Source of the DNA: Nigrospora sphaerica
Taxonomy: Eukaryota > Ascomycota > Sordariomycetes > Amphisphaeriales > Apiosporaceae
Direction of reading: 5' to 3'
NCBI GenBank assembly: GCA_018287875.1
Contig: JAGVVL010000002.1
Location: forward strand, 4,278,001 to 4,342,000
DNA length: 64,000 nt
Within the stretch, counting starts at the first letter, position 1; the number at the start of each line of letters is the position of its first letter. The position numbers were made by a program, and so were the translations under genes. The notes beneath the pieces are model-generated. The model was not told the DNA's origin. It saw only the letters and a list, made by a program, of their open reading frames with translations, and made no database searches. Shown here one piece after another: positions 1-64,000 of the stretch.

Positions 1-1852
1 CTCGAGATGGATAGCGAGTGAATCGGAAGCAACCGAAACTTGTGGAGCAGAGCACACCAAAGCGCAAGGAAGAGAGGGAGGCGCGTGACCGCGATCGAGA
101 GCGAATGAGAGACGGACGGAAAGAGACGACGCCGAGAGGGAATGACAAAGACAGGGCGAAGAAGAGAACGGCCTCGAGAGGATATACATCGCTGTTGCCT
201 GCCAGTGGGCGGCCCAGGCAACAGCCTTCGGGATCCTCTCCCGGGGCAAGCCAAAATTTCGCTTCGGCTGGGCTACTAGGTAGTTACCTATCCAGTTAGT
301 ACTACGGCTACTATGTAAAGTAGCTAGGAAAAGCTCCTGTTCTCCTGGGTGCCAAGGCGGCGCAGCGCGCTAGAAGCGGCGGCGAGACAAAAGACCACAG
401 CCAGACCAGCTCAATACAGCCTAGCAACCTGCCCTTCTTCTCTTTACCTCTGACCGCCGTGGCGGCGGGAGCCCGTAAGGAAGGAATCCGGTCCCATTGC
501 CTCACTCGCTTCCGCCTGCTAGCGACAGAAGAGTTGCACACACCGCCCGAGCTGGCGAGCACCGAGACGTTTGCCGTGGCCTACCAGCCCTTTGGCGCAA
601 GTACGACAGTGGGCTGATGTTGATTAGGCACCTGGATTCCGTACAACCTATGGGCCGGGAGTGGATGACGCGACTTCAACCCAGATACGGTCCTTCGCCG
701 CCGTTGCGATGGATAGAAGTTGCCAAAAATAGATGGCCTTGCGGGCAATTCCTATCCGTATTAACGTTGCGCAAAGTCCCGAGAAATAGGAAGGGATCCG
801 TGGGTGCGAGCCTTTTGTACGCCAAGCCGCCTAAACAGCGCCGGCCGGCCGCCTGGTGCTGTCAACCAGACAACATGCCGACCATTGAAGGACATACGCG
901 TGTGTGTTCCCTGTAGGTCCATAGTCGAGGAGTCAATTCAGTTAAACACAATCTATCCCCTTAATGCCAGCACAGGGACTCGACTCGGTGCTTCTGCCCG
1001 GTGGGCTCGCGGACAATCCACCCTGGAAGGTGGGTACAGGTCCCTGGGGTCCGCAGGGAGGCGCCCAATATGGATCGTGGCCAGGATAGCTTATTGCCCG
1101 CCTCGAGATATTGCCTAGCTCGGCCGTGGCAGTTCGAGGGAGAGGCCTACGACGATTCTGGGGACGTACATAACTATGGCCCTTTCTCGAAGCCCGCCGT
1201 TCTCAGTCACCCGTATTCCTGGGATTGCTTTGACATCCTGCGCTACGACCAGGCGGAACGACGGAGAGAATCACGACCCGGGAGCTGCTGGTAATGAATG
1301 CGTCTCCTGTATTACTCCTTTCACTTGATTGCTCGGAGGCCCCTACGCCCCGCCAGCAGCTCAAACATGCTCCATACTATACCGTCGCAAGCGGGTGCGG
1401 GAGAGCTCGAAGTTGGAGCCGGTCGACTAACCGTCACAAATGGCACCTACGACTCCAAAGGCAGTTTGACAAGCCGCCACCCGGCGAAACTCAGCTGGGA
1501 CAACACACACTGGGAGTTGACTACTGGGCTGACGGGAAGCAGAGATTCGCATATCCATCTATCAAACTAAGCGGGCCGTGGTGCTTGCCGGGCCGGCAGC
1601 CGGACAGCAGCCGATGCTGGCCGAATTAACGAACGGCGACCCCGTAGTTAACCTGTACGCGCATCCTCCGGGCTCGGTTCGTCGCAAGCATACGTCGGAG
1701 ATGAACAATCTGCTCGCCCATCTATTCTCGCCTTATCCGTAACTCATTCGCAAGGGAGCTGTTGCCGAAGAAAAATAAATCATCGCAGTGTAAGACCTGA
1801 CCGAGAACGCCGAGTGAGGTACCGATGTGGAGACAATGAGAGAGGAGGTGCC
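1..1852. other. Gene-free left edge
   Basis: I found no supportable gene on either strand. The open frames are short, overlap one another and resemble no family I know. The right end is the 3' flank of atg8. A coding gene could start left of the window, but no exon of it is visible here. Confidence 0.5.
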
Positions 1853-2385
1853 CTAGGCGGACTGGCCGAAAGTGTTCTCGCCCGAGTACGTGATGTATAG
1901 GAAACTATGGGAGGGATGAGTTAGCCGAGTGCATGAACAAGACTGCGGTAATACGCAGCATGGGGGAGCGGCATACCCGTCCTCGTCCTTGTGCTCCTCG
2001 TAGATGCTGCTCATGAGAGCAGCCGTCGGCGGCAGGACCTCATCGACGAAGATGAAGATGGCCTTCTCGGGCGACAACTTAATGCGCTTACGGATGACAT
2101 AGACGAACTGGCCGACTGTGAGGTCCGCGGGAACGAGGTACTTCTTCTTGTCGATGGTAGCGATGTCGGACTTTTCCACCTTCTCGCAGATCACCTACAC
2201 GGGCACCGGTGGGTTAGCCACGGACGGATTGAGGGACGGACGGGCGAGGGCGGCTGCCTAGGGGGGACCACAAAGGTCCAAGGGCGTCAACTTACGGGAA
2301 TGCGGTCGGCATACTTCTGGCGAATCCGCTCGGCCTCGGCCTTGCGCTTCTCGAAGGGGTGCTCGTCCTTGAACTTAGATCGCAT
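1853..2385 (-). CDS. atg8: Autophagy ubiquitin-like protein Atg8
   Basis: Atg8 is the ubiquitin-like protein that is joined to phosphatidylethanolamine on the phagophore membrane. It drives autophagosome growth and recruits cargo receptors. Three exons join in frame: 2296-2385, 1977-2194 and 1853-1904, with GTAAGT and GTATGC donors and introns of 101 and 72 bp. The product is 119 residues, the normal family length. It starts [11 protein letters not shown], has the expected N-terminal helices and beta-grasp core, and ends TFGQSA. Gly116 is the residue that Atg4 should expose by removing the last three residues before lipidation. The ATG at 2385 was chosen because it gives the conserved N-terminus; the frame is also open upstream but encodes nothing conserved. 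Identity is very secure because the family is almost invariant in fungi. Confidence 0.98.
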
Positions 2386-5260
2386 CTTGTCGGTGTCGCT
2401 GACGATGACGTTGAAGCTGGCGATAAGGCCAGAGCGGAATGGATAAGCGGTGACGAACGAGTCTTGAAGCTGGAGATGGCGCGTCAGTAATCGAGACACC
2501 CGAAAGACAATGCGATGCGCGAGCGGTGCGGTGATGTACCTGTAGGAAGGAAGGTCCGAGGGGAACGGGCAGGAGGAAAAGGGTTGTTGATGGTAGGTAG
2601 ATGGACAGCGGCGATGACGACGATGCAGGGGACAGAAAGGGAAGGAGAGATAAAGGCCAGTGGGCGTACGGATTACAGGGAGGTAAGGTAAGCAAGCGGG
2701 TGGGTGTACGGAGTACCTGGCAAGTGACTAACAACTAGGTACCTCCCGTGGGCGGATGACTGCTTAGGAATGAATGGGATGGCTGCACGCGAGGTTTGTG
2801 ACTGATTGCCCGACCAAGCCACGCCTCAGCTGTTTGCTACTTAGGTACAGAGAGGCTGACGTGGGGTTCAAGGCTGCCTAGCCCCAGGTGGTTATGGTGG
2901 TGCTGTCCTTCCCGGCGGGTGGGCGTGTGACTGCCCACTTGGGGGGGGATGGGGAGAGCGGGCAGGAGCCGGAGCTGGGAGTGGGAACAAACAGGCAGCC
3001 CCGGGGGGGCAAGGAGCCCACGAAGAAGAAGAGACGACGAATGACGGAGGGGACGGAGTGAACCGACCGACCGTTGTGACTTGACGAGACGAGTATAACT
3101 TACTTACAGTGAGAGCTGCGCGATGGATGAACAACCGACAAACGGCAAGGGACGACGAAATGGATCAAAGGAGAACAATGGGCGGACGGCGAAAGAAGGG
3201 GCAGAAGGGATAGAAGGGGATGGGGGGAGTTGCGAGAGAGCACCGCGAGGGTGGAAAAAGAGGGGACAGCCCGACGGCTGAGGCGGGGCAATATGGGCTG
3301 CTGACGAATTGTGAGTGGCCCAACGTGACCACGGCGGGGACAACTGGCTGAAACCGGACTAGGGCGTCTGCCCTTTGTGTGCAGACAGCCAGTTAAAGAG
3401 GTAAGTACATAGCAGAGGCAAGCGCGCTGGGAGGGTTCAGAGTTGCCTGGGCTAGGTTGGCTGGATGCTCGGATGGCCTGGAGGGTCAGTTGGTGTGGTC
3501 GGTGAGCAATCACGAGCCAGCGTTCTTTAGAGTTGTTGAATCACTTGCCCCCCCCTTTCCCCGCCCGCAATCGCAACTGCCAAATCTACGACGTCAAACG
3601 TCCTCGGCATGTAACCGGCCATGCAGCAGGGAAGCGAGTACGTGATGCTAATGTAGAGCTGTGTCTCTACTGATGATAGTGGCCCTCGGATACGCCACCA
3701 TCCCGTTCGTTTGGTGGTGGTGTCGCAGGCCGCTTGCCAGTAGCCCCCATTGCCGGCATCGGCTTTGTAATAGTATATAGGCAAGTACCTAATTAGATCG
3801 CTGCCCTGACCGACTCTCCGCCTAGTCGTGCCAACAGCGGACAACCTATGCCAACACCTGCGCAGTGCCTACGGGCAACGCAGTGGGGCCCATAGGAGGC
3901 ACCGTTGCTCCAAACCAACGCAGATGGATGGGCTTTCGCCTGCATTGCGAAGGCCGCATACTGCTTCCAGCGCAGCGCCTGGACTCACTGCTGTAGAGAT
4001 GGATACGGCTGGCCTTCTTATTTACGACAGTCTTTAACATCTCCAGCTAAGCCCTGGGCCCAAGAGCCCACAAGCCGCAGCCAGTTCCATCCAGCTGTGA
4101 GCCAAGCTGAGCTGTCTCGATAGGTAGATACTTTAAGTATGTACAGGAGTGAACAGTTCTCCTGCTCTTATACGACCCGTTTTCCCCAACGCCATTGCCC
4201 AATCACGGCTCTATCCGTCTATTTCATTTCGTCTCCTATGATTGACTGTCACTTGTTCGCTGAGAAACTTTGACTGAAACTTGCCCTGAATTGAAGTTAA
4301 ATAATCGTTTTATCCCGATGAGTTTACTCCAATGTTCTCAGGGTCCATATTCGCTCGTGTGAGCGATGCTCGTCCCTTTGGCGTTGATATCGTAGTGGCT
4401 CGACGCCACGAGCTGAAGTCCAACATTGCAAACTGGTTCAACAAGATACTCTGTTCACTCTCAGTCCCGATGTACAGACGTTTCTGTGTTGCTTTCCAGT
4501 CTCAGAAGCCGAGTCCCCCGGAAGACTAGCTACAGCCCGGAAGTGAGCCTCCCCGGACGTCTCTATCCAAGCCATAGGCAACGACGACATACACCTAGCT
4601 CGGTTCGAAGACTGGATTTGCTGGGTTACCGAAAAAACCCGTGAATATCCGCCTATAACGTGCTCGTGGGTGCCCCGATTAAGATTGTCGCGGTCTATTC
4701 CAGGTTCAGTAACCATGAAACGTGACTGGGAACTCGTCTGCCAGACAGAAGTGGATAGTAAGTAGCACGGGGGCAGTTGGCATACCTTTGGACTTGATGC
4801 TGATGGTGCCATTTCGTGTCAAGTGTGAGCTCGGCTTCCTTCCAATGTCAAATCAGGGTGAGATCTACGCACCGAGTCGCAGTTTCAGGCCTGCGAGACA
4901 CGTCAGAGGGCTGTGGCTGGGATAGGATGTTGGAAGCAAGACCCTTGCACAATTCCCAGTCCAGAGGGCTCCGCGGAACAGCTCTGTCGTTGGAACCGTT
5001 ACAAGCCGTCCTGTTACGTCAATCTTGGCCAAGGCTGGTGTGTTAGTGCATCAAGCGTGACAAAGCGAATATGGTTCCAGGAGCGGCTTCACACAGTGAG
5101 TGAAATGGCACAAGATTGATGGATCAAACCCGAATACCCGCTGACTTGGTAGCGCCCGTCTGATGTGCCCAGTTCGGTCCGGAGATTGTGAGGCTCAGGG
5201 AACGGAGGGGTACGTCGCCCCATTCCTGCCCTGGGCGATGCTGCCATGCCGGAGTATCCC
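2386..5260. other. Intergenic, atg8 upstream region
   Basis: No supportable gene. The part next to atg8 (about 2386-3500) is rich in purine and pyrimidine runs and is probably its promoter and 5' leader. The stretch 4130-4530 is more AT-rich than its surroundings. It has a 65-codon open frame at 4332-4529 that matches no family I recognise. The rest shows nothing. Confidence 0.5.
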
Positions 5261-7297
5261 TCACGTGGCGGCGTACATGGCAACCTTGGTCCCGTTTTTA
5301 GAGCAGAGCGTTAGGGACAGGTTCTCAACCCAGGGCCCGGGATCGCGGCTCTCCATGCGCCCAAACTCCTGAAGGAGTCTGGTGGTAACGTACATGGCCT
5401 CGGTCAGGGCGTACTGCTGTCCGACACAAATCCTGGGCCCTCCGTTGAAGGGGAGGTATTCCCACCCGGTCCTCAGAGTCTCCCAGCGCTCTGGCTTAAA
5501 CTCCCCTGCATCGTCGCCATAGTAGTCGGTACGCCGGTGGAGGATGTAGGTTGGGTAGCCGACCATGGTGCCCTTTTCTACGAAAATGGGGGACTGCCCA
5601 TCGGGACCGCCGCCTTTGGGGAGCACCGTGTCTACGGTGGCCTCGCGAGCATTCTGAAGCGTAGGGAGTTAGTGATGGTCAAAGACGGGTGCTCGAGGAG
5701 CCTTCTGCAGAGCCCATCTGCCCAGAACGAGGAAAGCTAAGAACAACAGGACACGAGGCCGAAGGCCCGTCCAGAGTGGGCAGTGAGGCATCCCGAAAAT
5801 TACTTACGAGAGGGACCACGGGATAAAGCCGCAAAGCTGAAGGCGGTTCGTGTTAGTTGTGGGCTGACACGGATTTTTGGCGGCTCGGCGGGATGGGGTG
5901 GAACCTACATTCGTTGATGCAGTAGCGAAGATACTTCTGATCCCGTAGCATCTCATAGGTGGGTAGCTCCCCTGTTGAGAACTGTCAGAGAAGTAAAGGT
6001 CTGGTCCAACGTGTACAAACATACCGTTTAGTTTTGCAACCTCGGATTTCAGTTTGGCCCAGATGTCTGGCCGCTTTGCCAAGACGAAAAAGAAGTTGGA
6101 CAGCAGACTCGCCGTCGTGTCCCGGCCGGCCAGCAGCACGTTCAGCAGTTCGTCTCTCAACACCTTGCGATCCGTGGTTACTTTGGCCAGCTCGTGGAGA
6201 AAGACATACTTGGCTGGGACATCGTCACCGGCCTTTTCCAGGTCATGCGCTTGCCGTTGTCGCAACGTCTCGTCCACAATGCTGTCCACGAAGTCATGGA
6301 TGAATTTCACGGACCAGTCTGCCTTGGAATCCCTGTGAAGGAAGGCAAGCTGGCGCAGACGGAATCGAGCCAAAGTATCCTTTTGGGCATAGTTGAAGGC
6401 TTCGGCAAATTCCGAATCGGATCCGCGGCCCTCCTTTGCAGCCTCGAGCGACTTTACCGACCGGCCAAACAGAAATTCGGTGGCCGTGTCGATGGTGAAG
6501 CGGAAAAAAAGGTCCTGGAGATCGACGGTGTCGCCGTCTTGGGGAATCAGCGACAGCAGGACCTGGAAATGGTGCTCGAAAGCATCGATGTCGGCGACCT
6601 GCTCGCGCACAAAGTTGGGCCGAATAAGGTTGCGCGAGGCGTGCCAGCGCTCGCCATCCGAGCAGAAGATTCCGTCGCCCAGAAAATGGTGCATGGAGCT
6701 CTTACGAAGCCCCAGGCTGTAGTCTTTGAAGCGCAACGCAAGAACCGTCTTAATATTCTCGGGGTCTGTCGTATTGATGAATTTGTCCCTGAGTAGGTAC
6801 ATTTCAAAGGTCGGGCCATATTTCTGGGAGCGCTCAAGTTGGTATTCGAGGAGCCTGCCCGCAGCGGCTGTGCGGAACTGGAAGAAGAGGAAGTCGATGC
6901 CCAGAATAGGGTCACGATGGCGGAAGCGGTTGCGGATTGGCCGGCAACCGTGCTGGAGCTTGAACTTGCGACGCGAGAGATAGGTGGGGATGGCGCGAGC
7001 GAACAGCACGAAGACGGCGCCGGCCAGCACGGCCAGGAGGAGACGGTGGTGTGACCACGCTGTCGCTACTTCGGCGACCGTGGCAAACAGTTTTGGTGGT
7101 GTCTGGATAGAGCAGCCAAGGCAACGGCCAGGTGTAGGGGGGCCATTCGCATTTTGAGGTCCATCACGAATGTAAGACGAGGGAGGGCGCATTTCGAGGT
7201 CCATCATGTAAGACGGGGAGGGGCATTCGCTTACAGCTCGGAGGTTGAGTTGAGGGGCGGGGGATGTTACTAGCCTATCAAAACCACCAAGACGCAT
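5261..7297 (-). CDS. Cytochrome P450, CYP52-clan (fatty acid/alkane hydroxylase type)
   Basis: Haem monooxygenase, likely anchored in the ER membrane. By resemblance to the CYP52 clan it would oxidise fatty acids or alkanes; the substrate is inferred only. Four exons join in frame: 6025-7297, 5909-5971, 5808-5836 (29 nt) and 5261-5653. Landmarks, numbered from the furthest upstream ATG (585 residues): membrane segment about 85-101; I-helix AGRDTT at 390-395; ExxR as E445-S-L-R448, split by an intron; haem loop FNGGPRICVG with Cys531. All catalytic signatures are intact. The start is uncertain: the first 60 residues are not P450-like and include a tandem duplication, so Met31 or Met32 may be the true start, giving about 554 residues, close to the usual 520. 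It is about 36 kb from the PKS-NRPS cluster with unrelated genes between, so membership is unlikely. Confidence 0.92.
7149..7223. repeat. Imperfect tandem duplication in the P450 5' end
   Basis: The segment 7149-7187 (GCATTTTGAGGTCCATCA then ATGTAAGACGAGGGAGGG) is repeated imperfectly at 7189-7223, with the second copy a few bases shorter. It lies in the predicted N-terminal codons of the P450, where it makes the start codon hard to choose. Confidence 0.8.
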
Positions 7298-9631
7298 CGT
7301 CTGACTTGCTACTTAAGTACTCGGTACTTCAGTATGACATTGTTACATCAGTCCCTCAGTGTGATAAGGACGCAGCCGAGGTTGGCAAACTGTCGGGCTG
7401 CCGGCTCGAACAGACGGGAGACTAAGTCTATAACCCGCAGGATTGATCCTATGGCCTGCAGGATTGATCCACTCGCCTTGGGATTTTCCTCCACGAGTCT
7501 CCATGGTGGACACATCCGAGCCATCATTTCCGTTTACTGTGCACACGGTCTTGCTCCGAGGGTATGGCAGCGCATATCGAATGTCACGTCATACCCGTAC
7601 TCAGTATCCGCATCCCGGCTCCTCCCCCACAGGTGGAGACGTGAATGCTTCCCGGCCCCGTCGACGACGCTTCGGCCGACGGCCGAGGCCGCCTTACCTG
7701 CTCTTGAGGTGGCAGTTGTAGTACTTTGTACTTGTTTGAAGAAGTAGGTACTGAGTAAGCCTACCGGCCGGGTGGGGCAAAGAGACAGAGCGAGCCGGAA
7801 ATAGATTCCATGGTCCCATGGTTGCTTGATCCGAGGTCCAGCCTTATCGAACCTTGCCACGGCCGAGTACGTGCAAAGTAGCACCAAAACAGGCCGACTA
7901 CAGCAGGAACAGCCAACGAGAAACAAAAGTCAAGATACACGCAAGGAAGCGGATAACCACGGACCAGGGCCCGGCCGGGCGGCTCGGGCAGACATCCAAC
8001 ACGGGTGGGTTGAGTGATGCCACCCTACCAAGGTGCCTTGGGAACAACTATGGGATTTCGGCTGCCCGTATAATACAAACGTTGTCGTCGGCGTTCAACC
8101 CCAATCGCCGCGTGGGGTAATTTCCCAGACCTTAAATGGAGCGCTCGCTCTTTGTTCAGATCGATATCCGTCGGGAATAATGCACCGTCGCAACTACCGG
8201 GGGCATCGTACCTGCAGGGGAGGTAGTTGTGGGTAGTGCTTCTTCTCCCCCCGCCAACCGAAAGATGGAGTCCCGCAGAGCCCAGGCGTCACAAAACGGA
8301 GCTGTAGTTCCCGTCGACTTGTAAAACAAGGCATTTCCTAGGCACACCCTAAGCGCGGAAGGTAACCCGAGACGGATACAATCGCGAGGCACTACATACA
8401 CGACTCGGGGCAAGAAAAGGGAGCAGAGGAGCGGCAGATGAACAAGGCGGGAATTATGGAGCTGCCTCCATCGCAAACCCACTAAACCGACCGGGGGGGG
8501 GGCCTTTCCACGACTGTCTGGCGACTATGCACGCGCGCGCCCTTTCGGATGCTGCAGAGTTCGACTGAAGCCGTGGTCACGCTGTCTCATTCTCATGGTC
8601 CGACGAGGGTTGCGGCTGACGAGGGCGCCATGCCCTCGTAATGCCGTCCGAGGTTGATGCCCCGTACTACATGCGTGGCCCACCACCGTATACGAGACGG
8701 GGGAGTATAGCCCGCAACGACGATGGCGTCCAGAGGAAGTGCCGCGTGAGGCGCCCAGCTGCCGCCAGCCGGGGGGGGGCTGAACAAGGGCGGACAGGGG
8801 GCCTGTTGATTCCTTGGATCGGTGAATGTACCTGGGTCAGCCTCATCAAATCACAGCTCGCCGACCCTTGGCTGGTCGGAGCTGAGCTGGCTGGGCTGGT
8901 CTGGCAGTCTTGTGATCTCGTCCCATCTACTCGGCAGGTTATGCAGCAGGCAGCTGGAAACGGACCGGTTACTCTCCCTCCGTGGCTTCTCCACAGGCCA
9001 TAAACAGAGGTGGACAGAGGCTGTCATACCGTCCACAGTCATCCGGGTCGGTGTTTCCTTGGCGGCCCGAAGCCCGGGATCCACTCCCGTTCTTGAGCAC
9101 AAATTTGTCGGTTGATCATGGGTGAGTATACGTAAGCTGCCCAGGAATACCTTGGGAAACACGGAGCCAAGAGCCTTACCGAGAGGGATGAATAGCTTTG
9201 GCTGTAGACGACATCGTAATACTTGCCGTACCGACGTTGGCGGCGGGCTTATGGGGTCGGACCGAGCTCCCCAGATGCACACGGAAGCCGTTCCGATCCA
9301 GCCTGCCCAGGCTTGACATCTCGCCTTGTTTGCCCCCGGCCGTTTCATTTTAATGACGATGGCGGATCCCGTACCGACTGCCAGGACCAGGACCAGGACC
9401 AGGGCCAGGGCCAGGGCCAGGGCCAGCAGGCCAGGCCCAGACCCAATGCGTCGAGTCTTCCCCAGGGCCGTCTTCGTTGCCATTTCGGCGCTGTGTCGGG
9501 TTCAAATACCGGCCTGGTGCCTTCCCTCCGAGAGGTCTGCCTCTTCCTCTCCACGGCCCTCTGTTTTGCCCGAAGCGTTACCCGCCTGAATCTCCGTATT
9601 CTCGGTTTCCCTCCCCCCGCTGTCCGTCACG
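7298..9631. other. Intergenic between P450 and expansin
   Basis: No supportable gene. It holds the P450 promoter and the expansin promoter and leader. A short direct repeat with the core GCAGGATTGATCC occurs at about 7437 and 7458. A CCAGG(A/G) repeat at 9381-9440 generates long spurious open frames on both strands. Confidence 0.5.
9381..9440. repeat. CCAGGA/CCAGGG hexamer repeat
   Basis: Tandem six-base units, first CCAGGA and then CCAGGG, lie upstream of the expansin start codon. On the minus strand they read as an Ala-Leu-Val-Leu repeat that looks like a membrane segment but is only low-complexity DNA. Confidence 0.85.
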
Positions 9632-10402
9632 ATGCCCAGCTCCGTCCTCCTTGCCCTCGCGGCGCTCCCCGCCCTTCTCGTGGCCAAGCCTGTCGGCGGC
9701 GACATATCGCCGCGCGCCGGGACCAAGGGAACCTCGACTTTCTACGGCGGCAACCTCCACGGGGGCACGTGCTCCTTTTCCACCTACACCATCCCCTCGG
9801 GCATGTACGGCACGGCCTTCTCTGGTGCCGCCTGGAACTCGGCTGCCAGTTGTGGCACCTGCATGGAAGTGACTGCCAACGGCAGGACAATCAAGGCCAT
9901 GGTAAGATAAACCTCCAGCTGTCCGGCAGCTTTCCAGCGCAGATCGACGTAGGGATAGGGGTGCTGATGGACCCCGTTTCGCCTCTTTTAGATCGTGGAC
10001 AAGTGCCCGGAATGCGACGTGGGGCATCTCGACCTCTTCGAGGACGCCTTCAAGGCGCTGTCGCCTTCGTCCAGCGACCCTCTGGCCACCTCTTACACCA
10101 TGGTGGACTGTGGCATCACTTCGCCCCTTGTTCTTCGCAACAAGTCGGGCACATCGCCCTACTGGTTCTCCATGCAGGTTGTCAACGCCAACGAGCCCGT
10201 GGCCAAGCTGGAAGTGAGCACCGACGGCGGCAAGTCATGGAAACCCACCAAGCGCCAGGACTACAACTTCTTCGAGGAGCCCAGCGGCTTCAGAACCGAC
10301 ACCGTGACGGTTCGGGTCACGAGCAGCTCAGGAAAGACGGTCGAGGTCGCCGCGGTACCAGTCACCTCCGATCTTCAGGTCAAGGCGTCAAAGAACTTCT
10401 AG
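9632..10402 (+). CDS. Secreted expansin-like protein
   Basis: Expansin-like proteins loosen cellulose and xyloglucan contacts in plant cell walls without hydrolysis. Two exons, 9632-9901 and 9992-10402, are joined over a 90-bp intron (GTAAGA donor, TTTTAG acceptor), giving 226 residues. An 18-residue signal peptide (ending LLVA) comes first. The double-psi beta-barrel domain spans about 35-115 and contains STFYGG near its start and VDKCPECDVGHLDLF near its end. The second half resembles the expansin C-terminal (CBM63-like) domain, with YWFSMQVVN and a cluster of aromatic and charged residues. Length and architecture match microbial expansin-like (EXLX) proteins. The nearby secreted pectin lyase supports a role in plant-wall attack. 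The exact substrate is not visible from sequence. Confidence 0.88.
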
Positions 10403-10607
10403 AATCCAACGGCCCCCTTCCTACTTGCCCCGGGTCATACAACGTCGCCTTTGCGAGGGTCTACCCGGCCATGTTGCCTAGGTACACAGCTTCGTCGGGC
10501 CAGAGCGCCACTTTATGTTCAATCTGAAACCTTCATGTACATATTCTCCCTCCCGAGTGTATGAACAACAATTCTTCCCAGCATCCGGAATGCATTGCAG
10601 CGTATTA

Positions 10608-12984
10608 CTAGCCTGCAGTCCTGTCATGAGTGAACGCCGTCGTTTGGGGTCCGGCGCCTTCATCTATGGGCGAAACATTCAGCCGCGGACCCTGGAACCA
10701 CTTCCGGGCATCAAGTACATAATAGCCCATGGCTAGCGCCATGGTGCCGCCGTATATGAGACACGTCCAGTTCATGGTCAGAGGCGTGAGGTCCGCTCCG
10801 CTCACGGCTGGGAAGCACAAGGCCGGTACGATAATAACCCACCAGCAACATGCCACGGTGTTGAGCGGCACCGACCACCTTCCCAGGTGCCACGGCCCTG
10901 TGCCGACAGCTGCGTTAGCGCGCCAAAGGCCCAACACCCGTAAGAATCGAGACTTGTGACGGCCATACCTCTCTGGAACTTGGTTCGGCCGAAGAAAAGC
11001 TTCAGCGCTATGGGAAACGTGAAAGAAGTGTACAGCGCAATGGGGCCTGGGCTCCGTTAGTTCCAAGGCGTCCGTCCCCCCTGGTGATCACGCACCTATG
11101 CTGAAGACGGCGGCGATAACCACGGGACCGGCGAACATGAGGAGGCCGAGCAAGGCAGATATGAGCATCAAGCCCCACGTCGCGTTGACGGGCGTCTTGG
11201 TTCGCCCGTCGACGTGACTCCATATCTTGCTGCCCGGCAACGCCCCGTCCCGGGCGAAGGCGAATACGACTCTTGTGGCCGCCGCCGTGATGGCCTCGCC
11301 CACAAAGAATTGAGCCACCACGGTAAGGGCGAACATGGCGAGGCCGGCCCTAGGACCGAGCACCTGCAGGCACAGGCTTCCGAATGGCTGGTTGTACGGC
11401 CCGGCGACGACCTCGGCAATGTCCTTGACCGTGTATGCGATGACGAGGATGACGAACCAGCCCAGGTACAGCCCCAGTTGAGCTGTCATGACGATGGCCC
11501 GAGGCGCGGCTATACTGGCGTTGCTGCATTCCTCGACAAGGTGGAACGGCGCGTCGTACCTGCAAAAGGCATCAATGCCAGGTCAGCCACACGACGCCCT
11601 CGGAAGTGACCTCGAGCTTTCTCTGGGACGTGGCTATACCCGTGACAGGACGCGGGACCATGACTTACCCGCACATGGTGAACATGGTGGTTAGAAATCC
11701 TGCAATAGTCAGCCAGGGACGACCCTTTCCGCGTTTTCTGGCGCTTGTTCTTACCCATTATGGTGGACCTTTAACACTCGGTGTCAGTAATTTCCAAAAG
11801 TAGGCGGACATAGGCACTTTCCCGACGCTTTCTTATGCCGGAAAGCCAGACAAAAGGGGGGACGGGGTCAGACCGAAAGAAACACATTCTGAAAGGGAAA
11901 ATAGGGACCAAGGTTTTTTACCAGCCTATGGGCCACGCCGTGCCGTTTTCAAAACTTGTCCAGACGGTAGCGTGGTCAGCATTGGTCTTGGGTTCGTGGA
12001 TGCTGCCGGCCGGAAACCAGACGACGAAGGCGCATAGCACCGCCACATTCCAAATAGTGCCAAACTGGTTGACCCAGCCGATGAACCTGGTGGACTGCAT
12101 GGCTATGAGACCGTTGGCGACGAGGATGGCGAGCAGTGTCAGGTAGACATGCCACGTTTGTGGCTGGTAGTCGGGATAGGCGATTTGCCCACAGGTGACG
12201 AGCATGGCAGCTATCGTGACAGGCACCTTAGTCTCAGCCGGATGCCGTTGACCAAGCCCAAGGCACAAGGGGGCTTACCCATAGCGTAGTTAACGGAGCA
12301 GGGCCCTGTGGCGTAGCCACAGAGGTTGCTGAAGCCGACAAACCAGGAGCAAACCGGCCCCCATCCGTCGGGGGCGAGGGCGGCGGCGGCGTAGTATAGC
12401 CCGCCGACCGTCGGCATGCTCGAACACAACTCGGCCAGGCTCAAGGCCGTGGCCTGGACGGCGAACCCGGCGATCAGCCATCCCCAGATGGCGCCGCCGG
12501 TGCCGCTGTAACCCAAGCTGTAAGCTATAGTGGTGGCGACGCTCGGTAGAAGCCCAAGGACGGAGAACTGTCGGCTTAACGTCGGTAAATCCCCCTGATA
12601 GGTCTTCCTGGAGTCGGCTTCGAAGCCGCTTTCTTTCGAAGGGCCGAAAGCAGGAGTTGAGGGAGGGCGGGGTGGAGTGATGATAGCTTACAGACACGGC
12701 AAAACACTCCCAAAGCGAGAAATCCCTGGGTCATGACGTGAGTCACTGATCGGAACATGGGGAGGGCGAGTGGCGGCTGTCATACCTCTTGAACTCCGGC
12801 TTATACCTGATGGTTATATTAGCAACTCGAACCCACAGGTTGGATGAAAAAACTCAAACCCCAGCGTAGTCAGTGCTTTGTCGTCCACCGAAGTGCCTTC
12901 ACCCAGCACAACGGCGTAGTCGATTCCCTTCAGCACCGACGTCACCTTGACCGTCGGCGTTTCTGACGATGGCTCTCGTAACAT
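10608..12984 (-). CDS. APC-superfamily amino acid/GABA/choline permease
   Basis: Plasma-membrane symporter of the amino acid-polyamine-choline family, probably carrying GABA, choline or an amino acid; the substrate cannot be told from sequence. Ten exons join in frame: 12860-12984, 12786-12806, 12692-12725, 12279-12567, 11922-12210, 11755-11768, 11669-11699, 11096-11559, 10969-11046 and 10608-10897. The product is 544 residues with about twelve hydrophobic segments. Family landmarks are DDKALTTLGYKPEFKRDFS near the N-terminus, YSGTGGAIWGWLIAG in an early membrane segment, MCGYDAPFHLVEEC in the middle, and RDGALPGSK before the later helices. Exons of 14, 21, 31 and 34 nt were placed because each has good donor and acceptor sites and restores conserved residues. 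The ATG at 12984 is the first in frame. It sits between the expansin and the rhamnogalacturonan lyase. Confidence 0.93.
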
Positions 12985-14273
12985 CGTGTCAAGCCGCGCC
13001 TCTGAAAAGTCAATGGGCAAGCAAGTCCTGGCCTCGCTGTCACGGCGGGGAAGGCGTGCTATATGTTGTAGCCAAGGCCAGGAAGCCCGAGTCAGATGGT
13101 GCTAGGTGGGCACATATCTCCTCATCATGCGGCTCCCGCATACTGACTACCGGGAAACAGCTTAGTCTTGACGGTTTTCCGTTGCAACGCGGGCCGTGGC
13201 GAGATGACAGGCTTTAAGCGAGGGGACCTGATTGGCCGGCTAAATGTATGACACCGGAGAGAATGATCTGGGCACGGCGCATGCATGGTACGATAAAGAG
13301 GGAACAAGGTGAAAAAAAAAAGAGACAGACGCGATGACGGGCTTGGCAGCAAATCAGCGTGTCTTGGACAAGTATGACACAACACAGTGTACAGTAATGC
13401 AACACGATAAGGCCGTTTTTGTTAGCAGGAAATAGGATTTGCCCGCCCCGACTTAACGGACTCGGCAGCGGGTAAGAATTTGGGACCCCTTCTCAACCCA
13501 AGTAAGCAAAACTGGGCCTTGACTTCTTGGGTAGGTAGGGTAGGTATGTATGGGGAGAAAAGCAACTGCCTAAACTCGGCTATCAAAACACTGCTCTGTT
13601 TTAGCCTGGGAAAGAGCGAGCCTGCCTATTTGTAGCGAAGTACGAATAGACATTGTGTGGGGGGAAAACACGCCTGCAGAACGCCTTTTGGCCAAGTACT
13701 TATTCAATGACTATGTGTATGTGTAAAGTACTGTAAGGTTATTAGCGGATCTCCCCACCACCGTTTGCCCAAGCGAACTAGTTACATAGTAAAGGAAGCT
13801 CCCAAGTTCGACCGATTACGAAAGGCAACAGGGCCAAAATCGATCCAGTTGCGACACAAACGGAAATTTGTATGGAGCGCCTATCAGCCTCAAGGCTCTG
13901 TGGACCTGGACCCCCACACCTGGCGTCTGCCAGTGAAGTACTCAAGTATAGCAGTCTGAGCCTTCGGGTTGGTTCACACGGCACCGTGCGGCTCCCGGGG
14001 GCCCTTACAAACACAATCTACCCGCGGGAGATTGCGGGAGACCCCCCCCTGCGACATGGCGGCATGGGGACGAGAGTGATAATGATCTACAAGTTTCTGC
14101 GGATGCGCTTCACAATGCGCTACGGAATTGACGACCGGGGGTGTTTCCGGCGGCAAGGGTCAAACACTACAAGTAATCCGCCTTGCGGGCGTAGACGGGC
14201 CGAACCGTCTCTTGTAAGTGAGAGCGGTAGACCTCTCGGGCCTTCCCCCTCTTACACCGACGTCTTTGGCAGT
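12985..14273. other. Shared upstream region of permease and lyase
   Basis: Divergent promoter region: the permease reads left and the rhamnogalacturonan lyase reads right. No gene is supportable. It contains A-rich and T-rich runs near 13310 and several copies of the short motif AAGTAC/GTACTT near 13690-13735. Confidence 0.55.
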
Positions 14274-16310
14274 ATGCGCTGTAGTCAGCTTCCCGTGGCC
14301 ATTGCGGCCTGCGCCTTGACGACGGTGGCCGCCATCGCCGTCTCGAGCTCCGACTCGGCCTACATCGTCGACACGGAGAGCGGCAACGGCTTTGTGACCA
14401 CCATCGGCCGGTCGTCCTGCGACGTCACGTCACTAACGTTCAGGGGTAAGGAGCTGCAGTACGACAAGGAGGGCAGCCATATCGGCTCGGGCTTGGGGTT
14501 GGCCACCGTCTCCTTCACCAAAACAGACGACAAGGTGGTGGTGCAGTGCATCGCCAAGAACGCCGCATACGATCTCGTCCACTACATGGTCTTCCGCGAT
14601 GGCGAGGACCGCATCTACATGGGCACGCAGACGAACGCCGAGCCCGCCGTCGGCGAGCTCCGGTACATCTTCCGGCTGGCGGGCGGCCTCGAGGCCACGG
14701 CGCCGAGGCGCGCCGAGGGCGACGTGTCCAACACGGCCGACGGCATGGCCGTTGAGGCCTCGGACGTGTTCATGGTCGAGGGCCAGACGCGCAGCAAGTT
14801 CTACTCGTCGGAGCGCTTCATCGACGATGCCGTCTACTGCGCCACCGACAGCGCCAACACGACGCACGCGTGCTGTAAGACCGTCCCCGGGTGCCTGTTC
14901 ACCTTTGCGCGCCCCGTCTTCCCAGCCAAGGGGGATGCCGGCGGCAATGCCTACGCGTTTGTCTTCAGGGCGGCAGAAACTGACCCTGATCAATGTAGGG
15001 GTGCGTCCCGACGCGCGCGCCACCGAGAAGTCCTCGGGCGGGTAAGCAACTCTGGGTGTTTCTCTACCCCGTAGTCCCTTCCTTTCCCGCTCCTCTCGTC
15101 CTGGAGCCAAGGTGCACTTCATGCATGCCCAATGTAGAAAACTACTGACGTCGAGTGGCCAGACCCTTCTTTCGGGATATCAACCTCAACTGGCGCGGCG
15201 ACTACCAGAGCGTCACTTACTACATGAACTCGAACCACGCCCAGACTGAGCCGTACCGCCAGGGCTTCCACGGGCCGTACGTCTTCGCTCTATCGCGCTC
15301 CGGCGTGCCCGAGGCCCGCGCCGTCGACGTCGGCTTCTTCGAGGAGCTGGGGTTGAAGGGGTACGTGGGTGCCGCCGAGCGCGGGTCCGTTCGTGGCACC
15401 ACGACCGGCGTCTCCAAGGACCTACCCATCGTGATACACTGGTTCAACGACGAGTACCAGGCCTGGACCTACGCCTCGAAGGACGGGGCCTTTACGTCAC
15501 CGGCCCTGGTCGAGGGCAATTACACCATGACGCTGTAGGTGGCCCTGACCTTCTTCCCTCGCCGTACCTCTTCCCTTTCCACGCCCCGGCTGACGTGGTG
15601 AGGCGCCAGCTACCAGGACGAGTTCGCCGCGGCGACAACCAGCGTCGTCGCCGAGGCCGGCCAGACGAGGACGGCCGACATCGAGGCCGATAACGCGGTC
15701 CTGACGGCGCGGCGCACGCCCATCTTCAAACTGGGCGAGTACGACGGGCGGCCGACGGGGTTCCGGAACGCCGACAAGCAGCTCCGCATGCACCCGTCGG
15801 ACCGGCGCATGGCGCCGTGGTCGGTCGGCGGCCTGGACGCGCTCGAGGGGGGCGCCGCCGCCGCCTGGCCCATGGCCGTGTTTCAGGCGGTCAACGACGG
15901 GGCGAACCTGACGTTCACGCTGGACGCGGCGGCCGCCGCCGAAGGGCCGGCCACGCTGCGCATCGCCACGGCCATGGCCTTCGCCGGCGGGCGGCCCCGC
16001 GCCACCGTCAATCGCTTCGTCTGCCCGGCGCCCCCGGCGCCCCGGCCTATCGACAGCCGCGGCGTCACGCGCGGCGCCTACCGCGGCAGGGGCGACGTCT
16101 ACGACTGCGTCCTCCCCGCTGGCACCCTCGCCGCCGGCGCCAACACCGTCCGGGTCGACGTCATCAGCGGAAGCAGCGCCGCCGGCTTCCTGAGCCCCAG
16201 TGTGGTGAGTGCCGCAGCCCCCGCGGTCCCCGTGCCTGTGCGACGAGACAGCGGGCGAGCTTATAGCTGACAATACGTAGGTGTTTGATGCCATTGAGCT
16301 GTTTCGCTAA
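14274..16310 (+). CDS. Secreted rhamnogalacturonan lyase, polysaccharide lyase family 4
   Basis: Cleaves the rhamnose-galacturonate backbone of rhamnogalacturonan I by beta-elimination, outside the cell. Five exons join in frame: 14274-14874, 14999-15041, 15163-15534, 15610-16204 and 16281-16310, giving 546 residues, close to characterised fungal family-4 enzymes (about 520-530). A signal peptide is followed by the catalytic N-terminal domain with SRSSCDVTSL, GSHIGSGLG and RSKFYSSERFIDD; exon 3 brings SSGGPFFRDIN, YYMNSNHAQTE and GFHGPYVF. The fibronectin-like middle part includes GNYTMTLYQDEF. The C-terminal carbohydrate-binding-like domain has KLGEYDGRPTGFRN, LRMHPSDRRM and SRGVTRGAYRG, and the last 10 codons end FDAIELFR. 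Intron 1 has a CTGAC branch point, and reading through it shifts the frame, which confirms it. No frameshift or stop breaks the gene. Confidence 0.95.
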
Positions 16311-17648
16311 GGGGTACTTGCTTCCCAAGCATGTGTGGGGGGCGTTGGGGGGGCAATACACGGAGGCCCGTCCACTACGGCTGTATCGAACTGACAGGGC
16401 CATTGGAATGGATGCGAAACTGTCCGCGCGTATTCAAGCCGGACCAAAGCAGCACCAGCTTCGTCATGGAGCGACGACTCGAGGCACGGACACACACCGA
16501 ACGGAGAAAACTGTGAAAGAGACAGAAATATATGATTCGGCTGGCAAGCATGCGAAGGTCGTCTTGCGACGACCTCGGGCAGCTTAATTGCCCGCGCGCC
16601 CAGCCTCAGGCGAGGATGGGCGGGCGGCAACTCCGCAGCGGAGTATCCAGCGGACACGGGGGTATATGTAAGTACAGATAGCTGTTTGAATGTGCTCGTG
16701 AGCAAAAGAAAAGTCCCTTCGACGGGCCCCGAAATCGCCCTCGATTCGTCCCATCCGACTCTTTCCCGAGTCTCTCCTATGCAACTCCGTGCTTGATATC
16801 CAGACTCGATTCCCTCTACCCAGCCAGACCCCTGGCGCTCCGCCGCTTGGAGCCAAAAAGGAAGACCCCCAAATCCATAGTCAACCGTGGCCATGCAACC
16901 CATGAAATAAGAAAACAAAAACAACATATGCCGCCCATTGTAACGCCAAGACGCTGTGCCTGGCCGGGGAAAAGGAACAAGTCACCCGCCTTCACCGACA
17001 GAGCCGTCTTTCCTGCTCCTCGCCCCGGTCCGTCGTCGGACACCACCACTCTAGGCAAACGTGGCTTGCTGTACAGCCCAAGGCCGCCGGTCCCCCCGTT
17101 CGTCCGCCGGGATCCGCGCGGCCGTGGGTGATGCTTTTTCTTCCCGCCTACTGGGAGAACGTAACCCCCACGGAACCCCGTCGTCCGCCTATGGGGAACA
17201 ATCGCTTGCAAAGGCGACTGGACAGGCCCCAAACACCCTTGAAAATGCACCAAAGAGAGGGAAAAGGAAACCCCCCCCAAAGCTGGGGGGAGACGAAAAC
17301 ACACACAGACAAAAAGCAGAAACCATCGGGACCAGGCGCGAAGCAGGCCGGCTCGACCGCGGCCGGAGACCGGAGGTGACGGGCCTGCATCAGGTGCGCG
17401 GGCCCCGAAGACAAAAGCAGCAGAAGAGGGAGCAGACGAAGAGAAAGGGATGAGAGAAAAGGCATCCTGAATCATGACTGGATAGGCCTCAAGGAGCTGA
17501 TGCGGTGGAAAAAAAAAGACGAAAGCAAGAAACTGCGTAACTGTCGTGAGCATCATTCGATGTGTGCTGGAAATTCGTACCCCGAAGCCGGCGCCGGAGG
17601 GAGGGAGCCGGCAAGAGGGGCGAGGGGCCGGGCCAGGCCGCCCGAGAG
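16311..17648. other. Convergent 3' flanks
   Basis: The 3' ends of the rhamnogalacturonan lyase (+) and the C2H2 factor gene (-) face each other here. Open frames on both strands are of low complexity and match no family. Nothing else is seen. Confidence 0.6.
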
Positions 17649-19888
17649 CTACTGCGCGTACATGGGATCGTAGTGCATGTCCTCGAGCTGGACCGGCGAC
17701 TCGTTGTAGGCGTTGAGGGGCGTCACCGTGTCGTTGCTGGAAACGACGCTCCCGTAGTGCGGCATCGGGCCCTGGCCGTTGGCCATGTACATGGGGAACT
17801 GCGGGCTCATGGGCGAGCCCGTGAACTCAAAGTTGGCCGACGAGATGGGCAGCGGGCCGTACATGGACAGCAGCTCGGGGTTGAGGGGCAGCTGGCCCGG
17901 TGGGAAGCCGTACTCCATCTCGGCCAGCATGGGCTCGGCCAGCTTGGGCGGGTGCATGGGGTACTCGTGGTGGAGGGAGCCGATACTGGCGAGCATGTCG
18001 ACGTTCATGTCGAGGGCGGCGCCGCCGTTGTCGGCGTGGGCGTCGTCGTCGGCCTCGTCGTCGTCGTCGGCCTCGACCTCGTCGGGACGCACGTAGACCT
18101 CCTGCATCCAGTTCTTGAGCTCGGGCATGGGCGGCCAGTCGCCACCGCCCTTGCCGCCGCGGCGCTCCTCGTCGCCGCGGGCGGCGCCGGCGCCATTCTT
18201 GTGCTTACGCGACGGCTTCTCCTTGAAGTGGGTGCGGCGCAGGTGGGCGGCGGCGTTGTAGTAGGCGCCGTACTTCTTCTGCGAGTTGCAGGCCTTGCAC
18301 TTGTCGAGCGCGTTGACGACGGGCACGTTGATGGGCAGACCGACGCTGCGAGGGTCGATGCAGATCCACTTCTTGACGACGCCCTGCTGCGGGTGTTTGG
18401 CGTCGCGGTGGCGGCGCAGCTCGTGCTCGCCGCGGAAGCCCTCAGGGTGGTCGCCGCACTCGTGGCAGAAGACCTTGGGCTGGCGCGGGCGGACATACTT
18501 GGCCTTGGCGATGGCCGTCTTGCCGTCCTTTTTGGCGTTATGCTGCGACTCGAGCGCCTTGAGCTCGGCGGCCGGCTTGGGCTTGAGCAGCGTCTGCAGG
18601 CCGCGGGCGTTCTGGCGCTGCAGCGTCTCCTTGGCGCGGGCGCTGAGCGACGATGTCGACTTGTTGCTGGCCATGCTGGCATTGGAGGCGGAGCGCGACA
18701 TGTCGGGGGCCGTCGGGAAGCACTCGGCCGGGGCCGACGAGGCGTAGGGGTGCGGGAAGGGGGCGGCGAGGTTGGAGCCGACGGCGAACAGGTCCTCTTC
18801 GGCCGGCGACGTGCGTTTGCCCAGGGGCGAGTTGCCGCCGCTCCCCCCGACCGACATGGGGGAGCTGTCGCCATAAGTCATGCGGTCGAAGCTCTGCTGG
18901 GACGTGATGTTGACGCGGTCCATCTGGTGCGCCATGGCGGCGTTGCCGAATGCGCTGTTCTCCCTCGTCATGGGTGCCGTCTCCACAGTTGGGCCCGACG
19001 TCATGGAACCGCAGACAGAGACAGGCGCATGGAACTGCGACATGTCCAGGCTGGCAGCCGGGTTGGCCGGGTACGAGGTGCCCGGGTAGCACCAGCCGTC
19101 CTCGGTGGGCGGCAGCGTGGCGATGAAGGCGCCGGGGTCCATCAGGGGCGACTCGTTGACAGTTGGCATGCCTCCCATGTCGGGCCGCTGTCTCACCCGC
19201 GTCGACTGCGAGCGCTTCATGGCCATGCTGTGGCCGAAGCCGGCGGGCGGCTCGTCCCGGACCATGTAGTCCATCAGCACGGCGCCGCTGGAGACGGCCA
19301 TGGCGGCGCCCTGGCCGTGGGCGCGCAGCTTAGGAGGCGTGATGGGGCCGTTGGTGACAAAGGGGCCCGCAGACCGCGTCGACAGGTTCGAGCCGGAGCG
19401 GTTCATCTGTTGCGAGCGCGGGTTTTGCTGAGACCAGGTCCTCTGCCGGCGGATGGCCGAGAAGGGTCGTATCTAGGGTTTGGGGTCAGAGGAGGGGGTT
19501 CCATCCAGATGGCAGATGGTCTTACGGATGAGGGCTGGACGACGCCATGCACGTTGGGGCCGGCGGCTAGCGCGCCGTGGCCGTGGGCGGCGGCGCTGCT
19601 GCGGGGGATCGAGTTCCTCCGGGCCTGGGCGTCGTCGGGCTGGTCAAAGGCCGACGACATCAACGACGACGACGAGCTGCTGGCAAGCTGGAACTCGGTG
19701 TGGGCGGGCGACGGCAGTGGGGCATCCAGACTGCCGGGGCTCGAGGCCTGGTGGAACTGACTCAAGACATGCTGGCCCTGGCTATGATACAGCGACAGCT
19801 GGTGCTTAAACCTATCGTTCTCGGCCTGTGCCGCTTTGAGCGCTTCTCGAAGTTGGAGGTTCTCCACTTGCTGACCACCGTCCATCAT
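17649..19888 (-). CDS. C2H2-type zinc finger transcription factor
   Basis: Probable nuclear DNA-binding regulator. Two exons, 19526-19888 and 17649-19472, join in frame over a 53-bp intron (GTAAGA donor), giving 728 residues. A short coiled coil (about 8-35, NLQLREALKAAQAEN) comes first, followed by a long Ser/Pro/Met-rich region. A basic helix around 400-450 leads into the first finger, CHECGDHPEGFRG then HELRRH, starting at about Cys457. A second finger-like unit follows, CKACNSQKKYG then HLRRTH, at about 513-536; the conserved stretch WICIDPRSVGLPINVP lies between them. An acidic run (EADDDDEADDDAHAD) and a Pro/Met-rich C-terminus could activate transcription. The layout resembles a conserved family of ascomycete C2H2 regulators, but I cannot name the member or its targets. 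A 5' leader intron is possible. Confidence 0.88.
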
Positions 19889-22182
19889 GCCGCACTACAG
19901 GTGGTGGTAGGAGGAGCCTTGACGACTGATCCCGGACGGGGTGTTGCTGGCCGCCGGAGCAGGGGGGGGGGGTTTGAGTTGGACCCGGGGCTGGACTGGA
20001 GACGACGGGGGGTGGGGAGTGGCGGCGAGACAGGGCGCCGAGGTGGTTGAGACAGGCAGATAGACAGACAGACTGATAGACTGATAGACAGACACAAGCG
20101 GTAAACGGTCTGGAGGGGTATGTAGGGCGCAGGGGTGAGAGATCGATCCTATTCCCAGCCGGGGCAGACAACGCAAGGGTTGCAGGCTGTAGGTTGGAGA
20201 CGAGGCGGCGGGATGTTGGTCGGGTCTGGGTGCGTGATGTGTCAAATAAGAGACAAGAGAAGCAAACAGAGGAGACAGCGAGGCGAGGACGGGATGATCT
20301 AGGCAATTATAAACCAGCCAGTCGACGATGAGGCTTTGGGTCGGCATGCGTGGCAGCGAGCGGGTCGATCAATCTGGGTGTGGGTGCGGGTGGTGGTGTG
20401 TGCGTGTGGATGCGTGTGTGAAGTGGGTATGCGAGATGGGGGTCGACCTCTCTCCCTCTCCCTAGGTGGGCTGTTCCAGTCTCCAGGTACCTAGGTTGTT
20501 TTACAGCGCCCTCTCTGCGTCTTCGAGAACTGGCTGTTCTGGGTGACGACTCACCTCGTCTGGGCTACCCCCCTAACTGTTCTCCTCCTCCTCTGCTTCC
20601 TTGCCCACTTACCCAAATCGATACCATCCGGTGCATATTGGGTTCTGGCAACCTCCTGGGTCTGCTCCTGGGTGGTGGGTGATGAACGTATAGTAGGTAC
20701 CTACCCCCCGGTATACACCCTAGTGTCGCTCAGCCCAGCCCGCCTAGTCGCCTAGCACAGCAACATCGGCCAGGGTACGATGGCCGTGGATAAATGAAAG
20801 CGCATGTAGTGGCACGTACACACGCGTATGCGTAAGAGGTACTTACAGCTTGGCCGTATCGGGGGAGGAGGCAGATTAGTTACCTACCTCTTTCCTGCCT
20901 CCCTGCCTCTTCCTAACTACTTACCGCCGCTACCAGCTTCCAAGCGCACGCGCGCGCGCGCGTGTACTTGGCTCTCTACTGGCTTGCTGTTGCGACCTAC
21001 TACGTACGTACATGCATGAGGGTAGGCCAAGTGGACGTTACCCACAGCGCTCCTCACCTAGGGCTCTGCTGTTCCTTTCACCTTCTCCCGCTTGTTCTCC
21101 CGACCAGATCGCTGGCGGCTTGGCCCATCCATGCCGGGAGGGCCAACGGATTGGGCTGAAACGGGGGGAAAGGGAGGGAGGAGAAAAAAGACCGAGACGA
21201 CGGGGATGGGCTTCGAACCCGATGGAGTCCTCGTACACACCGTCTAACGGTCCCGGCACCGGCTGGCGCGCGTGCGTAGGCGCGATGCGAGCGAGGAACA
21301 AAGGAAGAGGAGGAAAACTACTACGTACCCATCCCGGCAAGGCCAAAAAGTCAAGCAACGCAGAGCCGGGCCCGGCAGCATGAGTGTGGGCGGGTGACAA
21401 TCCAGGTTCCACCCGCGCCTGTTGGTGCTGGCTGGACTCCAGTCGATGGAAGCCGACGAGAAGGCCCCAGGTGAAGGGGCTCTCCACGGCCGGTCGCTCA
21501 CTAAGTGGCACTTGGGCGGGTCGGTATGCATCTAGTGGGCGACTCTCAAGCACAGCTGGACGGGAACACCGTACGGGCAGCTAAACGGTTGGGCGCCTCT
21601 TGTGGGGAAGACTTCGCTGTGGGAGCACCCACAGCTAATTCCGGCGGTCGCGGGCGCTTGTCTCGGTCTGCAGAACCCATGGCTGCATTCCCACGAGCGC
21701 GCATGCGATGGCATTGGACGCCCGGAGGCGATGGGACGTGGGTGCCATCGGGGGGGGATCGGGGATAGGTTCAGGGTACAATGTGTGTGCGTGTGCGCGT
21801 GTGTACGACGTCCACTCCATTGGTCCATGGACCGACTCTGTTTTCTCTAGCCGTATCTCCAAGTACCTTCTTTATCTTGGTTACCAAGGACGAATACCAC
21901 ACCATCGCCCATCCCACCAGTACAGTAGCATCGTCCCCCTGGGAAGGGGGGGAAAAACATGCAAGTACCTAATCGTGTAGTCCTGGGTGTGACGACAGCG
22001 TCCGTTCCCGCCCGACCTGCGCGCATCCATCCCTTCCTCACCAACCCCTCCTCCACATATCGTTGCACGCCATGTGCGACCTCGAGGCGACATGGAATAC
22101 CAATGTCGATGTGACAAAACCTAATAAAGTAACGCTGCTGCAATACGACCCGCCCCGGTGGCATGGGCATGCGCTGGGGGGT

Positions 22183-22223
22183 GGGATGGGATGGATGGAT
22201 GGATGGATGGCTGGCTGGCTGGC
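22183..22223. repeat. GGAT then GGCT microsatellite
   Basis: Five or so GGAT units run directly into three GGCT units, which suggests one unit mutated and then expanded. Confidence 0.85.
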
Positions 22224-22458
22224 CCCAGGTATTCCGGCCCATCAGATCATCTCGTTACTGAGGTGCTGCTGCTCGACCAGGGTGCCCCACGCTGATCACA
22301 TCCATCAGTGACGCATTTGTTGTCCTCCACACGTGCATGCGTCGACTCCGCCCGCCCGCCCGTCCGTCCGTCTCGCAGCGCCCATCATCATGGATTGGAT
22401 GGATACCCGGGCCCTGCTCTTCCCGCCGGTCAGACGGTAGTCGAAAGAGTTTAGAACC

Positions 22459-22477
22459 AGAGAGAGAGAGAGAGAGT
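22459..22477. repeat. AG dinucleotide repeat
   Basis: Uninterrupted AG repeat of about nine units in the long intergenic region. Confidence 0.85.
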
Positions 22478-23296
22478 AAGAGAGGAGGAAGAGGCTTTTT
22501 GCCAGGAGAAGCTAGGAACCAACCGCCCGACGGCCTCTCCTCCTTCTTCCCTACCCTTCCCTGTCCTTCCCTCGTTCGTCTTGCTCCGCTCGCTGCACGG
22601 GACCGATGGGACGGCCGTGAAATCGGCCTTGGTGCCGCGTTGGCGCCTCTGTTCTGTCCTCCCCAGGGCCGCCGCCTCTGCTTCTCCCTGTTCGGCGCGC
22701 ACGCCGGGACCCTCCGCCGCTGACGGCAAAGGGAGGCCCGAGAGATTGGCCTCGGCGCATATGGCCTTGGAGCAGGACGAAGGCTTTAATTCGGAAACGA
22801 CAGCGCCTGTGGTTCGTCATGACACTTCATTAAGCACCAGGCGCTTGTTGCGAGGATAAATTTGGACACTGCGGCGGGGCCCCATTTTGGAAGCCGGCCT
22901 GGTCGCCCCCACTTGGGAGATCTTTCATCGCTGAAGCAAAGGGAGGGATCCCCTGGGTGTTTCATGACCGCCAGTTCATCAACCGACTGACCGAGTCCAT
23001 CACGAGGAAGGGGTCGGGGGAGGAAAAGGCGATCCGATCCATCTGGGCTCCGCCGTCGTCGTCGCGTTGGCCGGTCGCCCGGGCTCTTGCCCATTCGTTC
23101 CTTTCCCCTCTCCCTCTGTCTGCTCCTCGGGGTTGCCTGGTATCCATGGAAAGCCAGCCTGGATGATGGGTCACCGTGGGCCGACCTCCACGGGCCACCA
23201 GGCGGAAGAAGGGACGGGGGGGCCAGAGGGAGCTCGGGAAGAGGGAGAGGGGGGAGAAAGGAAAGACATGGCGACCAGCTTCCAGCCTGCCCAGCC

Positions 23297-23346
23297 TGCC
23301 CTGCTGCCCTGCCCTGCCCTGCCCTGCCCTGCCCTGCCTGCCCTGC
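23297..23346. repeat. CCCTG pentamer repeat
   Basis: Consecutive CCCTG units with one or two shortened copies. It is strand-asymmetric (C-rich top strand). Confidence 0.85.
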
Positions 23347-23757
23347 ACATGCAGATCAAGCCTGAGATGTAACCTCCGTGATGCGGCAACAGGACAGTGG
23401 TCGTCTGTTTCAGAGACTTGGACGGGGACGCGCTCGCTGGCTGACTGGCTGGACGGTTGCGCGCGCGCGCCCTGGCAAAGCACCACCCGTGAGCGTCCAT
23501 CGCTCGCGTCTACCCCACAGTCCGTCATTACGCATGTGTCGTCTTTCTTTGTATCGCTCCGACGCTGTCGTGGTGTTCCCGAGCCACGGCAACCAAGCAG
23601 CTTCGAGCATGGCTTGCGTGGCGCCCAGTGCCTAACTCTAACTAGTGCGTGCTACTGGGCCGGTGTGTCCAGTCACGATGCTGACCGACCATGCCGTAAG
23701 TCCCAAGGCGTCCGTCCGTCCCGGCCTCTCTTCCTGTCTTCCTCTCTTTGCCCGTCT

Positions 23758-23784
23758 GTGCCTGCCTGCCTGCCTGCCTGCCTC
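23758..23784. repeat. TGCC tetramer repeat
   Basis: About six TGCC units in a pyrimidine-rich context. Confidence 0.8.
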
Positions 23785-26740
23785 CGGCCCCGTCGAACAC
23801 GCGGTAGGTCAAGCGTCCCATGTTTTCCTGCAGGGAAAACTTCCCTCGTGCCATCGTCGGGCAGACGCTAGAGCGGCCGATGGTATGCATAAACGGGATT
23901 AGCAGCTGAGTGCCTTGGTTCTAACAGCCCTTGTGCGCTGGCAGACTTGGGTGTGACAACCATTGGACAGCAGGGCCCGGAGAGAGTGAGGCGGCCACGC
24001 CTTACCGCAACGTGAGTGGTAAGAAACCCTGGCCTGGCCCGACCACTAGGCTCACGTTCTGGCCCACACGATCCACCACCCATTGGAGCCTCCGAATACG
24101 TACAAGAGGAGACAGCCCGCGACGAGCAGCAGCGGAAGGGAAAAGCGAGATTGGGAGAGGCGTTGCCGATAGTCCATCGGGAAGTTCGACTCCCTACCCA
24201 GCCCATGGCGCGCGCGCAGCCAAGCCAGCCTCTGGGTATCACGGGACCTGAGGCCCTGCCGCCTTCAGCTACGACTACAATTAGCTAGCCAAGGGTGGCT
24301 GGCACTGACGACCACTCCGGAAGGGGACCTGATGATCCAAGCGCTTGGGCGAAGGGCCCGTAATATACATGCCGACTCGCTGCATGGGCGACTGGGCCGT
24401 GTGATAACTATCCTCCCACCCGTCGTCATACGATTAGTGCCAGTCACAGCCACAGTGGGATGGGGACGACGAAGTGCGAGATAGATTCAGCAGCCCCGGC
24501 ACGCACACCTACTGCGTATCCTACTATAGTCCACACTGGTTGGCTCGTTAGCCATTTCCCTTCCTCTGACTGATGCTGCCAATGTCGTCTCTCTCAGTGC
24601 ATTCCTACCCACTTGAGTATTTTACTTATCTGTCAAGGATACCTCTAGTGTAATTTAAAGTGCGCGCACCTCACCTACCATGTGCATAGATTATCTACCT
24701 GCCCTACCGTCAAGTGGAATTCCAGTAATGCAGCCAGGAGCAATTAAGCTTCGCAGGCGACAGGGCGCCAGACCCAGTCTCGATGATACTCCGCCCAAAT
24801 TTACATGGAACTGGTTGGATAAGTGCTAATAGCACACACCCCCTCTACTGCATGGACTCGGCAACGGCGCCCTCGAATCCCGGTGAGCCAGCATACGCAA
24901 ATTACACATCGCTTTCCCGTTACGACGCTCACCGTCGCGAGATACCATCTCGGCAATTGAGTCAGGTCACGCCGATGCCTCCTTCGGATCAGCGAGCACT
25001 CGGTCCACAAACGGCATATCCACCGTATCTCCTCGGCGAGGGAGCAAACGTCCGCGTTCTGGACACTCCGACCAGCGCGCCGCCTTCACGGCGACGTTGT
25101 GCCGGCTACGGCCGCCAACAGAGGCGACGACGGCACCGCGCGGGCCCTTTGCCGGGCCGCTCCAAGCCATCGCGTCATCTCTTCCGACCTGTCGGAAATT
25201 CTGCCGCCAGCCGTCGCCATCCGGGGGTGCCCGTTTCGCCATGAAGACCAGGCTGGTTGCCTGCCACAGCCGACGATCGAGGCGCAGGGGGAGGCGCCTG
25301 GCCCGGGCTCTCTGGGGCGCAGGATCTGCAAACATTCGGTATACGTTGATTACCCTCACCATTATTGAAGCGCGGGCCGAGGCCTGGGGGCTTGAGGTGA
25401 CGGAATCATCATGATCTAGGCTTGACGTAAGTTGTGTGATGAGGCACCGTCGTCACAGACGAGCTGCCTGCCACTACCGCCTTCTGGAACGTGGTAGGGA
25501 TGATGCTGCTGCCCGGTGCCTTGGTGTCACGGCGCCTGTACGTAAAGGGGGGAGGAGGAGGAAGGGGGGACTCATGCCATTGCACACGCATGGTCAGCAC
25601 ACGATGTGCGGCCACGCCAGAAATCCCTCCGGTCTGCTATATCGGACGAGAAACGGTCCCGGAGGCCCCGCTGGCGTAGCAAGTATGGATAGATGCAGTG
25701 GCTGTAGGAGTGGCGGCCGGTACGATGCATCAGACCGACAACCGGCCGGCGGGAATGGACGACGCCGCCGTGCTGACCGCCCGACGCTGGCGAGTTGGAC
25801 GCCTCAACGGCACGAGAAGTAGTCCCGATCGTCGTCTTTGCATGGAACGTGACAGTCCCTACGGCAAAAAACGCCGGATCCTTGCTTGCCGACCAACATG
25901 GGAAACAAACACAGTCCCAGTGACCACCGGACGGTCTTTACCGTGGCCCCGGCGGTGTACACCGGCGGCCTGCGTAGATGACGGTTGGGAAGAGAACCGG
26001 GGAAAGAGAGAAAGGGGGGCGGGAGCGGTTCGATAGTAGCGGCCGTGGGACAAAAGAACGTTACCTTCTGTCGTAGATGGGAACATTGTGTGACATCCCA
26101 TGGGATGGAAAGTCTGGGATTGTCGTCAACGTTGCCTACTACCACAATACGATGCAGGTTCGCCGTCGCTCCACTGCGGCCCCCAGAAGGAACAAACCTC
26201 TTCCCCGCCTGGAAGCTCTGCGAGAGCGAGGGGATCGTGGGACGGCGTTGACAGTCGCGTATGGTACCTTGGAGGACTTCTCTTCATCGTATCCGAGATC
26301 CGACTGTTGCTTCCACGGCCGCGCCGGAGCGTTCCGGGCATAATTATCGGCCAGTGCCTCTGCTAACCCGGCCTGTTCTTTTCTTCCTGCCAGATACCTA
26401 CTTATGCATTCATGCGGTGACAACGTTACTTTTCTCCGGCAGTACCGTTGCGCCCCGTCTTCCATCGAGCGGTGGCACACCACGAAGCGCCACTGTTTAT
26501 GGCTCTCGCCTAAGATGGGTACTGCGGTAGAGCCGAGGTCAGAAGGCTGCTAAGAGGCCTGACGCAACAGGAGGCCCGTCTGTTTCGTTTACGCGAAGCT
26601 GAGTGCCGGCGCGGACCACTATGCAGGTGATTGTCGACGCGCGGAATGCCGGATTCTCAGTCAGGTAATGTATAGTACGTGTAGTGGTTAAAGTCGTCAG
26701 TGGTCAAGCGGGAGCTAGTAGTAGTTCACAGTAGATGTGA

Positions 26741-26769
26741 AGGAGGAGGGGGAGGAGGGGGAGGAGGGG
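26741..26769. repeat. Purine-only GGAGGAGGGG repeat
   Basis: An almost pure purine run with GGAGGGG units. Such a run could form triplex or quadruplex structures; that is inference. Confidence 0.75.
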
Positions 26770-27054
26770 CAGATGTTAAGCTCCAAAAAGAGCCCATCCC
26801 ATGTTCGGTAAAAGCGGTACTGGTAGCGCTCCATCATGCCACATTGCCATCTGCAGCGCTCTTCTCCACGCTTGCCGGATCCCCAATCCACGTTAGCTGT
26901 TTGACCTCGACAACATCCATACACACCTTACCTACATATTGTTGGCAGCGTGGTATACCATCTGCTTGCATAGGCACAACACCGCCCATCGTCGCCGGGT
27001 CTGACCAGCCACCGGAGCCCAGCTCATACCGTATCCCATGGAGTAGAGCGCCCG

Positions 27055-27079
27055 TGACGCCCGTGACGCCAGTGACGCC
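27055..27079. promoter_or_regulatory. Triple TGACGCC motif in the yos9 leader
   Basis: TGACGCC occurs at 27055, 27064 and 27073, exactly 9 bp apart, ending 37 bp before the yos9 start codon. TGACG is the half-site of many bZIP factors. For an ER-quality-control gene the unfolded-protein-response factor HacA/Hac1 is a natural candidate, but that link is inferred. Confidence 0.4.
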
Positions 27080-27116
27080 CGCGTGAAGCCCGACACAGCA
27101 TACAGTTCGCGTCAGC

Positions 27117-28694
27117 ATGCGCCCTTCCGCCTTCGCACTGCTTCTGGCCGGCCTGCAGCACGGCCAGGCTCGCCAGCCCGGCTTCAGCATTCACCACGAC
27201 CTCCTGGCCTACCCTCAAGTGCGTCCTTCTCCCCCGGGTCTCCCGGACGACCTCGGGGCCCAAGCTACCCGCCGGCGCGCGTACGAGCACACGCGAAGTC
27301 GTCTTTGCTAACATACCAGCTGTCAGTTTGAGGTTGTCTTGTCGGAAGCCTTCATCTCCGAGGCCGAGGCGAAAAGTCTGCTCGAAGCGGCCCATCCCGA
27401 ATACCAAGCCGACTTCGCCAACGGCAACGATGTCACCTCCAAAGTTCGTCCGGCCGGCGGCGGCGAGGACGACGAGCCCCCCAAGATCACTGAGACATAC
27501 GAAGTCATGAACATGAACGCGCGACGCTATCTGTGCTCCATTCCCATCATCGAGGCGCCGCCTGCCCCCAACAAGACGGCCACCGAACTGGCCAAAGCCG
27601 AGGAGGCACGCGAGCTGGCGCGCGCATCCACCCACGGCTGGGAGCTGGTCAACGGGCTCGACGGTACTTGCCTATACTACGTGTCGGGATGGTGGAGCTA
27701 TAGCTTCTGCTACGGCCAAGACGTCGTGCAGTTCCATGCAATGCCTAATCGCGGTGGCCCTCCGGTCCGAGATCCCCATAGCCAGGAGTACGTCCTTGGC
27801 CGAGTTAAGAACGCCAAATCCTCCTCGCCCCCCAAGCGATCGCGCGGTGGAAAGGCCGCCACTCCCCCGCCCGCCGATAACCAGCCTAAGGATGCCTCGC
27901 CCGCGCCGCCGAACACGGAGCTTCAGGTCAAGGGCGACCAGCGCTACCTGGTCCAGCGGCTCGAGGATGGCACCATTTGCGACCTGACGAACCGGCCCCG
28001 CACCATCGAGATCCAATACCACTGCAGCCCGGGTGCCTCCCAAGACCGCATCGGCTGGATCAAAGAGGTCACGACCTGTGCCTACCTGATGCTGGTCAAC
28101 ACGCCGCGTCTGTGCTCCGATGTCGCCTTCCTGCCCCCCCAGGAGACCCGCGCCGATACCATTTCGTGCCGAGCCATCGTCCTCGAATCCGAACAGGCCG
28201 CATGGCACGCGCAAAAGGCGCTCGAGGCCGAGGCGGCCATGGTGGGGCACCAGCAGCAGCGGCAGCAAAAGGAGACGCAGCACAAAGGTCCGGTGACGGT
28301 GGGGGGGATCGTCGTTGGTGGGCGACAGCTGTTGGGTAGTGGCGAGGACGGAAAGGAGCCCGCGGTACTGGCGGCCCCGAAGAGCTACAAGGGGGACGGC
28401 ACCTTTGTCGAGGTTGTGGCCTTCGGGGGCGGCAAGGGTGACGAGAGCTTCGAGGTGCTGAGCGACGAGGAACTGGAGCAGCTGGCGTTGAGCCCCGAAG
28501 TCGTCGAGGAGCTCAAGAGAAAGTTGCAGGAGGTGGCTGGCGACAAGGGCTGGAAGCTCGAAGTCGTGGACGAGCCTGGCCAAATCCGGGAAATCCGGGG
28601 GGTAATCGACGAGGATGACGACGGCCAGGAGGGCGACCGCGAAGGCGATGATAAAGGTGGCAGTCAGGAGACCTTCTTCAGAGAGGAGTTGTAG
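27117..28694 (+). CDS. yos9: ER quality-control lectin Yos9/OS-9
   Basis: Lumenal ER lectin that reads trimmed N-glycans on misfolded glycoproteins and hands them to the Hrd1 ubiquitin-ligase complex for ER-associated degradation. Two exons, 27117-27218 and 27327-28694, join over a 108-bp intron (GTGCGT donor, GCTAAC branch), giving 489 residues. A signal peptide comes first, followed by PQFEVVLSEAF, the typical OS-9 start. The MRH (mannose-6-phosphate receptor homology) domain spans about 100-270, with Cys104, Cys149 and Cys162, the run GWWSYSFCYG then VVQFH, and later RTIEIQYHC and KEVTTCAY, which carry the expected Arg, Glu and Tyr sugar contacts. A charged low-complexity tail ends in REEL, an HDEL-like ER-retrieval signal. 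Length and order fit fungal Yos9. Confidence 0.95.
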
Positions 28695-31600
28695 ATAGTG
28701 TTGTACGGGCATGGCGAGGCGTTTACAAGGCACAATGGATCATTAACCACCCCAACGACTACAAGGAGGCGCAACGATAATCTCCTACGGACCTCTCCTT
28801 TCAACACCCACGCTCTCCCCACTCCCACTCCCGCCCCTTCTCTTTTGTTTCGCCCTATGAACTGGATTGCTTCTGGCCAGTCGTACGTACCCGCGCTTGA
28901 GCCGGGCTTGGTACGCGGGGCCGCAGTCTTCATTCCTGCTTCGCTTGAAGCTCTTATCGGCCCGTGGCCGTCATTCGTACATTCCAATTTCTTCTTGGCA
29001 CCGGAAAAGGACGTGCCTTTGATGGGACGACTGGCACCAGCTTGTGGCATGGAAGGGTTGACTACAAATGCCTATTCGGGGCCCCTGGGGGTTTCTCTCG
29101 CCCTGGCATAGCAATAGCACATACGGAGCAGAGATTCAGGCAAGGCCATGCGCTCCCCACCCCCCCGAACACTTGCCAGCAGGGCAGGGGACCGTTCCCC
29201 GTGTATGCGTTCTTGGATCCTTCGCCCAGTCCACCCCAACCTTGATAGGCACTACGCCACGTTGTCGTGAACCGGGCCTCGGACGGGCCTCAGACTGCCT
29301 CTTCGTACTGTACTTCTGTTTGTGCCGGACAGCACGGCTGGTCTTCCGTCCGGCGGAGGGCGGAGAGGATGCGACGGCCTACACCGGATAGTGAGGCGGC
29401 TGTTGGACATTGCGGGACGGTTTGGCTGGTGTGATGCAACGGATTATCGACCAGCAGCCATTATGTATGGTGGCAGGGCAAGCGGGGAAGAGGGCGCGCC
29501 AGAAGGTCGCGCAATCCACCAGACACCTCCTGTGCGTGGTTGCCACCTAGTCCTGACGCGTCGTCGCCGCCTCGGCACAGAAGGGCGACGCGGTCGCGTG
29601 AAGACATGCGCCGGAGGATGCAGGATGACTTGTCCTCTCTGGCTCTGACGGTGGTGTCCCCCGGCACAGCATACGCCGGCAGCCCGCGCACCGCGTGCCC
29701 CGTAAAGTCAGATACAGACAAGCCGACCGAACCGGATGACGATGTCGGTGGGAGCCCCCCCCCCCAATGGAAGCACTAGCCTTCTTTGAGCCTTTTTCTT
29801 GCCGGAGCGTTGTTTGATCGCTTCTCGCGGGCAATACGGGGGGCCAAGACGACGACATTTTCACGAAGACGCTCGTGGTCTCCTCAGCCCGGAACGACGC
29901 ATGCCGACGCATACGGGCCGAAAGGCCCTGTCGTAACACGTCTGTGTGGCCGCCGGGGCCGGCTCGGCATCCGCATTCGTGTCAGAGAGTGGGCATTGGC
30001 GCCGAAAGGCCTTGGCTCCGCTCAGCAACAGGTCTAGCAGGGTGAAGCAAGATAACCGCCGAGGCGGTGCAGATTGCCGGCAGCGACCGAGTTGGTGGAG
30101 GATGGGAAATTGTTGCTGCTTGCTTCCCGATTCCCCGGGTAGTGTCTCGTGTCATCTGGATCGGGTGGTACGACGTGAGGGACGGGGCCGAAAGGCTGAG
30201 TGATTAGGTAGGGAGGTAGGTATACACGCCCTCTTCCTAGCTAGGGTGCCACTCTGACTCCCTTTCCCTCCCAGGCGGACCATCGCGGAGCCTGCCGATG
30301 CCGCCCGTGGTGGCCCGTTGCGACGTGGACCGCAAGGCAAACGCAATCTCGCCAGTCCGGCCCGCGGAAAGGATGGCCCGCGAAACACGGGCATGGTGGC
30401 TATCGCCCAGGCTTGGACGCAAAAGGGGCAGGCGGCTGCCACGCCGCAGGGTTGATGCCAGCTTGGCTGCTCGATATGAGCAATGGAGCCGATACTGGTG
30501 GGGTTCTTGTGGTTCTGCCTCCCCAAGGCCGGCCCACCCCATAAGCCCACCACCCGATGGATGCGTCGCGCCCGCAACCGCGCCCTCGTCCCCACGGGCC
30601 GCCTGCGACCGACTAGAGAACCCCCCGAGTGGGCGGCGGGAGGCTCGTCGGGCGCGTCGTGCCGGGCCTGACGACGGTCGCGCGCAAGGGCCGGCGAGCG
30701 AGAAGCGGGCGACGGGTACGGGCGCACACTCGGGGGCACGCGGACGCGCGGAGCAGCGGCGAGGGTGAGCGCTCGGGACGCCACGCGAGGCGAGGAGAGA
30801 AGAGATTTTCTTTTGTTCCAAGCCGGTCGGAACAGCCCACACTCAGCCCTTCCTCCCGTCCCTTTCGGCCCACTGGAATCGCAACATCAGGAGGTCCCCA
30901 TTGGGGCAGCCGAGGCGGGTTGCCGAGTTGGGTAACGACGGCCGCGGCCGTTGGCCCATGCCCGGTGATTGGCCTTTTCTTTTTTGGAACATGGCGACAC
31001 ACACAGGCGCCGAGAGGAGGGGGCGCCGGATGGGGTCGCCATTGCATGATGACTGCTTGCGCCGAAACTCGGGTATATCTTTGCTTACTTATGTAGTAGA
31101 TAGGCGTGCAGTGCATGTACGCATGCACTAGTTCGTCTCGGAGGCGATTCTTTGCATCATCTCCGCAAGGGCTTTCATTGGGGAGGGGGGCGAAGAAGAG
31201 GTATACAGTAAAACTCCAGCTCTCTCACAACCCCCGCTGCCCCGCATACTCCCCAAAGTGGGTTGGGGACAAGATCCATCAACAAACCCCCCCGGTCCGG
31301 TCCCAGGCCGGTCCAGCCCCAAAGTCCCCAGTTTCCCAGTCGCTCTCACCCTCCCTCAGGCCTAGCCGTTCCGTCCGTCGGTCTCCCTGGCTCGCCTGGT
31401 CACCTATGGAGTTAGGTAAAACTACTTACTTTAGCTAACTCGCCTGGGTAGTCTGTCAAGTCAGGCTGGAGGGTAGGGTTGTCCGTCAGCTCTCGCTCTC
31501 GCTCCCTTTACGAGCCCTCCTCTTCCCGCCCTCTCCTGCTCGGCTTCGTCATGTCAACCGTTCTCCCAAGAGCGCGTAGCTGGGGTGGAGATGATCATCT

Positions 31601-31716
31601 TCCACTTCTGTCGCGGTATTCTTCGCTCTGTCTCTCTTGTCTGCCCAAACCGCCGCGACTAGTCGGCCTTGTGTCGTACCCACCCTGTTGACCAAGCCTC
31701 CTATGTGTTGGACGCC
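28695..31716. other. Intergenic upstream of the Zn2Cys6 gene
   Basis: About 3 kb without a supportable gene. It contains the 3' flank of yos9 and the upstream region of the Zn2Cys6 regulator, including a pyrimidine-rich leader around 31470-31700. Overlapping open frames around 30150-31130 on both strands have biased Arg/Pro/Gly composition typical of GC-rich non-coding DNA. Confidence 0.55.
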
Positions 31717-34372
31717 ATGCAGAGCTCCCAAAGCCCGGTTGAGCCGGCCAAGGTCAAGTCCGAGGCCGACCTAGACATCGCCGGATTTGCCCGGCTGAAG
31801 ACCTCCACTGCCACCGCGAAGCGGACCGTTTGCGATCATTGCCGCCGCCGAAGTGCGTGACCTCTTGCTTTTCCTCACCGCCGCTTTCCCTCTTCCTCCT
31901 CCTTCTTACCCACCGCTTGACGTCGTCGTCGTCGTCTTCTTCTTCTTCCTCTCCCGGCTTTCCTGCCCCTCCCCGCCCTCTGTTTTCTCTGCCTCCTTTC
32001 CCTTCGGGCTGCCGGGGGCGCCCCCGTTCTTCGGCGCCCGGGAAGCGGTCGGCGGCCCGCGCTTGCGCGATGTACATGCCCCGGACCTGTCGGACTCTCA
32101 AAAGACGACACCGGCGCTAACGAAGCCGTTAGGAATACGGTGCGACGGCCAGTTCCCCTGCCAGCAGTGCGCCGCTGCCGCGCTCGCTTGCAAGAGGGAT
32201 CATGTGCCCAAGAAGCGAGGCCCCAAACGTGGCCACGGCCGCGTCATAAATGAGCTCCGTGCCCAGGAGACCAAGGCCGCCCGGGAAGCGGGCAGTGCCA
32301 GTGCATCCGAGTATGTCTTCCCGCCCCGTGAGCTGTCGGGTCGTACTGAGCCTGGCGCCAGCATCGACGCGGATGCTTTCCAGTCGGCCGCCACCTCGGC
32401 CGCCACCTCGGCCACCACCTCGGCCGCCCCGTCGCCGCCTGCCCAGCCCTTCATCCCCTGGACTGCTGTCGCTTCGGACCCGCGCAATGCCGCCGAGCCG
32501 CAGAGTCCGTTTACGTGTGACGCCTTTCGGCCGAACCAGCCCAACTACCTGTGCCTCGTACCGCGCTGCGTGGACCTGTACGATGAGCACATCTATCCCA
32601 TAATGCCCCTGGTGCACATACCCACCGTCCGCGTCACCATCACGCGTCCCATGACCTCGTCGGAGAAGAACCTCGTTTACGCCCTCTGCGCACTTACCGC
32701 CTTCCACATGGCCGGAAAGTCGCTTTCGGAGCCCGGCAACCCGCCCTGGGACCGGGTCGGCCGCTTTTTCCTCGACGAGTGCATCTCGGTGCGCCAGTCG
32801 TACGACTTCCTCGACGACACCTCGCTCCGGGCGGTGACGTCCTCGTTCTGGCTCAGCACCAGCTTCTTCGAGATCAACCAGAGCCGGAAGTCCTGGTACT
32901 ACCTGCGCGAGGCCCTGACGCTGGCCATCGACCTCGGCCTGCACGACGACGCCACCTACGTCGGCCTCTCGCAGCAGGACAAGCTGTGCCGGCAGCGCGT
33001 CTTCTGGATCCTGTTCGTCACGGAGCGCAGCTTTGCCATCTTGCGCAACAAGCCGCTCACGCTGCGGAAGACGCCGAGCCTCCCGACGACCAAGCACAGC
33101 TACGAGGCGCCCGAGATCCACGCCGGTTTCCTCAAGCTCGTCAGCAGCTACGTGCCGCTGGACGAAAGCTTTGTCAACGCCTGGAACGACGGCAGCGACC
33201 CGCGCGTCTCGGCCACGACCTATCTGAATCTCCAGCACATTTTGGCCCAGCCGCTCGACTTCCTGCGCCGGAAGAGCCCCTCGCCGCCGGCGGCGCTGCC
33301 CTCCTCCTCGGTGGAGTTGACGAGTGCCGACGATGAGGAGCCCAGCCCGACGGATATACAGAAAGCCGACCTGTTGATGACACAACAGTGGCTCCGTCTC
33401 ATAGTGTGGCAATCGTCATTTCGCCAGGGCCTGCTCTCGACCGCAGCGCCGCACGAGAGCTTTGCCTTCGCCTTTCCCCTGACCATAGCGCGGGACACGG
33501 CTGCCATCTTGCAGTCGTTGCCGAGCAAGGCCGTCGAGGTGCACGGCATGGGCATTTTCGAGAAGATTTTCGAAATCGGCACGTGGTGCGTCAACGTGCT
33601 CGGGGCCTACAACTCCAACAGCGCGAGCCCTTCGGGGCGCCCGTTCGGCGGGGCCATGGACGGCCCCGTCGCCAGCGATATGGACTTCGTGGGGGGCGAG
33701 CTGGGCCTGTTCGGGCCGAGTGGGCGAGCGAGCGCCGTCTTGGACCCATTGGAGTTCTTTGTCAAAACGCTGAGCGCCAGCCCGAACAGCAAGACCATGT
33801 ACGCGGACAAGCTCCTCATGTTCGCGGGCGAGACGCCCGGCGGCATGCGGACCAGCCTCAGTCCCGCACTCTCGTTGTCCGCCTTCCCCAGGCCGGCCTG
33901 GCGTGGTAGCGTCGGGAGCAGCAGCAGCGGCGGCGGCCTGCTGGGTGGGCTTGCCGAGGAACGCGACGGCGAGGAGGCCGGCAATACGTACCCCCGCGCC
34001 ACGGACGGCACCATGGCAAACAGCCACTGCACCGACCTGGATGCGAGACCGGGCCTGCCAAACCACAGCGCCCATCACGGTCTGGTGCTGGACATCACGG
34101 GGACCAGGCCGCGGGGCTCGATCTACAGCATATCGGACGGCCCCTGGTCGGCTGGTTTATCCACGGCCTTTTCGGAGCTGAGCAGCGCCGACTACGGGCT
34201 CAGTACCGGGTCCATGTACGGCGATGGCCCCAGGTCATCAATATCGATGGGGAACAGCGCTTTCATGGCGGAACCATTATATACAAAGACCGAGGACGCG
34301 GACGGAATCCCGGGGGCCGCCGGTACAGGCGACAGGGATAGGTCAGCAGATAGGCTAATGGGCACATGGTAG
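31717..34372 (+). CDS. Zn2Cys6 fungal transcription factor
   Basis: Nuclear regulator of the Gal4 type. Two exons, 31717-31852 and 32133-34372, join in frame over a 280-bp intron that splits the zinc cluster, giving 791 residues. The six cysteines are C39-x2-C42-x6-C49-x5-C55-x2-C58-x6-C65, a perfect Zn2Cys6 cluster, followed by a basic linker (KKRGPKRGHGRV). The fungal-specific middle homology region spans roughly 160-560 (YDEHIYPIMPLVHIPT, then WILFVTERSFAI). The C-terminus is Ser/Gly-rich. The linker and middle region recall fungal regulators of sugar or maltose use, but this is a resemblance only. The intron has a GCTAAC branch point; reading through it would lose cysteines 3-6. The frame is open about 16 codons upstream, but the ATG at 31717 suits the domain spacing. 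Confidence 0.92.
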
Positions 34373-37300
34373 GGAATTCCGGGCATTGGTTGGTTCTGGG
34401 CAGCATTCATACGGCAAGGTACTACTCTCATCGCATTACACTAATACATACTTCTTGAACACTTTACTAGTCGGCCAATGGCTAGGCGCATCGAGGCTAC
34501 GCGGTAGTCCCTCGTCCCATGAACCGCAGGCCACGGCGGCCGCCGACCAGGGACCCGCTGCGTGTTTCTTACCCCCCCCTTTTCGGCCGATCGGAGCCCT
34601 GCCCCGCGAGAAAGCGAGAGTCGGGTGAGACAGCAGGTGCGATGCGTTGGACCAAAAAGGCTACCGCGTAGTGGCACGGCGCACGCTTCTCTCATGTAAC
34701 TTGGATGCCGAAGGACACTTATCTATACGTACGTATTGCTCAGGTTTCCTTCCTGGACCTCTGCGCCGAGTCGACCCTGGTGATACACACCACAGGTGAT
34801 ACACATCCTGATCGAGCACTCCATTTGGAGGCTGGGTGAAATGCGGGTTGTTCAAGAGACGGGAAGCAAACCGCCCTAGGCAACTAAGTACCCAAGACAA
34901 AGGCACGCGAACACGGTGGGCAAGGGCGCAACATGCAGCGGTTCGCGCAAACACGGTGGCTGATTAGGAGGCTTGGTGCTGAACTGCGAACCGTTACTAG
35001 GGCTGCCGGGAAAGAAGAAACGGGTGCGCTCCTTGCTGAAGGCCTTTTTTTTACCCCCAAAACGAGAACAAAAGAGCAGGGCCCCCACACGCAGCAGTCC
35101 GTCAAGGACAATTGGGGAGTTGGGAAGAATCTCCAAGTGAGTTCGGCCACTCGCTTGGGCGTCAGAGATGCAAGCACTTTTAATCCATCCGGGGGATCGG
35201 GGTCCCTCGTAATGGGGCCGATGGCCGTTGCCAGCTGAAGATAAAGGACGGTGCCGCGGTGCCCAATTTGGTATGGACTCAACTACTGTTATGTGCTAGC
35301 TGAAGTAGCCCAGAACTAACCTCGATTCCATGGATCCCTAAACCCACCTCCTTCTTTTCTTTAACCGGCTGCCGGGGGGGCATCCATTAGGACGGCAATG
35401 CCGCCGCGTATTGGACGGGCATGCTGTGGGTACCTAATGTAGCTGCAGGTGAGCGGTTGCTGGCAAGGCTCCCCAGCGTGATGAACGCGGAATGATGGAT
35501 GTGATGGGACCGTTAGTGACGCTTGACAGCCAATTGTGACGGTTTCTAACGTGGCGCCTAGAAACACGGCGCCACTGTTTCATCACCCTCCCCACGAATT
35601 CCAGAGGCCAAGGCGTTGTAACATTGCACCTACACAGACCTGCCGTCATGAACATGGAAACTTGGGCAGGTCGGAAAGGGCTGAGGACGGAGGGGCGATA
35701 GGTGGGGGCGTGAAAGCCAGAAACGGGGAGCCCTTTGTAACTTAACCCAGCTAGAGGGTGGCCAACATGGGATCAGTGGCATGTCATGTTGCTATCATTC
35801 GGCGTTAAACAGGCCCCATGGGCGCAGCGGGTACGCACCTCGTAGCTCGAGGTGGGCGCAGACATAAAGTACAATTAATCCCAGATGAAGAACCGGATGG
35901 CTCTCCGGCGGACAGTTCGCACCGAGGCTCGTTTGCCTTTATGCCCATGGTCTTCTATACTGGGACTTGGCTTCTTGGCTTCTTCGCCACGTCGAAGCGG
36001 ACGTGGAAGCAAGGACAGGACAGTTCAGGCACCACCTATCTAGCGTTGGGCAGGTGCACAGCCCTGCCCGGTTGGACTTACCAGGAACCCTTGCTAGGAG
36101 GCAACCTAGGTACTATATTAGTAAATAGGTACGTCAGCAGCCCCGGTCGGGTCGCCGTTTTTGGGTTTGTACCTGAATTGGTCCCATGAGACAGCGCTCG
36201 GATTCGGATGGGCACGAACGGGCTACAGTGGTCGCCTTGGATGGGATCCCTCCTCACGTTCCTGCATCTGCCCCTCTCGCCCCTCAAGCGATCGCTTCCC
36301 AGCTCTTGCCGGCCCTCCCCAGCTCTTGCCGGCCCTCCCCAGCTTCTGCCGCTTCACTCCCGGGGCCAGCCATGCATTCACACACGCATCCATGAATGCC
36401 AAAGACGGCAAACGCCAACCCCGCCCGGGAAGGTCGCGATGGGTACTTACACACTGGGTGCGTTCTGCCCGGGTTCTGCCTGCAGTCGACCCTCGACAAA
36501 CAGCACCCGGCTTCGTGTGGCGTGCGCCGCCCACAGGGAAGCGAGGGCGGCATCGGTCGGTAGCAGCCAATACGTTGGGCCAGTTCCATCATCATCACCC
36601 GCCTATCGCCTCTCTGTCCACCCATCCGCCAGTCCATCCACGCATGCATCCTGCCGCTTTTCATTAGTGTTCCTGTCTCTCCCCCTTCGTCCGGATCGGC
36701 TGGCGACCTCAGCTTTCCCGGCCTTGTCGTACATACCTTCCATATTACCTGCCTGTACATGCGCCTCCAGTAGCTCCTGCTTCTTCGCCCGCCCAGGTCC
36801 CTATCTACGCCCCCGAGGTCCCCGGCCCGCGTCTTCTCTTCATTGGCTCGCCCTCCGCTTGGCTGCCCATCTTCGGCTGCCTTGCTACCCCGAGGGTTCC
36901 ATTGGGCCGCGTCCAGAAGCCGTAGTTGTCATTATCGGGGGTCAGCGCCGTCGACGGCCCCTTCGTCCGCTTCGTGCCCTACTCGCCTCCATTCTTGTTC
37001 TTCCTCTTGGCTGGCGGGCAAGCGAAGACGCACCTACTGTTCCTTCACCCGCTTTAGCTTCTGCTCCTGTACTTTCAATCTCCTGTGACGCCTCCTGTAC
37101 TACCTGTTTTGGGCACTCAGCACGACAAGTGTGTTTCGGAGACGCCCCCTTCGTCCCCACTTGGCATCCCATCTCAACCGCGCAGCCATCCATCCCAACC
37201 CTGCGCTCTTGGCTTCAGTCTGATCGCGACCCTACCGGCAAGGAACTGCGCCCGTCGCATGGGACTGTGCCCGCCGTCGTTCGTCTTACGGCTACCGCCC

Positions 37301-37884
37301 GAGATATACAGCTGTCGCCCGGGCCATCGTTCGCTCCCCACGCGCGACCGACACCAGGCGACATCGGCCGTGCCATCGCTCAATTACAAGATTCGTGCCG
37401 GCGCGACGAAGCGACCTCTGGAGGTCTCGGGCATACAACGCAAAACATCGGCTAACGTATACTCTTTCGGCAAGGGCCGCAGTGGTGTCTCATTGCTATA
37501 GCCTGCAGGTCCTTTGTTCCCAACTTCGCCGGCCAAAGATGACAGGAAGCCACAACAGCCGCTACACCTACATTACTGTCTAAGGGTCCTGCCTGGCGCG
37601 GCCCGACTCTCTCTGCCCACTTGGAAACCGGCATCCCGAAGGCCTTTGACCGTGTCTTTCCGGGGCTGCCTTGTCTCAACGTGGCACTCCAGTCTTTGCC
37701 CCCAGGGGCTTTCATGCCTTGCCGAAAGCTCTTTGGGCCTTCCAAAGATCCCGGGCCAAGCAGCATCCAGGCCGCCGGGGCCGCGGGCTTACACGCCTAG
37801 TTAATACAGGGTGATGCTCTGAGGCCATCGCGCAAGCCGTTACCACTTGGGTTTCTTGAAACATAGCTATCGCTTTCTTCCATC
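34373..37884. other. Intergenic upstream of the CM1 gene
   Basis: About 3.5 kb with no supportable gene. The part 36600-37880 is pyrimidine-rich and looks like a long fungal 5' leader or promoter. Open frames of up to 415 codons here (for example 36208-37455) have no recognisable domain. A tandem 20-bp repeat lies at 36301. Confidence 0.55.
36301..36352. repeat. 20-bp tandem repeat, about 2.5 copies
   Basis: The unit AGCTCTTGCCGGCCCTCCCC occurs at 36301-36320 and 36321-36340, followed by a partial, diverged third copy. Confidence 0.9.
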
Positions 37885-40738
37885 ATGGACCACGAAGTTA
37901 CCACCTCTTTGCGGGAGCCAAGGCGGCGCCCCCCCGTCTCCAGATCCAGTTCCGGTAGTACCACGCACAGTCGCGCCACGGCGAGGATGGCGAACAGCAC
38001 TTCGTCTCCCAAACAGCACCCTTCCGCGCGGTCTCCACCCCATCCCATCCAACGCTACCACAGTCATTGCGAAGGCAGCTCGGCTAGCAGCAAGCCGCCG
38101 TCTCGCGCCACAAGGGAGATGGCCAACGACTCTCGTCGTGGCAACGAGCCACGAGTCTCCAGTTACTTTCAAGAGAGGCTGCAGCAAGAGAGGGAAGCAG
38201 CGGGTAGGCGACCGTCGTCACGGCTTGGCGGCGTTGGGGGCGGACCAAGCGCTCGAGGTGAAGATTCGCGCTCCGCCCTCTCGCGCCGTAGCGAGACGCC
38301 TGACAACCGCCGCCCTTGGTCTGACTGCGAGGAAGAAACTGGCAGCCAGAGAGAACTGGGCTCCAAAGAGCTAGAAAAGGTTAGCGTATCTCGGCATCCA
38401 GGGCTCGTGTTCCCGTTGTTTTCGAAATCAAGACGAGAGACTGATATCCTCACAGAGCCTATCGACTCTACACAAGCAAAACTTTGACCTGAAGCTGGAG
38501 TTATACCATCGAAGAGGACGGCAGGAGGCTTTGGAGGCAAGGAACGCTAAGCTGGAAGACGAAAGGGCCGAAATGTCGGAGATCCACGACAACTTGCTCA
38601 CGGAACTTGAAAGACGAGACCAAGCATTGAACGAGGCAATCCAGCTGGTCATGGATCTGGAGAACCAAATCAGTGATTTGGCTCTGGAGCGCAAATTAAT
38701 GCGCCAGGCCGAAGTCGGCGGCGTGGACTGCGATCCTTGCGAGGAGGACGCCGGGGGCGGGAGGACAACCACTCAAAAAGCGCTGCCACGGCCGAATGCG
38801 CATAACGGCAGTGATGAAAGACGCCTCGAGCGCATGCCCAGCTTCATGAACGAGCAAAGCGAGGAGACAAGGACGCTCCGCAGTGTTGTTCTGGACAAGA
38901 AACGTAGCCTGTCGCATTTGCGGAAGGCATCCGGGTCGAGCGCTGTGCCAAGCGACATTAAGGGGTTTGCCAGCCCAAGCCTCATCAGTGTGCTCAGCGA
39001 AAGCTCTTTTCTGAGTATTTACGGCGAGGGCGGCGGCAAGGATGGCGAAGGCACGCTTCCACCATCGATACAGCTGCAGTCGCCAAGCGATGCGAGTCTC
39101 GACCTGGCGCACCAGCAAGACCAACGGCGTGGCACCACCACACCAAGGTCCGCGTCGAGCGGGACCTTTAATGGAGGTTCCAGTCCGTCTGCCCGAGCAC
39201 CTGCAGTCGTCGGCCTACTTGACATGGCTTCGCCGCTGCAGCAGATAGAGAGACTGGAGCGGAGCTACATCAGCAGACGACACCCCAAGCCAACAACTAG
39301 CAGCCACGACGGTGCTGCAAGCGAAGCCCAAAACATCCATTCGTCGCCCGTGATGCCTTTCAACCGAGTCCGGGAGGCCGGGACGGATGCACAACGGAGG
39401 GTCATGACCTCGACCCCCACAGGCAAGAAGGTTCCCGCCCATCGGGCTTTGCCACCCACACCTGACACCGTATCAACGTCGACACTCAGGCGTCTCCGAG
39501 ACGCGGAAAGCGACATGTCTTCAACGGCTTCGAGCTTCGATTTCTCTCGGCGACCATCAGCTGACAAGGACGGCGAGGAATCCTTGCGGCATTCGTCATT
39601 GGCAGCCTCAACCGGGCGGAGAGAGTTGCTGGCCTGGCAAACGGGGGCCGATAAGTCGGCGCTGCAGCAACGCGCCGCGCCATTGCTGCCGCCGGCGCCT
39701 CGCCCCGTGGACGGGACTGAATCAGCGAAAGACGGGAGCAGCAGTGCTCGGCCTCTTGGGCAAGAAGCACGGGATGGCGGGGCCGAGGTGCGGTCCGAGG
39801 AGAGTAACTTTGACTACTGGATGTGGGAGGGCGCCGGGGCTGGAGACCATTCACCCTCGGACGGGGACACCGACTCTCTGCCCGATGCGTTCGAAGGGCC
39901 CGGAACCGACGCATTATTCGGTGCCATACGCGGCAGCGGTTTTTCCCCTGCGCCAGGGCTGGGGCGCGAATCCCCCGATGGGAGTTTGGCCAGCTCGAGC
40001 CCCGACAGCGAGGATGGGGTATTCGACGCCACAGTCCCCGAAGAGGTGCACGGTCTGGTAGCACCGCACCAACGGTCCAGCCTGCGTGCTCGCGTCGGTA
40101 GTTTAACGAGCAGCGGCGGAGCTCCCGCAGGCGAGAGTTACGAACAGAATTCTGCCCGCGAGCATCGCTGGGTCACTAGCAGGAGAGGTCGATCCAGGAG
40201 CAGCAGCGCTGACGTGGCCTCGGTTTGCCCTCAGCATATGCAGACCAGTTGCGCGCCGGGGACAAGACGCAGGCCCTACCCGCCCATTGCAGGTCAGCCG
40301 GCGAGATCCAGGGGGCTGAGCGGGCTCAACGGCCTGTTCCGCCGGGAGAGCACTTCAGAAGCAAGCTGCCCTTCTCCTCGACAGCAGAAGCTAGAATCGG
40401 CCAGCCAATGTAGTCGATCGGGACGGATGAGCGTTCCTCCCCCAGCAGCGCGACCATGGGACCGTAGGCCGCCGGAGCTGTCCGATGATGATAGGGCGAG
40501 TGCGACGCCGCCGCCCATTATGCGGCAGCGTGCACCGCGATTCGACAATACCAGCGGGGATGCACCGGCAGTGTCCAACGTGGGACGTGTGCAAGATGGG
40601 GATTTCGAGTGCGCGGCCAGACCCAGGACGGCTACCGGGCTGGGCAGCGGCGGCAGTTACATGGCGGCCACGCCGCCCAGGCGCCCCAGATGGCTCGGCT
40701 TGGGTTTAATCGGCGGGTTGAAGAAAGGTACTTTCTGA
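37885..40738 (+). CDS. CM1 (centrosomin motif 1) domain protein
   Basis: The CM1 motif binds and activates the gamma-tubulin complex, so the protein probably works in microtubule nucleation at the spindle pole body, septa or other organising centres. Two exons, 37885-38379 and 38456-40738, join in frame over a 76-bp intron, giving 925 residues. The first 165 residues are Ser/Arg-rich and disordered. The CM1 motif opens exon 2 (KVSLSTLHKQNFDLKLEL in relatives; here LSTLHKQNFDLKLELY at about 167-182) and runs into a coiled coil to about residue 245. The remainder is a long disordered region rich in Ser, Arg, Pro and Asp with no other domain seen. It resembles the Cnn_1N-type proteins of filamentous ascomycetes. 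It lacks the very long coiled coils of Pcp1 and Mto1, so the exact counterpart is unclear. Confidence 0.85.
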
Positions 40739-41388
40739 GATGGGGGGTTTGCAGAGAGAGCGCGAGGGTATACCTTTTTTACCTTGGTGTCTAGTTCCTT
40801 ACCACCTAAATACCTAGCAATACGGCTCGAGGGTCTCGGGCTTGCAAACTCGATTTGCGCACAAAATGGAATGCGACACTGGACTCCTCTGCCTGGTGGC
40901 AAGGGCTCGAGGGAATGCGCAAGTGAGAGACAGTGAAGGTGCAGTACCTGCCGTGGTCCGTTTGGGCTCCTGCGAGTGGGAATCCCCGACGGCCAAGATA
41001 GTGGCCGTAGGGCCCGTGCGGGTCCCGATCGGTGGGTCCAGATTGGGGTCCCAAGTCCTCCCTCGGGGTCCAAGGCTCTGGGGGAATGGAGCTTGGCAGA
41101 AGAAAATGGCCGTCTTTGTTCTGCCGAGAGCCCATTCTTCTTCGCCTAGCGCAGGAACCGATCGCGACCAGATCAAGTGACATCATCGATCAAAGGGCGA
41201 GGCTCGTATCGCGTCGCTCACACGAGAGACGGCAAGCAGCCCATACTCAAACCCGCTCCCAAGGCGTTCCATCCATCGTGTCACGTACGGAGCACACGCT
41301 ATCAACCACGACGTCGGTGCACAGCCGGATACTCAGGGCGCTGCCACCTGCACGTGCCGTCAACCTTGTGCCAGCGGCTGTGAGGGTC
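40739..41388. other. Intergenic, glycosylase upstream region
   Basis: About 650 bp between the CM1 gene and the DNA glycosylase, both on the plus strand. The frame of the glycosylase is open back to about 41032, but the extra residues are not conserved-looking. Nothing else is seen. Confidence 0.6.
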
Positions 41389-42504
41389 ATGGCCACGATG
41401 ACAAGGCCGAGGCGGAGCGCGCGGAACTCGGCGCGCGTCAAGGAAGAAGGCGGCGTCAAAAACGAAGGCATCGTCGCCATCAAGCAGGAGCCCGAGGCGG
41501 AGCCGGAGCCGGAGCGACGGTCCAAGAGGAGGACCGCCTCGTCTGCACCCGCCAGCCCGGCTCCGAGGAAGAAGCGGGTCAAAACCGAGGCCGAAGCCGA
41601 GCAAGACGAGGCGGCGTCGACGCCGGCCAAGGCGACAAAGGCAAAGCCGCAGGCCGAAAAAGCAGCCGGGCTGCAGGCGCGGAAGCTCAAGGCTTACGCG
41701 CAGTTCGCCCACCAGTCGCCCTTCGCCGACTTCGTTCATCCCACGCCGGCGGAATGTAAGCTGGCCCATCGCATCCTGGCCTCGCTCCACGGAGAGCGCG
41801 TGCGACCGGCTCAGGTGGTGGCGCCGACCAACCGCTCCGGCTGCGGCGACTCGTCGTCGGTGCTCGACGCGCTGGTGCGCACCATCCTGTCGCAGAACAC
41901 CAGCGACAGCAACAGCACGCGCGCCAAGCTGAGCATGGACAAGGTCTACGGCGGCAGCGACCAGTGGGAGGCCATCGTCGAGGGCGGCCAGGCCAAGCTG
42001 CAGAAGGCCATCGAGAGCGGCGGCCTCAGCGTCCAGAAGAGCAAGGCGATCCTGGCCATCCTGCAGCAGGCCAAGGCCAAGTACGGCGTCTACTCGCTCG
42101 ACCACCTGTTCACCGCCTCGGACGGGGACGCCATGCGCGAAATGCTGTCCTTCCACGGCGTCGGCCCCAAGACGGCCAGCTGCGTGCTGCTCTTCTGCCT
42201 GCGCCGCGAGAGCTTCGCCGTCGACACGCACGTGCACCGCATCACCGGCCTGCTGGGCTGGCGGCCCCGCGACTGCACCCGCGACGAGGCGCACGCCCAC
42301 CTCGACGCCCGCGTTCCCGACGAGGACAAGTACGGCCTGCACATCCTGCTCGTCAGCCACGGCAAGCGCTGCGACGAGTGCAAGGCCGGCGGCAAGAACC
42401 TGGGCCGCTGCGAGCTCCGGAAAGCCTTCCGCCGCGCCACGACGGCCGCCGCGCCCGCCGAGGAAGAGACGGCCGCCGTGAAAGACGAGGCGTCGGACGC
42501 CTAG
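41389..42504 (+). CDS. HhH-GPD family DNA glycosylase (endonuclease III-like)
   Basis: Base-excision repair enzyme that should remove damaged bases and, by its Lys/Asp pair, also nick the abasic site. One exon, 371 residues. The first 100 residues are a charged, Lys/Arg/Glu-rich tail likely to hold a nuclear-localisation signal (KRRT, PRKKRVK). The catalytic core spans about 105-345. The substrate-binding helix contains LVRTILSQNTSD; the helix-hairpin-helix LSFHGVGPKTASCVLLF (253-269) carries Lys261; and FAVDTHVHRITGLLGW carries Asp279. Near the C-terminus only three cysteines are seen (C328, C331, C341) where endonuclease III binds its iron-sulfur cluster through four. The start at 41389 fits the first sensible Met; upstream codons are open but not protein-like. 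It is the last housekeeping-type gene before the metabolite cluster and converges on the PKS-NRPS. Confidence 0.93.
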   Translation: MATMTRPRRSARNSARVKEEGGVKNEGIVAIKQEPEAEPEPERRSKRRTASSAPASPAPRKKRVKTEAEAEQDEAASTPAKATKAKPQAEKAAGLQARKLKAYAQFAHQSPFADFVHPTPAECKLAHRILASLHGERVRPAQVVAPTNRSGCGDSSSVLDALVRTILSQNTSDSNSTRAKLSMDKVYGGSDQWEAIVEGGQAKLQKAIESGGLSVQKSKAILAILQQAKAKYGVYSLDHLFTASDGDAMREMLSFHGVGPKTASCVLLFCLRRESFAVDTHVHRITGLLGWRPRDCTRDEAHAHLDARVPDEDKYGLHILLVSHGKRCDECKAGGKNLGRCELRKAFRRATTAAAPAEEETAAVKDEASDA

Positions 42505-42973
42505 GCGGGCCGTCCCGAACGGGCTCACGGGTGCCCACGTCTCGCGGGAGGAAGCCAGGGATCCGCGGGGAGGTCGGACGAGAGCGCCATCACGGACCAG
42601 TCCCAGTGGCCTCATCGTGGCCATGTTCTTAAAACTATATACGCTTCTGTCCCCTTGCTCCCATGGTCACCGTCCCGGTGGGAAGCGTACAGAAGCTACG
42701 CACTCGGGTCAGAGCGTTATGTTGACTTCACTTGGGCGGACACGAACACGCCGCAGGCGGCCCAGAGAACGAAGCTAGGATGTAACGAATCAATTAATTG
42801 GAAAATGACAGGCTATGCGTGTGAGAGAGACCAAGAGAGAAAAGACCGAATATCGTGACCATTACCACCCTGTTGCCGAATTTGCGCCAGACAAAGACCC
42901 CAGACCAGAGACCAGAGAGAGGAAGACAAGAAAGAAAGGAAAAAGAAAAAACAGCGGAGGAGCTCCGGGCCCC
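42505..42973. other. Convergent 3' flanks and left cluster border
   Basis: The 3' ends of the DNA glycosylase (+) and the PKS-NRPS (-) face each other. The DNA is A-rich on the plus strand near 42840-42960. This gap is the likely left border of the biosynthetic cluster. Confidence 0.6.
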
Positions 42974-45900
42974 TCATCTCCTCACCGCCACCATCTCACC
43001 CGCCCCCTCATCGCCCACCACGGCCGAATCCATTGAGGCGATATGCCACCGTAGCCCCCGGAGCTTGGCCTGTCCAATCCACTTGTGCGCCGGTAGGGAG
43101 TCAAAGTCCTTGCCCTCGGAGAAGGACTCGACAAACGGCAGGATGTCGTTCATCTCGACGCGCACCTCGCACGTGTGGTCCACCATGTGCATCAGCTCCG
43201 CCTCGGCCGTCGTTGCCGAGGCTTCGGCTGCCGCCAGCCCGGCATCCGTGATCCGCCGCGCCAGGTCCTCGACCTGGATCAGGTCGAAGCTGCCGTTCCA
43301 CCCGCTCTGCGACGGCAGCGTCTTCATCTCGGTCGCGATCTCCCGCATCTGCCGCATCAGGTCGACGAGCATTTCATCCGTGACCGTCATGTCCTCGCCT
43401 GCCGGCACCACGCGGTGGACGGCGACGGGGATGCCGAGCGCCTCGGCCGCCTTGGCGAGGTGCTTCTCGCTGGCCCATTTGGTGGCGACGTAGCCGTCGG
43501 ACCCGTCCGTCGGCGGCGTCCGGTCCTCTCTCGTCAGGTCGAGCACGCCGCCGCTGGAGATGAAGTGCAGAGGCGTGCGGTTCCGGGCCGCGAGGCGGAC
43601 GAGCGTTCTGGTCGCCATTAGGTTGGATCCCTTGAGCAGGTTGTAGTTGTCGAAGAAGGACCGGTTGGCACCGCTGTGCAGAATGAAATCGACCTCGGAC
43701 GCGAGCCGCTCAAAGACCTCCGGCTCGAGGCCGAGCAGCGGCTCGCCCAGGTCGCCCTCGTACGTCACAATCTTGTCCGAATCGACAATGGGCAACGCCC
43801 GTTTCTTGGGCCGGACGGCAACACAGTGCACCCGCGTCACGCGCTTGTCGTCTACCAGCTTCTGCAGGAGGTGCCGGCCCACGAACCCTGTGCAGCCCGT
43901 CAAGAGAACCGTGACCCCGTCCTCGGCCCCTCGGGCGGCCCGGGGAACGGCGTCCGCCGGGCGCACAACGTCCTCGTCCAGCGCCGTCTCGGCCTCCCAG
44001 TCGATGTCTTCGGCCTTGTCGGCCGTCTCGATCCTGGCGGCCATGCCGCCGAGGCTGCTGTCCTCAAACAGGTCGATGAGGGGAACCGCGACGCGGAACT
44101 CCCGGCGGACCATGGCCTGCAATTTGACGAGGAGGAGCGAGTTGCCGCCGACTTCGAAGAAGGTGGTCTGGTCGCGAATGCCGACCGCCCTGGCCACGTC
44201 TTTGGACACCACGTCCAGCCACACGCCCTTGAGCTTCTGCTCCGTTTCGCTGAGGACGACGTCGCCGTCGGCCTCCGACGCCTGCGGCAGCGCCAGCTCC
44301 GCAACGGCATTCCGGTTGACCTTGCCGTGCGCGCTCAGCGGTATGTTCCGCAGGGGAATCAGCAGGTTGGGGATCATGTACGGAGGAAGAGCCAGCTGGT
44401 AGCGGAGGTTCCTAAGGTACTCGTGTTGCGTGCCGTCGTCTGCCACGCCGCTCGGTGCCATTTCGACGTGGGCGACAAGCAGCTCGCCGGGCCTCACTGA
44501 TGCCACCACCCTGGTGACGACGCCCTCGGCCGACTTCATGATGGCAGCCTCGATCTCCTCCAGCTCCACACGCTGGCCGCGGAGCTTGACTTGCGTGTCG
44601 CCGCTGATTCTGCCCTCGAACAGGACAGCACCCTCGGGACTCAGACGGCCCACGTCCCCCGTCCGGTACACCGTCCGCCCGTCCACGGCCGCAAATTCTT
44701 CCGGTGCGTACGAGTTCCCGAGGAACTTCTGGTCCGTCAACTTGGTGTTGTTTAGGTAGCCTCTGGCAACACTGGGCCCGCCGATGACGATTTCACCGTT
44801 CACGCCGGCAGGAACGGGCTCCAGGTTGCGGTCCACGATGTAAACCGAATAGTTCGGCAGTGGTCGGCCTACCGGAATGTTCTCTGCGTGCGGGTCTGCC
44901 GCAGCTCCGTAGGCAATCTCCCCCTTGGTGCAGGTGATGGTCTCGCCTGGCCCGTACGAGTTGTAGAGCTTCAGGGCTGGGAGCGCCAGGGACTCGAAGC
45001 TCCTCAGGACGGCCTTTGTCATGAGCTCGCCGCCAGCCCACGCGAATCTCCAGCCGGTGGCCTTTCCGACCAGGTACTCGCTTCCGTACGTGATCCAGGT
45101 CGTGTACTCGGACGGTGTCGCACGTGTGTAGGTCACGCCCTCCCGTTGTATGGTCTTGGCGATCTCGACTGCGTCGCCCCGGTGGGCTTTGGGCACCACG
45201 ACGACAGTGCCGCCGTTCGCGAGTCCGACGAGTATCTGGTCAAGCGAGAAATCGAAAGTGTACGCACTCTGCTGCAGCACCACTTCCATCCCCAGCTCGT
45301 AGTGGCGAGTAAGGCCCTCGATCGTGTTTTGGAGAGCTGAGTGCCGCAGCTGAATACCCTTGGGGATCCCCGTCGTTCCACTGGTGAACAGAATAACGGC
45401 GTCCGCCTCGGCGCGCGCCTTGGTCATGGCGGTTTCGACCGTGGCGATGTCGCCTCCGCTAATGACGTCGGATACGTTGACGACGGCAACATCAGCCGGA
45501 AGTTCTAACTGGGGCAACTCATCCTTCGTCTCGGCGTGACACAACACGGCGCTGAGTTTGGCGACTTTGGCAACCGTCGCAAGCCGCGCAAGCGAGCTGC
45601 GAAGGTCGAGTGGAACGTAGGTAGCTCCGACTTGCCAGATGGCCAATATGGATAGAATCCATTGCGCCGTCGGCTCCTGGAAGACCGCAACACGCGAGCC
45701 CGACTTCACCCCAGATGTGGTCAGGCTGCTGGCGATGTGCGAAGCGTGGCGCTGCATTTCCGCGTACGACAAAGCGTTTCCAACACCATCCTTGATGGCC
45801 ACTTTCTGGGCATGCTGCCCTGCCACTTCCCGGATGCGGTGGGAGAGGGTTGCAGGCCATTGGGACTCCATCGCTGGGCCTGCGTTACCTGAAGTCAGTA

Positions 45901-48900
45901 TGCAAATTCACACTCGATGTCCACTCGGGGCTTGCTTACCGCGGCCCAGCAACTTTGCCTTCAGCACATCCTCCTCCTCCCAGATTGGGACGCTCTGGAC
46001 TTCCGTCTCCATGCTGGCGGCAAACACCTTAACCATGCGCATGAAGCTATCGAACAGCTTCTCGGTCGCAGAGCGCGCGTAGAGGTACTTCTGGGTTCGG
46101 AAGGTCACCTTGATATTCGCATTGGCCTCGTTCACATCGAGCACCAGGTCGTATGCCGTCTTGCCGACCGATGCCGTGCCGTCGGCCTCGCCTCCGAGAA
46201 CACGAGGCTTGTCGACGGCCAGTTGGCGGTAATCCATGAAAACCTGGAATAGCGGGCTATGGGCCGTGGAGCGCGGGATTTGCAACTGCTCGAGAAGCAC
46301 GTCAAAGGGGACGCGGGAGTTGGCGAGGGCAGCGTAGGCCTTGTCCCGCGCGTCGACCGTGGCGTCCTTGAACTTGACACCGCTTCCGTCTCTCCCCTTG
46401 AATCGAATGGGAAGAAGGTTGAGGAGGAAGCCCACGGTGCCGGCAACGCTGGAATCGGCGCGGTTGGCATCCGCGATGCCGATCACAAGGTCGTCCACGT
46501 CGAGGTGGCGGAACAAGAAAACCTTCAGTGCGGCCAAGAAGAAATGGAAGGTGGTGATGCGGTGTCGCTTGCACTGCGTCTTGATCTGCCGGGCGGTCCG
46601 GGCGTCCAACTCCGTCTCGACCAGCTCGTAGTCGTACACACGCAAGTTCTTACGACGGCCGGTCTGGGCCAGCGGGAAGAGGGGGAGGGTCTCGGGAAAG
46701 TCGGGATACATTTTGCGCCAAAAGTCCATTTCGCCCTGCATGGCGCCGCTTTCGACATCGCGGCGCTGCCGGGCGGCGAAGTCGCTGAACTGGCAGGGCA
46801 CCTCGGGCAGGGCTTCGCCGTCATACAGCTTGTTGATCTCGCCCAGGAGAATGTTGAAGCTGAAACCATCTATATTGATGTGGTGGAAACCGAAGAGAAG
46901 GAAATGCGTCGTGGGGGTTAAGGACAGAAGCTTGATGCGGATCGTCTCGCCCCGCGTGATTTGGAAAATGTGTTTCTGCAGCTCCTCCGTCTCCAGCTCA
47001 ACCTCGTCCTCGCCCGCAATGGACCGCCGCTCCAGATGCAGGAGCGACGTGGCCAGCACACCCTGCGTCGGTTCGTTCATGCGCTCGGGGTTGGCAAAGA
47101 AAGCCGTCCGGAAGGCTTCATGACGTTGTCCAATAGCGCGAATGGCGGCCTCGGCGTCACCCAGCCGGATCGGCCCCGTGAACTTCAGCCGGCAAGTGAG
47201 ATTAAACGCGGTGGGGTCCTCTAGGTACTGCATTAGGAACCAGAATCGAGACGAGGCGTACGACATCTTCTCCGTTTTGAGGAATACTAACGAGGACTGC
47301 GGCGGCACCGGGGCGGCCTGAAGCAATGTCGAGGGGCGACCGTCTATGTCCTGAGCGGCGTCGATAGGTTGCTGTTGTCGGTGGATCTCTTTTTCTTCCT
47401 GCTGTTCCTGCTTCTGGGGCGCAGGTGAGCTGGCGCCTACTTCAGATCGCTTGTCTTCGGACTCGTCCTCGGACGGAGGGTTGGTGGAAGTTGCGGGCGT
47501 ATAATCGTCTCCCACCTCCGAGTTGACAGCGCTCATCCCCGAAAGGGGCGTGGCGAGTTCCGAGGCGGTGGATGGTGCCATGCGCTTCCTGATTGAGAAG
47601 TAATCAACCCCGGGTTTGGCCGCATCCTCGGCGGCGGTTGGGGCGGGGGCGGAGACGGCCACATCGACGACAACCGGCTTGGCGGCCTCAGTGGCCTTCT
47701 CGCCCTCAGCTTCAGGGGCGGCTTCGGGCGCGGCTTCGGTGGCAACAGTGACTGCTGCCTCCTCGACCTTGGCTTCCGTGGCAGTCTCCGGCGCGTTGGC
47801 CGTCGCTGTCTCCTCGGCAGGCTTCTCGGCGTTCTCGGTAGTCGGGGCGGCTACGTTGGGGATGAGCTCCCTGCTCAACCGCTTGACAGCATCTTCCACC
47901 AGGTCGGCGACTGTCGCACCGCCAAGAATTTTGAGGACGGGCATGTCGAGGTCCAGTTCTTTGGTGAACCAGGACCTCATGTCGACAGCCAGCAACGAAT
48001 CGACACCGAGCTCAACGATTGTAGTCTCGGGAGTGATTCCTCTCTCATCCGGGTTCATGCTCAGCCGAGTGTAGAGGGTGGTCAACAAGCCATCTATCCA
48101 TCGGGGTCAGTATTAAGATTCAAGGGTGTGCGAGGCATACTTACCCAGTAGCAATTGGTAGACGTCTTCCTCGCTCGTCATCTCCTTGAGCTTGGAACGA
48201 ACCGAGACCGTGTTGCCACCTCGGCCGCCTTGGTTCTGCTCCTGCGGCTTAACGAGGCGCAACCAGGCGAACCTAGGGATGTTGACCCAGGCCGGCGGGT
48301 TCTCGTTACGCTCAACGTCGATTCGCTCGAGACCAGCCGTGATCTCGGGGTTTCGGCCCGAGTCGGGCTTTCCGGCCATGACGGCCTCGGCGAAGAATTG
48401 ATAGAATTCCCACTGTAGATGCATGTCAGTGCGCATCCTCCCGGGGCTGGCGTCGGTAGGCTGTGTCTCTTACCTCGTTGATGTTCGCATAACCCACCGA
48501 CCTCAGTCTCTCCAGCTTGCTGGGGTCGCGGTTGAGGTAACCCAGGCCGACGATGCCAGGCATGTTGATAGCCGAACCCACCAGGCCACGCTTGCGCCGA
48601 CCACCAACCAAACTGCACATGAAGGCGTTGGCAGCGGCGTACGATGTCTGACCGATGTTGCCTGAGACGGAAGCGAGCGACGAGAAGACCATGAAGAAGT
48701 CCAGATCGTCAGAGGGCGAGGAGAACAACTCGTCCAGGAACAATGTACCATCTACCTTAGGTTTAAGGGTGGTGACGAAGTCCTCGTACGTCTTGTTGGC
48801 GAACAGGCCATCAATCAGGATCATAGCGCCGTTGGCTACACCAGCAATGGGGGGCATCTCGGCGCAGATCTTGGCGTGGGTAGCCCGAACGGAGTCCCGC

Positions 48901-51900
48901 GACGTGATGTCCATCGCGTACAGTTTGATGGAAGCGCCTTGGGCTTCGACCTGCTCGAGCCAGGCCGCGTCGACCTTGGGGCTGCGACTCGCCAGGGCCA
49001 AGTGGCGCGCGCCACGTTGCACCATCCATCGCGCGAGGGCGAGGCCGACCTCCCCAGTGAGGCCGATCATGAAGTAGGTCTTGTCGCTGCGGAATTTGAT
49101 AAGCTCCTCGGCGGGCACGATGCGAGCGGCGACCTCCGGCTCGGCCTCCCAGTTGACGACGGGGAGATCCTGGTGCTGCGGCGCCAGCGCCTGCACGGTG
49201 CTCAGGGACAGAGTGCGGGCGTTGACGGGGGAAACCGTAGACAGAGCGTCGTTGACGGCCTTTGAGAAGACCTTGGAGACGGCGTCACTTGTGAACTCGC
49301 TCGTTGTGTATGCCTTCGAGGTGACCAGGTCGGCGCCGGTCAGCGCCTTGGACGCGGGGCCCAGGTGGTTGCGGATCCTGAAGCCCACCGTCCTGGCGTC
49401 AATTGCCTCGGAGAGGTCCACAAAGAGCGACACGCCCTGCGTGAGAGCAGGGAAGATGAACCGGTCGGGTGCCGAGGGGTGGATGTACTTGGTGCCAGCA
49501 TGGCCTGGGGACGCCGCAGTAAAAACAATCTGCTTGGTCGAGGCCTTCTCCTTCAGCAGCTGCAGGAGTGTGGGCGTGGGCTCGTGGACCAGGATGCTGG
49601 AACCAGCTCCCGACGCGGCCACGATGCTTTCAGCAAGCATGTGGGTGGCGCAGTGGTACAGGAGCGCCTCTTCGTCGCCGTTGAAGGTGTCGATGTCGAC
49701 GACGGCGTCTTTGGAGACAAAAACGGTGGACCGGCAGGTCTCCGCCAGCGCAAGAACTCGTTTGCTGCTCCTAAGGTTGACGCCCGCCACCAGGTAGAGG
49801 CACCCGGCACCGGCGACGTTGACAGCGTTGAGGATCGACTTGCTTACCTTGACCTCAATCTTGTCGCTTTCTGCGTCGGAACCTGCCACTTCAAGGAGGT
49901 GGTATCCCGAGTCGGAGTGGTTGATCTCGAGGACGGTCGTCTCAGGCTTGACGGTCTTGGTGATGGCCCGCCTCTCCGAGTTGAGGCGAGCGTTGACATC
50001 GGTAGCGGGCAGATAGCGCGGGATCAGCAGCTGGCCGTCCTCGATGGTCATCTCACGCTCCAGCGTCCAGAGCGGCGTGTAGGGCTTGGGCTTGCGCTGT
50101 GCCCAGGCATCCGAAATCTGGAGGCGTAGTAGGTGCTCCGAGATGAGCTCCGGGCTCGGGTGCTCGCCGCCATCGAAGTTGAGGAACTGGAGGCGAAGAC
50201 TGGTCATCTCACCGACGAGGCAACGACCCGTGCCCACCATCATGTTCATGTAGGGATCCTCGCCGCGGCTTCCCGTCGTCACCCAAAGCATGTTCTTGGA
50301 GTGGTCGCAAAGGCGTACGATGGCCTTGAACTTTTCCTCGGTGAAGGGGTCGAAAATGTGCTCGTCCAGCTCCAACAGACTAAGCACGGTCGGCTTTTCG
50401 GCGATGATGTCCTCGTCGATGTCCAGGATATCGGGAACGCGCAGTATCTCGTGATAGTAGGGCTGCAAGAGAGCTGCCAACGTGCGTACGAGACGCTTGG
50501 TCTGCGGCTTGCGCCCGCCGAGAAGCAGAAGGTTCTCGGAGAAGTTGGGCGACTCGGGCTCGAAGTCCAGAGGGTTGCGGATCATGTTCATCTGCATGTC
50601 CACGGCCTGCGTGAGCATGACGGAGAAGGGCACTATGTACAGCCTTTCGTCGGGGGTGGCCGTGTCGATGCCCGAGAAGCCCGTCTTGCGCATCACCTCG
50701 TTCCAACTGCTCTTGGGAATGAGCGGGCTGAACTTGCGGCCGTCGTCGCGGCCAGCCCACCAACCGGGCAGGCCGCAGAAGCCGAAGGCGATACGCAGGG
50801 GGTTGTTGTTGGTAATCTCCAGAAGGGCCAGGTGGCCACCGGGGCGAAGGAGCTTGCGAACGTTCTTCATGGTCGTCTCCAGCACCGACGTAGCGTGGAG
50901 CACGTTACCAGCGATGATGAGGTCATAAGAACCCTCCTCGAAGCCCTGTTCCTTGGGGTCCTTTTCGATATCGAGCGGCTTGAAGACCATCTTCTCCGAA
51001 TGCTTCTCGAACTTGTCCTGCGCCTCAACGAAGAAAGCGGCCGACACGTCTGTGTAGGTGTACGACGCGAAGTTCTCGCCCAGGCACTGCAGTGTCGCCG
51101 CCGTGGACGAACCCGTGCCGGCACCGATTTCCAGGATGCGCATGTTGTGGTGACGGTGGGAAAGCTGCTGCACAATCTTGCCGAGGTACATGTTGTACTC
51201 GTTGTAACCATAGTGGCCGAAGTAGAACTCCTCCAACATGTTGTTGGTCTTGAACTCCTCAAGCAGCGACAGCTCGCCACGCACAAACGGGATCAGGCGC
51301 TCGCCGATGAATACCAGCGTGTGGAAGTGCGGGTGCAGGGTCGACCAGTAGTCGAAGCGCTCCTTGATGTCGTCGGTCCAGTCGTCGTTGAGCCACTCCT
51401 TCTTGCAGGTGGTGTGCTGGCCGTTGGCGGCCAGCCCTACAACGTAAGCGGCCCAGTCCAGGACGCAAAGCTGGTGCCAATCGCACGACTCGCGCTCCTC
51501 CGCAGTGATGGCTTCGTGGAGCTTGCGCAGATAGTAGAAGCACATGCGCTCGACGAGCGCAGCACCCTCGTACTCCTCTTCGGTCAGCGTCCACTCCTTC
51601 CAGCCGAGGGCACCGTCGGGGTCGGCCTTGTCCCACACCGTCTCGGCAAAGGTTTGGCGATCGTCGGCCTCGGTGGGCTGCGTCAACGGTGTGACGTGGA
51701 GGCCCTCGACCAAAATGATGGCGTTCTTGCCGTCTTCGGCGTAGATGTCGACGTCGCCCGAAATACCGCTTTCCGACCGCGCGAGTGCGGCATCGAACGG
51801 CAGCGGCACCTCAACACCGGAATTCGCCTGCGTGGCAGCCGGGTTCACCGTGATGCGGCTGATGAGGGTGGGCACGTGGAGGGTCCAGAGGCGTCCATCC

Positions 51901-54900
51901 CCAGGGGCACCAATGGCGGCGAAGATGGACTGGAAGGCGACATCCAGTGTGGCCGGGTGAACGACAAAGTGCTGGTCGACAGACTCGGCATCGATGGGGA
52001 TGGTCATCTCGCCGTGGGCACCGCCCGTCTTGCGTCTCAGATCGGTGATGCCCTGGAACATGCCGGTGTACCCATAGCCGAGTTTGGCAAGCGCCGAGTA
52101 AAAGTAGTCAACGTCGACGTCCAGGATGGTGCCCGTCTGCGAAGGTCGTTCTGGGAGAGCGTCGAGGGACTGTTCGGCAAGCTGGATGCGAAGCTGTCCG
52201 CTGGCCATGGAGGTGAAGCCTCCGGTATCCTTGTTCATGCACGCATGGCACGAGAAGTCGGCCGTCACGAAGCTCTGCCCAGCCTCGACCTGCTTCTGTA
52301 CGTTGCTCATGGTGAAGATGGTTTCCACGCCCGTGTTGTCGTCGTAGAAGGACAGGGCACGGTGGATGCTGAAGTTCAGCAACTCCATGAGGCGCATCTT
52401 CTCGACCGGTGCCAAGACCTTGGCCGCCTCGAGGGCCATAACGGCAAACCCAGCAGCCGGGAACACGGTCTGACCCTGGATGGCATGCCCGCGCAGCCGG
52501 GGCATCTCGGCCGGCTTAACGTAGTTACGCCAGCGGTACTCGCCCTCGGCTTCATCTGTTGTTCGGGCACCCAAGAGCTCGTGGGGCTTGTGCTCACGAA
52601 GACGGTGAGCCTTCGAAAGACGCGTCTCGTTCCAGATGATCTTCTCGTGGTCCCAAGTGTAACCCGGTATCTCCTTTGAGATTTGAAATTGGGTGTCGGC
52701 GTCGAAGGCCAGGGCATAGCCCTTGAAATCCATGGCGCTGCCGCCGAGGATGGTCCAGATGGAGCCCAGGGTCGTCGCCATGGCGACGGTATCGTTCGAG
52801 CCGCGGCTGAGGGTTCCGAAATAGGGAACCGAAGATCCGGTAACTTCCTCGATCGTGAGGCTGGCAGGGCCCTTGAGCGCGGGATGGGGGCCGACCTCGA
52901 GGACGACGCCCGGGGTACCGCTGGCCTTCAACGCAGCGGTTAGGGCCTGGGAGAAGAGGACAGGCTGCAGCATGTTGTCTTTCCAGTACGAGTTGGACAG
53001 CTTCTCGGCATGTTCCATGGTGACCAGCTCTCCGTCGAGGACAGACGAGTACCAGCGAGCAGCCTCGGGGCCGGGCGTCTGGATCTGAATCCCACAGGCG
53101 CCCAGGGCCTCGAGGTAGTAAGGCGAACAGGGGACCATGTGGGCCGAGTGGTACGCGGTGTCGACCTTGAGCTTCCTCGCAAACTTGGACTCATCCTCGA
53201 AGATCAGCTGCACGAAATCGATGGCGTCCTCGTCGCCAGAGACAGTCACGCTGGCCGAAGAGTTGCTAGCGGCGACCTGGACGCGGCCCTTGAGCTTGGG
53301 CAGGCTGACCAGTTCCGCCGCGTCCGCCATATCGGTACCGGCCGCCAGCATACCACCCGACTTCCCGTTCGGGCCCTTAGCCAGCTTCGTGTACTTGCCA
53401 CGGTAGTAGGCAATGCGAATAGCATCGGTGGCAGTCAGAAACCCGGCGGTGTAAGCGGCGGCGATTTCTCCAGACGAGTGACCGACGACCGTCGTGAATT
53501 TGATGCCGGCGGCACCGAGGAGATCCACGAGAAGTATCTGGATGGCAGTGCAAATGGGCTGCGACAGCTCTCCCTCGGCAATCCTCGAAGTCTCTTTGTC
53601 CGCCAGGATCTCGGCCTTGAGCGACCACTCGGGACCATCCGGGAGATCGGCCAGCGACTTCTCCAGGCGGGCAACGAGCTCCTCGCCGAGCCTCGACGTC
53701 TGGATAATATGGCGGCCCATCGAGGCCCACTGGGCACCCTGGCCGGTGAAGATGCCCAAAACGTCCTCGGTCTTTGCGCTGGAGCGCACTGCTAGAGGCT
53801 CATTCTTGGACTTGCTCTCCTCCATCCGAGCCTCGATGGCGGCAATCAGCGACTCGGCGTCCAGGCCGGCGAAGGCGGCACGAAACTTGAAGGCCGTGCG
53901 GCGGGACAGCGTCCAGGAAAGATCATTGAGGTTGAAGTCGGGGCTTTCGCGCAGGAACTGGATCAGCGTGTCCAGCTGAGCGCGGAGAGAGCGCTCCGAG
54001 GTGGCCGAAAACAGGAAGGGGGTGACGGCCGGGCTCGGCTCGGCGCCAGCAGCAGCCGCCGCCACAGCCGGAGGCTCATAGGCCTCGACGATGGCGTGGG
54101 CGTTGGTGCCGCCGAATCCGAAGCTGTTCACACTGGCGCGACGAGGAACGCCAGCGGGCAGCTCGGGCCACTCGATGGCCTCGACCGGCACCTTCAGGTG
54201 GCCGTAGTAGGGCTCCAGGTCGGGGTTAAGCTTGGTAAAGTGCATGTTGGAGGGGATGAGCTTGTTCTGCACGGCCAGAGACGCCTTCATGAGACCGGCA
54301 ATGCCCGCAGTGCCTTCGGTGTGACCGATGACCGTCTTAATGGAACCGACGTAGAGAACGTCCTCGTCGGCGCCGTCTTCGGCCTCGTCGGGCTTTTCCT
54401 CCCCCTCCTTGTGCGAGAAGAAGGCGCGGTAGATGGCGCCGGCCTCCTGAGGGTCGCCAGCTTTGGTTCCGGTACCGTGAGCCTCGAAGTACTGGCACCG
54501 CTCCTCCTTCTTGGTGGGGTCAAGGCCAGCTCGAGCGTAGGTGTCGCGGATCAGGGCGGCCTGGGCGATGGAGCTCGGCATGGTGATACCGGGGGTACGG
54601 CCGTCCTGGTTGACGCCCGTCTCGCGGATGAGGCACTCGATGTGGTCGCCGTCACGCAGAGCAGCGCTCAGCGTCTTGAGCACCAAGGCACCCACGCCCT
54701 CGCCTCGGGCGTATCCGTCGGCGCCGGCGTCCCACATGCGCGATCGGCCAGTGGGGGAAAGCATGTTCAGGTTGCTTTCGGCGATATACATGGCTGCAGG
54801 GGAGCATGGTTAGTTCGCCATCTCCGCCGGGGGGTTAAGAAGTACGGGACTCGAGCGGGTTATGGCGGCAAGCACCCGTGCGGGGCCGAGGAAGCAACGG

Positions 54901-55757
54901 AGGAAGTTGCCTCCAGCCAGCCCGGTGGGGCCGGGAGGGGGACGTCCGGGGAAGCCCGTCCAGCCAGGGTCCCAGAGGCCGGGGGTAGAGAATGGACGGA
55001 AGAGACGCGGAAAGAAACAGGAAGACTTACTGGGAGAAAAGATGAGGTTGGTACCGGCTGCCACGGCCACGGGGCACTCGCCGCTCCGCAGCACCTGGAC
55101 GGCCTGGTGGACGGCCACCAGACTCGACGAACAGGCAGTGTCGATGGTCATGGACGGCCCGTGCCAGTTGAAGAAGTACGAGACGCGATTAGACATTATA
55201 CTGCGCGAGCTGCCGGTGGCGGCGTACGTGGGAATCTGTTCGCTGTCGGCGTAGACGATGCCCGAGAAGTCGTCGCACATGACGCCCACGTAGCAGGCCG
55301 TGTTGGTGTCCGACAGCGAGTCGATGCTCAGGCCGGCCGCCTCGAGCGACTCGTAGACCGTCTCCATCAGCAGGCGCTGCTGCGGGTCAATGGCCTCGGC
55401 CTCGCTGCCCGAGATGCTGAAGAACTGGGCGTCGAAGGCGCGCGTGTCCTGCTCGAGCAGGTACGAATGGAGCACCTGGAGCAGCAGGAGATTAGCTCGC
55501 CCTCACCGCTGTCCCACACCGGAACCAGGCTTCACCCTGGCCCGAAAAGGGGGTGGGTAGGTCTCGATGCTCACGTTGTTGGCGCCATGGTGGTGCCCGT
55601 CGTTGTTGTGGAAGTTGTCGGCCCGGAAGCGGTCGATCTTTTTCAGAACGTCGCGCGGCTGGCTCAGGAGCTTCCACAGCTTCGAGGCCGAGGTCGAACC
55701 GCCGGGAAAGCGGCAGCCACTTCCCACAACGGCGATGGGCTCGTTGGTGTAGGCCAT
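42974..55757 (-). CDS. Hybrid HR-PKS-NRPS megasynthase (KS-AT-DH-CMeT-psiER-KR-ACP-C-A-PCP-R)
   Basis: Builds a methylated reduced polyketide, condenses it with one amino acid and releases it through a terminal reductase. Six exons join in frame: 55575-55757, 55031-55475, 48474-54793, 48145-48412, 45940-48093 and 42974-45888; 4094 residues. KS has Cys176 in DTACSSS, His315 in HGTGT and His367 in GHTEG. AT has Ser649 in GHSSG. DH has His979 ([10 protein letters not shown]) and Asp1160. CMeT has LEIGAGTG (about 1430). The ER region (about 1830-2090) has no GGVG nucleotide motif. KR has Ser2248 and Tyr2261. ACP has Ser2438. C has HHINIDG at 2809. A has [12 protein letters not shown] (3290) and Lys3646. 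PCP has Ser3707. R has TGCTGFVG (3787) and Tyr3923-x3-Lys3927. A linker of about 200 residues, rich in Ala/Glu/Pro/Gln, joins ACP to C. The architecture matches cytochalasan and ACE1 synthases. Confidence 0.96.
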
Positions 55758-58304
55758 TGCGGGGACGGGAGTCGAAGGGGGGGGGGGTTTGGGTATCAGA
55801 AGAAAACAGGCCAAGAGGCGGGCGGGAGGAACAAGGAGTGCGAATATACAGCCAAGAAAGAGACAAGACCGGAGAGTACAGCGAAGAGAATGTAGACGGT
55901 TCGAGGCGGCCAGTGAGGCTGATAGAGGGCAATGGACGCGGGCTAAGCGGCACGTCGGGGCAAGGTACAATAGAAGAAGAGTTAGATGGTTTTGTTCACC
56001 GAGACACGGACGGCACAAAAGGCGAGGAAGAGGGTCAAGAGTCGAGGAATAGGCCGCTCAGTCTCAAGTCTGGTCTCAGCTGGGGAGCTACAGAGAACGG
56101 CCGACGAAAGCAGCAGTCCCGGTGTTCTTATTCAAACGTCCATGGCCGAGGCAGGCTTCGCCGCGAGCCTCCAGATACTGGCTCACGGCGTGCTCACGGC
56201 AGTGAGTCTCCGGCTGACAATCAGACGGCGCGATATGACACGCAGACAAGGGACGGCGTGGAACCCACGGTCCCACCCCGCCGGTCGCCGGGCTGGAAAC
56301 GTGGAAGCGTGGAAGCATCTTGCGGGGAGACTGGAGCCGAGGCCTGCAAGGGCCATCGTTCGCGCCTTAATGCGCTCACCCACTGACTGACCGGCGTCTG
56401 ACCCGGACGTGACAGGCCAGCCGCCGTTCTGACAAGCTTTTGCCCAGCAAGGCCAAGAGGAATACAAGCTTCCAAGTCGCACACGCCAACAGCCTAGCTG
56501 GGCCCCCGGTACGGCCAAGCCCCCGATATAGCCTGACTCGCCCCTGATACACCGTGTGGGGGTGGGCAGGGGCAGCCATGGAGGACGAGCTCCCGGGCCA
56601 GCTGACAACACCCCTGTACCCAGCCTAGTGGAGCTAGGCCCGTATCTGGGACTTGCCTGGCTTCCATGCGAACACCCCACGCCCTGTTTAGGGCCGATGG
56701 GGGGCACCGACAGGGTTGGTGAATTCCAGCCTAATCCCTCACATTTACTAGTACCGTCGTGCTATCGCGACTGTGCACGGCGCTGGGGCTGATGACGGCC
56801 GAGGCGGGGACTGCTGACCAGCAGACCCAACAGGGTCCTCGTCAGCTCCGGGATGGCCTGCCTCATTACAACCTGTTCGGCCGGGCACGGGCGAAACGCG
56901 CTCGAAATGGGCAAAGACGAGCTAAACTGCTGCTGCGAAGGTCACCAATCTACCGTCTGTCCCTTTCCGGCACGCCGCAGGACCGGGATTTCCGGCACGC
57001 GTTGCAGCACAACCGGATGAACATGTCTGATCCAAATCGGTCCACCCCAGCGGGCGCACGCAGTACTTTTGGCCCGTCACTGACTCGTAGCCTCGTACAC
57101 GCCGAATGGGGACGACCCTTGGCGTTCGGCCCTCTCTTGGTGGCTGGCGTGCGTGCTTGCGTGTGGGTGTGTCTGTGTATATCTGTATGTGGCGTGGGGG
57201 TGTGTGTGTGTGTGTGTATGTGTGTGTGCCAGGTGCGGAAACGGGGTGGTCGCCAGTGCCATGGCGAGTGGTTTCTGGCTACTTGGGCGTCCCTTTTATG
57301 TTCCTTGGGAGAGAGAAGACGGGCGGGCGGCAACGCCCTCTTTTCGCTCCACGTTCACGACCCCACGAGAATCTCGCTCTCGCTATCGCCAACGCTGCGA
57401 GGCTCAGACTGGGACGTCATGGGTCCCGTCGCTGGGCGTGTCTTGGTGCTATGCGACTCAGCAGTCCGCCGGGCAGCGAAATCACACGACAAAAGCCATC
57501 GTCGCTACCACGGTCGAAGCAGGCCCTAAGCCAGAACCGATCCTGCATATCGTCAATGAAGACCCCGGCACTTCGATCACCGGAGGGTAAAGGGGCAACT
57601 TCGTAGCGGAAACCGGTCAGGACCGCGGCTCTCGTGACACTCAATGGCATAGTTCTAAGCAAAAGATTGAGCCGAGAGAGTCTTGTTGGCGTGGTACACG
57701 GGTGGATCCCGGCACCGCCTTACGGGGACTCTCTGCTAAGAAGAGCCATCTACATATGCAAAACGCAAGTGGTTCTGGGCCTGATGGACTCTCTCCTATT
57801 CCTTGGACCATGGCTTCAACGGTGTGGGGAACGGGGCTTCTTGGTATCGGCAGGCAGTGTGCCAACTCCTTATATCATGATCCTGTACGCCAGCATCGAG
57901 CTATACGGCTATATACTAAAAGCCTGCGCCCATTGTTTTCTGCCTCGCGTTCACTATTGTGCGATATCACATCGCGAGCCCAGGTTGCACGTATTGTTTT
58001 GTCCCTCCCCCCCCTAAGCAACCCAAGCAGAATCCACAACCGACTCCAGAACACCGAACCAAACGACAGGAAGAAGCACCCGCAAGACTCCGCGAACCGA
58101 GGTCCAAAAAAAGGGTTAACCACGGCATCCAACCTGGGAATATAAAGTTTCGTCAAAAAGTCACCCGGCCGGGAGCCTGGCTTGGTGAAGCATTACAAAG
58201 GAGAGAAAGAGCGGTGGCGGCGACGGCGCCGGCCTGGCCACCTTGTGTCCCAGTGGCAGCCACCTCGGTTAGGAGACCCCAGAGATTGGGAACCTGGAGC
58301 ACGG
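55758..58304. other. PKS-NRPS upstream region
   Basis: About 2.5 kb between the PKS-NRPS start and the end of the bZIP gene. No supportable gene. A C-run lies just before the PKS-NRPS ATG and a TATA-like TGTATATTC lies about 90 bp upstream of it (minus strand). A GT repeat occupies 57200-57228. The rest is probably promoter and bZIP 3' flank. Confidence 0.55.
57200..57228. repeat. GT microsatellite
   Basis: A GT repeat interrupted once by an A, within the PKS-NRPS upstream region. Confidence 0.85.
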
Positions 58305-59819
58305 TCAGTCCATCTGCTCGGAGACGGTGGTGATGAGAAATTGACAGGGGCCGCTTACCTTGTCCTGAAACAAGCTCTGTAGGTCCTCCCGCCCGCCTTG
58401 CGCCAGGTCAACCGGGTGGCCGCCTACGTGCGAATATTGCGGCTCGGGGCTCATGTCGCCGAACATGTACATTTGGTGTTGCGTCGTCGGCATGTGCTGT
58501 CTGACGCTGCCCTGCATCAATGTCTCGAACTCGGCGATGTACAGGTCCTGGGCGGCCTCGGTGATCTTGTCCCGATAGCCCTGAGCCTCCCAGGCCGGCC
58601 AGGTGTGCATAGCGCTCTCGTGCAGGCTGTTGAGCGTTTTTCGTAGACGCCGGCAACGTGACACACGCTGTGCGGCCTCGGCCTGGCTTCCCTTCTGGAA
58701 GGAGCTGGTGTAGTAGGCTGTCACCATGCTGTCAAAGTCGGAGAAGCCGGCCGCCTGGATAAAGTCGAGGATGGCTTTGAAGCGCGCGGCATTCTGGGCT
58801 TCGGTGCTTGTGTCGGCGTTGCCTTGGTGTTCCTGGGAGAAGCTGGCACGGCTGCACATGCCCGACGGCGCCCAAAGAGGCGGCGACATGTTTAGGGAGC
58901 TAGCGGTGCTCGAAGCCACCGAGGGCGAAGGCACCATGCCCAGGCTTCCCGCCGACAGCGGGCGGGCGGGCGGCACCACGTCCTGCATCTCCAGGTGCGG
59001 GCTTTCGTAGGCATTGGTATCGCGCTGGGCCAGGGCGCCCATGTCGCCGGTAGCCTCGTGGAGCGGCGGGTAGGCCTGCTGGGCCCCCGAGGACATCTTG
59101 GCGAAGCCCGCGTCTGTCGGCGCGGCTTGCCGCTGGGGCGAGGCCGGGACGGCCATGGCCATCAATTGCGCACGCATCTGCTCGCGGTGGTGGTGACAGG
59201 GCCCGGTGACGCCGTTGCAGGTGCACGCGAAGGCATCAGTTGGCCACATGCCGAGGCCGGCAGGCTCGAGCGGAGACACGGCATGGAAAGGCACGTGCTG
59301 CATGCCGGCCGCCCACGACCGCATCGCGGCCATGTCGAAACCGTCCATCGACGAGCTCGATTCCATTGCATGGGCGCCGGCGCCGAGATGGCGTTCTTCT
59401 TCCAGTTGCTGCTCTAACCGCTGCTGATCCTTGATCTTCTGCCCTGCCGATGGGGTTCAGTCGAGGGTCTTCCCCATGGGGGATTGATTACACTGGACCG
59501 GGTGCTTGGCCATATGGCTTGGCGTGCTTGGCCGTCTTGGCGATGAGGCCGCGCGGGTGCAGTGGAGTGGAGGAGGGGCATCTACGTACGGTGTTTCCTC
59601 TGCGCAATCTTGTTCTGCAGGCGTCTCCTTTCGAGGGAGTTGGGACTCTGGGACCGCGTCTTGCGGGGGCCGGCAGACGGGGAGCTGGGCGAGGGCGACG
59701 CCGCCGCCGACGAGGACGACGCTCGGTCGCAGCTGGCCTCGGCGCACATTCCGTCCAACGGGTGGTAGTCTTGCTGCTGCTTCTGCTGCTGCTGCTTCTG
59801 CTGCTGCTGATTCTGCTGA

Positions 59820-59871
<52 letters not shown>

Positions 59872-60085
59872 TGTTGCTTGCTGCTTGCTGACCTTGGTCT
59901 GACACTGGTATTGCGAGGATAGGGGAGTGGGACGAAGCTCGGGCGACGCGTGCTGACGCTGGGCATTCGCGTGCTAACTTGTTTATACGTCGTCGGTTGC
60001 TATTCCGCCAGACCAATTCATCGGGCCATGGGGTATGGTGGACAGGCGGGCACGTGGCGGCATGGCAATCAGACGGCGAGGCCAT
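58305..60085 (-). CDS. bZIP transcription factor with polyglutamine tract
   Basis: Probable DNA-binding regulator, placed between the megasynthase and the hydrolase and so a candidate cluster regulator. Two exons, 59590-60085 and 58305-59443, join in frame across a GTACGT donor, giving up to 544 residues. A Gln-rich run (about 73-105, encoded by mixed CAG/AAG/AAC) precedes the basic region SLERRRLQNKIAQRKHRQK. Asn158-x7-Arg166 and Leu175 nine residues later fit the bZIP rule, but the zipper is short. A conserved-looking CTCNGVTGPCHHH patch lies further on, and the C-terminus is Leu/aromatic-rich. The start is uncertain: the 60 residues before the Gln run are not conserved-looking and another frame with ATG at about 59966 overlaps. 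At the 3' end, GTAAGC at about 58357 could remove 45 nt in frame before ATGGACTGA. Confidence 0.85.
59771..59871. repeat. CAG/CTG-rich triplet repeat in the bZIP gene
   Basis: CTG triplets on the plus strand (CAG on the coding strand), interrupted by CTT and ATT, including about fifteen uninterrupted units near 59823-59869. In frame they encode polyglutamine with a few Lys and Asn. Confidence 0.95.
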
Positions 60086-61783
60086 GACATACGCGACTGA
60101 GTATTAATCCTGATAGCAAGTCGAGAAGGGTAGAACGGCTCCTATCCCATGGGCCTCCCAGCTCCGCAGGGTCCTGCTCCGCCAGCACGTCCCGTCGCTA
60201 GGACCCTGGAGACCCCGATGGCGATACAATATGCCCTATTTGGCAATTCATGCGGGTCGGTCTACTGAAGTTGGTTCGGTGGGGATGCCCGGGGGGGTTG
60301 CAGACTGTCAGCCAGTTCTACGTATCGCTGGCGTGTCTGTAGCTGCTGCGACAAGGCATTATATGGGGGGGAAGGGAGATAGCAAGGAGCAGTCGGGCTG
60401 CCAAACACCAAATTTGTCCGTCCGACTCACTCGGCTGGGTCCTTACGAGGCCTTCCCCCAGGCCTGCCCATGACTGGCGGCTGCGCATCTCCACAATTCC
60501 TGGCGAAATTCGCTGGCACCGTAGGGCCAGAGAACAGACGATTGCACCCACCGAAGCGGCACCCGCGCTCATTGTTGAAAGTGCCCCTGAGCCAACAAGG
60601 GACGCACGAGGCGTATCCCATGGACTCAGTCGCCATGGTCCGGCAGAGCAGGCAGAGAAGGCAAAACCGGGCAATGGAAGGCACAGCGAGCAGGGATGGA
60701 CGCCGGGGGACGAAACGGAGTGGGACAGAAGGAGACGAGGCGGGCGGGCGGGGACGCCAAAGAGATGTGGCGTAGCACTCGTGGCACTGGCTGACAGGGA
60801 GAATGGCCCGAGTGGGCAATTGAAATACGGGGTGAATGGGCTAGGGACAAGGGCTACTTACCTCCCAGCCGAACTATTGCCGACAACCATGCGACAGCCG
60901 CCGGTCGGGGGGATAGCAGTGGGAGAAAGTGGGCGGATGAGAGACGGCGAGGGAGAGGGGAGAGAGGGTGGAAAGAGGCGAACAGACGGTGGGATCTCAA
61001 ACGGGGCCCGTGCAGAATTAAGAATAAATATCTACGTACCCTGCCTAACTAGTGCCCTATCGTGTAGCAAAGTACCGAAAGCTTAGCCCAAGTACCCCTG
61101 TCCTCCTGATGGGGCTCATCCATGGTCTCCAATGCCACCAGGAACACGACCAGGCGCGCTACTGAAACGGGTAGGTAGCTTCTGGAAAAGAAAGGTGAAG
61201 GCGTCGACATGACTCGGGAGCACCAGTTTGGGCCAGGGCTCCCAGCGTCCCATCCCAAACACTGGCAAGCGCACCGCTGCGTTGCATTGAGGTGCCTGAA
61301 CATGCAGGCGTGCAACGTGGGCGTGGGCGATGAGGGAAATTTCGGCTTCCAGTAGCAGGAGAAGTAAATGGCTCTCCCGTCAGCCACGCCCGGTGCCAAA
61401 CCGGCTGCCCTACCATACCAACCATTACCGGCAGAGATTGGGATGGCCCAGAGATAGATCGCGATGCCCTCCCTCGCCCGCAGACTATATCGACCGACCT
61501 ACATGACTCGCACTGGAGCCTTGGGGTTGTCAGCCAGACCGGGGGACCAGCTCTCTTCTCCCCGCGCCCAGTTCTCGCCCGTCGCCGCCAATCGCCGCAT
61601 TTGGTCCCTCATCCGTCTATCTTGTGCCCAGGCGAACCCCCCTTCGCGCCGTGGCCCCCTTCTTCACCCGCCGCGAGCGTGTTGGCAAGCACAAAGCCGA
61701 AGCCGTGGGCGACTTTCGAGTGCCAGCCCATCCGTCCCTCGCTCTTCTTCGCCGTATCGACAGACAGACCACCAGACCAGACC
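60086..61783. other. Divergent promoter between bZIP and FSH hydrolase
   Basis: About 1.7 kb between two genes that read away from each other. No supportable gene. The FSH frame is open back to 61601, but those codons are rich in Pro/Ser/Arg and look like leader sequence. The part 60880-61000 is purine-rich. Confidence 0.55.
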
Positions 61784-62536
61784 ATGGCGTACATGACCCC
61801 CAAGCCCGTTCTGCTATGTTTCCACGGCGCCGGTAGCTCGGCCGCCATCTTCCGTATCCAGAGTTACATGCTTGCCAAGGCCTTGGCTCCCCATTTCGAC
61901 CTCGTTTACCTCGATGCACCCTGCCACAGCCGGCCCGGCCCCGGCATCCTGCCCCTCTTTGCCGACAGCGGCCCCTACTGGCGCTGGTTCCGGCAGACTC
62001 GGCACGGCCAGGCCGGCGCACGCGGCGCGCACGGCGCCGACGGCTCGCGCCTTCTGGAGCTGCTGGAGATCCGGCAATGGGTTTTGACCCGCGTCCGCGC
62101 CCAGGGGGTGTGTCCCACCGATGTTGTGGGCATCCTAGGCTTCAGCCAAGGCGCCATGGCCGCCATGGCTCTCCTCGGCCTTCAAATCGGCACCCGCTCC
62201 CCCGAGTGGGCCAACCTTCGGTTCTGCGTCATGATGGGAGCTGCTACAGGCGACGGCCACGGCGGCAACGTCCTCAAGACCGCCTCGTCCGAGCTGTCAG
62301 CCCTGACCAAGTCATCCGGCAGCAGTCTCTTCCCCGGCTTCACATGCCACGTTGTAGGAAGCCAGGACGAATGGGCCGACGAGGGCCGCCAGATCGCCGC
62401 CCACTGCGAGCCGAAGAGGTCGAGGCTAATGGAATTCGAAGGCGGCCACGTAGTGCCCTCGACGCCCGAGGACGTCACGAAATTGGTCATGCAGATTATG
62501 AAAACGAGCGAGGATAGCCAGACAGTGGGAAATTAG
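61784..62536 (+). CDS. FSH-family serine hydrolase (cluster hydrolase)
   Basis: Small alpha/beta hydrolase of the FSH1 group, cytosolic by lack of a signal peptide. One exon, 250 residues, the normal family length. The core starts PKPVLLCFHGAGSSAAIF, and the catalytic triad reads Ser121 in GFSQG, Asp195 in SQDEW and His222 in GGHVVPS. Members of this family recur in PKS and PKS-NRPS clusters: LovG releases the lovastatin nonaketide, and hydrolases of cytochalasan clusters such as ccsE and pyiE have been implicated in steps after synthase release. Because the neighbouring megasynthase ends in its own reductase, a role after release or in editing is more likely here than chain off-loading; this is inference. 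ATG at 61784 was chosen for its position just before the first strand. Confidence 0.93.
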   Translation: MAYMTPKPVLLCFHGAGSSAAIFRIQSYMLAKALAPHFDLVYLDAPCHSRPGPGILPLFADSGPYWRWFRQTRHGQAGARGAHGADGSRLLELLEIRQWVLTRVRAQGVCPTDVVGILGFSQGAMAAMALLGLQIGTRSPEWANLRFCVMMGAATGDGHGGNVLKTASSELSALTKSSGSSLFPGFTCHVVGSQDEWADEGRQIAAHCEPKRSRLMEFEGGHVVPSTPEDVTKLVMQIMKTSEDSQTVGN

Positions 62537-63364
62537 GCGTCGTTTTGCTGCTACTCAGCCGCGTTCTGGAACGCCGATGGCTTTCCCTCCGCTAGCTACG
62601 CTACGGAGTAATGGTAACTAATTTTAATATTTCGTCCACCACGGAGCACATTAAGCCGGCGGCCGTCTGCGTACCTTTTTCTATAGTAGCCGTCTCGCCG
62701 TGGCCTTGTTGTATTTTGGTGCTTTTCTCGAAGTCCAGGTTGGATGAATACGCCGCAGTTCCGGACGGAGCATTAGTGGCGTCATCATACCACCACAAAC
62801 AAATGGGGCAGAGTTCTCCGTGACTGCATCTGGCGTTTGTTAATCTTCAGTTGTTCTGGTACCTTCTCGATTGTCAAGGCCACGTAGCCCCGGTATGGGA
62901 TATCATCAAGTCTGCGAAGAACAGCTACATACGCAGGCAAAGGGTTATTCCGTGGTCCCCGTAGTTGTATTAAAGTTTTTTGGTTTGGACGTGCCTACTG
63001 CAAACGTCGGGATGGCACTCTTCAGAGTTCAAACGAACTTTAATACTCTTCCCGCCGATCGACACAACTTTGGCCTGGTGCACTAGGGAGAATCGGGTAG
63101 TTGTATAAATACACGTACTAAGATGACCAGGAGAAGCGCGGTCCCCACCAAGTTTGGATATCCAGTTTTAATTACAGAACAGAGCTAAGCAAACGCCCAA
63201 ACGCTTGAAAGAGGAAAGTGGTGTCACACAACATGCAACGGTGCAGGAAGAGCGAAAATGCGGGACCCGTCACAATCGCGTGACGGCAATCCCGCGTATA
63301 GTGTCCGAACCCGGTCTGGAACGGCGAAACGACCCCATTCGCATCCACGGAGCCAGCCGCCGTC
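62537..63364. other. Convergent 3' flanks of hydrolase and enoyl reductase
   Basis: About 830 bp, more AT-rich than the genes either side, between the 3' ends of the FSH hydrolase (+) and the trans-enoyl reductase (-). No gene seen. Confidence 0.65.
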
Positions 63365-64000
63365 CTAGGCCGCCTTGGCTTCGCCCACCCGATAGACAAG
63401 TTTCTGGCCCGAGACCTCGCCCTTTCGGATCATGTTCACACCATCCAGCAGACCGTCGAACCCGTTGGGCTCGACGCGTGTGGGATGCGGCGTGAGCTTG
63501 CCGGCGTCGAACAGCTGCTGGATGACGTTGAAGAAGGGCCGGGCGAACTCCTTCACGGCCGGCTCGCCATCGTTACCGTACGGCGCGGGCCAGCTGCACG
63601 GCTTGCCGCCCAGCTTGCTGGCCAGGATCCAGTCCGGCTCGACGACCTTGCGGGTCGACGTCGGGTGCGGGTCCAGGGCCGTGTACTTGCCGCCACAGCG
63701 GCCGATGGCCTGGTAGCAGATCTTCATCGACGACTCCTCGGTGATGCAGTCCAGCGCGTAGTCCAGCGCGTTGCCCGTGTGCGCTCGGATGTCGGCACCG
63801 CAGGTCGGCGACTTGTAGTCGAATACGACGTCGGCGCCATAGGACTTGACGAGGTCGAAGTTGCGCGGGGAACACGTCGTGATGACGGTCAGGTTGCATC
63901 TGGGGGCGGGTTCCGGGTCAGACGAGGAGGCGCGAGTGGGGGAGGAAAGCCATCGCCAGACACTTACAGCTTGAGCAGCTGGATAGCCATGGTGCCCGTC
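63365..64000 (-). CDS. Trans-acting enoyl reductase, partial (cut by window end)
   Basis: NADPH-dependent enoyl reductase of the medium-chain dehydrogenase group that works in trans on PKS-NRPS-bound chains (LovC, TenC, CcsC type). Only the C-terminal part is in the window: one exon at 63968-64000 and beyond, and the last exon at 63365-63899, joined over a 68-bp intron (GTAAGT donor). The visible residues begin in the nucleotide-binding fold (TGTMAIQLLKL), continue through TTCSPRNFDLVKSYGADVVFDYKSP and HTGNALDYALDCITEESS, and end with NGFDGLLDGVNMIRKGEVSGQKLVYRV, all typical of this family. No stop or frameshift is seen. It supplies the activity missing from the degenerate ER of the PKS-NRPS. 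The start and the substrate-binding N-terminus lie past the right edge. Confidence 0.93.
   Translation of the reverse strand, partial: DGHHGYPAAQAVSVWRWLSSPTRASSSDPEPAPRCNLTVITTCSPRNFDLVKSYGADVVFDYKSPTCGADIRAHTGNALDYALDCITEESSMKICYQAIGRCGGKYTALDPHPTSTRKVVEPDWILASKLGGKPCSWPAPYGNDGEPAVKEFARPFFNVIQQLFDAGKLTPHPTRVEPNGFDGLLDGVNMIRKGEVSGQKLVYRVGEAKAA

What the first reader, a model, noticed from the sequence alone, without database searches (positions are those of the whole stretch)
42974..64000. PKS-NRPS cluster with trans-ER and FSH hydrolase: likely cytochalasan- or ACE1-type pathway, cut by the window edge
Three parts that define the core of cytochalasan-type pathways lie within 21 kb: a reductase-ended HR-PKS-NRPS, a separate enoyl reductase and an FSH hydrolase. 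A bZIP gene sits among them. The known cytochalasan/ACE1 sets also need a cyclase (Diels-Alderase) and oxidases. None is in the window left of the synthase, so they should lie to the right. The product is unknown.
Basis: partly seen in the sequence, partly recalled or inferred. Interest (0 to 1): 0.9.

Follow-up and report, generated by a model that had tools for sequence, protein, structure and literature searches.

The report
Fungal PKS-NRPS cluster with ATP-grasp ligase
A fungal gene cluster that joins a polyketide to an amino acid was taken for a cytochalasin-type pathway, but no gene for that pathway's ring-forming enzyme was found in it, and it seems to belong to an uncharacterised family, here with a peptide-ligase-like enzyme, whose product is unknown.

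Summary
The core is real: an intact 4094-aa HR-PKS-NRPS (KS-AT-DH-MT-KR-ACP-C-A-T-R) at 42974-55757(-), an FSH hydrolase at 61784-62536(+), and a LovC-like trans-ER that starts at 64515, past the window edge. The bZIP call is weak. Extending the contig adds DUF7702, two P450s, an ATP-grasp gene and an ABC transporter.

No Diels-Alderase was found in the locus. The genome search found two, on other contigs, each beside another ketosynthase, so the fourth gene of the published cytochalasan cassette is missing.

The synthase joins a clade of 23 of 121 sequences (support 1.0) with adenylation code DF[DE]RA[AG]STCK; one member bears an unverified "ACE1" label. FSH and ATP-grasp hits share contig lengths with 7 and 2 of 22 clade relatives, and with 0 of 98 others. 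A 72-kb region of contig C1 holds a same-clade synthase plus paralogues of ER, FSH, ATP-grasp, DUF7702 and both P450s.

Most likely: an uncharacterised aminoacyl-polyketide family, pyrrolinone-type without enzymatic Diels-Alder cyclisation; the ATP-grasp enzyme probably forms an amide. A sub-clade lacking the reductase domain questions a purely Knoevenagel FSH role. Product unknown; new variant of a known kind.

The parts
42974..55757 (-). HR-PKS-NRPS, KS-AT-DH-MT-KR-ACP-C-A-T-R, 6 exons, 4094 aa
   Evidence: gene model; Pfam; catalytic motifs; 64% identity over 100% to Cytospora mali and Diaporthe ilicicola proteins
42977..43930 (-). terminal reductase domain with Ser/Tyr/Lys retained (HFISSGG, YVATK)
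   Evidence: best solved relative psoA (9x29)
44150..45888 (-). adenylation domain and start of the T domain; ten-residue code read as DFDRAASTCK (positions set by recalled GrsA PheA motifs)
58305..60103 (-). candidate bZIP regulator, Gln-rich N-terminus, intron 59589-59444
   Evidence: splice model; PF00170 14 bits, below cut-off
61784..62536 (+). FSH1-type serine hydrolase, 250 aa, Ser121-Asp195-His222 (putative Knoevenagelase or off-loading hydrolase)
   Evidence: PF03959; triad invariant in 22 aligned sequences
63365..64000 (-). trans-enoyl reductase, C-terminal part; gene continues to 64515 outside the window (exons 64515-63968, 63899-63365)
   Evidence: LovC 3b6z 3.7e-93

Best explanation
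A biosynthetic cluster of an apparently uncharacterised PKS-NRPS family. The iterative PKS with trans-ER builds a reduced chain, C-methylated if its MT domain is used. The C-A-T module adds one amino acid, selected by a pocket with a conserved Arg at the position of PheA T278 (substrate unknown). The R domain, with Ser/Tyr/Lys kept, releases an aldehyde, and the FSH hydrolase steers it to a pyrrolinone (Knoevenagel type) without enzymatic Diels-Alder cyclisation. The two P450s oxidise the product, and the ATP-grasp enzyme forms an amide on a carboxylate of an intermediate or building block. Inferred: every chemical step, above all the order and substrate of the ATP-grasp step.
Against: The best ATP-grasp paralogue in this genome is on C13, not C1, and the P450-2 paralogue on C1 ranks second. 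For 20 of 22 clade relatives no ATP-grasp hit has an equal contig length; Cytospora mali and Seirophora lacunosa have both genes but on contigs of different length, so the ligase may be optional or unlinked there. Six relatives lack the R domain, and two of these (Clohesyomyces, Lojkania) share a contig length with an FSH hit, so FSH may act as a releasing hydrolase. Equal length is only a proxy for the same contig. One clade member is labelled ACE1 by JGI (P0022). The two C1 P450 matches each contain one in-frame stop (intron or defect, not examined). No product or expression data. Clade-II membership was not tested by tree.
Confidence: 0.55

Rival explanations
1. Cytochalasan or ACE1-type cluster whose Diels-Alderase lies elsewhere in the genome, was missed or was replaced.
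For: Three of the four cassette genes are present; two Diels-Alderase loci exist in the genome; a clade member at 50% identity carries the JGI name ACE1 (P0022).
Against: Both Diels-Alderase loci sit beside other KS genes on C5 and C10; the C10 synthase is outside the clade and the C5 one matches other relatives best; no Diels-Alderase match in the scanned gaps or on C1.
Confidence: 0.08
2. In this family the FSH enzyme is a releasing hydrolase: it frees an N-acyl amino acid, which the ATP-grasp ligase then couples to an amine; the R domain is dispensable.
For: Six relatives, monophyletic, end before the R domain, and two of them share contig lengths with both FSH and ATP-grasp hits; triad invariant in 22 sequences; a Cytospora relative is named Esterase LovG.
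Against: The R domain here keeps Ser/Tyr/Lys; hydrolases are also part of cytochalasan clusters, where a Knoevenagel product is formed (PMC8752850 passages); the missing R domains could be gene-model truncations or separate genes (not tested).
Confidence: 0.25
3. The ATP-grasp, P450s and transporter belong to a neighbouring cluster, and the metabolite needs only synthase, ER and FSH.
For: ATP-grasp hits share a contig length with only 2 of 22 clade relatives; a second PKS (ext 101805-103964) and an AflR-like match lie further right; the neighbouring 2OG oxygenase has its best paralogue on C13 and none on C1 near the second set.
Against: On C1 the ER, P450-2 and ATP-grasp paralogues follow each other on one strand as they do here, with the synthase next to the ATP-grasp gene; 4 contig lengths are shared by ATP-grasp and FSH hits.
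Confidence: 0.12

Closest known systems
[quoted passage not shown] PMC8752850, passages)
   Same: PKS-NRPS with R domain, trans-ER and hydrolase
   Different: no Diels-Alderase found near the synthase; an ATP-grasp gene is present; separate from the genome's DAase-linked C10 synthase in the tree
Clade II pyrrolinone-type clusters of Minami et al. 2020 (himeic acid II-B, flavipucine II-C, unassigned II-alpha/beta/gamma; PMC7421883)
   Same: hydrolase present, trans-ER present, no Diels-Alderase, P450s
   Different: the paper's main text has no word beginning with ATP; membership not testable because its sequences and supplements were not read
Pseurotin synthetase psoA (PDB 9x29)
   Same: best solved match of the R domain, including GYVAxKWASE
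   Different: pseurotin clusters are listed without trans-ER; among the 120 listed relatives only a Lasiodiplodia protein is named psoA (P0102, 45% over 61%), outside the clade
Fungal ATP-grasp enzymes in natural-product clusters: Cp1B (E-64), FsqD (fumisoquin), AnkG (NK13650) (PMC12568646, passages)
   Same: stand-alone ATP-grasp in a fungal biosynthetic pathway; amide formation for Cp1B (shown there) and AnkG (proposed there)
   Different: the E-64 pathway is NRPS-independent; the passages seen describe none of the three with a PKS-NRPS; sequence relation to this family not tested
SAOUHSC_02373 (7r8p/7r8q), recalled as an L-amino-acid ligase (title of Pederick et al. 2022 seen only in a reference list; its link to 7r8p is recalled)
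   Different: 18% identity; bacterial; substrates not inferable from the fold

Membership tests
Cytochalasan biosynthetic cluster | PKS-NRPS with terminal R domain | tested here: met
Cytochalasan biosynthetic cluster | trans-enoyl reductase | tested here: met
   LovC 3.7e-93
Cytochalasan biosynthetic cluster | alpha/beta hydrolase | tested here: met
   PF03959
Cytochalasan biosynthetic cluster | Diels-Alderase in the cluster | tested here: not met
   DA_N and DA_C only on C5 and C10; none in the gap scans. Limits: the family search can miss weak matches (it missed the cluster's own ATP-grasp), and some gaps were scanned on one strand only
Cytochalasan biosynthetic cluster | KS/C domains group with CcsA, CheA, PyiS, ACE1 | not testable with these tools
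Pyrrolinone-type (clade II) PKS-NRPS cluster | putative Knoevenagelase (alpha/beta hydrolase) gene | tested here: met
   FSH gene 61784-62536, with homologues on equal-length contigs in 7 of 22 clade relatives; that it is a homologue of Fus2 or CcsE was not tested
Pyrrolinone-type (clade II) PKS-NRPS cluster | R domain competent for reductive release | tested here: inconclusive
   Ser/Tyr/Lys kept, but PMC7421883 reports no residue that separates R from Dieckmann domains, and all R-bearing rows printed (54 of the 60 relatives printed) keep Tyr
Pyrrolinone-type (clade II) PKS-NRPS cluster | position in the clade II phylogeny | not testable with these tools
   sequences of the 884-member set not available
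Tetramate (Dieckmann) clusters, clades Ia/Ib | no hydrolase (Knoevenagelase) gene in the cluster | tested here: not met
   FSH gene present
ATP-grasp carboxylate-amine ligase | ATP-grasp fold and conserved polar residues | tested here: met
ATP-grasp carboxylate-amine ligase | amide-forming activity | not testable with these tools
   needs enzyme assay

The most novel reading that the evidence does not exclude
An undescribed fungal cluster family in which a stand-alone ATP-grasp ligase extends the product of a PKS-NRPS by an amide outside the assembly line, giving polyketide pseudopeptides, and in which one lineage has lost the terminal reductase and passed off-loading to the FSH hydrolase.
Probability: 0.35. 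Interest if true: 0.62.

Novelty: new variant of a known kind. Interest (0 to 1): 0.42.

Why it matters
It questions an attractive filing (cytochalasan) and points to an apparently uncharacterised PKS-NRPS clade whose members come from Cytospora, Diaporthe, Xylariaceae, Biscogniauxia, Aspergillus, Dothideomycetes and lichen-forming fungi (names; their grouping recalled). If the ATP-grasp enzyme does extend the PKS-NRPS product, it would join two amide-forming strategies that I did not find combined in fungi in the paper searches made (listings). The sub-clade without reductase domain offers a natural test of what the FSH hydrolase does.

Tried and rejected
Cytochalasan filing: not supported for lack of a Diels-Alderase (and gap scans 27, 60, 61, 82-86). 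Not all gaps were scanned in six frames: one strand only for ext 72150-73060, 74450-75600, 79300-81150, 82380-85500 and 85493-86900; four of six frames for 86880-88430.

Frameshift or broken synthase: rejected, since all interruptions are GT-AG introns.

Filing by names given by sources (ACE1, psoA, EqiS-like): not used; the ACE1-labelled P0022 is a clade member and is told as evidence against.

Assigning the amino acid from the A-domain code: tried, left open; an acidic or polar side chain is only a guess from Arg at position 4.

2OG oxygenase at ext 81137-82381 as a core gene: not supported, as its best paralogue is on C13; left as possible accessory.

Whole-genome search with PF02655 missed the cluster's own ATP-grasp gene, so family searches of this genome have false negatives; the protein search found it.

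No solved sequence relative was found at E 0.001 for the ATP-grasp or the FSH hydrolase. Paper searches pairing ATP-grasp or ATP-dependent ligase with PKS-NRPS listed no paper whose title or abstract start describes a fungal PKS-NRPS cluster with an ATP-grasp gene; listings only, apart from the papers cited. Searches for the 7r8p enzyme's paper found nothing useful. Organism not identified. ABC transporter paralogues not searched (cap reached).

Full report
What is there. The window is C12:4278001-4342000 of a 51.6-Mb assembly in 33 contigs, fungal by its genes. Coordinates above 64000 below continue the window coordinates into the same contig (ext). The minus strand 55757-42974 encodes one intact PKS-NRPS of 4094 aa in six exons, all introns GT-AG. 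Pfam domains read KS-AT-DH-MT-KR-ACP-C-A-T-R, and catalytic motifs of KS, AT, DH, MT, KR, ACP, C, A, T and R are present (motifs recalled). No enoyl-reductase family was reported in the synthase frames, consistent with a need for the trans-ER. To the left lies an HhH-GPD DNA-repair gene (41011-42504), so the synthase is probably the left edge. To the right come a candidate bZIP gene (58305-60103; only 14 bits to PF00170), the FSH hydrolase (61784-62536) and the trans-ER (63365-64515, 360 aa, LovC-like).

Beyond the window: DUF7702 gene (65.6-66.5 kb, minus), P450-1 (68288-69787, plus), P450-2 (70445-72178, minus), ATP-grasp gene (73011-74498, minus, start 74420, 469 aa; start), ABC transporter (75536 to about 79.9 kb, plus), 2OG oxygenase (81137-82381, minus), MFS transporter (82819-84598, minus), 2OG oxygenase (85493-86883, plus), DUF3533 gene (88418-89902, minus). 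An AflR-like match (98785-99048) and a second PKS (101805-103964) probably belong to another cluster.

Is it cytochalasan? [quoted passage not shown] Three are here. The fourth was not found: the genome has DA_N matches at C5:4096209 and C10:1134743 and a DA_C match at C10:1134245, each within 7 kb of another KS gene. The C10 protein resembles fsa2 and CghA. Scans of gaps in this cluster found no Diels-Alderase. Limits: the whole-genome family search has false negatives (it missed the ATP-grasp gene), and a few gaps were read on one strand only. PMC7421883 (parts 1-3 of 6 read, plus passages) notes that a spontaneous [4+2] cycloaddition can give the same skeleton, so absence of the gene does not prove a linear chain.

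Where the synthase belongs. The protein search returned 2058 relatives, of which the best 120 were listed and used. In a midpoint-rooted tree of 121 sequences without the R domain the query joins a clade of 23 at support 1.0, with Cytospora mali and Diaporthe ilicicola as nearest (64% identity). Adding the C1 and C10 synthases gives a clade of 24 at support 1.0, also in KS-only and C-only trees. The C10 synthase lies outside it, and the C5 synthase matches relatives outside it best. All 22 clade relatives share the adenylation code DF[DE]RA[AG]STCK, read at positions set by recalled GrsA motifs; none of the other 38 relatives printed has it (one search printed 60 of 120). One clade member, P0022, bears the JGI name ACE1, with no organism; the others are called hypothetical or by general PKS/NRPS names, or have none. 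No row named from Pyricularia, Aspergillus clavatus or Chaetomium globosum is among the 120, 8 of which have no name. References such as CcsA, ACE1 and TenS were not obtained, so the relation to them is open.

Evidence for a conserved cluster. The FSH search returned 40 proteins and the ATP-grasp search 48. I compared contig lengths in the hit tables. FSH hits share a contig length with 7 of the 22 clade relatives (Diaporthe ilicicola, Xylariaceae FL0016, Biscogniauxia mediterranea, B. marginata on a 35-kb contig, Xylariaceae FL0804, Clohesyomyces aquaticus, Lojkania enalia) and with 0 of the 98 other listed relatives. ATP-grasp hits do so with 2 of 22 (Clohesyomyces, Lojkania) and 0 of 98. 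Four contig lengths are shared by ATP-grasp and FSH hits. Locus tags put FSH and synthase ten apart in Diaporthe ilicicola (8212, 8222) and ATP-grasp and FSH ten apart in Puttea exsequens (005857, 005867). Against: Cytospora mali and Seirophora lacunosa have synthase and ATP-grasp on contigs of different length. Equal length is a proxy for the same contig, and distances are otherwise unknown.

A second set in the same genome. C1:9156436-9168926 encodes a synthase of the same clade with code DFDRAGSTCK and an R domain. Within C1:9097338-9168926 (72 kb, 0.14% of the genome) lie paralogues of DUF7702 (the only other match, 26%), P450-1 (best paralogue, 52%), ATP-grasp twice (46% each; the best paralogue, 48%, is on C13), FSH (best, 44%), ER (best, 57-74%) and P450-2 (second best, 47%). 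Both P450 matches contain one in-frame stop, intron or defect, not examined. ER, P450-2 and ATP-grasp keep their order and common strand, as do DUF7702 and P450-1 their order and opposite strands. The 2OG oxygenase has no paralogue there, which serves as a contrast and suggests that it is outside the conserved set. Another KS lies inside the C1 region (9108753-9109622), so two clusters may be neighbours there.

Mechanism. By the classification of PMC7421883, hydrolase plus trans-ER without Diels-Alderase fits the pyrrolinone-type himeic-acid or flavipucine pattern, or an unassigned clade. The R domain keeps Ser, Tyr and Lys and is closest to psoA among solved structures, although that paper found no residue that separates reducing from Dieckmann domains. 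The FSH triad Ser121, Asp195, His222 is invariant in 22 aligned sequences, 21 of the 40 hits plus the query. Six relatives (P0011-P0016) end before the R domain and form one nested clade, and two of them share contig lengths with FSH and ATP-grasp hits. That favours, for this sub-clade at least, an FSH enzyme that releases the chain; gene-model truncation or a separate R gene was not excluded.

Verdict. The core observation is right; the cytochalasan label is not supported. The cluster is a new variant of a known kind, the fungal PKS-NRPS cluster, from an apparently uncharacterised family. It may already be counted among the unassigned clades of PMC7421883, whose supplements I could not read.

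Noticed in passing
G000:C1:9097338-9168926 (L030, L031, L032, L033, L035): Second region with a same-clade PKS-NRPS, two ATP-grasp genes, FSH, ER, P450 and DUF7702 paralogues in the same genome; another KS lies inside it.
   Followed up: partly
P0011-P0016 (relatives): Six synthases of about 3700 aa, from Dothideomycetes and lichen fungi (grouping recalled), lack the terminal reductase domain yet keep the same adenylation code.
   Followed up: partly
L017, L018, L019, L020 (C5:4096209, C10:1134245-1135255): Two Diels-Alderase loci beside other PKS(-NRPS) genes: candidate decalin or macrocycle clusters.
   Followed up: partly
G000:C13:4195219-4196622 (L029): A further ATP-grasp paralogue (48%) with no KS match reported within 400 kb on that contig.
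   Followed up: no
window 5804-7312: A P450 frame 43% identical to P450-2 of the cluster, 36 kb to the left of the synthase.
   Followed up: no
ext 98785-103964 (L012, L013): AflR-like regulator match and a PKS (KS-AT) gene, probably a separate neighbouring cluster.
   Followed up: no
G000:C19:60672-61415 and C19:827429-828172: Two KS matches with identical score and frame length on one contig: recent duplication or assembly artefact.
   Followed up: no
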